Position numbers and translations under genes: made by a program. This document shows, one piece after another, positions 1-64,000 of a DNA stretch of 64,000 nucleotides; the stretch's first letter is position 1; each line of letters opens with the position of its first letter. Origin of the DNA: Bolinopsis microptera. Its lineage: Eukaryota > Ctenophora > Tentaculata > Lobata > Bolinopsidae. Under the pieces are notes generated by a model. It was not told the DNA's origin. It made no database searches and saw only the letters and a program-made list of their open reading frames with translations. The DNA lies in contig NC_087079.1 of assembly GCF_026151205.1 (NCBI RefSeq), forward strand, positions 17,354,945 through 17,418,944, written 5' to 3'.

Positions 1-1021
1 TGGAAGGTATATCTCGATACACCCCCACTACATTATAACTACCTGAGTAACTATTCCTGGAAGGTATATCTCGATACACCCCCACTACATTATAACTACC
101 TGAGTAACTATTCCTGGAAGGTATATCTCGATACACCCCCACTACATTATAACTACCTGAGTAACTATTCCTGGAAGGTATATCTCGATACACCCCCACT
201 ACATTATAACTACCTGAGTAACTATTCCTGGAAGGTATATCTCGATACACCCTCACTACATTATAACTACCTGAGTAACTATTCCTGGAAGGTATATCTC
301 GATACACCCCCACTACATTATAACTACCTGAGTAACTATTCCTGGAAGTTATATCTCGATACACCCCCACTACATTATAACTACCTGAGTAACTATTCCT
401 GGAAGGTATATCTCGATACACCCCCACTACATTATAACTACCTGAGTAACTATTCCTGGAAGGTATATCTCGATACACCCCCACTACATTATAACTACCT
501 GAGTAACTATTCCTGGAAGGTATATCTCGATACACCCCCACTACATTATAACTACCTGAGTAACTATTCCTGGAAGGTATATCTCGATACACCCCCACTA
601 CATTATAACTACCTGAGTAACTATTCCTGGAAGGTATATCTCGATACACCCCCACTACATTATAACTACCTGAGTAACTATTCCTGGAAGGTATATCTCG
701 ATACACCCCCACTACATTATAACTACCTGAGTAACTATTCCTGGAAGGTATATCTCGATAGCATCCCCACTACATTATAACTACCTGAGTAACTATTCCT
801 GGAAGGTATATCTCGATAGCATCCCCACTACATTATTTAACTACCTGAGTAACTATTCCTGGAAGGTATATCTCGATAGCATCCCCACTACATTATAACT
901 ACCTGAGTAACTATTCCTGGAAGGTATATCTCGATACACCCTCACTACATTATAACTACCTGAGTAACTATTCCTGGAAAGTATATCTCGATACACCCCC
1001 ACTACATTATAACTACCTGAG
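1..1021. repeat. 57-bp minisatellite, about 18 copies; about 1.5 more at 1532-1625
   Basis: A head-to-tail array with a 57-bp period begins at the window edge and is interrupted by a transposon at 1024-1529. On the minus strand each unit contains the end of the neighbouring coding exon (sense ...IEIYLPGIVTQ) followed by the splice-donor-like CAG|GTAGTT and a few intron bases. Units nearest the exon keep the exon-like gcatcccc; most distal units read acaccccc. One unit near 830 has two extra bases. The array therefore looks like repeated duplication of the exon 1/intron 1 boundary of the minus-strand transporter gene. Copy B (25110-25155) has only one unit. Confidence 0.95.
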
Positions 1022-1023
1022 TA

Positions 1024-1529
1024 CCTTACAAGACATATTTATAACGTACGAAATGTGGCGGTTTTCCGAAAATTTCGCCATATTTTCGGACCGCCAAAAT
1101 TTCGGTCGTCGTAATAGAATCCGTCGCATTATCTTTTAGCTTATTTCAATGACTGTGCCTTCACTGCTTTATTTTGTTTCTAAAAAGTAATATCAAGTAA
1201 AATAAATAAATAAATTCTGGCATCTTGGGACAAATTATCACCACACCAATGACGAATTGAATGTCAAGCAATACAGTTTAAATTTGCATTAAAATACATG
1301 TATGTGCTAACATGAAAGTCTTACAGTCTTAATACAGACTAAGTTTGAACATGATTTTACCGAATTTCAGAAATTTCCTTACTGCTTACTGTCACAAAAA
1401 ATGATGAAAAATACCCTTATTTTCTGTGACGTCCGAAATTTGACGGTTTTTGTTCAATTTCGCCATATTTTCGGACCGCCAAAATTTCGGTCGTCGCAAA
1501 TTAGGCCGCCATAAATATGTCTTGTAAGG
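1024..1529. mobile_element. 506-bp MITE with TA target duplication (Tc1/mariner-like)
   Basis: The element has 19-bp perfect terminal inverted repeats, CCTTACAAGACATATTTAT at 1024-1042 and its reverse complement at 1511-1529, flanked by TA at 1022-1023 and 1530-1531. Removing it and one TA restores an intact 57-bp minisatellite unit. A 41-bp direct repeat lies near each end (1071-1111 and 1456-1496). There is no open reading frame of useful size, so it is non-autonomous. The TA duplication points to the Tc1/mariner superfamily, but no transposase is present to confirm it. Confidence 0.85.
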
Positions 1530-1582
1530 TAACTATTCCTGGAAGGTATATCTCGATAGCATCCCCACTACATTATAACTAC

Positions 1583-4500
1583 CTGAGTAACTATTCCTGG
1601 AAGGTATATCTCGATAGCATCCCCGACCTTCATGAACAGGTTCATGAACATGATCATCTTATCTTTCCTGGTCCAGATGTTTAAACCTATCAGATTACTC
1701 TTCTCCTCGCTATCATCCTCAGCTTGTTTCGAGCTCTTGCGGGAACTGAAACCTGCTGACTGAGTGACGGGTTTCTCTAGCGTGCGGGAACTGAAACCTG
1801 CTGACTGAGTGACGGGTTCCTCTAGCGTGCGGGAACTGAAACCTGCTGACTGAGTGACGGGTTTCTCTAACGTGCGGGAACTGAAACCTGCTGACTGAGT
1901 GACGGGTTTCTCTAACGTGCGGGAACTGAAACCTGCTGACTGAGTGACGGGTTTCTCTAGCGTGCGGGAACTGAAACCTGCTGACTGAGTGACGGGTTCC
2001 TCTAGCGTGCGGGAACTGAAACCTGCTGACTGAGTGACGGGTTTCTCTAACGTGCGGGAACTGAAACCTGCTGACTGAGTGACGGGTTTCTCTAGCGTGC
2101 GGGAACTGAAACCTGCTGACTGAGTGACGGGTTCCTCTAGCGTGCGGGAACTGAAACCTGCTGACTGAGTGACGGGTTTCTCTAACGTGCGGGAACTGAA
2201 ACCTGCTGACTGAGTGACGGGTTCCTCTAACGTGCGGGAACTGAAACCTGCTGACTGAGTGACGGGTTTCTCTAACGTGCGGGAACTGAAACCTGCTGAC
2301 TGAGTGACGGGTTCCTCTAGCGTGCGGGAACTGAAACCTGCTGACTGAGTGACGGGTTCCTCTAACGTGCAGGAACTGAAACCTGCTGACTGAGTGACGG
2401 GTTCCTCTAACGTGCGGGAACTGAAACCTGCTGACTGAGTGACGGGTTCCTCTAACGTGCGGGAACTGAAACCTGCTGACTGAGTGACGGGTTCCTCTAG
2501 CGTGCGGGAACTGAAACCTGCTGACTGAGTGACGGGTTCCTCTAACGTGCGGGAACTGAAACCTGCTGACTGAGTGACGGGTTCCTCTAACGTGCGGGAA
2601 CTGAAACCTGCTGACTGAGTGACGGGTTCCTCTAACGTGCGGGAACTGAAACCTGCTGACTGAGTGACGGGTTCCTCTAACGTGCGGGAACTGAAACCTG
2701 CTGACTGAGTGACGGGTTCCTCTAACGTGCGGGAACTGAAACCTGCTGACTGAGTGACGGGTTCCTCTAACGTGCGGGAACTGAAACCTGCTGACTGAGT
2801 GACGGGTTCCTCTAACGTGCGGGAACTGAAACCTGCTGACTGAGTGACGGGTTTCTCTAACGTGCGGGAACTGAAACCTGCTGACTGAGTGACGGGTTCC
2901 TCTAGCGTGCGGGAACTGAAACCTGCTGACTGAGTGACGGGTTCCTCTAGCGTGCGGGAACTGAAACCTGCTGACTGAGTGACGGGTTCCTCTAGCGTGC
3001 GGGAACTGAAACCTGCTGACTGAGTGACGGGTTTCTCTAACGTGCGGGAACTGAAACCTGCTGACTGAGTGACGGGTTCCTCTAACGTGCGGGAACTGAA
3101 ACCTGCTGACTGAGTGACGGGTTTCTCTAACGTGCGGGAACTGAAACCTGCTGACTGAGTGACGGGTTCCTCTAACGTGCGGGAACTGAAACCTGCTGAC
3201 TGAGTGACGGGTTCCTCTAACGTGCGGGAACTGAAACCTGCTGACTGAGTGACGGGTTCCTCTAACGTGCGGGAACTGAAACCTGCTGACTGAGTGACGG
3301 GTTCCTCTAACTTGCGGGAACTGAAACCTGCTGACTGAGTGACGGGTTCCTCTAGCGTGCGGGAACTGAAACCTGCTGACTGAGTGACGGGTTCCTCTAA
3401 CGTGCGGGAACTGAAACCTGCTGACTGAGTGACGGGTTCCTCTAACGTGCGGGAACTGAAACCTGCTGACTGAGTGACGGGTTCCTCTAGCGTGCGGGAA
3501 CTGAAACCTGCTGACTGAGTGACGGGTTTCTCTAACGTGCGGGAACTGAAACCTGCTGACTGAGTGACGGGTTCCTCTAACGTGCGGGAACTGAAACCTG
3601 CTGACTGAGTGACGGGTTTCTCTAACGTGCGGGAACTGAAACCTGCTGACTGAGTGACGGGTTCCTCTAACGTGCGGGAACTGAAACCTGCTGACTGAGT
3701 GACGGGTTCCTCTAACGTGCGGGAACTGAAACCTGCTGACTGAGTGACGGGTTCCTCTAACGTGCGGGAACTGAAACCTGCTGACTGAGTGACGGGTTCC
3801 TCTAACGTGCGGGAACTGAAACCTGCTGACTGAGTGACGGGTTCCTCTAACTTGCGGGAACTGAAACCTGCTGACTGAGTGACGGGTTCCTCTAGCGTGC
3901 GGGAACTGAAACCTGCTGACTGAGTGACGGGTTCCTCTAACGTGCGGGAACTGAAACCTGCTGACTGAGTGACGGGTTCCTCTAGCGTGCGGGAACTGAA
4001 ACCTGCTGACTGAGTGACGGGTTTCTCTAACGTGCGGGAACTGAAACCTGCTGACTGAGTGACGGGTTCCTCTAACGTGCGGGAACTGAAACCTGCTGAC
4101 TGAGTGACGGGTTTCTCTAACGTGCGGGAACTGAAACCTGCTGACTGAGTGACGGGTTCCTCTAACGTGCGGGAACTGAAACCTGCTGACTGAGTGACGG
4201 GTTCCTCTAACGTGCGGGAACTGAAACCTGCTGACTGAGTGACGGGTTCCTCTAACGTGCGGGAACTGAAACCTGCTGACTGAGTGACGGGTTCCTCTAA
4301 CGTGCGGGAACTGAAACCTGCTGACTGAGTGACGGGTTTCTCTAACGTGCGGGAACTGAAACCTGCTGACTGAGTGACGGGTTCCTCTAACGTGCGGGAA
4401 CTGAAACCTGCTGACTGAGTGACGGGTTTCTCTAACGTGCGGGAACTGAAACCTGCTGACTGAGTGACGGGTTCCTCTAACGTGCGGGAACTGAAACCTG

Positions 4501-5350
4501 CTGACTGAGTGACGGGTTCCTCTAACGTGCGGGAACTGAAACCTGCTGACTGAGTGACGGGTTCCTCTAACTTGCGGGAACTGAAACCTGCTGACTGAGT
4601 GACGGGTTCCTCTAACGTGCGGGAACTGAAACCTGCTGACTGAGTGACGGGTTCCTCTAACTTGCGGGAACTGAAACCTGCTGACTGAGTGACGGGTTCC
4701 TCTAACGTGCGGGAACTGAAACCTGCTGACTGAGTGACGGGTTCCTCTAACTTGCGGGAACTGAAACCTGCTGACTGAGTGACGGGTTCCTCTAACGTGC
4801 GGGAACTGAAACCTGCTGACTGAGTGACGGGTTCCTCTAACGTGCGGGAACTGAAACCTGCTGACTGAGTGACGGGTTCCTCTAGCGTGCGGGAACTGAA
4901 ACCTGCTGACTGAGTGACGGGTTCCTCTAACGTGCGGGAACTGAAACCTGCTGACTGAGTGACGGGTTCCTCTAACGTGCGGGAACTGAAACCTGCTGAC
5001 TGAGTGACGGGTTCCTCTAGCGTGCGGGAACTGAAACCTGCTGACTGAGTGACGGGTTCCTCTAACGTGCGGGAACTGAAACCTGCTGACTGAGTGACGG
5101 GTTTCTCTAACGTGCGGGAACTGAAACCTGCTGACTGAGTGACGGGTTCCTCTAGCGTGCGGGAACTGAAACCTGCTGACTGAGTGACGGGTTTCTCTAG
5201 CGTGCGGGAACTGAAACCTGCTGACTGAGTGACGGGTTCCTCTAGCGTGCGGGAACTGAAACCTGCTGACTGAGTGACGGGTTCCTCTAACGTGCGGGAA
5301 CTGAAACCTGCTGACTGAGTGACGGGTTCCTCTAACGTACCCTGCGCCAT
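1583..5350 (-). CDS. Probable MFS transporter, first coding exon with 80 x 15-aa repeats (copy A)
   Basis: The exon encodes M-A-Q-G, then exactly 80 copies of a 15-residue unit (TLEEPVTQSAGFSSR with T/K and E/K variants and one R-to-C), then a 52-residue tail ending GDAIEIYLPGIVTQ at a CAG|GTAGTT donor; reading through gives a stop at 1568. The ATG has an A at -3 and G at +4. In copy B the same exon has one repeat and joins in phase to an exon encoding a second hydrophobic segment, giving a pattern like TM1-TM2 of major-facilitator (SV2/SVOP/SLC22-type) transporters. The family call is inference from that short segment; the repeat would lie in the cytosolic N-terminal tail. The remaining exons would lie left of position 1. 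It is transcribed divergently from HUWE1. Confidence 0.6.
1739..5338 (-). repeat. 45-bp coding minisatellite, 80 units, in frame
   Basis: A 3600-bp array of 45-bp units (80 x 45 exactly) lies inside the first coding exon. All units keep the frame; the visible variants are single-base changes (ttcctc/tttctc gives E/K, cgtgcg/cttgcg gives T/K, agcg/aacg silent). Variant patterns recur at larger spacing: the cttgcg variant at about 3310 recurs at about 3850, 540 bp or 12 units on, so there is higher-order amplification. Copy B has a single unit at 25276-25320. Confidence 0.95.
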
Positions 5351-7330
5351 CTTAGGGTGATTTAATGTCTAACCAAGTATAGCAGTGAACAACTCTTATC
5401 TCATTAATTAAATTGTATGATTTTTCGTTGGTTACAAGGTAACTAAATTGAATGTGGTAACCTTGCCTCGCCTGGTCACTTGGTTGATCACTACACAACA
5501 CAATACGACAACAAAAAACACACCAACGATATTCATTCTTTTTTCTGTAACTAGGCATAGGCCAAGACTTATCATACTGATAAGGCCCAAGATAAGGGCA
5601 ATTCTGATTTAGTGCATATTTTAACAAATAGCCGATTTTAATTTATAATTTAAGACTCAGATCACAATTCTGTAGTATACGGTACTCAGATCGCAATTCT
5701 GTAGTATACGGTAGGGTACCTAGGGTACCCATACGGTACCTCCGGTTCTCATAAAAGGATCTGATTTGAACTATAGTTAGATTATAACGTTTATATTTTC
5801 TCTACTTTTACTTTTTTGGTTACAACTTCACAACAAGATCAAAGTATTTAAATATTCAACAAAGATTTTTAAAGTGAAAACAACTGAACTGGAAGGGTTT
5901 AAAATGTCCAGTTTTAGCAATATTATATATAGTATATAAGACAATATATTGAGTTATTATCCGCCGAATAAACCTTTTCAAGTCGATAAATTACTAAACT
6001 TACTTAACTACCCTGTCACTTGAATGATCGATGAAAATTATAAAATTACAACATAGCACGAATTATCACGTATACTGGTAGGATCTGTAGAAACTAGAGA
6101 GGTATTTATTAGCCCTTTATACTATACTATACTACTCTTGTAACACCCTGCGCCCTAGTAATCTTAACTAAAAATGAAATAAACTAAGATAACAAACTAC
6201 AACACTAGAATAATAGGCACGAAGTAGTCAGTAGTACACAAGTTTAGTATAACAACAACACTAGAGTGAGCAGAGTACTCATAACAAGGTGACACTACCT
6301 ACATTACCATACTGTACATCTTACTGTAACAAGGTGACACTACCTACATTACTGTTAAAATACTGTGGGAGAGAGTCTCACTGTAACCAGCTGTGTGTTA
6401 AAGAACATGATATTAAGTAATATACTCTGCTACTGCTCAATTGGTGTACAATCAAAGTAAAGTGGGCCAGTAGCTACATATTATAATCATCTAGTTCTCT
6501 ACGCTCTCAATGTGTAGTACTGTGTCTATTGTCCATAGTTAATACTTATCTTCAGTAATTCCATGTTGTTGTAATCCATATAATTAGGTTTAACTAAATT
6601 TTTTTTTTGGGTTCAACTGAAAAATATATTAATTAGTTGAACTACCAAATACGATATTTTCTACTTTTTGGGGAAATGAGAGAAACTGAGAAAGTTAACG
6701 ACTCAAATATAAAGATTGTAATGTAAATGTTCGAGTATTGACAATCTAACTTGTTCCTTTAATCTCATGAGCTTTTTTAAGATCGTTTGAGAACATGAAT
6801 ACGACTACTCTATAATCTATATAATAATATGTACACTGTACTGTTAGACACCTGTATACACGAGAACTGTTATTAAGTTTAAATTAGTATGAAACTATTC
6901 TTAGACACTGCCTACACCGCCTAACGGCCTCATCTAATGCTTGTAGTAAAAACGGTCGATGGAGATTGTTGTTTAAATTTCATACGGAAATGTAGTACAA
7001 CTTTTCAACGAGTATAACTAAAGCTAAAATCAGCTTTTTTGTGAAATTGTAAAGAAAATAGTAGTTTATTAATTACCAGTATTCTCTCCCCTACGCGTAC
7101 ACTGGCTTTCGTTATACAATATACATAGAAGGTTTTTGTATATTATGTCCCCTTAAGTGTAGGTACAAGACTTCAGTCTAGTGTTTGAGTGGCATAACAG
7201 GGACTTATCGTTAGAAAGTTCTAACTCTTTAAAGATACTGTGAATTCCTTTTAAATAGTTGCAATAAAATATAATCAAATATCCACTTAAAATAATTTAA
7301 ACACGTGTTAAACCTCCTTGTCCCTGTCAG
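5351..7330. other. AT-rich divergent intergenic or HUWE1 intronic region (copy A)
   Basis: This stretch separates the start of the minus-strand transporter exon from the first HUWE1 exon seen here. I find no convincing exon. It contains short duplications (for example around 5690-5740 and 6290-6350). A 358-bp block at about 6088-6445 and the region at about 6600-7080 are absent or replaced in copy B. It should contain the transporter promoter, but I cannot point to a specific element. Confidence 0.6.
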
Positions 7331-10300
7331 GAAGTGATAAAGATCCACCCTCAAGCTAGCACGGTGGTTTGCAGGCGGGTACTGGACCTCTTAGTGGCAC
7401 TTGGCCGGTACTTCCCCAACCACTTCCTAAGCAGGAGTGTTACAGACTCCGGCCTCAAATACGGTGGAAACAAACTTCCTGATGACAAGAAGGTAAAGAG
7501 TTCTTTACTTTTCTTCAAATTATATTTTTCTGTAGTAATCTTAGAAATTAACTGGTACTCTCGAGTCTCGAGCATCAAAATATTGGCTACTTTTTTATAA
7601 TACTAAAAGTGATGTATTAAATACACTTATTAGGCTACTTTTTTATAATACTATTACTAAAAGTGATGTATTAAATACACTTATCAGGCTACTTTTTAAT
7701 AATACTAAAAGTGATGTATTAAATACACTTATTAGGCTACTTTTTTATAATACTATTACTAAAAGTGATGTATTAAATACACTTATCAGGCTACTTTTTT
7801 ATAATACTAAAAGTGATGTATTAAATACACTTATTAGGCCCCACAAGCAGAGCTTCTCAACACTGGATTAGCTCTTACTGACTTCTGGGACTTCCTACTC
7901 AGCTCAGATCATGGTTAGTTATCAGACATACGTAGTAAGTTGTGTAATAAATATGTAATGAATAATAAATATGTAATGAATAATACATATGTAATGAATA
8001 ATAAATATGTAATGAATAATAAATATGTAATGAATAATAAATATGTAATGAATAATAAATATGTAATAAATAATAAATATGTAATGAATAATAAATATGT
8101 AATGAATAATAAATATGTATACTAATTATATTAGAAATTATGCATTATCTTTGGTTACCGTATTCAATTTCATTGTTTATTGCCTTCTGCTTAAACTTTG
8201 ACATTGACTTAAAAATAATGAATAATAAATATGTAATAAATAATAAATAATATGAAATGAAATGAAAATTAAAGTAGAAATCTACCAAGGGAAATTTGAT
8301 CTAGTTATATTAAGTTAATTAACATATAATCAGTAATTAGAAACCACAAAACATGCCCGATATTTTCAGTAAAAGGAAAGACTCCGTCAGGAAAGTCTAC
8401 CAAGATGGGGACCTCGTCCCACTTCTTATCGTGCCCCATGGGACAGCTAATGGTTCTACTAGATCACCCCGTCATTAAAAACAACCAGAACCTCATAGAT
8501 AGGTAAGACTTAGCACTAACACAGTGTATAACCTTACTTACACTATTCCTTTGTGATATGGGTGCAAATTCTTGTGAATGACGTTAAATAACGCAAGTCC
8601 CTTATAATCTACAACACTAACCACACTAACCACACTTATAACACACTAACCACACTCCTCTATAATTTCCACTTCTAGGTTACTGAGACTGCTGTCCTCT
8701 ATAGCACATGCTCTAGCCGAACAGACTTCCGACAAGAAAGAGGACAAGAAAAACAAGAATGTGGAACCCTTACCAGAGGACTGTCCAGAGAACAGCATTG
8801 AGAAACAACATCTCCAACTGGTTACTAGCATCCTCACCACTGGAGCCTGTAGTGAGGTAATAACTAGATTATTTTATATATAATTATAAAGTTAGAATTA
8901 AAAGTCTATTCCCATGAAAGTCATGTCATCCTACTTTGCCATCCGTACATTTCAAAAAACTTTTGTCATAAGATTCAAAGTAAACGACGAACTACAATTT
9001 TTACAATAAAATGTATCATCTTAAAAGAGTGATTTAAGAGTTTTTTTTTTAAATGAGCACAAACCTCTGTCTCTATATGGGTCATGGTGAGAGTTGGTTG
9101 CATTCCACATGTTGCTCTCACTCAGCAGCCCAGGATACGGTGTTCCGCCAAACCTCTAGCTCTCATCTCGGGGGGGGGGGGGGGGGGGACCAACGGGCAT
9201 TAATGGCAGTATTTTAAAATTTTGCTCAGACTGCCATTGCCATTAATGCCCATTAATTCCCATTAATGCCCGTTGGTTCCCCCTCCCCCCCCTCCCCCCC
9301 TCCCTTAGAACTCGCTTATATATTTGCTCCTGATGTTTGATTTGCATATTAGTTTGATTTACATATTAACTAATTAACTAATTAACTAATTAACTAATGG
9401 ACTATCTAATTACAGGAGGGATTGGAGGACGGTACTTCACTATTACTCCAGCTGTCCAAAGTAAACTCCAGGCTTAGAGACATGACGCTGTCTCTAATGT
9501 TGTCCGGACTGCAATCAGTCGCTGCTGACCTTCAGCAACAGGTAATTTAATGCATTGATTAAATAACTTATTGGTTAATCAATTGAGGAATAAGTAAATT
9601 TAAATAAGTAAGTTCCTGAGGAGGTTAAGTTTTCTTCAATTCCTTAGTTTTATCTGTAACCTTGAATACTTTGTCAAATAAGAGACGTCATATCAAAAAA
9701 AATATTGGGAACGCAACCGTAACTAAAATCTGACAAATAATTTCAGATAAAGCAACTGTTGGAAGAGCTAAAAGAAGAGCACCGAAGGAACCCACAGAAG
9801 AAACAAAAAGAGAAGGATGTGACAAAGAGCAAAGCCCTGACCTTGCAGCCCAACAAGGGTTCTCTCAAGACTCCACACAGGGATCTCCATCTTCCTGCCA
9901 TGTCTAATCTGACCAAGAAAAACAGCAGCCAGGCTTACTTCCTACGTATACTCAAGGTACGTATTTCTTTCTAATTAACGCCGGTCTCGGCATTACTTCT
10001 CAGTATTAATGGTTATACCGATCGAGCATTTTGCTATAGCCCTCCAAATAAGAATTAGCTAAATGTAAGGGTTTAACAATTTCCCATCAACGTATCGAAC
10101 TTAAGTCTTTAACATAATAATTGAAAAAGGCTTATCTCATTATGTTTACATAGTACTATTAACTATTAACTATTTGTAGGTGGTAATAGCTGTCAGGGAC
10201 GTCACGATTAAAAGCATTGAGGCCGAGAAAGAAAAGAAGAAGAAAGAGCGTGAAGCTAAGGTGAAGGAAGAGAAAGAGAAGAAGAGGAAGGAGAGAGAAG

Positions 10301-12182
10301 AACAGAGGAAGGAGGGCGAAGAGACGGAGAGTGACGATGAGGATGACGAGGAGGAAACTAAGAGTGAAGAGGAAGAGGACAGTAAGTCTTCCTTTTTATT
10401 TTTTAAATAATCGCATTTTTGTTAGGAATCAATTAAGTGTTACAGTTACATCTCAATATTGATATGTTGTGAGGGATATCTTTAACATGTCAGTAGATTA
10501 CAAGTAATTAGCAAGATGGTAACAATTAAAGTGGTATATACATGCCTCATTAACTCTTGTTTCTCTCAGAAACGGGAGGTCTGGGTCCACTATCAGAACA
10601 ACTCAAAGTCTCTCAACTGTGGACGACTCTGGGAGAATGTCTGACTGAGCTTGGTTCCAGCTCCGATACTCACGCCGTCCTGGTTCTTCAACCCGCCGTT
10701 GAGGCTTTCTTCCACGTTCACGGTATTGACAGTACCGCAGAGAAGACCTCTTCTGCTTCAAGACGAGGCCGCAACACATCGGGATCTCTGGATCTGTTGA
10801 GCGAGAGTCCTGCTCCGCTGAGTGTGGAACCTGTGGATAGTGTGAGCTCTCTGAGTTCAGGGGGTCAATGCTCCTTACCTATCTTTACTTCCGACATGTG
10901 TCCTGATACTCGCAAGTTCATCACATTCGCTGAGCAGCACCGTATCGTGCTGAACCAAATATTGAGACAGAGCACTACACCGCTCAGTGACGGTCCCTTC
11001 CAGGTTCTAGTCAACCACACTCGTGTCCTGGACTTTGACGTGAAGAGAAGGTACTTCAGACAAGAGCTGGATAAGATAGAAGAAACTAACAGAAGAGAGG
11101 ACATCGCTATCAGGGTCCGACGTGAGCACGTGTTTGAGGAGAGCTTCAGAGAGCTGCACAGGAGATCCCCTGAAGAGTTGAAGAGCAGATTGTACGTGAT
11201 ATTCGAGGGAGAAGAGGGGCAGGACGCTGGTGGTTTGTTGAGGGAGTGGTACCAGATTATCGCTAGAGAGATTTTCAATCCTCACTACGCTCTCTTCACT
11301 ACTACCCCCGGGGACAAGGTCACGTACGTGTGCAACAGTTTCAGTCATTACAATCCAAATCACTTGGACTACTTCAAGTTTGTGGGCCGAGTCATCGCCA
11401 AAGCTATCTACGATAACAAACACCTGGACTGCTACTTTTCCCGGTCATTCTACAAACACATTCTCGGACAGCCAATTAGTTTCAAGGACATGGAACACGA
11501 AGACTATGCTTTTTACAAGAGCATGATGTTCCTTCTGGAGCACGATCTGGTCGAGGCTGGGCTAGACAACCTCGACTTTACTATGGAGATAGAAGAGTTC
11601 GGAGTATCAGAGACCAGGGAGTTAAAACCTAACGGTGACAACATTGCCGTCACGAACTCCAATAAGAAGGAGTATGTGAAACTCATCTCCCAAATGAAGA
11701 TGACCGGCAGTATAAGGTCCCAGATAAAAGCTTTCCTTGACGGTTTCTACGATATAATCCCCAAACACCTCATCTCGATATTCAGCGACAACGAGCTTGA
11801 ACTTCTGATATCTGGTCTCCCAACCATTGATATCGAGGATCTGAAAGCGAACACCGAGTATCACAAATTCAGCGTCACCTCCCTCCAGATCCAGTGGTTC
11901 TGGCGAGCGCTGCGCTCCTTTTCGCAAGCGGAACGCGCCAACTTCCTTCAGTTCGTCACCGGCACCTCCAAAGTTCCTCTACAGGGCTTCTCTTCTCTCG
12001 AGGGTATGAATGGCGTGCAGAAGTTTCAGATTCACAGAGACGACAGGTCTACGGACAGACTGCCTTCCGCTCATACCTGCTTCAACCAGCTTGATCTTCC
12101 AGTTTACGAGACCTACGATAAACTGAGGAGGAACCTCCTTCTCGCCATCAATGAGTGCCCTGAAGGATTTGGCTTGGCTTGA
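7331..12182 (+). CDS. HUWE1: HUWE1-like HECT E3 ubiquitin ligase, C-terminal 899 residues (copy A)
   Basis: Eight exons join in frame: 7331-7492, 7838-7913, 8370-8502, 8679-8856, 9416-9541, 9747-9956, 10180-10381 and 10570-12182 (2700 nt with stop). All introns are GT-AG; the acceptor of exon 2 is weak (no pyrimidine tract) and lies in a repeat. The first exon matches the HUWE1 segment with IHPQA...VCRRVLD, followed by TDFWD and MGQLM..L.HPVI motifs, a Lys/Glu-rich charged stretch in exon 7, and a full HECT domain in the last exon. The catalytic cysteine is in [10 protein letters not shown] (TGC at 12078-12080), and the protein ends GFGLA as in animal HUWE1. The usual protein is over 4000 residues; the N-terminal three-quarters is not in the window. 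It is a ubiquitin ligase that accepts ubiquitin from E2 onto the HECT cysteine. Confidence 0.96.
7585..7837 (+). repeat. About 5 tandem copies of a 47-58 bp unit ending in the exon 2 splice acceptor
   Basis: In HUWE1 intron 1 the unit ggctac...aaatacacttatta is repeated five times, and the last copy supplies the TTATTAG acceptor of exon 2 (exon starts at 7838). Every copy therefore ends in a near-identical candidate acceptor. Copy B has a single unit (27317-27367) feeding the same exon. Alternate units carry a tatta insertion, giving two unit lengths. Confidence 0.9.
7940..8118 (+). repeat. 18-bp minisatellite in HUWE1 intron 2 (copy A)
   Basis: About ten units of tatgtaatgaataataaa begin shortly after the exon 2 donor. 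A reading frame through it (repeating NKYVMN) is a by-product of the 18-bp period, not a gene. Copy B (27473-27613) has fewer units. Confidence 0.9.
9170..9305. mobile_element. Small foldback element with poly-G/poly-C ends in HUWE1 intron 4
   Basis: A G-run followed by ACCAACGGGCATTAATGGCA is mirrored by internal and terminal inverted copies ending CCCGTTGGT and a C-rich run. It lies in an intronic block (about 8954-9350) absent from copy B, so it is presence/absence variable. No clear target-site duplication could be assigned because the ends are homopolymers. Confidence 0.55.
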
Positions 12183-12720
12183 AGTTTGAACTGCAAAAGC
12201 TTAACATGTTGCCGAGCAATTATTATGATACGTGACCTAACTTTTGGTTGCCGAGCGAATATATTCATCGGCTTTTTGGGAACCGCTGTAAATTATTTTC
12301 AAGTTGGATACGTTGAACTTATTGCAGATTCATTGGTTTTTTAGTTTTTGGAATATGTTTTCACATTGAAAGGGGTATACGGGGATAAAAGAGAAGATAT
12401 AAAATGTATCGGCTTGTTATTTATAATGTTGTTGTTTACAACACGACCTATATATCGGGGTAATAGTTGTGACAGGTCGTGTTTCAGATCATTATATTAG
12501 ATGAGTAGTGAGTTTAGGGGCCATCTACATTTACTAACCTCACTCCGCTATAACTTCGTTCATGAAAATGACTGTCGTTTTTAGGCATCTGTGTGGCACG
12601 TGCACGCGGTGCCATTTAACTTCGTTTTAGCTTACACTTCCAAGGAAGAATTTCATATACACGGATTAACCTCTAGATTGTGTACCTGTTCCTCAAAAAT
12701 CTTAATAGTTTTCAAATAAA
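12183..12720 (+). other. HUWE1 3' UTR and poly(A) signal (copy A)
   Basis: The sequence after the stop is conserved with copy B (31473-32030) and ends at an AATAAA hexamer at 12715-12720. This is the most likely 3' UTR and polyadenylation signal for HUWE1. Confidence 0.55.
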
Positions 12721-12963
12721 TTTAACTCAATAATCGCATATCATTTCTTCAAATGTGGCTTCAAGCGAAATTTTACCTCTGAAAACATTTCCTTGTGTTT
12801 AGAAAAACATATCTTTCGATCACTAACTGAATATGCCACATTATTCTCATTCAAGTTGGCATTAAATTCAAATATAATGACATTGAACTGTCGTGGCAAA
12901 GCAGAATTTGTTCGAAATCACGAATGAGCAAAATTCTCATCTTTCGCACGTACAAACTTTGAG

Positions 12964-13015
12964 TTACCTGGGGACCTCGGCCTCGGCGGAATGACAGGCT
13001 GAGCGCGGCCCAGTA
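12964..13015. mobile_element. Short TTAC...GTAA MITE, internally deleted copy
   Basis: This begins TTACCTGGGG and ends CCCAGTA and is flanked by aactttgag on both sides (12955-12963 and 13016-13024). It is an internally shortened member of the 67-106 bp family described at 13896-13973. The equivalent in copy B is at about 33163-33215. Confidence 0.7.
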
Positions 13016-13093
13016 AACTTTGAGCGGACGTTGCGTGCGCATTTGACGTATGTCGCGCCGGGCCAGATCATTAAAAATGGTCAAGTGCGCATC

Positions 13094-13216
13094 TTGTAGC
13101 GCGATGCACTACTGGGTCGCGCCGCGCATCAAATAATTCTTCTCGCAACCACGGTAGATCGGCGAAATGCACCACTGTGCCTCACCGAGCTGCGAAGGAT
13201 TGACATCGTGAATAAA
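13094..13216. mobile_element. MITE of the TTGTAGCGC family, 9-bp target duplication
   Basis: A 123-bp element starts TTGTAGCGCGATGCACTAC and ends GACATCGTGAATAAA. It is flanked by gtgcgcatc at 13085-13093 and 13217-13225. The copy B equivalent is about 33291-33413. A 9-bp duplication would fit Mutator-like elements, but the termini are only weakly inverted. Confidence 0.75.
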
Positions 13217-13512
13217 GTGCGCATCCAATATTGAATCACCTTTTTGCATATTCGTTATTTTTTCATTCCCCTAACGAGGAATTGGACTTACTTCCTTATA
13301 CGGTCATATCACGTGATCGAAACAGTTTTTCACCAATATCTCGTCAGGGGAGCATTCGGAATCAGCGTCCCAAAATACATCGCGATCGATTGAAGTTTGC
13401 TTTTAACTGTTGGGGGCCTTTTAGAACAATTTCGAAGATCGACTGTAAAATGATTTAGCACGCTTGTGCCAAACCGGAACCATAAAAACCAAACACCAAA
13501 GTCACTTGACGG

Positions 13513-13623
13513 TTGTAGCGCAATGCACTACTGGGTCGCGCGCGCGCATCCAATAATGCTTCTCGCAACCACTTATGCACTATGCAGATCGGCGAGATGC
13601 GAAGGATTGACATCGTGAATCAA
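13513..13623. mobile_element. MITE of the TTGTAGCGC family, second copy
   Basis: This 111-bp element has the same ends (TTGTAGCGCAATGCACTAC...GACATCGTGAATCAA) and a perfect 9-bp duplication, acttgacgg at 13504-13512 and 13624-13632. The copy B equivalent is about 33712-33827. A diverged relative may lie at 14095-14180. Confidence 0.8.
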
Positions 13624-13633
13624 ACTTGACGGA

Positions 13634-13642
13634 TGTTACTCG
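13634..13642. other. Empty target site (copy A) of the 7.7-kb element found in copy B
   Basis: The 9-mer tgttactcg occurs once here, while in copy B it occurs on both sides of the insertion at 33848-41546. The flanks on both sides match copy B, so this is the unoccupied allele. Confidence 0.85.
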
Positions 13643-13895
13643 TCTAAATTTCTTCGAAGTAGCGCGCGTTGCTTTCTTCTTGGCCCGATGGCAAGTGCTA
13701 CGAAGTAGCGCGCGCCGGACCTGATCATTAACAATGGTCAACAAAGTCACGTAATAATTTCTGGGCGAGCGAATTAGTAAGAACCGCCTAGGGTTTTCCA
13801 GGTATGAGGTAACAAGTAAACGGCGGGCGCACGCCACTGCAAGTGCAAGGGCCTTGTTTAAAGACAAGTTAATTTTTTATATTGCTCGCTTTTCG

Positions 13896-13973
13896 TTTAC
13901 TGGGCCGCGCTCAGCCTGTCATTCCGCCTAATCTTTATGTTTATAAACATGATAGCCTGAGGTCTTCAGGTAA
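13896..13973. mobile_element. 78-bp TTTAC...GTAA MITE, 8-bp target duplication
   Basis: The element runs TTTACTGGGCCGCGCTCAGC to ...CTTCAGGTAA and is flanked by gcttttcg at 13888-13895 and 13974-13981. Related copies in this window are at 12964, about 17369-17474, about 32235-32312, 32546-32623, about 33163, 34806-34872, about 41816-41892 and about 42508-42613, in both orientations. The interior can form a hairpin around CCTGAGGTCCTCAGG. It has no coding capacity. Confidence 0.8.
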
Positions 13974-14194
13974 GCTTTTCGAATGTGCAAGTAACTTGAA
14001 AATAACGCTGCGCACAGGGATTGACGTTCCAGGTAAACTAGCTGGAGCTCTTCCATTTTCAAATCGAAAACGTTCGGGTGTTAATTGATGATGTCAATTC
14101 TTCGCTGCTCGGCGAGGCCCAGTAGCGCATCCAACATTTCGCTGATCTAACGAAAGCATCGCGCTACAAGTTCGGGTGCTACGATAACTTAATT

Positions 14195-16833
14195 AGGATG
14201 CTTAAAGCCATCATTAAAGCTGCCAAACGTTCGCATTACTGCAACGAAATCCTCAACAACTGTGAAAACAGCAAGAAAACTTGGCAAATTATCAATGAAC
14301 TTAGAGGCAAGAAGAAGAGACAAACCAAACCCCCGTTTATCATTGATAATCAAAGAATAGTTGATAGAAGGACAATCGCTAATGGATTCAATGCTTGGTT
14401 TGTCTCTATTGCACCCAAGCTGAATGAGACGCTTAATGACCTATCTCATGGCATGCCTATATTACCCATGAAAACTTTTTATGACTTCCTGAATAAAAGA
14501 AATGAAAAAACTATTATGCTAGAAGATTGCTCCCCGACCGAAATATTGAAAATTATAAATCAGTTTGAAAACGGCAAAGCTAGTGACATTCCAATAAGTG
14601 TAATAAAAAAGTCATCTCATATAATTGCACCTGTCTTATCAAATTACTTCAATATCCTTATGGCCGAAGGTATATTTCCAGATGTCCTGAAAACTGGTAA
14701 GATAACACCTGTATATAAGAAAGGTAACCCTGAAGAAATTGAGAACTACCGTCCTATATCCACACTGTCTGTCTTCGGTAAAATCTTCGAAAAGCTCATT
14801 TACTCAAGAATATACGGATTTGTTAGCTCTCAAGGAGCCATATCGGAGACACAGTTTGGATTTAGGCAATCCCATTCTACATCTCATGCAGTCAATTACT
14901 CTGTAGATTTAATTACAAAATCTCTTAAACTCAAGAATCATGTTCTAGGAATATTCATTGACTTAAGCAAAGCTTTTGACACTATCGACCATTCAACACT
15001 ACTTATAAAATTAGAGGGCTGTGGAATTAGAGGAGTAGCAAATAACCTTATAAAAAGCTACTTAACAAATAGACTACAATACACCGAAGTTGTGGGAGAA
15101 AAATCAGACACCCTATCTATTCAATTTGGTGTCCCGCAGGGTTCAATACTTGGACCTCTCCTATTTCTCCTCTACATGAACGACATCTCAAACAGTTCTA
15201 AACTAGGATCATTTGTTACATTTGCTGATGATACCAATATATTTGTTGTAGGAAAAACAAAACGTGAGGCCTATGAACGTGGAAATAAGCTTCTTTCATC
15301 ATTGCAGTCTTACATGCGAGCAAATAAGTTACATATAAATATGTCCAAGTGCTGCTACATACACTTCAAGCCTCCCATGAAAGGTTCTAAGTCAGAGACT
15401 CTATCAGATGATGAAGTAGGACTTACTATAGACAACTTTCCGATAAAAAAAGTTTCATCCACTAAATTCCTTGGAGTTATAATTGATGAAAACCTTTCAT
15501 GGGAAGAACACATTAAAGCCCTTAAGCGAAATCTAAATCATTCCACTTCCACCTTATGTCGACTTCGCTGCTCCCTTCCAGAATTTCTACATCAACAACT
15601 ATACTATACTTTGTTTGAATCCCATCTCTCTTACTGTATATCTGTCTGGGGTGGGGCAGCGAAGCATCGTATAAGCTCTCTGTTTACCGCCCAGAAGTAC
15701 TGTCTTAGGGTTATGTTCGGTGATAGGGAGGCTTACCTTGATAAGTTTAAGACCTGTGCACGTACCAGACCAATAGGGCACCAAAGACTTAACAACAAGT
15801 TTTTCATAAAAGAACATACTAAACCGCTATTCAAACATAATAATATCCTAGCTATCCAAAATCTCTATACATACCACTGTTACCTCGAGCTCTACAAGAT
15901 AATGAAATTTCGTGCTCCAATATCCTTACATGAAGGCTACACATGCTCGACAAGGAAGCCGACCCTACTTATTTGTCAGGCTGACCCACCTGATAACCAT
16001 AATACAAGATCAACCAAAATTTTTAACATGATTACTCCAAAAATTAGAATGGATGACTTTACCATGAGTGTGATGTGTTTGCGGGGAAAGCTTAAACGTG
16101 CACTATTAAATAATCAACACAGCCACGCCCCGCTTGATTGGACAATCAAAGATTTTGACTGCAACAATATTGTCTTCGAAAGATCACTACTTGCTGGTCA
16201 CACACATGTCAGCGAAATTCCCCTAGTCTAGTGTTTTCCAAGTCTTGTTCTGTGAGAAAAGTATGTGTGAGAAAGTCTTTAATAAAATAAAATGAATGTA
16301 TATTTTTGAATTTTTAACATTTAATTTGATAATGCAGTATAAAGAAATTTTTAATTAGCACTGTATAGTTTAAGATATTTATATTAGCTTATTATAACCA
16401 TTGATACAACGAACATAATTTTTCAACAGCTCTCCAATATCCATCTTAAAGTTGCATCTTATATCCTCAAACTACACAATTTAAACTTAGGCATATATAT
16501 AGTGTAGACTTTCTGTCACAACAAGACTGTAACCCATAGTAACAAACACAAACAGAACCCCTAACGTCTGCTAACAATTTTCTTCTGATCCTCATATGAG
16601 CCCTGTCTCTAAAAACTCAACTGAACTAGCGTTTTGGTGTGTGCAAAAGCTTTCAGGCACGCACATTCCCTGCCCCGTTAGTTGCCTGTCCCTTCAAAAT
16701 CAAACTAACAGTCAAGGACAAAAAGTCATACACCAAATGAGCATTATATTTTTATAAATTGTTTTACATCTCTTTACTCTGTAAAATGTGCTAAAAATTA
16801 AATTTCTTGTTTCATAAATTTCTTGTTTCATTG
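14195..16833 (+). mobile_element. 5'-truncated non-LTR (LINE) retrotransposon, present only in copy A
   Basis: The insertion is bounded by aatt (14191-14194 and 16834-16837). Copy B has one aatt at 42104-42107 with matching flanks, so it is the empty site. The 5' end begins just before the linker to the reverse transcriptase and lacks the endonuclease. There is no poly(A) tail; the 3' end is two copies of a 16-bp repeat (aaatttcttgtttcat, about 16801-16832), a type of tail seen in some LINE clades. The intact reading frame and the empty site imply a young insertion. Confidence 0.85.
14198..16231 (+). CDS. Reverse transcriptase of a 5'-truncated LINE (677 aa)
   Basis: An uninterrupted frame of 677 codons. 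It contains the RT signature segments of CR1/Jockey-like LINEs: NYRPIS, FIDLSKAFDTIDH (first catalytic aspartate), GVPQGSILGPLLF and FADDTN (about residues 342-347, catalytic aspartates), then KFLGVIID. The N-terminal residues resemble the usual endonuclease-RT linker (KKTWQIIN), but the endonuclease itself is missing because the copy is 5'-truncated; the first ATG is only the first methionine after the truncation point. The C-terminal region lacks any domain I recognise. Clade assignment within the CR1/Jockey group is uncertain. It is probably not expressed as a functional protein. Confidence 0.9.
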   Translation: MLKAIIKAAKRSHYCNEILNNCENSKKTWQIINELRGKKKRQTKPPFIIDNQRIVDRRTIANGFNAWFVSIAPKLNETLNDLSHGMPILPMKTFYDFLNKRNEKTIMLEDCSPTEILKIINQFENGKASDIPISVIKKSSHIIAPVLSNYFNILMAEGIFPDVLKTGKITPVYKKGNPEEIENYRPISTLSVFGKIFEKLIYSRIYGFVSSQGAISETQFGFRQSHSTSHAVNYSVDLITKSLKLKNHVLGIFIDLSKAFDTIDHSTLLIKLEGCGIRGVANNLIKSYLTNRLQYTEVVGEKSDTLSIQFGVPQGSILGPLLFLLYMNDISNSSKLGSFVTFADDTNIFVVGKTKREAYERGNKLLSSLQSYMRANKLHINMSKCCYIHFKPPMKGSKSETLSDDEVGLTIDNFPIKKVSSTKFLGVIIDENLSWEEHIKALKRNLNHSTSTLCRLRCSLPEFLHQQLYYTLFESHLSYCISVWGGAAKHRISSLFTAQKYCLRVMFGDREAYLDKFKTCARTRPIGHQRLNNKFFIKEHTKPLFKHNNILAIQNLYTYHCYLELYKIMKFRAPISLHEGYTCSTRKPTLLICQADPPDNHNTRSTKIFNMITPKIRMDDFTMSVMCLRGKLKRALLNNQHSHAPLDWTIKDFDCNNIVFERSLLAGHTHVSEIPLV

Positions 16834-16837
16834 AATT

Positions 16838-17892
16838 GGCTTTAACTAATTCGCTCGCCCAAACATTTCACGTGACTTTGGTTTTTATGGTTTTGCAGCC
16901 GTACAAAACGGTTTTACATAAACCCTAATCCCAACCCTAACCTTTACCATAACCCCGAAGCTATTCATAACGTCCTTACCACAACCTTAACTCTAACCCG
17001 AGCCCTAAACAATCGAATTCATGTTTTACTAGCCTGTCACGTGACCATTGATTCACGATGTCAATCCTTCGCATCTCACCGATCTGTTGCGAGAACAGAG
17101 AAGCATTATTGGATGCGCGGCCCAGTAGTGCATCGCGCTATACAACGTGACCATAACGGTTTTTTGCCCATAACTCTCCAGGGAAGCATTTTTACCCTAC
17201 GTCATGGGGTTGATTCAGAATCAGCGTCCAAAAATACACCGATTGAGATCAACCAAAAAGCCTTTTTTACAAGAATTTTCTTAAAATTTGGGCGAGCGAT
17301 TTAGTAGGAGCGAACTTTTATTAATCTTGTAGGGTTACAACCTACCAGAACGCGCGCCGAGTTGGACTTACCTGGGGACCCCAGGCTATTATGTTCATAA
17401 ACATACCGAATAAACCGAATAAACCGCCGAATAAAGATTTGGCGGAATGACTGGCTGAGCGCCGCCCAGTAAAGTTGAATTGGTCGACGGTCCTAATATA
17501 TGGAACAAATATTTTATGAGTATCACCCGTTAATTTTGCTAGTACTTTAGTTAAGTTTTCGAAATTGTCCCACATTCAAACGACGATTTGGCGCCTCCCT
17601 AAGACGGCGCGCCCCCGCACAGCGGGGTCAGCGGGGCCCTTCGTTACACCACTGGTTTGTCGTCTATCCTTGGAATTATTAAAGGCTACAAATTAGAGTG
17701 GCTTTCTTGTCCCCTTCCATGTTCTCCAGAAACCTCTCACTGATAGCAGGACTCTCCTTGTTCTTAGGTAACTTCTCTCAGCCGCGCTCTCATGCTATCC
17801 TTTTTAAGGCCACCTAGAACCAGCGTCTGTAAAAAGGATAAAAAGTCTCCTTAGGACCTTCAGGATGTCAACAATTGCATCCCTCATTATGT
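16838..17892. other. Intergenic region with degenerate telomere-like repeats and a TTAC MITE
   Basis: No gene is seen. At 16919-17000 there are degenerate CCCTAA-like repeats (aaccctaatcccaaccctaa), also present in copy B at about 42186-42280. A TTAC MITE lies at about 17369-17474. The remainder matches copy B. Confidence 0.6.
17048..17144. mobile_element. MITE of the TTGTAGCGC family (inverted), present only in copy A
   Basis: This 97-bp insertion begins TTGATTCACGATGTCAATCC and ends ...CATCGCGCTATACA, the reverse orientation of the elements at 13094 and 13513. The 9-mer acgtgacca flanks it at 17039-17047 and 17145-17153. Copy B has a single acgtgacca at about 42310-42320, so the insertion is polymorphic. 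Confidence 0.8.
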
Positions 17893-18002
17893 TATGTCGT
17901 GATGAAAACTGGCCACGGGCCTAAATATTACATATCAATCAATTAAAATTCATTAATATTACCAATATTAAAAACTATCGAAAATATTCAAGAAAGTATT
18001 CT

Positions 18003-18218
18003 CTAGCCAAAGGGCTCAATATTTAAATCTAAATCTTCAATATTGTCTGGTTTATATCGCAACTTGGGCCCTCTGTCCCCCCTTATCGAAATAACCGTTG
18101 TCTTTAATACCTCAAAGCGCAAGCGCTTTCTAAGATATGTAACTGAGTCTGAATAACGCTGACCCGTTGGAGATTCCATCTTTTGTGCAAGCTTTTTAAT
18201 CATTATGTTATAAAGCAA
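18003..18218 (-). pseudogene. Fragment of a retroelement C-terminal module
   Basis: A 71-residue fragment with RKRLRFEVLKTTVISIRGDRG is alignable by eye with the longer fragment at 22168-22659 (RRRLRFELLKTVLIAVRGHRG). From family knowledge, this type of sequence is found at the C-terminus of invertebrate retroelement proteins. It is truncated and has no upstream reverse transcriptase here. Confidence 0.5.
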
Positions 18219-18251
18219 TGAAAGGCATTAGTTTGGTCAAATCAAACGGAA

Positions 18252-19514
18252 CATATAGTAAGGGGAAAAGTGGTCGATTTAAGGGTTCCGTTGGATTTGA
18301 ATGTTCACAAGGATTTCTCAACGGAATATGGTAGTTAGGACCCCTACGAACATAATTAGACTTGTTGCCAATTTTGTATCTCAACAGAAACACCACTTTT
18401 ACCACTTTTTACCACCTCTGTACCACCTTTCTGGTTTGCCAAATATCTTTAGTTGTGAACATCGTAGAAGGCTGCAAATTAACCTAGAATGTTTATCTTA
18501 TCAAGGAGTAAAACTTTTGTATCAAAAAATTTTTACATTGGACAATCAGCTAATTGGATAATTACCAATTAGTTAATCACCAAAAAAAGTGAAAATTTTT
18601 TATTGGCTCAAAATGATTGAAATCGTTTGAAACACGGAGAAATGTAGTTTTTAAAAATGCTTTGCAGTAAAACTTCGAAGATTTTTAGATTGGGGAATTC
18701 TAAAATCATCAATATTTGAAGTTGGAGTTCAGTAAATCTCGACATATTTTAGTAATTAGGAATAGCTTAGCGGAAAGGGCTGAACCTGAAAAAGGTTAAC
18801 CACACAATATTAGAGTTTCATAACTAATTACAATACAGCTTTATCAAATTCCACATAAAGAAACAGCACAAAAGGACCATTTAAGATCGAACCGATTTTA
18901 CCTGCTGTTCTATCATTTTATTGATTTCAATGATCAAAACCTCTGTACTGTCAATCTTGCCAATCTATACCGGGTATCTGAATGTACCGGACCTTTTTAT
19001 TTACCTCTATAATTAGACCCAGTTGTGCAAGAAATCCGATTTCTCACAGGGGTTTCTTTTAACTGTGCACTTTTTGTCACTCTCGCAAGAGGCCCGGTAT
19101 TATAGGGGGGTATAGGAAGCGTAAATATACCTTCCATCATCCACTGTGGCTTTTTTGTATTGTGAATGCGCATGCCGCTTCGTTTGCTATGCCAGATACC
19201 TCAAATAACCCCCATATCTCATTACCAGGGTCGGGATAGAGCTGGAGATAGCATCGAGAGGTTGCTAGAAATAGCTAGATTTAGAGTAAACTGGTGGTAG
19301 CTGGGTGGTGCTAGCATGGATGTAGCAGAACGTAGCTACACGGGGTTTCATTGGAGTTGGTTATTTTAATGGCCAAAGAGTGCCGGAACTAAAGTTACTT
19401 AAGATTGCAGTTGAGGGGCAGTGTGAACCACGGTGTAGTCACGGACACAGAGCTACAGTGCAGGAGTACTGCAAAAGAACAGTGCAAGTGATACAGTCTG
19501 CAACAGTAAAACGC
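18252..19514. repeat. Left arm of the 1.26-kb inverted repeat
   Basis: It pairs with 20090-21343. Visible differences are few: a small gap at about 18272-18286 next to the outer end, and scattered single bases. It has no recognisable gene. Short frames in it (for example 18301-18561 and its mirror at 21052-21303) are identical in both arms because of the palindrome and have no recognised relatives. Confidence 0.85.
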
Positions 19515-19646
19515 CGAAGAAGGAGATAAGATTGTGGCTGCAGAGGAGGAGAGGAGCTGGAACCTGATTGTGTTTGGGTTGAAAGAAGAGGAGGAAGAAG
19601 AGTTTCCTGCTCTGGTAACTGCATTTTTGGAAGAGGTGGGGTGAGA
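19500..19646 (+). pseudogene. Possible LINE ORF1 fragment in the palindrome spacer
   Basis: The plus strand reads a segment resembling RSWNLIVFGLKEEEEEE followed by FLEEVG and a stop near 19645. The pattern (R.N.IVFGLKE) is typical of the ORF1 protein of invertebrate LINEs. It covers only a few dozen residues and lies where the two arms of the palindrome meet, so it is a fragment. The call rests on motif resemblance only. Confidence 0.35.
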
Positions 19647-20089
19647 ACTTATTTTCAAGCGACAAGGGTGGGCTGGAAGCAACCAGGTATAGCTATCCAA
19701 CCTATTAAGATCACCGTCCTGAGATTAACAGCCTTTTATCAGAATCTGATGAAAACAGAGAGACTGACCCACCCCTTTTAGATCCAACGAAACCGTTTAT
19801 ATAAATCGACTTTTCCGCATGAATTACTTCATGGTATCTTCTTATCAAGGCTACAGACCTTGCCGTACCTAAGCGAGTCTCTTTAGCCCTTTTCTTCTTT
19901 AGAGCTTTAGGTTAATGATCAAACTCTTCGCTACTCGCTCTTCACTGGATCTATCAGGAAAGATTACATCTTTTTAGGTCTCAACCAGCCTTAGTTTTCC
20001 TGTTTTCATCATGTAGTACTAGTACGTTCTGCCACCTCCATTTTAGCACCACCCAGCTTTCATCAGTTCACTCTAAGTCTAGCTTTGTC

Positions 20090-21343
20090 GGCGTTTTACT
20101 GTTGCAGACTGTATCACTTGCACTGTTCTTTTGCAGTACTCCTGCACTGTAGCTCTGTGTCCGTGACTACACCGTGGTTTACACTGCCCCTCAACTGCAA
20201 TCTTAAGTAACTTTAGTTCCGGCACTCTTTGGCCATTAAAATAACCAACTCCAATGAAACCCCGTGTAGCTACGTTCTGCTACATCCATGCTAGCACCAC
20301 CCAGCTACCACCAGTTTACTCTAAATCTAGCTATTTCTAGCAACCTCTCGATGCTATCTCCAGCTCTATCCCGACCCTGGTAATGAGATATGGGGGTTAT
20401 TTGAGGTATCTGGCATAGCAAACGAAGCGGCATGCGCATTCACAATACAAAAAAGCCACAGTGGATGATGGAAGGTATATTTACGCTTCCTATACCCCCC
20501 TATAATACCGGGCCTCTTGCGAGAGTGACAAAAAGTGCACAGTTAAAAGAAACCCCTGTGAGAAATCGGATTTCTTGCACAACTGGGTCTAATTATAGAG
20601 GTAAATAAAAAGGTCCGGTACATTCAGATACCCGGTATAGATTGGCAAGATTGACAGTACAGAGGTTTTGATCATTGAAATCAATAAAATGATAGAACAG
20701 CAGGTAAAATCGGTTCGATCTTAAATGGTCCTTTTGTGCTGTTTCTTTATGTGGAATTTGATAAAGCTGTATTGTAATTAGTTATGAATCTCTAATATTG
20801 TGTGGTTAACCTTTTTCAGGTTCAGCCCTTTCCGCTAAGCTATTCCTAATTACTAAAATATGTCGAGATTTACTGAACTCCAACTTCAAATATTGATGAT
20901 TTTAGAATTCCCCAATCTAAAAATCTTCGAAGTTTTACTGCAAAGCATTTTTAAAAACTACATTTCTCCGTGTTTCAAACGATTTCAATCATTTTGAGCC
21001 AATAAAAAATTTTCACTTTTTTTGGTGATTAACTAATTGGTAATTATCCAATTAGCTGATTGTCCAATGTAAAAATTTTTGATACAAAAGTTTTACTCCT
21101 TGATAAGATAAACATTCTAGGTTAATTTGCAGCCTTCTACGATGTTCACAACTAAAGATATTTGGCAAACCAGAAAGGTGGTACAGAGGTGGTAAAAAGT
21201 GGTAAAAGTGGTGTTTCTGTTGAGATACAAAATTGGCAACAAGTCTAATTATGTTCGTAGGGGTCCTAACTACCATATTCCGTTGAGAAATCCTTGTGAA
21301 CATTCAAATCCAACGGAATGCCACTTTTCCCCTTACTAATATG
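20090..21343. repeat. Right arm of the 1.26-kb inverted repeat
   Basis: Inverted copy of 18252-19514. The inner ends read tttactgttgcagactgtat here and its complement near 19491-19510. Confidence 0.85.
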
Positions 21344-21650
21344 CTATCAGACTTTCAACTGACTATGGCAGGGTTAAAACAGTTTTAACGCTATGTCTGA
21401 ATATATATATTTTTTTTTGCGAAAAAGAAAAGTGTGTCAAACAGTATATATACATTCAATTAAATCAAGTGATGCAATTGGCAGATCACAATCAAATTTT
21501 TAGTGTTGCAATTGGCAGAGCACAATTCATTGCTACCAATAATATTTTTTAAACATTTTAACAAAACACATGATCTACTCCATTATAGGGGCAGGGATGA
21601 GGTTGTATGAGATATAGTGCAAGATTGATAGTAAGGAAAATTATATTTTT

Positions 21651-22757
21651 CTTAGCAATTAGTAGATTCCTAAAAATGCTTGATTCTTAAAAATATTAGT
21701 TACACTTAACTTTTGGTTTTTGCATAATAATCTATTACTGCATCTAATATGATGCCTTGTGGTGGGCGTTTAAAGGCATATAGTGGCACATATAGTGGCA
21801 TATATAGTGGCATGGCTCATAAGTAGCTCAACCTAATCTCCCAATTTTCCAATTATTATGGGATTGATAATAATATTCATTATCATTTTTAAAACATTAT
21901 GAGAGACGGATTTGAAGTGACAAAGTTTTAAGCATTTGGTTAGAAAAGTTGATTGGGTAGTTATTAAATCAATTGATACAACACAGCAATCAAGCATGAC
22001 AGTTGATTAGCCCTTTCCCTGTCTGCATCTTGTGATCTTTTTGCCCCCATACCATAATGCCCATAACATATATCCTGTCATCACTCCTGGAGTAATGGAT
22101 ATTATATGTTTATTTCAATAAATATAATAATCAATAAATTAGAATAGAATCTTGTCTTCTTTTCAGCTCACTCTTCTGAAACCTCTTCCTCTACATTCTC
22201 CACCTCATCATCAACTTCCTCATCTTCATCATCAACATCATCACCCCTGTCTTCATCGCTGGTGGTGTGTGCGAGGTTTAGGTCCAGTTTGTCAACAGGT
22301 ATTGCTTTCTCATAATACCGTCCTCTGTGTCCTCTCACTGCAATCAAAACTGTTTTGAGTAGCTCAAATCGCAAACGACGTCTAAGATTTGCCATGATGA
22401 GGCTTTTGTCCTGGCTGGTCTTGGCTGCCAGAAGTGTTGCCACTCGTTTAAGGAACATGGTAGCCTGTGGGCCCATACCTCCGGTGGTCGAGAATACAAG
22501 GCCATTGCAGGTTCCTTTTTCGATCTGTACACAGCGGTCTCCATATTTCCTTTCTTTCTCTCTCTCATGCTTATTGTACATCTTTGCTGGGGTGTTGTGA
22601 TTAGCGTTGGATTTGGCTCCGGGGTGTAAAACCCTGATATCAAAAAATGCCCATAACATGAACCAAATGCTCCCCTTGTTTATCAGAAATCTTGGCTGCT
22701 ACCCGCTTTATGACTTTGGTATAGCTTGATGAAGAGGACAAGTGGTTTAAATATTAT
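21651..22757 (-). mobile_element. 1.1-kb retroelement-derived insertion, copy A only
   Basis: Copy B runs directly from ...ttatattttt to agtatagtacagg (about 43284-43310), while copy A has 1107 extra bases between these points. The block contains the minus-strand coding fragment at 22168-22659. Its right end corresponds to a 5' truncation and its left end to the 3' region. No clean target-site duplication could be fixed because the junctions are AT-rich. Confidence 0.65.
22168..22659 (-). pseudogene. C-terminal part of a retroelement protein (163 aa)
   Basis: The frame reads FFDIRVLHPGAKSN, then a Lys/Glu-rich YNKHEREKERKYGDR, LVFSTTGGMGPQA, and RRRLRFELLKTVLIAVRGHRG, followed by an acidic tail. 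This order is characteristic of the C-terminal region of large reverse-transcriptase proteins common in cnidarian and other invertebrate genomes. No RT domain lies upstream, so it is a 5'-truncated copy. The exact element family is not determined. Confidence 0.6.
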
Positions 22758-23104
22758 AGTATAGTACAGGGTTGGCCAAAAGTCAGTACCCATACGTTGG
22801 GTCTTATACCTCCGCCGTGTTTTATATTTGAGAGTTGTTTCTTTGCAGATGGCATACTGTACCTACTTGTTCGAGGATTCCGTCGCCAAAATTTGAAAAT
22901 TCGAATATTATAGACCATGCCCATTCAATATTAAAACACCTATATTGTTCTCTCTGAACATGCTGGACGCCTAAGGTTTTCCAAGATGGTAGATTATTAG
23001 ATGTTGCATCTGATCTGAAAAAATTATGTGAAACGGATTAGGAATGACAAAATTATTAGTAAAGCCTTGATACACTAAGTTACAAGGTAAAGGGTATGAC
23101 TTAA

Positions 23105-23650
23105 GGGAGCCGGGGGTCTTCATCAAAATTCTCTCGAAATTGACTTTATAGTGGTTTCTAATAAAGGTGAGTGATATCTACCAGCTGCTTTTGGTCCTAT
23201 GGAAAAATATTGTTTCTCGCCGAAATAATTTCCGGTCTAATGTCAGTGTTTATGTGTAATAGTATTGTGCAAGCAATTTTCAATCGCGCGACCTGAAAAT
23301 CGAGTCAAAAATCTATCTTCTCCTACATTTTTGAGCAACATTCATAGGCCTTTTTAGACTAGATTTTCAAGCCTAAACATTTTTTATTCGATTTTGAAAA
23401 TCTAGGACCTTGTTTTTGACGATTTTTTGGGATCCAAGATTTTTAGACTCGATTTTCAGGACACACGATTGAAAATCACTCGCGCAATACAATTACACAT
23501 TTAAAGCGCTGACCTTAGACCGGCGATAATTTCAGCTAGGAACAATATTTTTCCATGGGACCAAAAGCAGCTGGTAGATATCACTACCAGCTGCTACCCC
23601 TCTATCAGAAACAGCTATAAAGTCAATTTTGAGAGAATTTTTATGCCCCC
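23105..23650. mobile_element. Foldback MITE flanked by TTAA (copy A)
   Basis: TTAA at 23101-23104 and 23651-23654 flank an element whose two halves are inverted copies. Both ends carry aaaattctctc (or the near-identical ctctcaaaattgactttata) and, further in, the same ctaccagctgcttttggtcc. TTAA target duplication is the piggyBac hallmark, but the termini (GGGAGCC.../...GCCCCC) do not match canonical piggyBac ends. The same element is in copy B (43640-44174), so it predates the A/B divergence. Confidence 0.65.
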
Positions 23651-23654
23651 TTAA

Positions 23655-23998
23655 CAGTAGAAACATTGAAAAAATTCTAGATTAATTAATATCATAAGCA
23701 TGTTTAAAAAGAAATTTCAGATACACTTTAAAAGAGTCCAATGACATGCAATTCTTAATTTCAAGAGGCAGCTCATTTCATAATTGAGGGCCAACTTTCT
23801 GAAACGATATTTCTCCATACTGTGTATATATGCTCTAGGTTCAGTCAAATAGATAAGATGATTATTATATACACATACATCCATCTAAATTCAAATTTAA
23901 ATTTGCATTAAGGTGCAGTGGTTAGTCAATCTTATGTTGATTGTTGTGATCATGATAAGTTTTTTGTATCTAATAAAATTGTTTCAGCATTTCAGCTT
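23655..23998 (+). other. Upstream region of the zinc-finger gene (copy A)
   Basis: No gene is recognised. The segment immediately before the ATG ends in ttgtttcagcatttcag, which has the look of a 3' splice acceptor, so the ATG exon is probably preceded by a 5' UTR exon. Copy B matches at 44179-44509. Confidence 0.5.
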
Positions 23999-24275
23999 AT
24001 GGCTTCTGATAGTTTTACAGAAGAGCTCGATTTTGAAGATGACACTCAGAATGAACCTCAAAATGATGATGAATTCTATTGTGCCATTTGTTCTGACTGC
24101 TATGACGAGGCAAAAGAATTTATTGACCACATTCACTCCCCAGATCATGTGAAACTTTGTAATGAAAAACTTTCATTACTTCAGGAAGGTGATAATTACT
24201 GTAGCATATGTCTAGTAAAAGCTGAACCAACTTTTGAAGATCATTGTTCAATTGATCATTTCGTTTTTTGATCAA
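23999..24275 (+). CDS. Zinc-finger/low-complexity protein, first coding exon cut by the gap (copy A)
   Basis: The first 79 or so codons match the complete gene at 44510 in copy B, including two CxxC-type fingers (FYCAICSDCYDEA and NYCSICLVKA). Just before the N run the sequence diverges: copy A reads ...gttcaattgatcatttcg where copy B has ...gttctaattctgatcattgtc, giving a premature stop. This looks like low-quality contig-end sequence, not a real mutation. The gene is complete only in copy B. Confidence 0.85.
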
Positions 24276-24375
24276 NNNNNNNNNNNNNNNNNNNNNNNNN
24301 NNNNNNNNNNNNNNNNNNNNNNNNNNNNNNNNNNNNNNNNNNNNNNNNNNNNNNNNNNNNNNNNNNNNNNNNNNN
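24276..24375. other. Assembly gap of exactly 100 N
   Basis: A fixed 100-N run is a conventional scaffold join of unknown size. It sits between the interrupted zinc-finger exon (left) and sequence belonging to the downstream part of the minus-strand transporter gene (right). Both sides are edges of the same duplicated locus, which supports an artificial join. Confidence 0.98.
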
Positions 24376-24454
24376 TTCAAAGTAACTATGAACTTTTAAA
24401 CGAGCCCCATATTTACAACTATATGTAACATAACTTTTTGTTGTTGGACCTGAC

Positions 24455-25332
24455 CTGTTAGAGATAGGAGCAGTAACGACAGTGGATACAGTCAGGGCGA
24501 TATATAACGCTATCCCTAGCCATCCCTCCTGGGCCTTAGTGGCCCCCATCTCGCAAGATATTATCTGAGGGGAGGGAATTAGTGGCCCCCATCTCGCAAG
24601 ATATTATCTGAGGGGAGGGAATTAGTGGCCCCCATCTCGCAAGATATTATCTGAGGGGAGGGAATTAGTGGCCCCCATCTCGCAAGATATTATCTGAGGG
24701 GAGGGAATTAGTGGCCCCCATCTCGCAAGATATTATCTGAGGGGAGGGAATTAGTGGCCCCCATCTCGCAAGATATTATCTGAGGGGAGGGAATTAGTGG
24801 CCCCCATCTCGCAAGATATTATCTGAGGGGAGGGAATTAGTGGCCCCCATCTCGCAAGATATTATCTGAGGGGAGGGAATTAGTGGCCCCCATCTCGCAC
24901 GATATTATCTGAGGGGAGGGAATTAGTGGCCCCCATCTCGCAAGATATTATCTGAAGGGAGGGAATGAAAAGGTCGTGATACGATAAGAAACATATTTCA
25001 ATCTGCATACTGGTTATGGTTAATGAATAATGGTATCTCTAATCTCCAATTTATGTCATATTTATGTAGATCGTGAATTTGTTAGATGATTGAAGAGGTA
25101 AACTATGCATTATAACTACCTGAGTAACTATTCCTGGAAGGTATATCTCGATAGCATCCCCGACCTTCATGAACAGGTTCATGAACATGATCATCTTATC
25201 TTTCCTGGTCCAGGTGTTTAAACCTATCAGATTACTCCTCTCCTCGCTATCATCCTCAGCTTGTTTCGAGCTCTTGCGGGAACTGAAACCTGCTGACTGA
25301 GTGACGGGTTCCTCTAACGTACCCTGCGCCAT
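24455..25332 (-). CDS. Probable MFS transporter, exons 1 and 2 (copy B, one 15-aa repeat)
   Basis: Exon 1 is 25120-25332: MAQG, one TLEEPVTQSAGFSSR unit (25276-25320), then the same 52-residue tail ending IEIYLPGIVTQ before CAG|GTAGTT. Exon 2 is 24455-24564, after a pyrimidine-rich CCCTCCCCTCAG acceptor and before AACAG|GTCAGG. It reads in phase IISCEMGATKAQEGW, then a hydrophobic stretch, then TAPISN-R. The joined reading has TM1-like GDAIEIYLPGIVTQ..CE and a TM2 ending near N-R, the pattern of SV2/SVOP/SLC22-type major-facilitator transporters. The rest of the gene is lost to the gap. The splice model is mine and rests on phase and site quality. Confidence 0.55.
24537..24966 (-). repeat. 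43-bp minisatellite, 10 units, spanning a splice acceptor
   Basis: Ten units of 43 bp (430 bp). Read on the minus strand, each unit contains ttccctcccctcag, a good polypyrimidine tract plus AG, followed by ATAATATCTTGCGAG. The unit nearest the exon provides the proposed acceptor of transporter exon 2 and the others are tandem copies of that boundary. One unit has c for a at about 24900, and the outermost has ctgaagg. Confidence 0.9.
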
Positions 25333-27046
25333 CTTAGGGTGATTTAATGTCTAACTAAGTATAGCAGTGAACAACTCTTACCTCATTAATTAAATTGTAT
25401 GATTTTTCGTTCGTTACAAGGTAACTAAATTGAATGTGGTAACCTTGCCTGGTCACTTGGTTGATCACTACACAACACAATACGACAACAAAAAAACACA
25501 CCAACGATATTCATTCTTTTTCTGTAACTAGGCCTAGGCCAAGACTTATCATACTGATAAGGCCCAAGATAAGGGCAATTGATTTTAACGTCTGATTTAG
25601 TGCATGTTTTAACAAATAGCCGATTTTAATTTATAATTTAAGACTCAGATCGCAATTCTGTAGTATACGGTATAATATATATATAGGTACCCTATACGGT
25701 ACCACCGGTTCTCGTGAAAGGATCTAATTTGAACTGTAGTTAGATTATAAGGTTTATATTTTCTCTACTTTTATTGTTACTCTTTTGGTTACAACTTCAC
25801 AACAAGATCAAAGTATTTAGATTTGCCCGGTTTAAATATTCAACAAAGATTTTTTAAGTGAAAACAACTGAACTGGAACGGTTTAAAATGTCCAGTTTTA
25901 GCAAGACAATATATTGAGTTATTATCCACCAAATAAACCTAATTACTAAACTTACTTAACTACCCTGTCACTTGAATGATCGATGAAAATTATAAAATTA
26001 CAACATAGCACGAATTATCACGTATACATGTATACTGGTAGGATCTGCTGTACAATCAAAGTAAAGTGGGCCAGTAGCTACATATTATAATCATCTAATT
26101 CTCTACGCTCTGCGATGTGTAGTACTGTGTCCAGTGTCTATTGTCCATAGTTAATACTTATCTTCAGTAATTCCATGTTGTTGTAATCCATATAATTAGG
26201 TTTAACTAAATTTTTTAAAAGTTATATATCTCATAGCAAAGTAACTCTGTACGGGACATATCTCATAGCAAAGTAACTCTGTACGGGACATAATATGTAC
26301 AGAGTTACTTTGCTATGAGATATTATCTCATAGCAAAGTAACTCTGTACGGAACATATCTCATAGCAAAGTAACTCTGTACGGGACATATCTCATAGCAA
26401 AGTAACTCTGTACGGGACATATCTCATAGCAAAGTAACTCTGTACGGGACATATCTCATAGCAAAGTAACGCTGTACGGGACATATCTCATAGCAAAGTA
26501 ACTCTGTACGGGACATATATCATAGCAAAGTAACTCTGTACGGGACATATCTCATAGCAAAGTAACTCTGTACGGGACATATCTCATAGCAAAGTAACGC
26601 TGTACGGGACATATCTCATAGCAAAGGAACAGTTGAACTGCTAGCTGCTCACCAAAATGGAAACCACTTACAATATACAATACGCGTAAAGTACAATGGG
26701 GATCGTTTACATGCTGAGTAGCCAGATTTTTACCATTTCGACCCCCCCCCCCCCCCCCCTACCTCCATGAGCAACAGAAAGCTATTGTGTTCAAGTTAGA
26801 GTGAGCTTATGGAGATTCCCTCTCCCCTACGCTGGCTTTCGTTATACAATATACATAGAAGGTTCCCCTTAAGTGTAGGTACAAGACTTCAGCCTAGTAT
26901 TTGAGTGGCTTAACAGGGACTTATCTTTAGAAAGTTCTAACTCTTTAAAGATACTGTGAATTCCTTTTAAATAGTTGCAATAAAAGATAATCAAATATTC
27001 ACTTAAAATAATTTAAACACGTGTTAAACCTCCTTGTCCCTGTCAG
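25333..27046. other. Intergenic or intronic region, copy B equivalent of 5351-7330
   Basis: This is collinear with copy A but shorter. It lacks the 358-bp block of copy A and instead carries the 32-bp array and a poly-C tract (about 26743-26759). No exon is recognised. Confidence 0.6.
26225..26635. repeat. 32-bp minisatellite with one inverted unit (copy B only)
   Basis: About twelve units of acatatctcatagcaaagta+actctgtacggg. One unit, at about 26289-26321, is in inverted orientation, so the array contains a perfect local palindrome around tactttgctatgagatatta. The array is absent from copy A. Confidence 0.9.
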
Positions 27047-30000
27047 GAAGTGATAAAGATCCACCCTCAAGCTAGCACGGTGGTTTGCAGGCGGGTACTG
27101 GACCTCTTAGTGGCACTTGGCCGGTACTTCCCCAACCACTTCCTTAGCAGGAGTGTTACAGACTCCGGCCTCAAATACGGTGGAAACAAACTTCCTGATG
27201 ACAAGAAGGTAAAGAATTCTTTACTTTTCTTCAAATTATATGTTTCTGTAGTAATCTTAGAAATTAACTGGTACTCTCGAGTCTCGAGCATCAAAATTTC
27301 AAATGAATATAAAATATTGGCTACTTTTTTATAATACTAAAAGTGATGTATTAAATACACTTATTAGGCCCCACAAGCTGAGCTTCTCAACACTGGATTA
27401 GCTCTTACTGACTTCTGGGACTTCCTACTCAGCTCAGATCATGGTTAGTTATCAGAAATACGTAGTAAGTTGTGTAATAAATATGTAATGAATAATAAAT
27501 ATGTAATGAATAATAAATATGTAATGAGTAATAAATATGTAATGAATAATAAATATGTAATGAATAATAAATATGTAATGAATAATAAATATGTAATGAA
27601 TAATAAATATGTATACTAATTATATTAGAAATTATGCATTATCTTTAGTTACCATATTCAATTTCATTGTTTATTGCATTCTGTTTAAACTTTGACATTA
27701 AATTAAAAATATGTAGTATGTGCCCGTTTCTATAAGATGTAATTAGAAAATTTTATGCTGAATGAGTTAGGTCAAATTAATTTGATCTAAGATATTTGGT
27801 TGGGGAGGCGGATTATTGTTGTAAAGTACTGTACTACTCACGAAGTACTGTACACGATGTTTTCAAGCAAGCAGATATTTAAATTGACTAGATTTCCACT
27901 GGTAAGCAATTCGGAAAATCATGGGCCGGCATAGTGTCGGGGCGGGTATGATCCGCCAACCTCCGAGTTACATGCCTGGTACTCTACCAAGGCAAATTTG
28001 ATCTAGTTATATTAAGTTACCTACCTACCTATTTTATATTAAGTTTATTTTTAGTGAATTAACATATCAGTAATTAGAAACCACAAAACATGCCCGATAT
28101 TTTCAGTAAAAGGAAAGACTCCGTCAGGAAAGTCTACCAAGATGGGGACCTCGTCCCACTTCTTATCGTGCCCCATGGGACAGCTAATGGTTCTACTAGA
28201 TCACCCCGTCATTAAAAACAACCAGAACCTCATAGATAGGTAAGACTTAGCACTAACACAGTGTATAACCTTACTTACACTATTCCTTTGTGATATGGGT
28301 GGAAATTCTTGTGAATGACGTTAAATAACGCAAGTCCCTTATAATCTACAACACTAACACACTCCCCTATAATTTCCACTTCTAGGTTACTGAGACTGCT
28401 GTCCTCTATAGCGCATGCTCTAGCCGAACAGACTTCCGACAAGAAAGAGGACAAGAAAAACAAGAATGTGGAACCCTTACCAGAGGACTGTCCAGAGAAC
28501 AGCATTGAGAAACAACATCTCCAACTGGTTACTAGCATCCTCACCACTGGAGCCTGTAGTGAGGTAATAACTAGATTATTTTATATATAATTATAAAGTT
28601 AGAATTAAAAGTCTATTCCCATGAAAGTCATGTCATCCTACTTTGCCATCCGTACATTATTTTGATTTACATATTAACTAATTAACTAATTAACTAATGG
28701 ACTATCTAATTACAGGAGGGATTGGAGGACGGTACTTCACTATTACTCCAGCTGTCCAAAGTAAACTCCAGGCTTAGAGACATGACGCTGTCTCTAATGT
28801 TGTCCGGACTGCAATCAGTCGCTGCTGACCTTCAGCAACAGGTAATTTAATGCATTGATTAAATAACTTATTGGTTAATCAATTGAGGAATAAGTAAATT
28901 TAAATAAGTAAGTTCCTGAGGAGGTTAAGTTTTCTTCAATTCCTTAGTTTTATCAGTAACCTTGAATACTTTGTCAAATAAGAGACGTCATATCAAAAAA
29001 ATATTGGGAACGCAACCGTAACTTTAATCTGACAAACAATTTCAGATAAAGCAACTGTTGGAAGAGCTAAAAGAAGAGCACCGAAGGAACCCACAGAAGA
29101 AACAAAAAGAGAAGGATGTGACAAAGAGCAAAGCCCTGACCTTGCAGCCCAACAAGGGTTCTCTCAAGACTCCACACAGGGATCTCCATCTTCCTGCCAT
29201 GTCTAATCTGACCAAGAAAAACAGCAGCCAGGCTTACTTCCTACGTATACTCAAGGTACGTATTTCATTCTAATTAACACCGGTCTCGGCATTACTTCTC
29301 AGTATTAATGGTTATACCGACCGAGCATTTTGCTATAGCCCTCCAAATAAGAATTAGCTAAATGTAAGGGTTTAACAATTTCCCATCAACGTATCGAACT
29401 TAAGTCTTTATCTCATTATGTTTACATAGTACTATTAACTATTAACTATTTGTAGGTGGTTATAGCTGTCAGGGACGTCACGATTAAAAGCATTGAGGCC
29501 GAGAAAGATAAGAAGAAGAAAGAGCGTGAAGCTAAGGTGAAGGAAGAGAAAGAGAAGAAGAGGAAGGAGAGAGAAGAACAGAGGAAGGAGGGCGAAGAGA
29601 CGGAGAGTGACGATGAGGAGGACGAGGAGGAAACTAAGAGTGAAGAGGAAGAGGACAGTAAGTCTTCCTTTTTATTTTTTAAATAATCGCATTTTTGTTA
29701 GGAATCAATTAAGTGTAACACTTAAATATTTATATGTTGTGAGGGATATCTTTAACATGTCAGTAGATTACAAGTAATTAGCAAGATGATTAAGTAATTA
29801 GCAAGATGGTAACAATTAAAGTGGTATATACTTGCCTCATTAACTCTTGTTTCTCTCAGAAACGGGAGGTCTGGGTCCACTATCAGAACAACTCAAAGTC
29901 TCTCAACTGTGGACCACTCTGGGAGAATGTCTGACTGAGCTTGGTTCCAGCTCCGATACTCACGCCGTCCTGGTTCTTCAACCCGCCGTTGAGGCTTTCT

Positions 30001-31472
30001 TCCACGTTCACGGTATTGACAGTACCGCAGAGAAGACCTCTTCTGCTTCAAGACGAGGCCGCAACACATCGGGATCTCTGGATCTGTTGAGCGAGAGTCC
30101 TGCTCCGCTGAGTGTGGAACCTGTGGATAGTGTGAGCTCTCTGAGTTCAGGGGGTCAAGGCTCCTTACCTATCTTTACTTCCGACATGTGTCCTGATACT
30201 CGCAAGTTCATCACATTCGCCGAGCAGCACCGTATCGTGCTGAACCAAATATTGAGACAGAGCACTACACCGCTCAGTGACGGTCCCTTCCAGGTTCTAG
30301 TCAATCACACTCGTGTCCTGGACTTTGACGTGAAGAGAAGGTACTTCCGACAAGAGCTGGATAAGATAGAAGAAACTAACAGAAGAGAGGACATCGCTAT
30401 CAGGGTCCGACGAGAGCACGTGTTTGAGGAGAGCTTCAGAGAGCTGCACAGGAGATCCCCTGAAGAGTTGAAGAGCAGATTGTACGTGATATTCGAGGGA
30501 GAAGAGGGGCAGGACGCTGGTGGTTTGTTGAGGGAGTGGTACCAGATTATCGCTAGAGAGATTTTCAATCCTCACTACGCTCTCTTCACTACTACCCCCG
30601 GGGACAAGGTCACGTACGTGTGCAACAGTTTCAGTCATTACAATCCAAATCACTTGGACTACTTCAAGTTTGTAGGCCGAGTCATCGCCAAAGCTATCTA
30701 CGATAACAAACACCTGGACTGCTACTTTTCCCGGTCATTCTACAAACACATTCTCGGACAGCCAATTAGTTTCAAGGACATGGAACACGAAGACTATGCT
30801 TTTTACAAGAGCATGATGTTCCTTCTGGAGCACGATCTGGTCGAGGCTGGGCTAGACAACCTGGACTTTACTATGGAGATAGAAGAGTTCGGAGTATCAG
30901 AGACCAGGGAGTTAAAACCTAACGGTGACAACATTGCCGTCACGAACTCCAATAAGAAGGAGTATGTGAAACTCATCTCCCAAATGAAGATGACCGGCAG
31001 TATAAGGTCCCAGATAAAAGCTTTCCTTGACGGTTTCTACGATATAATCCCCAAACACCTCATCTCGATATTCAGCGACAACGAGCTTGAACTTCTGATA
31101 TCTGGTCTCCCAACCATTGATATCGAGGATCTGAAAGCGAACACCGAGTATCACAAATTCAGCGTCACCTCCCTCCAGATCCAGTGGTTCTGGCGAGCGC
31201 TGCGCTCCTTTTCGCAAGCGGAACGCGCCAACTTCCTTCAGTTCGTCACCGGCACCTCCAAAGTTCCTCTACAGGGCTTCTCTTCTCTCGAGGGTATGAA
31301 TGGCGTGCAGAAGTTTCAGATTCACAGAGACGACAGGTCTACGGACAGACTGCCTTCCGCTCATACCTGCTTCAACCAGCTTGATCTTCCAGTTTACGAG
31401 ACCTACGATAAACTGAGGAGGAACCTCCTTCTCGCCATCAATGAGTGCCCTGAAGGATTTGGCTTGGCTTGA
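27047..31472 (+). CDS. HUWE1: HUWE1-like HECT E3 ubiquitin ligase, C-terminal 899 residues (copy B)
   Basis: Eight exons with the same lengths as copy A: 27047-27208, 27368-27443, 28107-28239, 28386-28563, 28716-28841, 29046-29255, 29456-29657 and 29860-31472. The protein differs from copy A at about three positions (E/D and D/E in the charged exon 7, C/G in exon 8 near SLPIFTSD). The catalytic cysteine codon is at 31368-31370. Such near-identity across exons, with introns that differ only by discrete insertions, is what two alleles would show. The upstream part of the gene is again not found. Confidence 0.96.
27473..27613 (+). repeat. 18-bp minisatellite in HUWE1 intron 2 (copy B)
   Basis: About seven to eight units of the same 18-bp repeat as at 7940-8118, starting shortly after the exon 2 donor. 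Confidence 0.88.
27923..27995 (-). pseudogene. tRNA-Thr(UGU)-derived sequence, probable SINE head
   Basis: On the minus strand, TTGGTAGAGTACCAGG resembles a tRNA D-arm/A-box, CATGTAA is an anticodon loop with UGU, and GGCGG/CCGCC makes a perfect five-pair T-stem with a decayed loop (ATCATAC in place of TTCAATC). The 5' acceptor strand is missing. Copy A has different sequence here, so this is a tRNA-derived insertion or pseudogene. Confidence 0.45.
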
Positions 31473-32030
31473 AGTTTGAACTGCAAAAGCTTAACATGTT
31501 GCCGAGCAATTATTATGATACGTGACCTAACTTTTGGTTGCCGAGCGAATATATTCATCGGCTTTTTGGGAACCGCTGTAAATTATTTTCAAGTTGGATA
31601 CGTTGAACTTATTGCAGATTCATTGGTTTTTTAGTTTTTGGAATATGTTTTCACATTGAAAGGGGTATACGGGGATAAAAGAGAAGATATAAAATGTATC
31701 GGCTTGTTATTTATAATGTTGTTGTTTACAACACGACTTAATATATCGGGGTAATAGTTGTGACAGGTCGTGTTTCAGATCATTATATTAGATGATCGTT
31801 GAATGCGTGGGTAGTGAGTTTAGGGGCCATCTACATTTACTAACCTCACTCCTCCGCTATAACTTCGTTCATGAAAATGACTGTCGTTTTTAGGCATCTG
31901 TGTGGCACGTGCACGCGGTGCCATTTAACTTCGTTTTTAGCTTACATTTCCAAGGAAGAATTTCATATACACGGATTAACCTCTAGATTGTGTACCTGTT
32001 CCTCAAAAATCTTAATAGTTTTCAAATAAA
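31473..32030 (+). other. HUWE1 3' UTR and poly(A) signal (copy B)
   Basis: Matches copy A with small indels; AATAAA at 32025-32030. Confidence 0.55.
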
Positions 32031-32078
32031 TTTAACTCAATAATCGCATATCATTTCTTCAAATGTGGCTTCAAGCGT

Positions 32079-32812
32079 ACCCCCCCCCCCCCCCCCCCCC
32101 TTCAAGCTTGTTGCTTGCATGTTAATGACCTACCAAGACACGCGCCGAGATGGACTCGTCGACGGTCTTGGAACAATTGTTTTACGAGTATCGCCCAACT
32201 TCAACATTCAAGCTTGCCTCTTGATGTTACCTGGGGGCCTCAGGCTTTTCTGTTCACATATTAAAGATGCGGCGGAATGACAGGCTGATGAATGAGCGCC
32301 GCTCAGTAAGCTTGCCGGTTTATGCGGCTTACCTAACTAATTTATTGCTTGCTTCTCTTTCTCTCATAGAAAGATCTTTCCCAAACAAAAGGAAATGATA
32401 TTAATTTGAATCACCTAAAAATGCTATTTTCACAATTTTCTGTCAACTTTGGAGTCCCGTTGTGATGGGAAAAGCGAGCGACCGATTTCATTCTCGGTAT
32501 CATTTTGCATTTGCGGACGGTTATTCAAATTAAAATCTTTTCCTTTTACCTGGGGACCTCAGGCTATTATGTTCATACAGAATAGAGATTCGGCGGAATG
32601 ACAGGCTGAGCGCGGCTCAGTAACTTTTCCTTTAGTTTGGGAAAGAGAGACATTGCACATTGGCAGCGGTCCACTCGACCCATGATAATGGGTTTTGGTC
32701 AAATATCATCTCTTTTTGATTATAATCATAATGTCAGGGTACTTTTCAAAGTCGAAATGTAAATTCATAATTTTATTAGCAATAAGTAAAGAGGTAATTT
32801 CAACGATTTCGA
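32079..32812. other. About 730-bp block present only in copy B, with two TTAC MITEs
   Basis: Copy A runs straight from ...cttcaagcg to aaattttacctctg (about 12765-12775). Copy B has a poly-C tract and about 730 bp, including MITEs at about 32235-32312 and 32546-32623. No coding sequence was recognised. Confidence 0.65.
32546..32623. mobile_element. 78-bp TTAC...GTAA MITE with 9-bp target duplication
   Basis: TTACCTGGGGACCTCAGGC...GCTCAGTAA is flanked by cttttcctt at 32537-32545 and 32624-32632. It is one of the cleanest members of the family in the window. Confidence 0.82.
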
Positions 32813-33004
32813 AATTTTACCTCTGAAAACATTTCCTTGTGTTTAGAAAAACATATCTTTCGATCACTAACTGAATATGCCACATAATTCTCATTCAAGT
32901 TGGCATTAAATTCAAACATAATGACATTGAACTGTCGTGGCAAAGCAGAATTTGTTCGAAATCACGAATGAGCAAAATTCTCATCTTTCGCACGTACAAA
33001 CTTT

Positions 33005-33150
33005 TTGTCATACGTTGTATGACCCGCCGCGCACTTCGTGCGCGGCTCCCCCTGTAGCGTCGAAGACGCTACTATAGCGTCGAAGACGCTACTATAGCGT
33101 CGAAGACGCTACTATAGTGAAGCGACCGTGGGGGTCACCACGTGATACAA
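33005..33150. mobile_element. 146-bp multi-hairpin MITE with 8-bp target duplication, copy B only
   Basis: Flanked by caaacttt at 32997-33004 and 33151-33158; copy A has one copy of this 8-mer with matching flanks. The ends are TTGTCATACGT and ACGTGATACAA (imperfect inverted repeats). Inside are hairpins in series: gtcatac/gtatgac, gccgcgcac/gtgcgcggc, and three tandem copies of tagcgtc-gaa-gacgcta. An 8-bp duplication fits hAT-like elements. Confidence 0.82.
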
Positions 33151-34805
33151 CAAACTTTGAGTTACCTGGGGACCTCGGCCTCGGCGGAATGACAGGCTGA
33201 GCGCGGACCAGTAAACTTTGAGCGGACGTTGCGTGCGCATTTGACGGATGTCGCGCCGGGCCAGATCATTAAAAATGGTCAAGTGCGCATCTTGTAGCGC
33301 GATGCACTACTGGGTCGCGCCGCGCATCAAATAATTCTTCTCGAAACCACGGTAGATCGGCGAGATGCACCACTGTGCCTCACCGAGCTGCGAAGGATTT
33401 ACATCGTGAATCAAGTGCGCATCCAATATTGAATCACCTTTTTGCATATTCGTTATTTTTTCATTCCCCTAACGAAGAATTGGACTTACTTCCTTATACG
33501 GTCATATCACGTGATCGAAACAGTTTTTCGCCAATATCTCGTCAGGGGAGCATTCGGAATCAGCGTCCCAAAATACATCGCGATCGATTGAAGTTGGTTT
33601 TAACTGTTGGGGGCCCTTTTAGAACAATTTCGAAGATCGACTGTAAAATGATTTAGCACGCTTGTGCCAAACCGGAACCATAAAAACCAAACACCAAAGT
33701 CACTTGACGGTTGTAGCGCAATGCACTACTGGGTCGCGCGCGTGCATCCAATAATGCTTCTCCATTCTCGCAACCACTTATGCACTATGCAGATCGGCAA
33801 AATGCGAAGGATTGACATCGTGAATCAGATTTGACGGATGTTACTCGCGGTCGCGCTAAATCACTCTACAGTCGATTCTTCCATTTTCACCACTTTTAGT
33901 TTCGCATTGGATAAGCACATGTTATACGCGCGCGTTACGTGTCAATCATATTTGATCCCGATTTCTTACTTTGGGTTTCAAACTTGCTTGTCGAGTTTTC
34001 GTCAATAATCAATTATCATCCATGATTCATCATTGCCACTTGTGTAATACCTTGAAATCCTATAAGTTGAATGAATAGGTTTTAAAATTGTTGACATAGC
34101 ATAGAAGGACTGTTGTCAGAATGTAGAATGATACAGAGCCGCCTTCAGAAGTTAAAATTGTTGAGCCTTATTTTCTAGTGTACTGTTTCGTATGACATAT
34201 GAGTCGAGGTACAAATAGAATTTATCGCTGGATCAAAATGCTGAGATTTTAATATAAAGCAAAGCCAAGTATCAATAAACTAGTTTAGATTACGCCTGAT
34301 TGCTTGAGTCCTATTTAAAAATATTTTTGATATGTGATCCTAGAAGTAGAATCACAAATTTTGCATTCGTTTTAATTGTGTTTTTTTTATGCGAAGAGCA
34401 TAATATATTGTTTTTCCTTAAGCCAGCTGATCCAGCTATTGTAAAAGTCTACGGTCTAAAATGCTGCTTACTTTAGAAACACTGCGCTTCTTATTTGAAT
34501 CATTAAATCTAGGCTGCATAAAATGATAGGTTTTCGGATTTTGACCTAAGCAGCCGAAACTGATATTATTATTATTGTTATCCATATAATATACTATTAT
34601 CGATGTAGTTTAATAGACTATAAATTTATTATATAACCTGGTTTTATTTCCATAGAAGTGTTTTTACCAGTTACTTTAGTAAATTAACAAAATGTACGTC
34701 TCCACTCTGCAGTTCCGACTGCAATTCGAACTTTGCCGTCTAGAATCTAGTGTGAATATTATAGATATTTACAACAAATATTTTAATTGGTAATCTTGTT
34801 TTGCT

Positions 34806-34872
34806 TTACTGGGCCGCGCCAAATCTTTATTCAATATGTTAATGAACATAATAGCCTGGGGTCCTCAGGTAA
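34806..34872. mobile_element. 67-bp TTAC...GTAA MITE inside the 7.7-kb element
   Basis: TTACTGGGCCGCGCC...GTCCTCAGGTAA with gttttgct at 34798-34805 and 34873-34880 (8-bp duplication). Confidence 0.8.
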
Positions 34873-35469
34873 GTTTTGCTCTTATGAGTGGGTCAATCAT
34901 TTATTTTTAATTGTAGTTGACGAAATCGTAGTATTAATAGATTATTTTAACATTGTATCTTTGCAGCTATGTAAGTTTTCAGTACGTCCTGTTTATGACA
35001 AAGGCATGTAGCCGAAACGTCGACAAAGAATTATGTTTTAACACACTGAGTGGAGACTCTCATTTCGTCAACTACAATTAAAATATTTTAATTATCAGGT
35101 TCATCAGCATGGGACAAGTTGCAGATCAACCGCCATATAGGTACGTACTACAAGGTTTTCATTTATGACTCAGTAATACAATTAAACAACAAGTTAATTT
35201 AAGAGTTGCAATTTGATTGATATACAATATCATGCGATAGTTTATCAAAATACTTCGAAGGCTTTTAACTTGAATAACAATATCATTTTTAAAGCAAGGT
35301 TTGTAATTGAAGGCAAGCATATCGGTCTGGGTAACACGACTCCTGTCCGACAGCGACAGCTGTCCGACAGCGACATCTGTCCGAATCAGGGTACCAGAAA
35401 AAAACGACATCTGTCCGAAATTGTGACCTGATTTGAGATATGATCTGAGCCATAGTTTACTACCACAGT

Positions 35470-35772
35470 TTATTTTTCGATAGCTTTGAGGAAATCCATA
35501 GGGTTGCTGTAGTTGTCGTAACCATCTACAATTCTCTGAAGTTGTCCATCATAACGGATCCATTTGGGTGCACGTGGCTCAGGTAGTTCCCGCCAGTCTC
35601 TTTTGGTTTTCTTCACGTCTGTAACAGGAGAGTTTGGAGTCAGGTACTCCTCCCAGATGTTGGTCTGCTTAACATGCTTCAGGAGGGCTTTCTTGTAGTG
35701 GAAGTTACATCCTCGTCTGGTAGTGGAGGGCCACACGGAAGCAACTTGCTCGAGATTCGTAACCCAATCCAC
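35470..35772 (-). pseudogene. MULE-type transposase C-terminal fragment (100 aa)
   Basis: The frame includes VWPSTTRRGCNFHYKKALLK, which matches the conserved F/WP...GC.FH..QA region of Mutator-like transposases, then ends RIVDGYDNYSNP..FLKAIEK, similar to the sequence downstream of that region in animal MULEs. The N-terminal DDE-bearing part is missing: upstream on this strand lies the (TCAGGG)n array. It is therefore a relic and the most informative clue to the parent element. Confidence 0.5.
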
Positions 35773-35773
35773 C

Positions 35774-36115
35774 GACCCTGACCCTGACCCTGACCCTGAC
35801 CCTGACCCTGACCCTGACCCTGACCCTGACCCTGACCCTGACCCTGACCCTGACCCTGACCCTGACCCTGACCCTGACCCTGACCCTGACCCTGACCCTG
35901 ACCCTGACCCTGACCCTGACCCTGACCCTGACCCTGACCCTGACCCTGACCCTGACCCTGACCCTGACCCTGACCCTGACCCTGACCCTGACCCTGACCC
36001 TGACCCTGACCCTGACCCTGACCCTGACCCTGACCCTGACCCTGACCCTGACCCTGACCCTGACCCTGACCCTGACCCTGACCCTGATCCTGATCCTGAT
36101 CCTGATCCTGACCCT
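35774..36115. repeat. (CCCTGA)n hexanucleotide array, about 57 units
   Basis: 342 bp of uninterrupted ccctga, with four cctgat variants near the right end (36084-36107). On the complementary strand this is TCAGGG, a known variant of the animal telomere repeat TTAGGG. It abuts the transposase fragment directly, so it may have expanded inside the former gene. Confidence 0.97.
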
Positions 36116-36116
36116 G

Positions 36117-37720
36117 ACTTTAAACTTTCCAGATAGTTACATGGCTATAAGACGGATAATCTGAGCAAGTTTGGGCAAATTTCTATGTGCAAAACTTGAG
36201 ATATGACTTCAAACACATTAAAATATCTCAAATTGGCGGTTTTGGTACGATATTTGACGAAAGTCGATTATCTCAAGATCTAACTGATAGAATTTCTTTA
36301 AACTTTCCAGAAAGGGGGGGAGCCAAGTAGATTTTTGTAGATATTTGGATACGTTAATTCACCACTTGTTTCGTGAATTATCCATTACAATAATCTACAA
36401 ATATCTACATTTATCTACAAAAAATGTATATCTCAAATATGTGCCCAGAAATTCTACTGAATTTTTGGAGATAAATGTATAAATTTGTAGAATTTGTAGA
36501 ATTTTCGTGAATTATCCATTGACAATAATCTACAAATATCTACATTTATCTACAAAAAATGTAATCTCAAATATGTGCCCAGAAATTCTACTGAATTTTT
36601 GGAGATAAATGTATAAATTTGTAGAATGTCAACCACTTTTTTCGTGGATTATCCATTCTACATTAATCTACAAATATCTACAAATATCTACTTGGCTCCC
36701 CCCCCCCCCCCCCCCCCAAATAGTTACATGGCTATAAGACGATTAATCTGAGCAAGTTTGGGCGAATTTATATGTGCCAAACTTGAGATATGACTTCAAA
36801 CACATTAAAATATCTCAAATTGGCAGTTTTGGTACGATATTTGACGAAAGTCGATTATCTCAAGATCTTACTGATAGAATTTCTTAAAATGTTTCCAAAT
36901 AGTTACATGGCTATAAGACAGACAATATGAGCAAGTTTGAGCGAATTTCTATATGCCAAATTTGAGATATAACTTCAAACACAAGAAAATATCTCAAATT
37001 GGTGCGTTCTAGCGGAACGCGGGCATATATTTTGAGATCTAACTGATAGAATTTTTTAAACTTTCCAGATAGTTACATGGCTATAAGACAGATAATCTGA
37101 GCAAGTTTGGGCGAATTTTTATGAGCCAAACTTGAAATATGACTTCAAACACATTAAAATATCTCAAATTGGCGGTTTCGGTACGATATTTGACGAAAGT
37201 CGAGTATCTCAAGATCTAACTGATAGAATTTTTTAAAACTTTCAAAATAGTTACATGGCTGTAAGACGGATAATCTGAGCAAGTTTGGGCGAATTTCTAT
37301 GTGCCACACTTGAGATATGACTTCAAACACAAGGAAATATTACAAATTGGTACGGTACGCAGGCATATATTTTGAGATCTGACTGATAGAATTTCTTTAA
37401 ACTTTCCAGATAGTTACATGGCTATAAGACGGATAATCTGAGCAAGTTTGGGCAAATTTGAAATTTCTATGTGCCAAACTTGAGATATGACTTCAAACAC
37501 ATTAAAATATCTCAAATTGGCGGTTTTGGTACGATATTTGACGAAAGTCGATTATCTCAAGATCTAACTGATAGAATTTCTTTAAACTTTCCAGATAGTC
37601 ACATGTCTATAAGACGGATAATCTGAGCAAGTTTGCGCGAATTTCTATGTGCCAAACGTGAGATATGACTTCAAACACAAGGAAATATTTCAAATTCTAT
37701 CAGTTAGATCTTGAGAAAAT
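36117..37720. repeat. Tandem array of about 160-190 bp units, about 7 copies
   Basis: Units start around tttaaactttccagatagttacatggctataagac and continue through gagcaagtttgggc, gagatatgacttcaaacaca and gatatttgacgaaagtcga to ctaactgatagaatt. Starts are near 36118, 36717, 36893, 37065, 37234, 37395 and 37580. Units differ by point changes and a variable middle. The last is cut short at about 37700. Copy A has none of this. Confidence 0.85.
36314..36716. mobile_element. MITE with GGGGGAGCCAAGTAGAT ends nested in the satellite
   Basis: The ends GGGGGGAGCCAAGTAGAT and ATCTACTTGGCTCCCCCC are inverted repeats with homopolymer tips. Inside, a block of about 110 bp (cgtgaattatccatt...ggagataaatgtataaatttgtag) is directly duplicated. 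It interrupts the first unit of the surrounding tandem array at its ccagata motif, so it is a later insertion. Confidence 0.65.
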
Positions 37721-39420
37721 CGAAAATAACCGCCAGCTTATGTAATGTAATCACAACTTGTTTAAGTTGACTATGAAAACCTTCCCCAGTTTGGCTATGA
37801 TATAATTGATATCTCTAAATAAAATTGGCCTACGTTAAGATTCACCATTGAGCGAGCTACAAAAAATACACAGTACACACTCACATTCCTACCCAGTGCA
37901 CACTATAACTGTTGCCAGATAAAACATTCAATGACTTGCTTTAATTACAATTAATAAACGATGTGCAGACACGTCATGCTAAAATACATATTCCGAAGTA
38001 AGATTAATCCCAGAATAATTTTTAGCAACTTTCAGACACGTTTTCAAACATAATCCAACAGCTACAGACAACTGCTGCAAGGAACTATTTCTTCCAGATG
38101 TAATGAATCGAAATTTAATAGGGTCCTTGTGCATTTTTGTCGTACCATACAGATATGGAAGCTTTCTATTCTCAGACTTGATTTTAATTCCATGAGACTT
38201 GAGGAAGTCTGCATGTCTGAGAATGATTTCAGGATCTTGTTAAGGTTGATATCCTCAACATATTTATTAGTGTACTGAACTACCATGTAATTGTTACTTT
38301 CAGGTTGACTCTTCTTTGACCAAACGTATTTACATCGATACAATTAGTATAATGTAAACAAACAAAACCCCGATTTACCACGAACCCCGATTTACCGCGG
38401 ATGTTTCCTTTCCCCCAAACTCCGCGGTAAATCGGGGTTTTACTGTATTTAAAAAGTTTCGATTCCGCAATAATTTCCGTTCACAAATTAGGTGGGATCA
38501 TGATTCATACATATCAAATTCTGCATACATGTATATATTGATATTGTATAACTCAATCTATAGCATATAATAAGACGGGTGTACTCATCAATTAATTTAG
38601 TTTAAACACTACTTTATTTAGCTCCTTATTATATTTGAAATCCGAATTGAATATTATTTATGAGAGTCAAATTTTTGTTGATCCCACGTTTGATTACGAT
38701 GTTGTCACATTGAAACGTTGAATAATTCCTTTCCTCCTTATTTTATTTTTCATAAATATCTTATCATAAATATCTTATCAGGAGCAAAGAAAAACAGTCC
38801 TGGCTGTCCAAGAACCCTAACAGGGCCGGAACACACAACCAGTGATAGCAGGAAATACAATAAGCAGTGGCGTAACAACAAAAAGAACTAGAGGGATAGA
38901 ACAGGTTACCACTTCCTGTAAAGAAGAAGAATAAAAAACATTCCCCCCATCTCACGTGCAGGCAGATTAAAAATCTTACTGTTATCTATATTTTGAGACC
39001 TCATGTGGCGTGTTTTTCTGCTTTTTATACTTATAATACTAAAGATTCTGCAGTCTTAACTCTTATACTTTTCAAGTAAAAATAATTGACTTCGGTAAAA
39101 TTGTAATATGCCGACTCGCTATAAAGGTTTAAAACATGAGTGATTGTTGGTTGTAAAGTGCTAAGTATTTTTCCTTCTTAAATGGCTATATAAAAAGGCT
39201 TGTTATATTAGCCGGAGTTTAGCAGCTCTGAAACAACCTTATGATAGAGCGCACAAATATAGAGCAGCTGTTATGAACAGTCAACTAATAGCCATTTAAC
39301 GGCCGTGATCATGTCGTTACGATAATACATAATAGCCGTCTCAGCTTTTTTAGCCGGTTAATTAGTTTACCGGCTTACGCAGTGGGAGATTTATAATTCG
39401 CATCGTTTTGTCGTTTTAGA
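37721..39420. other. Interior of the 7.7-kb element without recognised genes
   Basis: A minus-strand frame at 38062-38343 (93 aa, with CKYVWSKKSQP) has no relative I recognise and may be chance. A perfect hairpin, aaaccccgatttaccgcgga with its complement, lies at about 38365-38445. The rest is AT-rich with no clear signal. Confidence 0.5.
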
Positions 39421-41150
39421 ACCTAGAAATAGTGCTCAAAGCTGGCTTTGTGGTTAAGTTTTGTAGTTGGAAAGTGTTTTTAATGTAGAGTACTGGGAGC
39501 TCTGAGGATTTATTATTCGCATCATTTAGCCGTCTCATAACCTAGAAATAGTGCTCAGAGCTGGTTTTGTGGTTGAGTTTTGTAGTTGGAAAGTGTTTTT
39601 AATGTAGAGTACTGGGAGCTCTGAGGATTTATAATTGGCATCATTTAGCCGTCTCATAACCTAGAAATAGTGCTCAGAACTGGTTTTGTGGTTAAGTTTT
39701 GTAGTTGGAAAGTGTTTTTAATGTAGAGTACTGGGAGATCTGAGGATTTATTATTCGCATCATTTAGCCGTCTCATAACCTAGAAATAGTGCTCAGAGCT
39801 GGTTTTGTGGTTAAGTTTTGTAGTTGGAAAGTGTTTTTAATGTAGAGTACTGGGAGCTCTGAGGATTTATTATTCGCATCATTTAGCCGTCTCATAACCT
39901 AGAAATAGTGCTCAGAGCTGGTTTTGTGGTTGAGTTTTGTAGTTGGAAAGTGTTTTAAATGTAGAGTACTGGGAGATCTGAGGATTTATTATTCGCATCA
40001 TTTAGCCGTCTCATAACCTAGAAATAGTGCTCAGAGCTGGTTTTGTGGTTAAGTTTTGTAGTTGGAAAGTGTTTTAAATGTAGAGTACTGGGAGCTCTGA
40101 GGATTTATTATTCGCATCATTTAGCCGTCTCATAACCTAGAAATAGTGCTCAGAGCTGGTTTTGTGGTTAAGTTTTGTAGTTGGAAAGTGTTTTAAATGT
40201 AGAGTACTGGGAGATCTGAGGATTTATTATTCGCATCATTTAGCCGTCTCATAACCTAGAAATAGTGCTCAGAGCTGGTTTTGTGGTTGAGTTTTGTAGT
40301 TGGAAAGTGTTTTTAATGTAGAGTACTGGGAGCTCTGAGGATTTATAATTGGCATCATTTAGCCGTCTCATAACCTAGACATAGTGCTCAGAGCTGGTTT
40401 TGTGGTTAAGTTTTGTAGTTGGAAAGTGTTTTTAATGTAGAGTACTGGGAGATCTGAGGATTTATTATTCGCATCATTTAGCCGTCTCATAACCTAGAAA
40501 TAGTGCTCAGAGCTGGTTTTGTGGTTAAGTTTTGTAGTTGGAAAGTGTTTTTAATGTAGAGTACTGGGAGCTCTGAGGATTTATTATTCGCATCATTTAG
40601 CCGTCTCATAACCTAGAAATAGTGCTCAGAGCTGGTTTTGTGGTTAAGTTTTGTAGTTGGAAAGTGTTTTAAATGTAGAGTACTGGGAGATCTGAGGATT
40701 TATTATTCGCATCATTTAGCCGTCTCATAACCTAGAAATAGTGCTCAGAGCTGGTTTTGTGGTTAAGTTTTGTAGTTGGAAAGTGTTTTTAATGTAGAGT
40801 ACTGGGAGCTCTGAGGATTTATAATTGGCATCATTTAGCCGTCTCATAACCTAGAAATAGTGCTCAGAGCTGGTTTTGTGGTTGAGTTTTGTAGTTGGAA
40901 AGTGTTTTTAATGTAGAGTACTGGGAGCTCTGAGGATTTATAATTGGCATCATTTAGCCGTCTCATAACCTAGAAATAGTGCTCAGAGCTGGTTTTGTGG
41001 TTAAGTTTTGTAGTTGGAAAGTGTTTTTAATGTAGAGTACTGGGAGCTCTGAGGATTTATTATTCGCATCATTTAGCCGTCTCATAACCTAGAAATGGTG
41101 CTCAAAGCTGGTTTAGTGGTTAATTTTTGTAGTTGGAAAGTGTTTTTAAT
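39420..41150. repeat. 119-bp satellite array, about 14.5 units
   Basis: The period is exactly 119 bp (units start cctagaaatagtgctcagag at 39541, 39660, 39779, 39898 and so on). Variants such as gagctc/gagatc and attattcg/ataattgg alternate along the array, suggesting amplification of multi-unit blocks. It lies close to the right end of the 7.7-kb element. Confidence 0.95.
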
Positions 41151-41555
41151 GTCCATGTCGTGTTCGGTGTTTTATAACTCCCGACATGGCTGCACAACAG
41201 TCTCCCTTAAGAACACTTTCCACTGTTAATGCAAATTATCATTTACGATCGTTGTTCTACCAATCTGCCTTAATAAATTTGTTCATGAATTCATACACTG
41301 TAAGTGTAGACTGTATTATTAGTGCCGTACATTTGATTAGCAATTTACTGGGCATGCGACTTAATTGTGTCATGATGTTGATAGTTGCCAAATTTCGGTA
41401 ACAAATTAGGACTTAATTTGAGTTTACTGCACGCGCGATGAATAATTTGTGTTTATAGAGATCTGCGGCGCGTTATGAGGTTAACCAGTGAAATCACGGC
41501 GTTTTCGTCACGTGACAGTCGAGTGTAGAGTGATTAATTATCATCCTGTTACTCG

Positions 41556-43320
41556 TCTAAATTTCTTCGAAGTAGCGCGCGTTGCTTTCTTCTTGGCCCG
41601 ATGGCAAGTGCTACGAAGTAGCGCGCGCCGGGCCTGATCATTAACAATGGTCATCAAAGTCACGTAATAATTTTTGGGCGAGCGAATTAGTAAGAACCGC
41701 CTGGGGTTTTCCAGTTATGAGGTAACAGGTAAACGGCGGGCGCACGCCACTGCAAGTGCAAGGGCCTTGTTTAAAGACAAGTTTATTTTTTACATTGCTT
41801 GCTTTTCGTTTACTGGGCCGCGCTCAGCCTGTCATTCCGCCTAATCTTTATGTTTATAAACATGATAGCCTGAGGTCCTCAGGTAAGCTTTTCGAATGTG
41901 CAAGTAACTTGAAAATAGCGCTGCGCACAGGGATTGACGTTCCAGGTAAACTAGCTGGAGCTCTTCCATTTTCAAATCGAAAACGTTCGGGTGTTAATTG
42001 ATGATGTCAATTCTTCGCTGCTCGGCGAGGCCCAGTAGCGCATCCAACATTTTGCTGATCTAACGAAAGCATCGCGCTACAAGTTCGGGTGCTACAATAA
42101 CTTAATTGGCTTTAACTAATTCGCTCGCCCAAAAATTTCACGTGACTTTGGTTTTTATGGTTTTGCAGCCGTACAAAACGGTTTTACATAAACCCTAATC
42201 CCAACCCTAACCCTTACCATAACCCCGAAGCTATTCATAACGTCCTTACCACAACCTTTATAACTCTAACCCGAGCCCTAAACAATCGAATTCATGTTTT
42301 ACTAGCCTGTCACGTGACCAAAACGGTTTTTTGCCTATAACTCTCCAGGGAAGCATTTTTACCCTACGTCATGGGGGTGATTCGGAATCAGCGTCCAAAA
42401 ATACACCGATTTAGATCAATTTCATACCCAAAGGGCCTTTTCACAAGAATTTTCTTAAAATTTGGGCGAGCGATTTAGTAGGAGCGAACTTATATTAATC
42501 TTTGGACTTACCTGGGGACCCCAGGCTATTATGTTCATAAACATACCGAATAAACCGAATAAACCGCCGAATAAAGATTCGGCGGAATGACAGACTGAGC
42601 GCCGCCCAGTAAAGTTGAATTGGTCGACGGTCCTAATATATGGAACAAATATTTTATGAGTATCACCCGTTAATTTTGCTAGTACTTTAGTTAAGTTTTC
42701 GAAATTGTCCCACATTCAAACGACGATTTGGCGCCTCCCTAAGACGGCGCGCACCCGCACAGCGGGGTCAGCGGGGCCCTTCGTTACGCCACTGGTTTGT
42801 CGTCTATCCTTGGAATTATTAAAGGCTACAAATTAGAGTGGCTTTCTTGTCCCCTTCCATGTCCTCCAGAAACCTCTCACTGATAGCAGGACTCTCCTTG
42901 TTCTTAGGTAACTTCTCTCAGCCGCGCTCTCATGCTATCCTTTTTAAGGCCACCTAGAACCAGCGTCTGTAAAAAGGATAAAAAGTCTCCTTAGGACCTT
43001 CAGGATGTCAACAATTGCATCCCTCATTATGTTATGTCTGAATATATATATATTTTTTTGCGAAAAAGAAAAATGTGTCAAACAGTATATATACATTCAA
43101 TTAAATCAAGTGATGCAATTGGCAGATCACAATCAAATTTTTAGTGTTGCAATTGGCAGAGCACAATTCATTGCTACCAATAATATTTTTTTAAACATTT
43201 TAACAAAACACATGATCTACTCCATTATAGGGGCAGGGATGAGGTTGTATGAGATATAGTGCAAGATTGATAGTAAGGAAAATTATATTTTTAGTATAGT
43301 ACAGGGTTGGCCAAAAGTCA
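41556..43320. other. Intergenic region, copy B equivalent of 13643-22790 without the copy A insertions
   Basis: Carries the TTAC MITEs at about 41816-41892 and 42508-42613, the empty site of the LINE (aatt at 42104-42107), the empty site of the TTGATTCAC MITE, degenerate telomere-like repeats (42186-42280) and the empty site of the 3.5-kb palindrome (tatgtc at 43033-43038). No gene is seen. Confidence 0.75.
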
Positions 43321-43639
43321 GTACCCATACGTTGGGTCTTATACCTCCGCCGTGTTTTATATTTGAGAGTTGTTTCTTTGCAGATGGCATACTGTACCTA
43401 CTTGTTCGAGGATTCCGTCGCCAAAATTTGAAAATTCGAATATTATAGACCACGCCCATTCAATATTAAAACACCTATATTGTTCTCTCTGAACATGCTG
43501 GACGCCTAAGGTTTTCCAAGATGGTAGATTATTAGATGTTGCATCTGATCTGAAAAAATTATGTGAAATGGATTAGGAATGACAAAATTATTAATAAAGC
43601 CTTGATACACTAAGTTACAAGGTAAAGGGTATGACTTAA

Positions 43640-44174
43640 GGGAGCCGGGGGTCTTCATCAAAATTCTCTCGAAATTGACTTTATAGTGGTTTCTAATAAA
43701 GGGGAGTGATATCTACCAGCTGCTTTTGGTCCTATGGAAAAATATTGTTTCTCGCCGAAATAATTTCCGGTCTAATGTCAGTGTTTATGTGTAATAGTAT
43801 TGTGCAAGCAATTTTCAATCGCGCGACCTGAAAATCGAGTCAAAAATCTATCTTCTCCTACATTTTTGAGCAACATTCATAGGCCTTTTTAGACTAGATT
43901 TTCAAGCCTAAACATTTTTTATACGATTTTGAAAATCTAGGACCTTGTTTTTGACGATTTTTTGGGGTCCAAGATTTTTAGACTCGATTTTCAGGACGCA
44001 CGATTAAAAATCACTCGCGCAATACAATTACACATTTAAAGCGCTGACCTTAGACCGGCGATAATTTTAGCTAGGAACAATATTTTTCCATGGGACCAAA
44101 AGCAGCTGGTAGATATCACTCCCCTCTATCAGAAACAACTATAAAGTCAATTTTGAGAGAATTTTTATGCCCCC
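43640..44174. mobile_element. Foldback MITE flanked by TTAA (copy B)
   Basis: Same element as 23105-23650, with TTAA at 43636-43639 and 44175-44178. It lacks about 10 bp (taccagctgc) present near the right end in copy A. Confidence 0.65.
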
Positions 44175-44509
44175 TTAACAGTAGAAACATTGAAAAAATT
44201 TTAGATTAATTAATATCATAAGCATGTTTAAAAAGAAATTTCAGATACACTTTAAAAGAGTCCAATGACATGCAATTCTTAATTTCAAGAGGCAGCTCAT
44301 TTCATAATTGAGGGCCAACTTTCTGAAACGATCTTTCTCCATACTGTGTATATGCTCTAGGTTCAGTCAAATAGATAAGATGATTATTATATACACATAC
44401 ATCCATCTAAATTCAAATTTAAGGTGCAGTGGTTAGTCAATCTTTTGTTGATTGTTGTGATCATGATAAGTTTTTTGTATCTAATAAAATTGTTTCAGCA
44501 TTTTAGCTT

Positions 44510-47500
44510 ATGGCTTCTGATAGTTTTACAGAAGAGCTCGATTTTGAAGATGACACTCAGAATGAACCTCAAAATGATGATGAATTCTATTGTGCCATTT
44601 GTTCTGACTGCTATGACGAGGCAAAAGAATTTATTGACCACATTCACTCCCCAGATCATGTGACACTTTGTAATGAAAAACTTTCATTACTTCAGGAAGG
44701 TGATAATTACTGTAGCATATGTCTAGTAAAAGCTGAACCAACTTTTGAAGATCATTGTTCTAATTCTGATCATTGTCAGTTTTTTGACTCAATGCGTAGA
44801 AGTACGCTTGAAACACCCTCACCCTCACTGAAAGTTGTTGAAGTTAGACTTCCACCTACGACATCAGATGTTCAACCCCTGCCTGTTAACAAACAACCTT
44901 CTAAAACTACCCCATTGCGGAAGAAAGACATTGCCATCAAAATGATTGGCTTGAATTACATTAAAAGGAAAGATAATGAATGGTTTTGTAATATTTGCCT
45001 TGAAAAGTTCAAGTCAGTTGAGACACATTGCAGCAAGGCAATGCATGCAATTCAATGTATAAAACTTTGTGATCCTGACCTGGCATATGAAATCAAAGTG
45101 TCTGCGACACAGAAAGGAAAAAAGAAAATAGTGTCTTCTATAATATCATCAAAGGTAGAAGAAATTTATGAGAAAGAGAAAGACACTCCAGAATACATAA
45201 AAACAATGATGGAGCTTGAAGGTGTCAAGCAAACAGATGCTGTAGTTAAAGATGGTGAAGAGGACCTTGATAGTAGCCCTCATGTTAATGCATCAAATGA
45301 AGAAGAGGATAAAAGCATAATTCAGCCCGAAATCATAAAAGAAGAACCTGGCCCTGTTGATCAAATTGATGACACATCAACTCCGAGTAATTCTCAGGAC
45401 ATTGGAGAAATGGTGTCCCTTTTTGAAGAAGAGGATCGCTCATTTATCCCAATGAATGATGAAATCACTGAAAATGATTCAAAGTCGCTGGAAGATGTTA
45501 AATCAGAGGAAAATAACCGTGCTCCAAGTAGAGAAGCCACAATGATTGTTGGGGCTACTCATCTGAAACTTAAGGGCCGCTCCTACTACTGTGGATTATG
45601 TGATATTATGTGTAAGACTTCTCTTGAATCCTGCAAGCTTCACATTACAAGCAGTCTTCATAGAAGAAGAATGATTAACAAATTTTCTTCCCACCCTATT
45701 CCCAATTACTTAGAGAAATTAAGAACCAGGGATGCAGCATTGTACAACAAATTGATCAGGAGTGAAGCCATGAAGATAGAAGTAGAAGAAAGGAAAACTG
45801 AAAGTTCAGATGATCAACTCACACGTGCAGGTAATTTACTTATTGTACAAAAATGGTTATCGTATAATTCCTGTTTAAAATACAATCTTTCTCACATTAT
45901 TTTATAATATGCCCGAATATACTGAAAAGCTAGTGACTTCACAACATTTATTCAGATCATGTTATGACGTTATTTTAATTAAGCCGCTCGGAAATTTCCC
46001 GCACATACACACACACACAAATTTATTGAGATTATAGTTTAAGATAGTAATTTGTTATAATACATAAATAATGCAAGGTAATTTTTCAGGAATATTGGGT
46101 ATTAAGAAAGTTGAGATGTTACCTGAGCCTCTTTTAAACGTCTGGGAAACTCCTTCTTGTGATAAATCTCTCAACCTTATGGAACTGGCCAAAAAGTGGG
46201 ACATAGAGAGTAATGCAAACATATTCCAGAAGCCTGCCAGGGAAGCTCCCGTTACAGGTATGCATATTTAAATGTATATTCAGATACTAACGTTAAATGA
46301 AATGTTGATGAAATATTGGTCAATTTGGTATTCTTCAGCTCATCATATTATAGATGAGTATTCTCATTAAGTGGGATCAGAAAATTCCATATTTACCACC
46401 ATTTAAAAATTATTACTGGCTGCTTGTGTTTCTGGGATTTGTTAATTTTTGATTGTTTCAGGTTCGAATAAGTCCACCATCAGTCCAATTCAGCCTCAGA
46501 TCGAAAATATTCTAGTCGGAGTAAAAACCGTGACTCACGTTAAAAACACAAACTTCCACTGTGGGTTATGTAACATCAAGTTTGATGTGAAGAACAAAAG
46601 GAACGAAAAACATCATGTCAATGGCAGACTCCATAAGAAGAAGGCCCTGGTAGCAGCCTATGGTCAAGATGTTGACCTTTATCTTCAACATCGTTCAAAG
46701 AAAGATGGCTATGATGCCTTGAATAGGATTATTAATCAGGCTTGTGTGCCATTGGAAAAAGAGGAAGTAGAAACAGAGCTTCCCTCTTCAAGGGAAATCA
46801 GAGCTCGACTTTTAGGTAAGTTCCATTGTTCTAATTCCAAAAGAACTGAAAATGAATAAGTGAAACAAGTTTTAATGCAGTGCACAATAATGGTATCCAC
46901 TCGGAGGACGATTGGTCCTTGTCTGCATGAAAAACTGATCTTATTAAAAACTAAAAGAAATATAACTCATAATTTGGGGTAGATTTTGTCAGACGAAGTT
47001 TGACCTTGTGCTGTCAAAATTTTGTACTGAATACTAAGAAGTATTTTGTTGTTGTGAATTTTAAATGTAAGAACACGACTTAATTAATCTATCCTTATAT
47101 TTAATTATGATTAATGACATTTAATTTATAATGCACTTGCCCCTGTCAATTCAATATCCCGAACAATATGAAATAGAATTAGATTCCATGAATTCTGAAT
47201 CCTATCACAAATGGTTAAGTTTTGTCAGTGACATAATATATTTTCAGGTGTTAAAGTTGAACAACTCCCTCTGCCAATGATAATTATGTTCAGTAACACA
47301 GAGGCTTTTGACATAAAGATGGCAATAAGTGAATGGAAGGGTGGTAAGAAAAATTCCGGAATTTCTTCTAAAGCTGAAGGTCCAACAGTATCTTCCATGG
47401 TCAAACAATCTAATAAAGACAATAAGCCAAAAGCTACTGTATCAGTAACAAAGTCAGAACCTGCTGTACCTGTTGTAGCATCTGATCAAGGTATCTTGAA

Positions 47501-49205
47501 AAGTCACATAGACCCTCAGGCATTTGTTCAAAAAGAAGTCCCTTCGCAACTTCCAACGGAGACTGGCAAAAGTCCTGGTGCAAGGAATATCTTCGACCTC
47601 TGCAAACCAATGGCGGACATTTCGCCTGATACGCCAGTTTTCAAAACTCCCAACTCGTCCACGCTGATAAAGAATATCGACATCGATGGACTCAGAAAAT
47701 CACTAGTTGACGCAGAGTTGGGTGAGTTTGTTCCTGTTGCTAAATCTATTCCAGAGAAAGATGCTGCCCCTAAAAACAAACGTAAACCATCTTCAGAAGA
47801 ACAAACCCCTAAATCGAGTATGTCTGCAGAAGAGAGAAAAAGACGCAAATCAGGTGACAATGTGTCAATTGAAAAGAGGCCAGCTGAAAATATTAAAGGT
47901 GACATAAATGAAAGCACCCAGAAACAATCCAACACACTTATTAATAAAGTTAGTTCGATTGCACCGATTGCAAAACAGGCCAGTAATGGTGCAAGAAGGA
48001 CTTACGATCAAGTTAGCAAGGTTAAGAGCAGTTATCAAAGTCCAAAGCCGACTATTATTAGAGCAAAGCCTCAGACACAGCAGACCAATGCCACCTCTTC
48101 TGATCGTCAAAATCATATTCCTCAAGCTCAGAGCAGTCAGAGTAACCCTGGCAGTAGTCGGCCACATCAACAAGGTAGCACTTGGAATGGGCCACCTAGT
48201 AAAGGTGATCACAGAAACCAGGCAAGAGGCAATTCCAGCAACAACCAGTTCAGTCGTAATGAGAGGAACAATAATGCAGTCAGAGACAATAGTGCAGACA
48301 GAGGTAGCAATAACTTGGGCAGAAATAATAATTTCTCTAATAACCGTGGCCGCAGTAACAATTCTCGTCCTCAATCCCAAGCAGGTGGAATCCCAAATAC
48401 TGATTACTCCAACAGAGGGAATAGTGGAAACAGGGGTAATAGCAGAGAGAATTACTCACCACAGAAAAACCAGAGTGATCCTGGATCAAGATTAGCAAAA
48501 ACATTTGATATTGACGTTGGATCCATGAGAAATACGAATTTGTCCTCTGCACTTGCCAAAGTCACCAACATCACTCCAATTAGCCAGGCATGTTCTGCTA
48601 AAATAAACGAAGCTGCTCAGAACATTCGTTCAAACAGCCAGAGTATAAATTATGCCATTACAAATGGTTTTCAAAACAACCCAACTCAGGGTGGGCCCAA
48701 TATGACCCAGCAGAATTTCCATGGAAATCAGTTTCAAGGTACTAACACCAGGCAGAGTAGTAACCAAGGTTTTGGTAACCAAGGTTTTGGTCAGGGGTCC
48801 AATCAGTCAAATGATTTTGTGAATCAAGGACACTCTCACAATCAAGCTGGTGGCTTGGGGAGCCAACAAACCAACTGGAACAACAACAACAACAACCAGT
48901 ACGGTGGTTTTGGAGGTAACCGAGGCGGTGGAAACAATAGCTTTAGAGGTAATCGAGGTGGTGGAAATAACGATTTTGGAAGAGGCAATGGAAGTGGGAG
49001 GGGTCACTTCAATCAATCCAACGTAGTGACCGGCTCTGACAGAAGAAACGATGTCCAGAACAATAATCCTGGTGGGGGATTTAACTTTGCCAACAACCGC
49101 GGCGGTTTTAACAACAGTGGGAAAAGAAGCAACAACACTGTACAAGACTCCTTCGGCTATGATGACAGGCAGAAGCGACAGCGAAATGATCACTTTAACA
49201 GGTGA
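44510..49205 (+). CDS. Multi-zinc-finger protein with prion-like, RGG/FG-rich C-terminus (1266 aa)
   Basis: Exons 44510-45830, 46090-46257, 46462-46815 and 47248-49205 join in frame through three phase-1 GT-AG introns (3801 nt). About five zinc fingers of the U1/matrin type are spread along the protein: YCAIC (about 28), YCSIC (about 62), WFCNIC (about 158), YYCGLC (about 360) and FHCGLC...HH..GRLHKKK (about 528). A Ser/Lys-rich stretch with KRKPSS and KRRKSG could hold a nuclear signal. From about residue 885 on it is Asn/Gln/Ser/Gly-rich with NRGG, FGNQGFG and GRG motifs and ends DRQKRQRNDHFNR. This architecture suggests a nuclear RNA-binding or condensate-forming protein; I recognise no specific orthologue. 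The ATG follows an acceptor-like sequence. The first exon is also present, truncated, in copy A. Confidence 0.85.
45960..46030. repeat. Retroelement/SINE 3'-end remnant with CA-repeat tail in intron 1 of the zinc-finger gene
   Basis: ttaagccgctcggaaat followed by an (AC)n tract matches the end of the 620-bp repeat at 55150-55770 (gattaagccgctcggaaatt followed by an ACAG tract). It is therefore a short copy of the same family. Confidence 0.5.
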
Positions 49206-49891
49206 TAGCACTTTAGGACCATGTCATATCTCATGTAGACATTTCATTTTGTGAATCAGATTAATGAACAAAATGTTTCATTATTTTAGATTGTTTTAAT
49301 TGATTCGGGTACGGTGGATGCTGAACACATAGATTTTATTGTAAAGATTTTTAACTCTTATTGAACAGATTCAACCTGAAATTCAATTTACAGTTTGCTG
49401 AGACCATATGGATTATATTTTTGTGTGCAATTATGACCGATATCGTCAACATCTTAATGATCGTGTCTGTATTCGTTAGTGATTAGTGATTAGTGATTAG
49501 TGATTAGCGATTGCTGTATTATGGAAGCGACAAGACTTGTATTTAAACTAACTATTTAAACCATTTAATAATCTTTGCTGTTTGGCACCCGCTAGTGACC
49601 TAGTGTACGACTTATCTACTTTATTTTTTAGACTTTGTTATAAAATTATTTATCTTTTGGTTTCACTGAGCTTCTAAATTATAACTTTGTAGGTGATCCG
49701 TGATTCTTATTACATATTATCTTAACCGTTTGTTAAACGGATTAAGAGTGGCCAAAGCTCATTATCATCTGCTGCACCTCATTTGGATTTATTCCAGAAT
49801 GCAGCCATTGGGAGGACCAAATCACTGAAAACAGTCAAATGGCACAATATCATATAACAACTTACAAGTAAACATAATTTCAAATAGGATA
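49206..49891 (+). other. 3' UTR of the zinc-finger gene and GID8 upstream region
   Basis: No gene is seen. A short gattagtgattagtgattag tandem repeat lies at about 49480-49505. No strong AATAAA was found, so the cleavage site is not assigned. Confidence 0.45.
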
Positions 49892-51240
49892 ATGGATGAG
49901 AGCAGTAATTGTGCAGTGTGGATGTCTAGGTTGGAGACCCTCCCTCTCTCCCGCAGTGACATGAACACTCTCGTTATGGACTATCTTGTGACAGAAGGCT
50001 ACAAGGACGCAGCTCAGGTCTTCATGTGAGTCACAATAATAATGCTCTTCTTCCAGAATAACTGTTATCTTATTCCAGAGGGGAGCTGATTGCTGTAATT
50101 AGTTCAATCTTAATGTTTTAATGTTTTAAAATTTCCGATCATAAAATGGGTGTGTTGCTAATGATTCCATGTAAATGATATTTGATACTGACACTACATG
50201 TGGAATACTTATTGTTTCCGGGTTTCAATATTTTCAACTCAGGGACGAAGCAGGAGTACAAAGTCCTATAAACCTGGAGAGCATGTCTGATCGTATCAAG
50301 ATACGGGAAGCTATGGACCTGGGCAACATCGACCTAGTTACTCAGATGATCAATGATTTTGATCCAGAGCTCCTTGACATGAAGCCCACTTTGTATTTCC
50401 ACCTTCAACAACAGAAGCTGATCGAACTTATCAGATCCAGTTAGTTCCTGTCTCTCAGAGTCTGCTTCGGATAGTGTCACTGCGTCAATATTAAGAACAA
50501 GTTATAAATTGTTCTTGTATAAATACAGAAACCACATAATTTGTAAACTCATGACAGTCATATTCTCCAGAAAACATTGAAGAAGCACTGTTGTTCGCCC
50601 AGACCGAGTTAGCGCCACATGGAGAGGACCATCCTGAAGTTTTAGCTGAGCTGGAGAAGACCATGTCCCTCTTTGCTTTCTCAGAACCTGAAAACTGCCC
50701 TTTCGGTGACCTCTTGAAACCTTCCCAAAAACACAAAGTTAGTATAATACTTACTTTGACTCTTATTTACAGTTTATTGATATTTTAAACATTTTTTTGA
50801 TTCCCATCTCCCGACTGTCTGTAATGTTATTTCCATGGTTTTAACTAAATAACTTAATACCGTTTGAGTGTAATAAAAAGATAAGTTAAATTAGAGTGAT
50901 ATAAATGTCTAAATTCTCAGGTAGCAGGTGAATTGAACTCTGCAGTATTGGAATCACAAAATCAGCAAACCACCACCAACCTTCACACCTTGTTAAAGAT
51001 ACTCCATTGGTCCCAAGACATGCTTACTCAGCAAAAGGTGATATTTCATATGTAACTGCCCATTTTCATGTTGAAATTAAATGCAGACCGCAGGGTTCCA
51101 AGTATTCGATAATGTTATAGATCCAATATGAATACTCTTGTCTCAATCAAATGTAATAAATGAACTTACCGATATATTTTCAGGTGTCTTATCCCAAAAT
51201 GGAAGACATTTCATCAGGAATAATCAGCAATTCAACTTGA
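49892..51240 (+). CDS. GID8: GID8/TWA1 homologue, subunit of the CTLH E3 ligase (223 aa)
   Basis: Five exons, 49892-50025, 50243-50439, 50571-50737, 50921-51037 and 51184-51240, join in frame (672 nt). The protein has a LisH motif early (SDMNTLVMDYLVTEGYKDAA), then a CTLH region with RIKIREAMDLG and PTLYFHLQQQKLIELI, then a CRA region with EALLFAQTELAP, FGDLLKPSQ and the ending SYPKMEDISSGI. Order and length fit animal GID8 (about 228 aa). GID8 is a scaffold subunit of the GID/CTLH ubiquitin ligase. The start ATG fits the family N-terminus, though it begins slightly later than in vertebrates. Introns are short (131-217 bp), giving a compact gene. Confidence 0.96.
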
Positions 51241-51804
51241 CAGTGCCTAACCATTGACTATTTGTTTGATAGGCCGTTTATATCCAACGCAACCAATTCT
51301 AGTCGAACACAGAAAATATTGTATCAGTTGTTGAATTGTGAAATGTAGCATCAAGTATAGTAAGGGAATCTAGAAGTACTTACTTTGATAATTTGATAAT
51401 CTGATGAGGTGTGTAGCCGGATGATGAGCTACTGCACTTGATAGAGCTGGAATGGAACAGAATATATTATGAGATGAGTTTGTATCGAGAAGTTTTAACT
51501 GGTAAAGATATCTTGCCAGCTATGAAATTATGAAAGACATGGGTGTTTGTATAGTTGCTCAATTTGTTGTCATTGCTATTGTACGCTGTTATTGTTAAAT
51601 TTTTGACTATTTTTTGAGAGTTACGATTTTGAATGATTATTGACTAAAAATACCTACTAATGGTACATCATATCTGAAGTCTGGACGATTAAACTGATTT
51701 ATCGGAAGTTACGGGCCGATTTAATAGAATCTAGCTCATATTGGTGGTTTCGCGATATCAGACTGATTAATTTTTAGTCGAACCTTATCCCATACATAAC
51801 TTTA
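51241..51804 (+). other. GID8 3' region up to the 7.4-kb palindromic element
   Basis: No gene is seen. The stretch ends with the 6-mer actttA (51799-51804), which is duplicated after the element. Confidence 0.5.
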
Positions 51805-52440
51805 AGTAGAAGGGAATGTATGAAGGCCCGCCATCAAGTGACTCCCAGCCACTCACAGCACGCCCCCAGGTCACGTGACAGCACGTCACGTGACGGATCA
51901 CATGTCATGTAACCACGTGACAAGCTCGTCAATCAAATGTCAAGGTCACGTGACATTTGATTGACCAATGAGGAGCCAGAACGTCATGACGAATCAATCA
52001 ATAATCCCGACTAAAGGATCTAAAGTCTGATTAAACGGTTGCCAAGCAGGTTCCTGTTATTTGATTACCGGGCACGTGTTTAGCTTAAGCATCATGTGAC
52101 ATGAATGTTATTGAACCTCGAGATCACGTGACAGGAGTCACTTGATTACCCGTCAGAACGTCATGATGAATAATTCAATAATCCTGTCTAAAGGATCTAA
52201 AGTCAGATTAAACGGTTGCCAAGCAGGTTCCTGTTATTTGATTACTGGTCAAATGATTCTTCACGATTTACCCCGGTCCAGTCACCACTCCAAATAAGCA
52301 GAGGGTGACATAACGAAATGTGGTGTAGGGTTACCATCGCTCGACCTCCTGGAAATTACAAGTCTTATCATCAATTTTCTGACATTTAAGCAATAGCTAC
52401 AGTATCTGAACCACATTTTCACCCTTTAAGATATAACAAC

Positions 52441-52515
52441 TGTTAGGTAGCCTAGTGGTTAGAACATCCGTCTTCTGCACAAAAGGTTCAGGGTTCAAAG
52501 TCGAGTCTAGGGAGT
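52441..52515 (+). pseudogene. tRNA-like/SINE-like segment in each arm
   Basis: TAGCCTAGTGGTTAGA is a near-perfect pol III A-box and GGTTCAAAGTC, about 35 bp further on, resembles a B-box. The fold does not complete a standard cloverleaf, so this is a tRNA-derived relic. The mirror copy is at about 58540-58614 on the minus strand. Confidence 0.45.
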
Positions 52516-52737
52516 AGCTAAGGCTCCATACCATTCACTATTATTAACTATTAAATTTGCTTGTTATAAATTTGATAAATTTCGAGAGACAAATAAAACT
52601 ACCGTTTAATTGATAATTTGTTGTTGTCAACATTATAATCATAAATTGAAATCATCAAGAGTAAGATTGGGTACATGAATCATTGTATAACAGTTGCACG
52701 TTAATGGTGTTCTAGTACAGGTAGTTAGTTCCACCAA

Positions 52738-53452
52738 CTACTTATTCAGATAAAGTTTGAGAATCTTATCGACAATAGTTGTGTTTTCGTTCATCAGTTT
52801 GTTTACATCAGATAGACTTGTAGTGGTGATAACTGCATCCAATAGAGATCGTTCTTCCAAACTTAAAATATCTGTTAGGTCTTCTCCGCTGTCAATTAAA
52901 CGCTGCTTCAAGACAACAAACAATTCGGTTTTCATCATGTATGAGAATAAAATGTCAAAACATTTATTTTGCTCTTTACACAATTTACTTTGTAACAGGA
53001 CGTCTAGAGATTTAAGTAAACTCGATATCTTTTTACTGTTTGGTTGTTTGATTGGTACTCCTTTCCGCTTGCCTACGTGTTGCCAGTCAGTATCAGATTC
53101 TAACTCTTTAGCATTATATTCTTTGTTGGACTCATCATCGCTACTTGTTACACCACTAAATTCATCATCACCACTACCTGGTACATCAGAGTTAGAACCA
53201 CCTTGCTGAGATTCTTCAGAAACTATTGTATCAGCATCTGAACATACAGAATCAGGACCCTCCATTTTGACATCAGTCACATCTGAGTTAGCTTTTGACA
53301 GCGGCAGTAAAATTGCAGAACTTTCATCTGACTCTCGCGAGAGTCAGATGAAAGTTCTCTCGGTTCTCTCGATGATACCTACTAATGTGTGAGGACAGAC
53401 TATATTTATTGGCAAAAGACTTGTCACAGAATGAGCAGGTTACAGAATTCAT
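52738..53452 (-). pseudogene. Zinc-finger gene of the left arm, broken by a 25-bp inverted duplication
   Basis: It is the same gene as 57628-58317, but 25 bp longer. The extra bases (53338-53362) are an inverted copy of the adjoining sequence and create a perfect 40-bp palindrome with no loop (53318-53357). The insertion shifts the frame between the zinc finger and the acidic region, leaving only the downstream part open from an internal ATG at 53280. The downstream coding sequence is otherwise the same. Confidence 0.9.
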
Positions 53453-54699
53453 AACTGCAGTACAAACGTTTTATAATGCTATGCAACAACCATTATATAG
53501 CAATAATCGCATAAAATCGCAAATAATCGCAAATAATCGCATATAATCGCATATAATAGCATATAATAGCATATAATGGCATAAAATTGCAAATAATCGC
53601 ATATAATTGCAAAATAATTCCACAAAATAGCATATAATAGCATATAATCGCATATAATCGCATATAATAGCATATAATAGCATATAATCACATTTAATCA
53701 CATATATAATCACGTATATTATCTCTTAAAATCACATTTTATTATTTATACTCGCAAATAATTGCATATAATTGCAAATAATCGCATATAGTAGCAGGGT
53801 GAATATGATCCAACTTACGCATTCAACCTATTAAAGATCTTTTCAAAGATTTATTTTCATGCTGATTGCCAAGCATCATCCTGGAGATGGAACTGTAACT
53901 CTTGAGTCTACCAAAGACTGCACCCAACATGTAGGAATACTTCCTAGTGGGGACATTAAAGGACCACACCAGACAGGACAAGGAGATCATGGTAAATTCT
54001 ACGTCAACTAGTCAGACGGAGATCATCTTCGAGATCTATCACTTTCTGGATTATCATTCATAACCAGTAGTCAGCGCACCATTGATTTCTGCTTTCAAAT
54101 GATAACTGCTAATACTCTTGTCGATTTTATTGCACAGAAACCAGCATTTGACCGGGACCGGGACCGGGAATAGCTCAAAATTGTCAATCCCGGTACCGGG
54201 AATCCCGGTCGATTACTGGTGCATGCAGCTGGCCAGGTTTAGGTATCAGGTGATTTTTCCTGCAATTTGGTAGTTGTGAAACATCACCTTGGATTTCTGT
54301 TGTCACAAAACGTACCTTTTTAGACCTTTTCTCAAAGCATATAATAGCATATAATAGCATATAATCGCATATAATAGCATATAATAGCATATAATAGCAT
54401 ATAATAGCATATAATAGCATATAATCGCATATAATCGCATGTAATATCATTCGAGATCACATATATAATCCATTGGGTGGGCGAAAATTGTCCCCCGACA
54501 ATTGACCCCCCGATAATTGACCCCTCGACAATTGACCCCTCGACAATTGACCCCCCCGACAATGTAACTCAATACAACATCACCTCATACCATACTCCTC
54601 ACGGTTCTCTTGATATAGGAAGAATGCACCTTTGTTGTGGTGTGCCACACTCCACATGAATAGATTCTTGGAAAATTCAGATGCTCTCCCCATAGCTAG

Positions 54700-54777
54700 T
54701 GGCACAGACGGGAATCGAACCCGGGACCCTGTGAATGCGAGACATTTCACAAGCAGGCAGACTAAAGAACTGTGCCA
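54700..54777 (-). tRNA. tRNA-like sequence, probably a pseudogene or SINE
   Basis: On the minus strand the first and last seven bases (TGGCACA and TGTGCCA) pair perfectly, like an acceptor stem. GGGTTCGATTCCC forms a T-arm with a standard loop, and TGTGAA/TTCACA could be an anticodon stem, but its loop is ten bases and the D-arm is poor. I do not assign an amino acid. Confidence 0.35.
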
Positions 54778-54949
54778 CATAGCCATTTATAACTATAATG
54801 TATTATTTTAAACTGACAAGCTCGTAAATGAAATGTCAAGGTTACGTGACAAGTTAATTGACCAATAAGAAGCAAGTACGTTATAATAGCAACCGTCACG
54901 TGATATTCGTAACGATCTTGTTAAACATGTTCATATTTTCATTTTAACA

Positions 54950-55044
54950 GCGGTCCATCTGGAGCCTCAGGTTAGTGAGTTAACGGCAACTTTCCTATGC
55001 AGGACAATGCGGGTTCAAATCCCGCCTAGCCTACTTCTCCAGAT
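54950..55044 (+). pseudogene. tRNA-like core inside a 15-bp hairpin stem
   Basis: GCGGTCCATCTGGAG (54951-54965) pairs with CTCCAGATGGATCGC near 55028-55042 with one mismatch. Inside are an A-box-like GGTTAGTGAGTTAACGG and a perfect T-stem, GCGGG-TTCAAAT-CCCGC. The anticodon arm is irregular. It looks like a tRNA-derived structured RNA or relic. Confidence 0.35.
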
Positions 55045-55149
55045 GGATCGCTCTTTTAAAACATTTAATTTTATCTATTTAAACGTAACGACCATTGGTA
55101 TTCATTTAAATGCGATTATAAAATATTATATGCTATTATATGCGATTAT

Positions 55150-55770
55150 ATGAATATACTAGTGTAACCCGGCCTTCGGCCGGGATTTCACTGCCGCAGT
55201 TAAAAAGGGTAGGATAATTCACCCGTTGAGTCAAAACCTGCATTAGGTGAGCAATTCTATTCGGAGTGCCCTCACGTATCCAATGGTATCTTAAACAATA
55301 GTAATAGTATCTTAAACAATAATCAATAGAAATCAACCCTTAACACCACACCCGCCTATCATATTTGTGAACACGCATAACATTGTCGTATGAAAGTATG
55401 AACTCTCTCTCTGCAGTCCAAACAGTGCCCCCTCCCCTAATAAGATTATAAGATTATAGTATAGACAGCGAATCTTACACGGGTAACTCAATTACACTAA
55501 TTATGCAGCTACATATGCGAGCCCCGTAACTCTTACCGTTGTGCTCAAGCCATTTTATGTAACATTTATGGTACAAAATCATCAATTAAACCACTTACCA
55601 ACGACCGATTTAAAAAACCTTTATCATTTAACTTCGTCAGAGTTTTGTCGGCACTTTACCGAAAAAATCAGTCCCGCAACTCTTACCGTTTTCTTGATTA
55701 AGCCGCTCGGAAATTACAAACAGACAGACAGACAGACAGAAAACACACATTCTGGGATTATTAGTTAGAT
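55150..55770 (+). repeat. About 620-bp interspersed repeat with hairpin head and ACAG tail
   Basis: It starts near actagtgtaacccggccttcggccggg (a stable UUCG-type hairpin) and ends gattaagccgctcggaaatta followed by (ACAG)n. The tail recurs at 45975-46015. This layout suggests a non-autonomous retroelement with RTE-like short-repeat tail, but no coding sequence is present. Confidence 0.5.
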
Positions 55771-56185
55771 GTTGGAGATGGAACTATAACTCTTGAGTCT
55801 ACCGAATGCGATTATATATGCTATTATATGCTATTATAAGCTATCATATGCGATTATATGATATTATATAATGCTATTATATGCGATTATATGATATTAT
55901 ATGCTATTATATGCAATTATATGCTGGCGATTGAACTGTAATTCTTGAGTCTCTCTATATGATATTATATAATGCTATTATATGCGATTATATGATATTA
56001 TATGCTATTATATGTGCAATTATATGCTGGCGATTGAACTGTAATTCTTGAGTCTCCGAATGCGATTGTATGTTATTATTATATGCTATTATATGCAATT
56101 ATATGCTATTATATGCTATTATATGCTATTATATGCTATTATATGATATTATATGATATTATATGCTATTATTTGCGATTATTTT

Positions 56186-56350
56186 CAGTATTCATTCAGT
56201 ATTCATTCAGTATTCATTCAGTATTCATTCAGTATTCATTCAGTATTCATTCAGTATTCATTCAGTATTCATTCAGTATTCATTCAGTATTCATTCAGTA
56301 TCCATTCAGTATTCATTTAGTATTCATTCAGTATTCATTCAGTATTCGGC
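56186..56350. repeat. 11-bp cagtattcatt minisatellite
   Basis: About fifteen units of cagtattcatt with few variants. The frames that run through it (repeating SIHSVFIQYSF) are artefacts of the period. Confidence 0.95.
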
Positions 56351-56435
56351 ATTTATTCAGTATTTAGCGGATTTGTTCATGTGGAGTGTGGCACATCACA
56401 ACAAAAGTACCTCCTTTCTAGATAAAGAGTATCGT

Positions 56436-59250
56436 GAGATTTGTCCATGTGGAGTGCGGCACACCACAACAAAGGTGCATTCTTCCTAGATCAAGAGAAC
56501 CGTGAGGAGTATGGTATGAGGTGATGTTGTATTGAGTTACATTGTCGGGGGGGGGGGGGGGGTCAATTGTCGAGGGGTCAATTATCGAGGGGTCAATTAT
56601 CGGGGGACAATTTTCGCCCACCCAATGGATTATATATGTGATCGAATGATATTACATGCGATTATATGCGATTATATGCTATTATATGCTATTATATGCT
56701 ATTATATGCTATTATATGCTATTATATGCGATTATATGCTATTATATGCTATTATATGCTTTGAGAAAAGGTCTAAAAAGGTACGTTTTGTGACAACAGA
56801 AATCCAAGGTGATGTTTCACAACTACCAAATTGCAGGAAAAATCACCTGATACCTAAACCTGGCCAGCTGCATGCACCAGTAATCGACCGGGATTCCCGG
56901 TACCGGGGATCCCGGTACCGGGATTGACAATTTTGAGCTATTCCCGGTCCCGGTCCCGGTCAAATGCTGGTTTCTGTGCAATAAAATCGACAAGAGTATT
57001 AGCAGTTATCATTTGAAAGCAGAAATCAATGGTGCGCTGACTACTGGTTATGAATGATAATCCAGAAAGTGATAGATCTCGAAGATGATCTCCGTCTGAC
57101 TAGTTGACGTAGAATTTACCATGATCTCCTTGTCCTGTCTGGTGTGGTCCTTTAATGTCCCCACTAGGAAGTATTCCTACATGTTGGGTGCAGTCTTTGG
57201 TAGACTCAAGAGTTACAGTTCCATCTCCAGGATGATGCTTGGCAATCAGCATGAAAATAAATCTTTGAAAAGATCTTTAATAGGTTGAATGCGTAAGTTG
57301 GATCATATTCACCCTGCTACTATATGCGATTATTTGCAATTATATGCAATTATTTGCGAGTATAAATAATAAAATGTGATTTTAAGAGATAATATACGTG
57401 ATTATATATGTGATTAAATATATATAATTATATTATTATCGATTATATGCGATTATATGCTATTATATGCTATTTTGTGGAATTATTTTGCAATTATATG
57501 CGATTATTTGCAATTTTATGCCATTATATGCTATTATATGCGATTATATGCGATTATTTGCGATTTTATGCGATTATTGCTATATAATGGTTGTTGCATA
57601 GCATTATAAAACGTTTGTACTGCAGTTATGAATTCTGTAACCTGCTCATTCTGTGACAAGTCTTTTGCCAATAAATATAGTCTGTCCTCACACATTAGTA
57701 GGTATCATCGAGAGAACCGAGAGTCAGATGAAAGTTCTGCAATTTTACTGCCGCTGTCAAAAGCTAACTCAGATGTGACTGATGTCAAAATGGAGGGTCC
57801 TGATTCTGTATGTTCAGATGCTGATACAATAGTTTCTGAAGAATCTCAGCAAGGTGGTTCTAACTCTGATGTACCAGGTAGTGGTGATGATGAATTTAGT
57901 GGTGTAACAAGTAGCGATGATGAGTCCAACAAAGAATATAATGCTAAAGAGTTAGAATCTGATACTGACTGGCAACACGTAGGCAAGCGGAAAGGAGTAC
58001 CAATCAAACAACCAAACAGTAAAAAGATATCGAGTTTACTTAAATCTCTAGACGTCCTGTTACAAAGTAAATTGTGTAAAGAGCAAAATAAATGTTTTGA
58101 CATTTTATTCTCATACATGATGAAAACCGAATTGTTTGTTGTCTTGAAGCAGCGTTTAATTGACAGCGGAGAAGACCTAACAGATATTTTAAGTTTGGAA
58201 GAACGATCTCTATTGGATGCAGTTATCACCACTACAAGTCTATCTGATGTAAACAAACTGATGAACGAAAACACAACTATTGTCGATAAGATTCTCAAAC
58301 TTTATCTGAATAAGTAGTTGGTGGAACTAACTACCTGTACTAGAACACCATTAACGTGCAACTGTTATACAATGATTCATGTACCCAATCTTACTCTTGA
58401 TGATTTCAATTTATGATTATAATGTTGACAACAACAAATTATCAATTAAACGGTAGTTTTATTTGTCTCTCGAAATTTATCAAATTTATAACAAGCAAAT
58501 TTAATAGTTAATAATAGTGAATGGTATGGAGCCTTAGCTACTCCCTAGACTCGACTTTGAACCCTGAACCTTTTGTGCAGAAGACGGATGTTCTAACCAC
58601 TAGGCTACCTAACAGTTGTTATATCTTAAAGGGTGAAAATGTGGTTCAGATACTGTAGCTATTGCTTAAATGTCAGAAAATTGATGATAAGACTTGTAAT
58701 TTCCAGGAGGTCGAGCGATGGTAACCCTACACCACATTTCGTTATGTCACCCTCTGCTTATTTGGAGTGGTGACTGGACCGGGGTAAATCGTGAAGAATC
58801 ATTTGACCAGTAATCAAATAACAGGAACCTGCTTGGCAACCGTTTAATCTGACTTTAGATCCTTTAGACAGGATTATTGAATTATTCATCATGACGTTCT
58901 GACGGGTAATCAAGTGACTCCTGTCACGTGATCTCGAGGTTCAATAACATTCATGTCACATGATGCTTAAGCTAAACACGTGCCCGGTAATCAAATAACA
59001 GGAACCTGCTTGGCAACCGTTTAATCAGACTTTAGATCCTTTAGTCGGGATTATTGATTGATTCGTCATGACGTTCTGGCTCCTCATTGGTCAATCAAAT
59101 GTCACGTGACCTTGACATTTGATTGACGAGCTTGTCACGTGGTTACATGACATGTGATCTGTCACGTGACGTGCTGTCACGTGACCTGGGGGCGTGCTGT
59201 GAGTGGCTGGGAGTCACTTGATGGCGGGCCTTCATACATTCCCTTCTACT
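56436..59250. repeat. Right arm of the palindromic element
   Basis: Inverted copy of the left arm, slightly shorter. It contains the intact zinc-finger gene and a poly-G tract (about 56548-56563) where the left arm has a short C-run. Confidence 0.9.
57628..58317 (+). CDS. C2H2 zinc-finger protein of the palindromic element (229 aa), intact
   Basis: The protein starts with one C2H2 finger (VTCSFCDKSFANKYSLSSH ISRYH, residues about 4-27, C-x2-C-x12-H-x4-H), then a Ser/Asp/Glu-rich region (about 50-110), a basic patch with GKRKGVPIKQPNSKK (about 118-132) and a Leu-rich helical C-terminus. Single-finger proteins of this kind often bind DNA. I recognise no orthologue. It is encoded in one exon and lies in the transposon arm, so it probably belongs to the element, perhaps as a DNA-binding accessory or captured host gene. 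The mirrored copy on the left is broken, so this one may be the functional gene. Confidence 0.7.
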   Translation: MNSVTCSFCDKSFANKYSLSSHISRYHRENRESDESSAILLPLSKANSDVTDVKMEGPDSVCSDADTIVSEESQQGGSNSDVPGSGDDEFSGVTSSDDESNKEYNAKELESDTDWQHVGKRKGVPIKQPNSKKISSLLKSLDVLLQSKLCKEQNKCFDILFSYMMKTELFVVLKQRLIDSGEDLTDILSLEERSLLDAVITTTSLSDVNKLMNENTTIVDKILKLYLNK

Positions 59251-59354
59251 ACTTTATTTGACAGAATATTCCGTAGCAGGATGTGACTAGCCTAACAAAT
59301 ATCAAATCTCGAGTATAATATCTACAAGCGATGCTAAGAGTGTGAAGTGCAGAT

Positions 59355-61465
59355 ATGTGGTCAATGCTGAGTAACGCGGCGTACAGTACGCTAAACAACA
59401 CAGTACTGTACACCACCCTTACTTACAATGTGGGTGCTTGGGCGCTCACTAGTCGGAATTGGTACGTTACCTTGGTTATCTTAGTTACCTTAGTTACCTT
59501 GGTAATCTTGGTTACCTTGGTTACCTTGGTAATCTTGGTTACCTTGGTAATCTTGGTTACCTTGGTAATCTTGGTTACCTTGGTTACATTGGTTACCTTG
59601 GTAATCTTAGTTACCTTAGTTACCTTAGTTACCTTGGTTACCTTGGTTACCTTGGTTACCTTTACACAACACTGTGTATTGATCATCATTACTGATCTTA
59701 TTACGGTGATATTTTGTCGATCAAATAGTTCCTCGAATATTTTCCTGGCAATTATTTGTTATTAAATAACTGTAGTCAATAAATTAATCAATCAATCCTA
59801 AAGTTATCTCTCAGGTACAATTACATAGACAGTCACGTGATTTTGGGTGCTCTTCCTTTCTCATTTCTAAAAGAGAAGCTTGTACAGGAGGAAAATGTCG
59901 GGGCGATTATTTCTCTCAATATGCCGTGAGTTTTTATTGAAATTAAATGGTACGACACAATTGACATCATTACCAGTATAAAAAAACTTGATCAAACGGT
60001 CTGACGATTTTAAGAGTCCGTATCTTTTGTGTCAAGAAGAGAACAGTTCATAGATATTGAAGATTTAACTATTTTTATATTTTTTTGACAGATGTGAATT
60101 TTCCATTTGAGCCTCTTTGCTATTTGCTCACCAATTCTTTAGAAATTTGCTGACACCTGTACTTCCCTTCCAATAGTCATGAATTCTGACTTTGATCTGT
60201 CAGGGTTCGCATCATGTTAGGTACCCTCTCTGGAGGTACCCTCTCTGGAGGTACCCTCTCTGGAGGTACCCTCTCTGGAGGTACCCTCTCTGGAGGAACC
60301 CTCTCTGGAGGTACCCTCTCTGGAGGTACCCTCTCTGGAGGTACCCTCTCTGGAGGTACCCTCTCTGGAGGAACCCTCTCTGGAGGTACCCTCTCTGGAG
60401 GTACCCTCTCTGGAGGTACCCTCTCTGGAGGTACCCTCTCTGGAGGTACCCTCTCTGGAGGTACCCTCTCTGGAGGTACCCTCTCTGGAGGTACCCTCTC
60501 TGGAGGTACCCTCTCTGGAGGTACCCTCTCTGGAGGTACCCTCTCTGGAGGTACCCTCTCTGGAGGTACCCTCTCTGGAGGTACCCTCTCTGGAGGTACC
60601 CTCTCTGGAGGTACCCTCTCTGGAGGTACCCTCTCTGGAGGTACCCTCTCTGGAGGTACCCTCTCTGGAGGTACCCTCTCTGGAGGTACCCTCTCTGGAG
60701 GTACTGTTATATGTTTTATTCAACCAGATCATTAAGTTAATTAACAATAAACTAAATGTAGGTACGAGCGTCAGTACGTGACTACACCGACAGAAGAATG
60801 GCAGGAACTGGGCGTGGAGCACTTTAAAATAGATATCCCCGATTTCATATCAACTCCCACTGTCAGTCAAATGTGGGAGGTAAATGGCTGAATGGTACTA
60901 CTTCTTTAATTATTTTACTCCCGCACAGTGTGCCTGTCCGTCAATTGGCAGAGATTTTTATTATTTCTCACTGATATGTGTTTCTGCAAATCGAAATCGG
61001 AATGCAAATGTATACGAAATCAATCAGCTGACTGTTTGTTAGCGGCTAACATTCTATCAAGAGAATTATTGCAGGGAATTGAGCTGATAAAAGCTAAGGC
61101 GGAGCTAGGACAGAGAACATATGTTCATTGTAAAGCAGGGAGGAGCAGAAGTGCTACAATGGTTACAGCCTACGTCATGCAGAAGTAAGTCGCCGGTGAA
61201 TATCTCCGGATATGGGGGCCCACTGTCTGTGGTTCTGCAGTCTCATTACAAACACTCAGTGTAACAGGAAATGTAATTGATATCCCTCTTTGTGATATGA
61301 CACTATCTCCTAACATTGTATCCCAGGTATGGTAAGACAGTGGAGGAGGGAGTTAAGTTTGTCACTGAGAAACGACCTCACGTTAAGTACACTGAGCTAC
61401 AGTTGCAAACATTACACGACTTTGCGAACACTTTATCACCGCCACCAAACGGTGACCCTCAGTGA
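59355..61465 (+). CDS. PTPMT1: PTPMT1-like mitochondrial protein phosphatase (194 aa)
   Basis: Five exons, 59355-59461, 59815-59925, 60762-60879, 61075-61184 and 61327-61465, join in frame (585 nt). The N-terminus (MWSMLSNAAYSTLNNTVLYT...RNWYNYID) is followed by VILGALPFS, VGAIISLNMPYER and LGVEHFKIDI, and by the active-site loop HCKAGRSR (C-x5-R, Cys131, Arg137) then SATMVTAYVMQK. This matches animal PTPMT1, a phosphatidylglycerophosphate phosphatase of the mitochondrial inner membrane that acts in cardiolipin synthesis. Length is near the usual 201 residues. Introns 1 and 2 each carry a minisatellite; intron 2 is longest (836 bp). It starts about 100 bp after the palindromic element. Confidence 0.94.
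59466..59662 (+). repeat. 9-bp/12-bp gttaccttg minisatellite in PTPMT1 intron 1
   Basis: Units gttaccttg and gtaatcttg alternate from five bases after the exon 1 donor (AATTG|GTACGTTACC). Many units contain ttg|gttacc, which resembles that donor. Long frames through the array on both strands are artefacts. Confidence 0.93.
60218..60705 (+). repeat. 15-bp gtaccctctctggag minisatellite in PTPMT1 intron 2
   Basis: About 32-33 units with only one visible variant type (ggaacc for ggtacc, at about 60294 and 60369). The frames that run through it on both strands (WRYPL, SGGTL, SREGT repeats) are artefacts of the 15-bp period. Confidence 0.97.
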
Positions 61466-62723
61466 CAATTTGAGGGATTTGTAACTAAATTATTTGTATG
61501 ATCCGAGATTTTTTTCTTTTTCTCATAGCCGTGTTTGTGAAAGCGAATTTTATAAGAGATATTGCTCACACTAATAGGACTGTGTTGATCTTTAAGTCGT
61601 GTCTCTGCACTGCGCATAATCTTTTTTCCTTAGTCTCTTGCTGGACAAAAATAAAACTCTGCTCTAGTTGGTAAACATTAAAACCTACAATTTGCTTAAA
61701 ATTAACGGGAGCTAATATTCTTCATTTTTAGTTTCATATCTGCTTTTTTAAATCACTAGTTTAATAGATGCGGATTCTCGTGGGGAGGTGATTTGTTTAC
61801 TTTTACATGGAGGCTCTGCTCAGCAGGATACAGAGGTGATACATATTTTGTATTATGGAACGCTTATGTAATTCCTTCTTGTTACCCCCTTTGAAGGTCC
61901 CGAATTATTTTCTGAACGAAAGCTTACAAATAACCGAGAAATCGACCTTCTTATTAACTCATTTTTATGACTGTTCTTGACCTAAAATTGCACGAGAAAT
62001 CGATTTAACTAGGTTTCATATAAACACCTAGTCCTGAAACCCAGCTAAATCGATTTCTCGTGCAACAAGAAGGAGTTATAAGCGTTCCATAATACAAAAT
62101 GTGAATCACCTCTTTCTCCTGCTGAGCAGAGCCTCCATGTAAAAGTAAACAAATCACCTCCCCACAAGAATCCACATCTATAGATGGACAATATTTGTAA
62201 TTCGAAATATTTTGATTGTTAGGTCATTTTTTTCTGTATTTTGCTAATAAATTCACGATATCAATTGAATTGTATTCTGGAGAATTCCTGCCATGCTATT
62301 ATGCACTATTCAGTTTTCTAACACTGTTTTCCATAACTTAAATATTTTGTTGTAGCTAAGGCACTATGTAAGGAGAAACGCACCAGGAATCTATGTTAAT
62401 CAGATAAACTGCCCAAGGATGTGATTTAGACGTTTTGCAACACGGTTAGTCGTATTTCGAAAGTTTTTCATTTCGTCCAGTAAAAAACTTGAATAACAAT
62501 TTCAGAATGTGCCATAGGGAAATCGGTCGCACGACTTTGTTTGGTTTTTGTAAGGCGCCGCGACATTTACCTAGCAGAAGGAGAATAAGTCCACTATTAT
62601 CTAAATTCTTACCATAGAATATATGCGCGCAAAGTCCGTAACGTAGTTTTCTTCTCGATTTCGTACACTTAAATCAAAATATTCGATATTATTAAAGTAC
62701 TGAAGACAGCTTTCAGGGTGACC
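61466..62723 (+). other. PTPMT1 to IBTK intergenic region
   Basis: It holds the foldback element at 61766-62185. The sequence just before the IBTK ATG, cagctttcag|ggtgaccATGG, looks like a splice acceptor followed by a strong Kozak context, so a 5' UTR exon may lie upstream. Confidence 0.55.
61766..62185. mobile_element. About 420-bp foldback MITE
   Basis: The ends TAGATGCGGATTCTCGTGGG and (reverse complement) TAGATGTGGATTCTTGTGGG pair over more than 100 bp, with an inner inverted pair around cgagaaatcgattt. The flank may be a TA duplication. Both arms contain ttgtttacttttacatggag. No coding capacity. Confidence 0.7.
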
Positions 62724-64000
62724 ATGGGACGTCGGAAGAAGACATCGTCGCGCAGTTTATCCGAAACGGAACCGAGAAGTGTCAAGATTTTGCCAGAAGG
62801 TTCGATCGATGTGATAGAAGATCTTTCAGTCCTAACTGCGGAACAAGCAAGATACTTGCTCAGTCACTCCCATGTTCTGTCGGAAATATTCCAAGACAAC
62901 ACTCCAGGTTACATACAGGATTGTATTAATTTACTCAGTGGCGTGCTATCACTTGATTATACATTTTTAAAAATATATACGTGGCTTCTCCAAAAACTAA
63001 GTCGATGGGGACGCTTTTAATATGGTTTGGTTAACTTTCATCGTCTAAGAAGTCACCAGTTTCCATAAGCTTAAATTAATTTTGTAAATTACATAGACAA
63101 TAACTGGGCGGTTGAGTAAACGTTTGCGCAGGTTTCAACATAGTACATCAAATCTGCAAAGAGGGGCACGCCGCCCTGCTGTGCGACATTCTGAAACTGA
63201 TGAACCTGAATCTAGATACCCTTTACACGCTGGAGGCACAAGATCTAGAGTCTAAGTACACTGCGTTACACGATGCTATTTCTTATGGGAACATAAATTG
63301 TGCTGTGAAGTTGCTACAGTATGGTGCCTCTTTGTCAACTCCCGCTATAGATGGTTTTACTCCTCTTGATATCGCTGTTTGGAATCAATTTAAAAACGGA
63401 TTTGTCCCCGAGAGCAAGAGCCTAAACGTTCTTACGTGGGGTACGAATTGTAATTACAATTTGGGACACAACCATGACGGTAATTTGAAGGTACCTGAAA
63501 AAGTTAAACGTTTCAACCGTGATAAATTCTCATCGTCGATCTGCAATGTGAACTTTGGGAAGTATCACACGCTTTTTTTAGATAAGGCAGGGAATGTTTA
63601 TTCCTGTGGGTATGGTCAAGGAGGTAGACTCGGTTTGGGTTCTGAGCAAACATTCCTCGAGCCAACGTTAATTCCCGGCCTTAAAAATATTGTGAAGATA
63701 TCATGCTCCAACGACCACTCTCTGGCCTTGTCTTCGGATGGTAAGGTTTATAGCTGGGGCATAAACACCCACCGGGTTCTTGGAATTCCCGAAGTTAAAA
63801 ACCTTCTTAGACCTCAAATCGTCAGAGCTTCCTTCACTTTCGATAAAATTATCACAGTTAAAGCTGCCAAATATCACAGCATTCTAGTAGCAGCAGATCA
63901 GATTTACACTTTTGGTTTTAACGGAGGTCAGATCGGGCACATGTTTTCAGAGGAAGAGTACCAGATAGTCCCTAGAACAGTGACGAGATTACGTCACAAG
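62724..64000 (+). CDS. IBTK: IBTK-like protein, N-terminal part (ankyrin and RCC1 repeats), runs off the window
   Basis: Exon 1 is 62724-62907 (ATG in the context gaccATGG) and exon 2 starts at 63132 after an acceptor ending gcgcag; together they encode 351 codons before the window ends. Ankyrin-like repeats appear at about residues 95-140 (YTALHDAISYGNINCAVKLL and DGFTPLDIAV), followed by RCC1 beta-propeller repeats (VLTWGTNCNYNLGH, VYSCGYGQGGRLGLG, VYSWGI, IYTFGFNGGQIGH). This ankyrin-then-RCC1 order is the signature of inhibitor of Bruton tyrosine kinase, which also has BTB domains and acts as a Cullin-3 substrate adaptor. The basic N-terminus (GRRKKTSSRS) is not typical of the vertebrate protein. 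Confidence 0.9.

Follow-up and report, generated by a model that had tools for sequence, protein, structure and literature searches.

The window analyzed here is a 64,000-nucleotide stretch of the Bolinopsis microptera assembly (C8:17354945–17418944). It contains two related regions, designated copy A and copy B, that face each other across a scaffold gap. The gap is the only run of Ns found by N-run counting in the window, is exactly 100 long, and occupies 24276–24375. Self-comparison placed copy A (1–24275) at the right end of one contig, where it is homologous to B through its last base, and copy B (24376–44792) at the left end of the next contig, where its homology to A begins with the first base. 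When the arrays at 1–1023 and 1738–5338 were masked for the self-comparison, 1571–24275 was collinear with 25108–44792, interrupted by insertions on both sides. Divergence was counted on 16 collinear blocks of at least 150 bases (17 rows in all), and it amounted to 136 substitutions in 10,072 aligned bp (1.35%). The same alignment contained 59 gap openings, which may be allelic differences or residual long-read errors.

Copy A carries a coding minisatellite on the minus strand at 1739–5338, the unit of which, TLEEPVTQSAGFSSR, is 45 bp long and encodes 15 residues. TRF, run on the window, reported 80.0 copies of 45 bp at 1738–5338 with 98% matches and 0% indels, and cutting the minus-strand frame into units gave exactly 80 × 45 bp, uninterrupted and of six unit types. 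The consensus TLEEPVTQSAGFSSR accounts for 55 of the 80 units, 19 carry an E to K change, 5 carry a T to K change, and one carries an R to C change; furthermore, CTA replaces TTA silently in 20/80 units. The array thus has four variable sites (three non-silent and one silent), one of which varies in a single unit only. In copy B, on the other hand, blast and the window self-comparison located a single unit at about 25275–25320, which is 100% identical to the consensus. The difference of 79 units, equal to 1185 residues, is far beyond chance. A preliminary description of this DNA had given exactly 80 units in one copy and one in the other, with changes limited to E/K, T/K, one R/C and silent ones; TRF, unit splitting and blast agree on the count, and the six unit types and four variable sites match the listed changes.

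The array lies within exon 1 of a minus-strand gene, in the same exon and in an unbroken frame in both copies, as had also been described. In copy A, exon 1 (1583–5350) is 3,768 nt long, whereas in copy B (25120–25332) it is 213 nt long; both were delimited from the open frame and splice signals. The exon starts at an ATG (5350 in A, 25332 in B) preceded by an in-frame stop. MAQG comes first, followed by the units, then a hydrophilic stretch and the first membrane segment, and the exon ends at a CAG|GTAGTT donor. Tandem units in the ~10–100 bp range that sit in an exon and in frame define a coding minisatellite, and the 80 × 45 bp array, with 0 indels in exon 1, is of this kind. However, a 45-bp period stays open once one unit is open, and a second minus-strand frame across the array is open as well (1210 aa), so that the open frame taken alone is weak evidence. 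A Pfam search with the piece holding one unit gave no match, and no known repeat-protein family was found for it.

Paralog alignment placed exon 2 of copy B at 24455–24564 on the minus strand, where it encodes IISCEMGATKAQEGWLGIALYIALTVSTVVTAPISN plus two bases. The corresponding exon of copy A lies at about −878 to −987, ~0.9 kb to the left of the window, and exons 3–5 of copy A are located to the left of the window too. The exon 3 piece matched the Pfam profile Sugar_tr at 28 bits, above the cut-off of 22.3, and MFS_1 at 30 bits, below the cut-off of 33.4, while no Pfam profile was matched by the exon 1–2 and exon 4 pieces. Among solved structures, the best relatives are GLUT5 (E 3.5e-5) and SV2A (E 1.3e-4). 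Across the genome assembly that we searched (264,652,675 bases, 232 contigs), exon 3 has 122 matches, which lie on C1–C13; the closest of them other than itself is 57% identical. An unbroken alignment of the joined exon 1–2 protein was obtained with 10 of the 11 fetched paralogs; the eleventh (L009) showed no match to it, even with 3 kb of extra upstream sequence. Paralogs in which the start was read (e.g., L012, L013 and L016) share the layout WTRKD...GDAVEIYLPG...QEG but have no repeat, which places the array in the N-terminal tail. In the major facilitator superfamily (MFS), the N-terminal tail is cytosolic. Judged by these similarities, the host is an MFS transporter paralog, SV2/SLC22-like, and the array occupies its hydrophilic tail ahead of the first membrane segment, in line with the earlier suggestion of a cytosolic transporter tail. 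It resembles the SV2/SLC22/sugar-porter branch in its Sugar_tr match but differs in the repeat-laden exon 1 and the broken downstream frame.

The 45-bp array has repetitive neighbors, tandem repeats of period at least 10 making up about 19% of the window. A 57-bp minisatellite detected by TRF on the minus strand spans the end of exon 1 and its donor; it covers 1–1023, extends to about −210 on the left of the window, and has more sequence at about 1531–1630. Inside this array of copy A, 1024–1529 is an inserted element, recognized by eye from its terminal inverted repeats and TA target duplication. Donor-like copies of the 57-bp unit number 23 in A versus 1 in B. Similarly, a 43-bp minisatellite (TRF, minus strand) spans the intron-1 acceptor and the start of exon 2 at 24536–24966 in B, with its A counterpart to the left of the window; it has 13 copies in A (12 with the acceptor motif) and 10 in B. 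An 18-bp array also differs between A and B (9.7 copies versus 7.7). If the frame is continued beyond the first donor, it runs into a stop in both copies, and consequently the first donor is the only one compatible with a working transcript.

Could the arrays at the two junctions of intron 1 be related to the way in which this intron arose? The junction is crossed without a break by 56 of the 78 non-self matches, one of the 56 having a stop. Among the remaining 22 rows, the six that were read, from three genes (L024–L026), have an intron 14 nt upstream and in another phase. An intron at the position of intron 1 was not found in the paralogs read, and intron 1 may be lineage-specific. Minisatellite-like duplications of intron–exon boundaries, called mirages, have been described in the Adh3 and globin genes of amphioxus, where they differ between haplotypes (e.g., 6 and 3 units in BflGb6), leave regular splicing undisturbed, and have been suggested to give rise to new intron positions (PMC3087553). 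The 57-bp and 43-bp arrays likewise have units that span a boundary, in this case the donor and acceptor boundaries of intron 1, and their copy numbers differ between A and B, which we take to be alleles. The likeness, as far as the amphioxus account goes, does not extend to the 45-bp array, which is wholly exonic and off the boundary; moreover, copy numbers here are larger, and three arrays occur in one gene. Since the boundary minisatellites also vary between A and B, the 80-copy array can be seen as one case, the coding one, of a repeat turnover that affects the locus in general.

Does the repeat-bearing gene still encode a transporter? One possibility is that it works on both haplotypes, that the breaks described below are assembly errors, and that the 80-copy allele yields a ~1,600-residue transporter with a 1,200-residue hydrophilic tail that is maintained or favored by selection. 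Exons 1 and 2 would allow this, as the start codon, the frames and the splice signals are intact in both copies, and no indel occurs across the 3.6-kb array. The downstream exons are different. Exons 3–5 of copy A were compared with three paralogs, and an alignment required two shifts of reading frame, one close to where exon 3 begins and one ahead of the last part. Moreover, an eight-codon stretch of the loop that follows the sixth membrane segment contains four stops (segments numbered by analogy). The frame through the membrane segments of copy A is thus off at three places within ~1 kb, and as assembled it would end soon after TM2.

The quality of the assembly bears on these breaks. It was made with wtdbg, HiRise scaffolding, gap closing, haplotig purging and pilon polishing, as stated in the source available to us (PMC10232365). 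From the wtdbg-plus-pilon route we infer that the underlying reads were PacBio CLR, which are noisy. Leftover indels are common in assemblies from such reads, and the breaks in exons 3–5 could be residual long-read errors. On the other hand, a 542-codon HECT exon (1.6 kb) and a 701-codon reverse-transcriptase frame (2.1 kb) are unbroken in the same contig. Furthermore, open frames of at least 330 codons hold 89 of the 121 other family matches; the other 32 lie in shorter frames, which may reflect introns, truncation or breaks. These long unbroken frames make general assembly noise an unlikely cause of the breaks. Stop-free matches are frequent in the family (113/122), but this concerns a stretch of 129 residues only, in which the present gene is stop-free too.

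Between A and B, transporter exons 1–2 show three non-silent changes and one silent change, compared with one non-silent and seven silent changes in the neighboring HECT exon, which is suggestive of relaxed constraint on the transporter exons, although the counts are too few for a test. Within the array, 135 single changes are possible per unit (34 silent, 94 non-silent and 7 producing stops), and the three non-silent sites to one silent site are therefore as would be found without constraint. Taken at face value, the frame breaks in exons 3–5 indicate that the 80-copy allele probably encodes no working 1,600-residue transporter and that the paralog appears to be losing its function or to be a pseudogene. 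A gene working on both haplotypes under selection on its tail is, in our judgment, unlikely. The preliminary description had proposed that the alleles differ by about 1185 residues; this holds for the number of encoded units, but a polymorphism in protein length is doubtful with exons 3–5 of the 80-copy allele off-frame at three places and with no second set of these exons located for copy B.

The same description had left two explanations for the regular array, namely that it expanded recently or that selection holds it in frame. Is the lack of indels evidence for the latter? As a control, we collected the TRF rows of period at least 10 and at least 5 copies in the window and its left flank (27 rows, some describing one array twice). 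Ten other arrays (5,386 bp) have at least 96% matches, and 8 of the 10 are without gap characters, the exceptions being one 43-bp array with a single gap character at its edge and the 57-bp array with five. Where the period is no multiple of 3 and matches reach 93% or more, eight arrays (~4.0 kb) together have one gap character. A 40-bp array at 92%, just under the 93% bar, has 12 gap characters, and 32-, 58- and 178-bp arrays are gapped too. The 57-bp array adjoining the coding array is 98% alike and has its five gap characters within 1.2 kb, and so a 3.6-kb array free of indels is not to be taken for granted. Consequently, the lack of indels neither shows nor excludes selection. We rejected the notion that selection is needed to hold the frame, because comparably regular arrays are mostly free of indels too and the variable sites fall in the unconstrained ratio.

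At half of the 1.35% divergence, ~24 independent changes would be expected in 3,600 bp of array that dated back to the split between A and B, compared with the four variable sites observed. Most of the array is thus much younger than the A/B split or is being evened out, and short-read polishing could be partly responsible for the low diversity. Furthermore, the order of the unit types is non-random: the best self-alignment scored 14.6, which was reached in 0/300 shuffles (mean 7.1, maximum 12.1), with near-repeats of the order occurring ~11 units apart. The longest repeated block, of 9 units, is less striking, as 46/1000 shuffles gave a block of at least 9. Such an order of unit types is what would result if unequal exchange or slippage had duplicated whole blocks. 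Of the two earlier explanations, recent expansion or turnover is thus upheld, whereas selection is not needed.

The array, or its length, might also be an artefact of noisy long-read assembly and polishing. The wtdbg assembly, gap filling and pilon polishing used for this genome can misjudge the length of an array and even out its units. However, the unit variants are arranged in non-random blocks, the flanks of the array are intact, and the 57-bp, 43-bp and 18-bp arrays differ between A and B too, which makes the difference part of a wider pattern. We regard an artefact as unlikely.

We then have to ask whether A and B are alleles, as had been proposed, or paralogs that arose by a true tandem duplication on a single chromosome, only one of which underwent expansion of the array. 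The homology runs up to both edges of the gap: the first base of B (24376) matches A at −1066, to the left of the window, and the last base of A (24275) matches B at 44792. An assembly gap between copies on one scaffold is a listed mark of false duplication, and the present arrangement is like the false heterotype (haplotypic) duplications treated in that source in its near-identical copies, single scaffold and intervening gap, with homology reaching the gap (PMC9516828). On the grounds of the 100-N gap and the homology up to both its edges, we read A and B as overlapping allelic contigs; they are likely two haplotypes placed side by side, and the earlier proposal is the most likely one. The two copies do adjoin in the same orientation on one scaffold, and the same picture would result from a longer duplication whose two ends lay concealed in the gap. 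Near-identical local gene pairs also exist elsewhere in the assembly, namely the innexin pairs L019/L020 (C7; 98.2% over 2.2 kb, same strand, ~180 kb apart) and L021/L022 (C1; 99.7% over 3.4 kb, inverted, ~124 kb apart). These pairs, however, could be either retained haplotypes or recent duplications. Moreover, both copies stop exactly at the 100-N gap, inside the homology, and the DNA of exons 3–5 is present once; the genome search for a second full copy, which would belong to copy B, gave only the sequence itself and two short matches of 75–77% identity. Tandem duplication is, in view of this, unlikely.

The reading that we favor, with a probability of about 0.65, is a recent, probably neutral, haplotype-specific expansion of a coding minisatellite (coding VNTR) in a decaying MFS paralog. 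On this view, successive tandem duplications, some of them of blocks of ~11 units, would have raised a lone 45-bp segment of exon 1 to ~80 copies in one allele, while the other allele would retain the one-copy state, which is likely ancestral. The 45-bp unit together with recent expansion or turnover would suffice to keep the array in frame, with no selection required. Loss of function of the paralog, suggested by the broken downstream frame of the 80-copy allele, would make such an expansion tolerable. A more dramatic outcome, and by our estimate a long shot, is that assembly errors account for the breaks and that the two alleles are both expressed, so that transporter forms of ~430 and ~1,600 residues would occur in one animal, with a 1,185-residue tail grown from one to 80 units within 1.35% divergence and mirage-like repeats at both junctions.

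Coding VNTRs are known from mucin genes and from LPA KIV-2, the latter with 1–40 units per allele (PMC10983947, PMC11462820). As in the cases covered by these sources, the units at the present locus are exonic, tandem and in frame, and their number would differ between alleles. Those arrays are in functional genes, whereas the host here looks frame-broken and one allele is at one copy. The array would belong to a known class, the coding VNTRs, and it is notable for the extreme ratio and for the adjoining mirage-like repeats. The parts of the literature consulted on ctenophore minisatellites, Bolinopsis tandem repeats, coding minisatellites in transporters, coding VNTRs, and ctenophore SV2/MFS expansion contained nothing on this locus.

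If the one- and 80-copy states are allelic, nature provides here a clean case of the extent and speed with which a coding repeat can grow from a single unit, the unexpanded allele being still at hand. It also illustrates that an in-frame, low-diversity coding array is in itself no evidence of selection. The boundary repeats that flank intron 1 would extend the occurrence of mirages from amphioxus to another, distant group of animals. Should the gene prove functional, there would be a very large difference in protein length between two alleles.

Other repeats were observed in the window. Copy A contains an inverted repeat with near-identical arms (18286–19522 and 20083–21318) that has no counterpart in the A/B alignment. 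In copy B, 57 copies of GACCCT at 35774–36118, in a stretch without a copy A counterpart, form a run of SG dipeptides in a 224-codon minus-strand frame. A 15-bp array of 32 copies at 60219–60704 is 99% alike and open in several frames. A long inverted repeat is located at 51805–54658 and 56446–59250, with one 1,533-nt arm pair that is 100% complementary. Related frames occur in the two arms, and one of these frames has a C2H2 zinc finger match.
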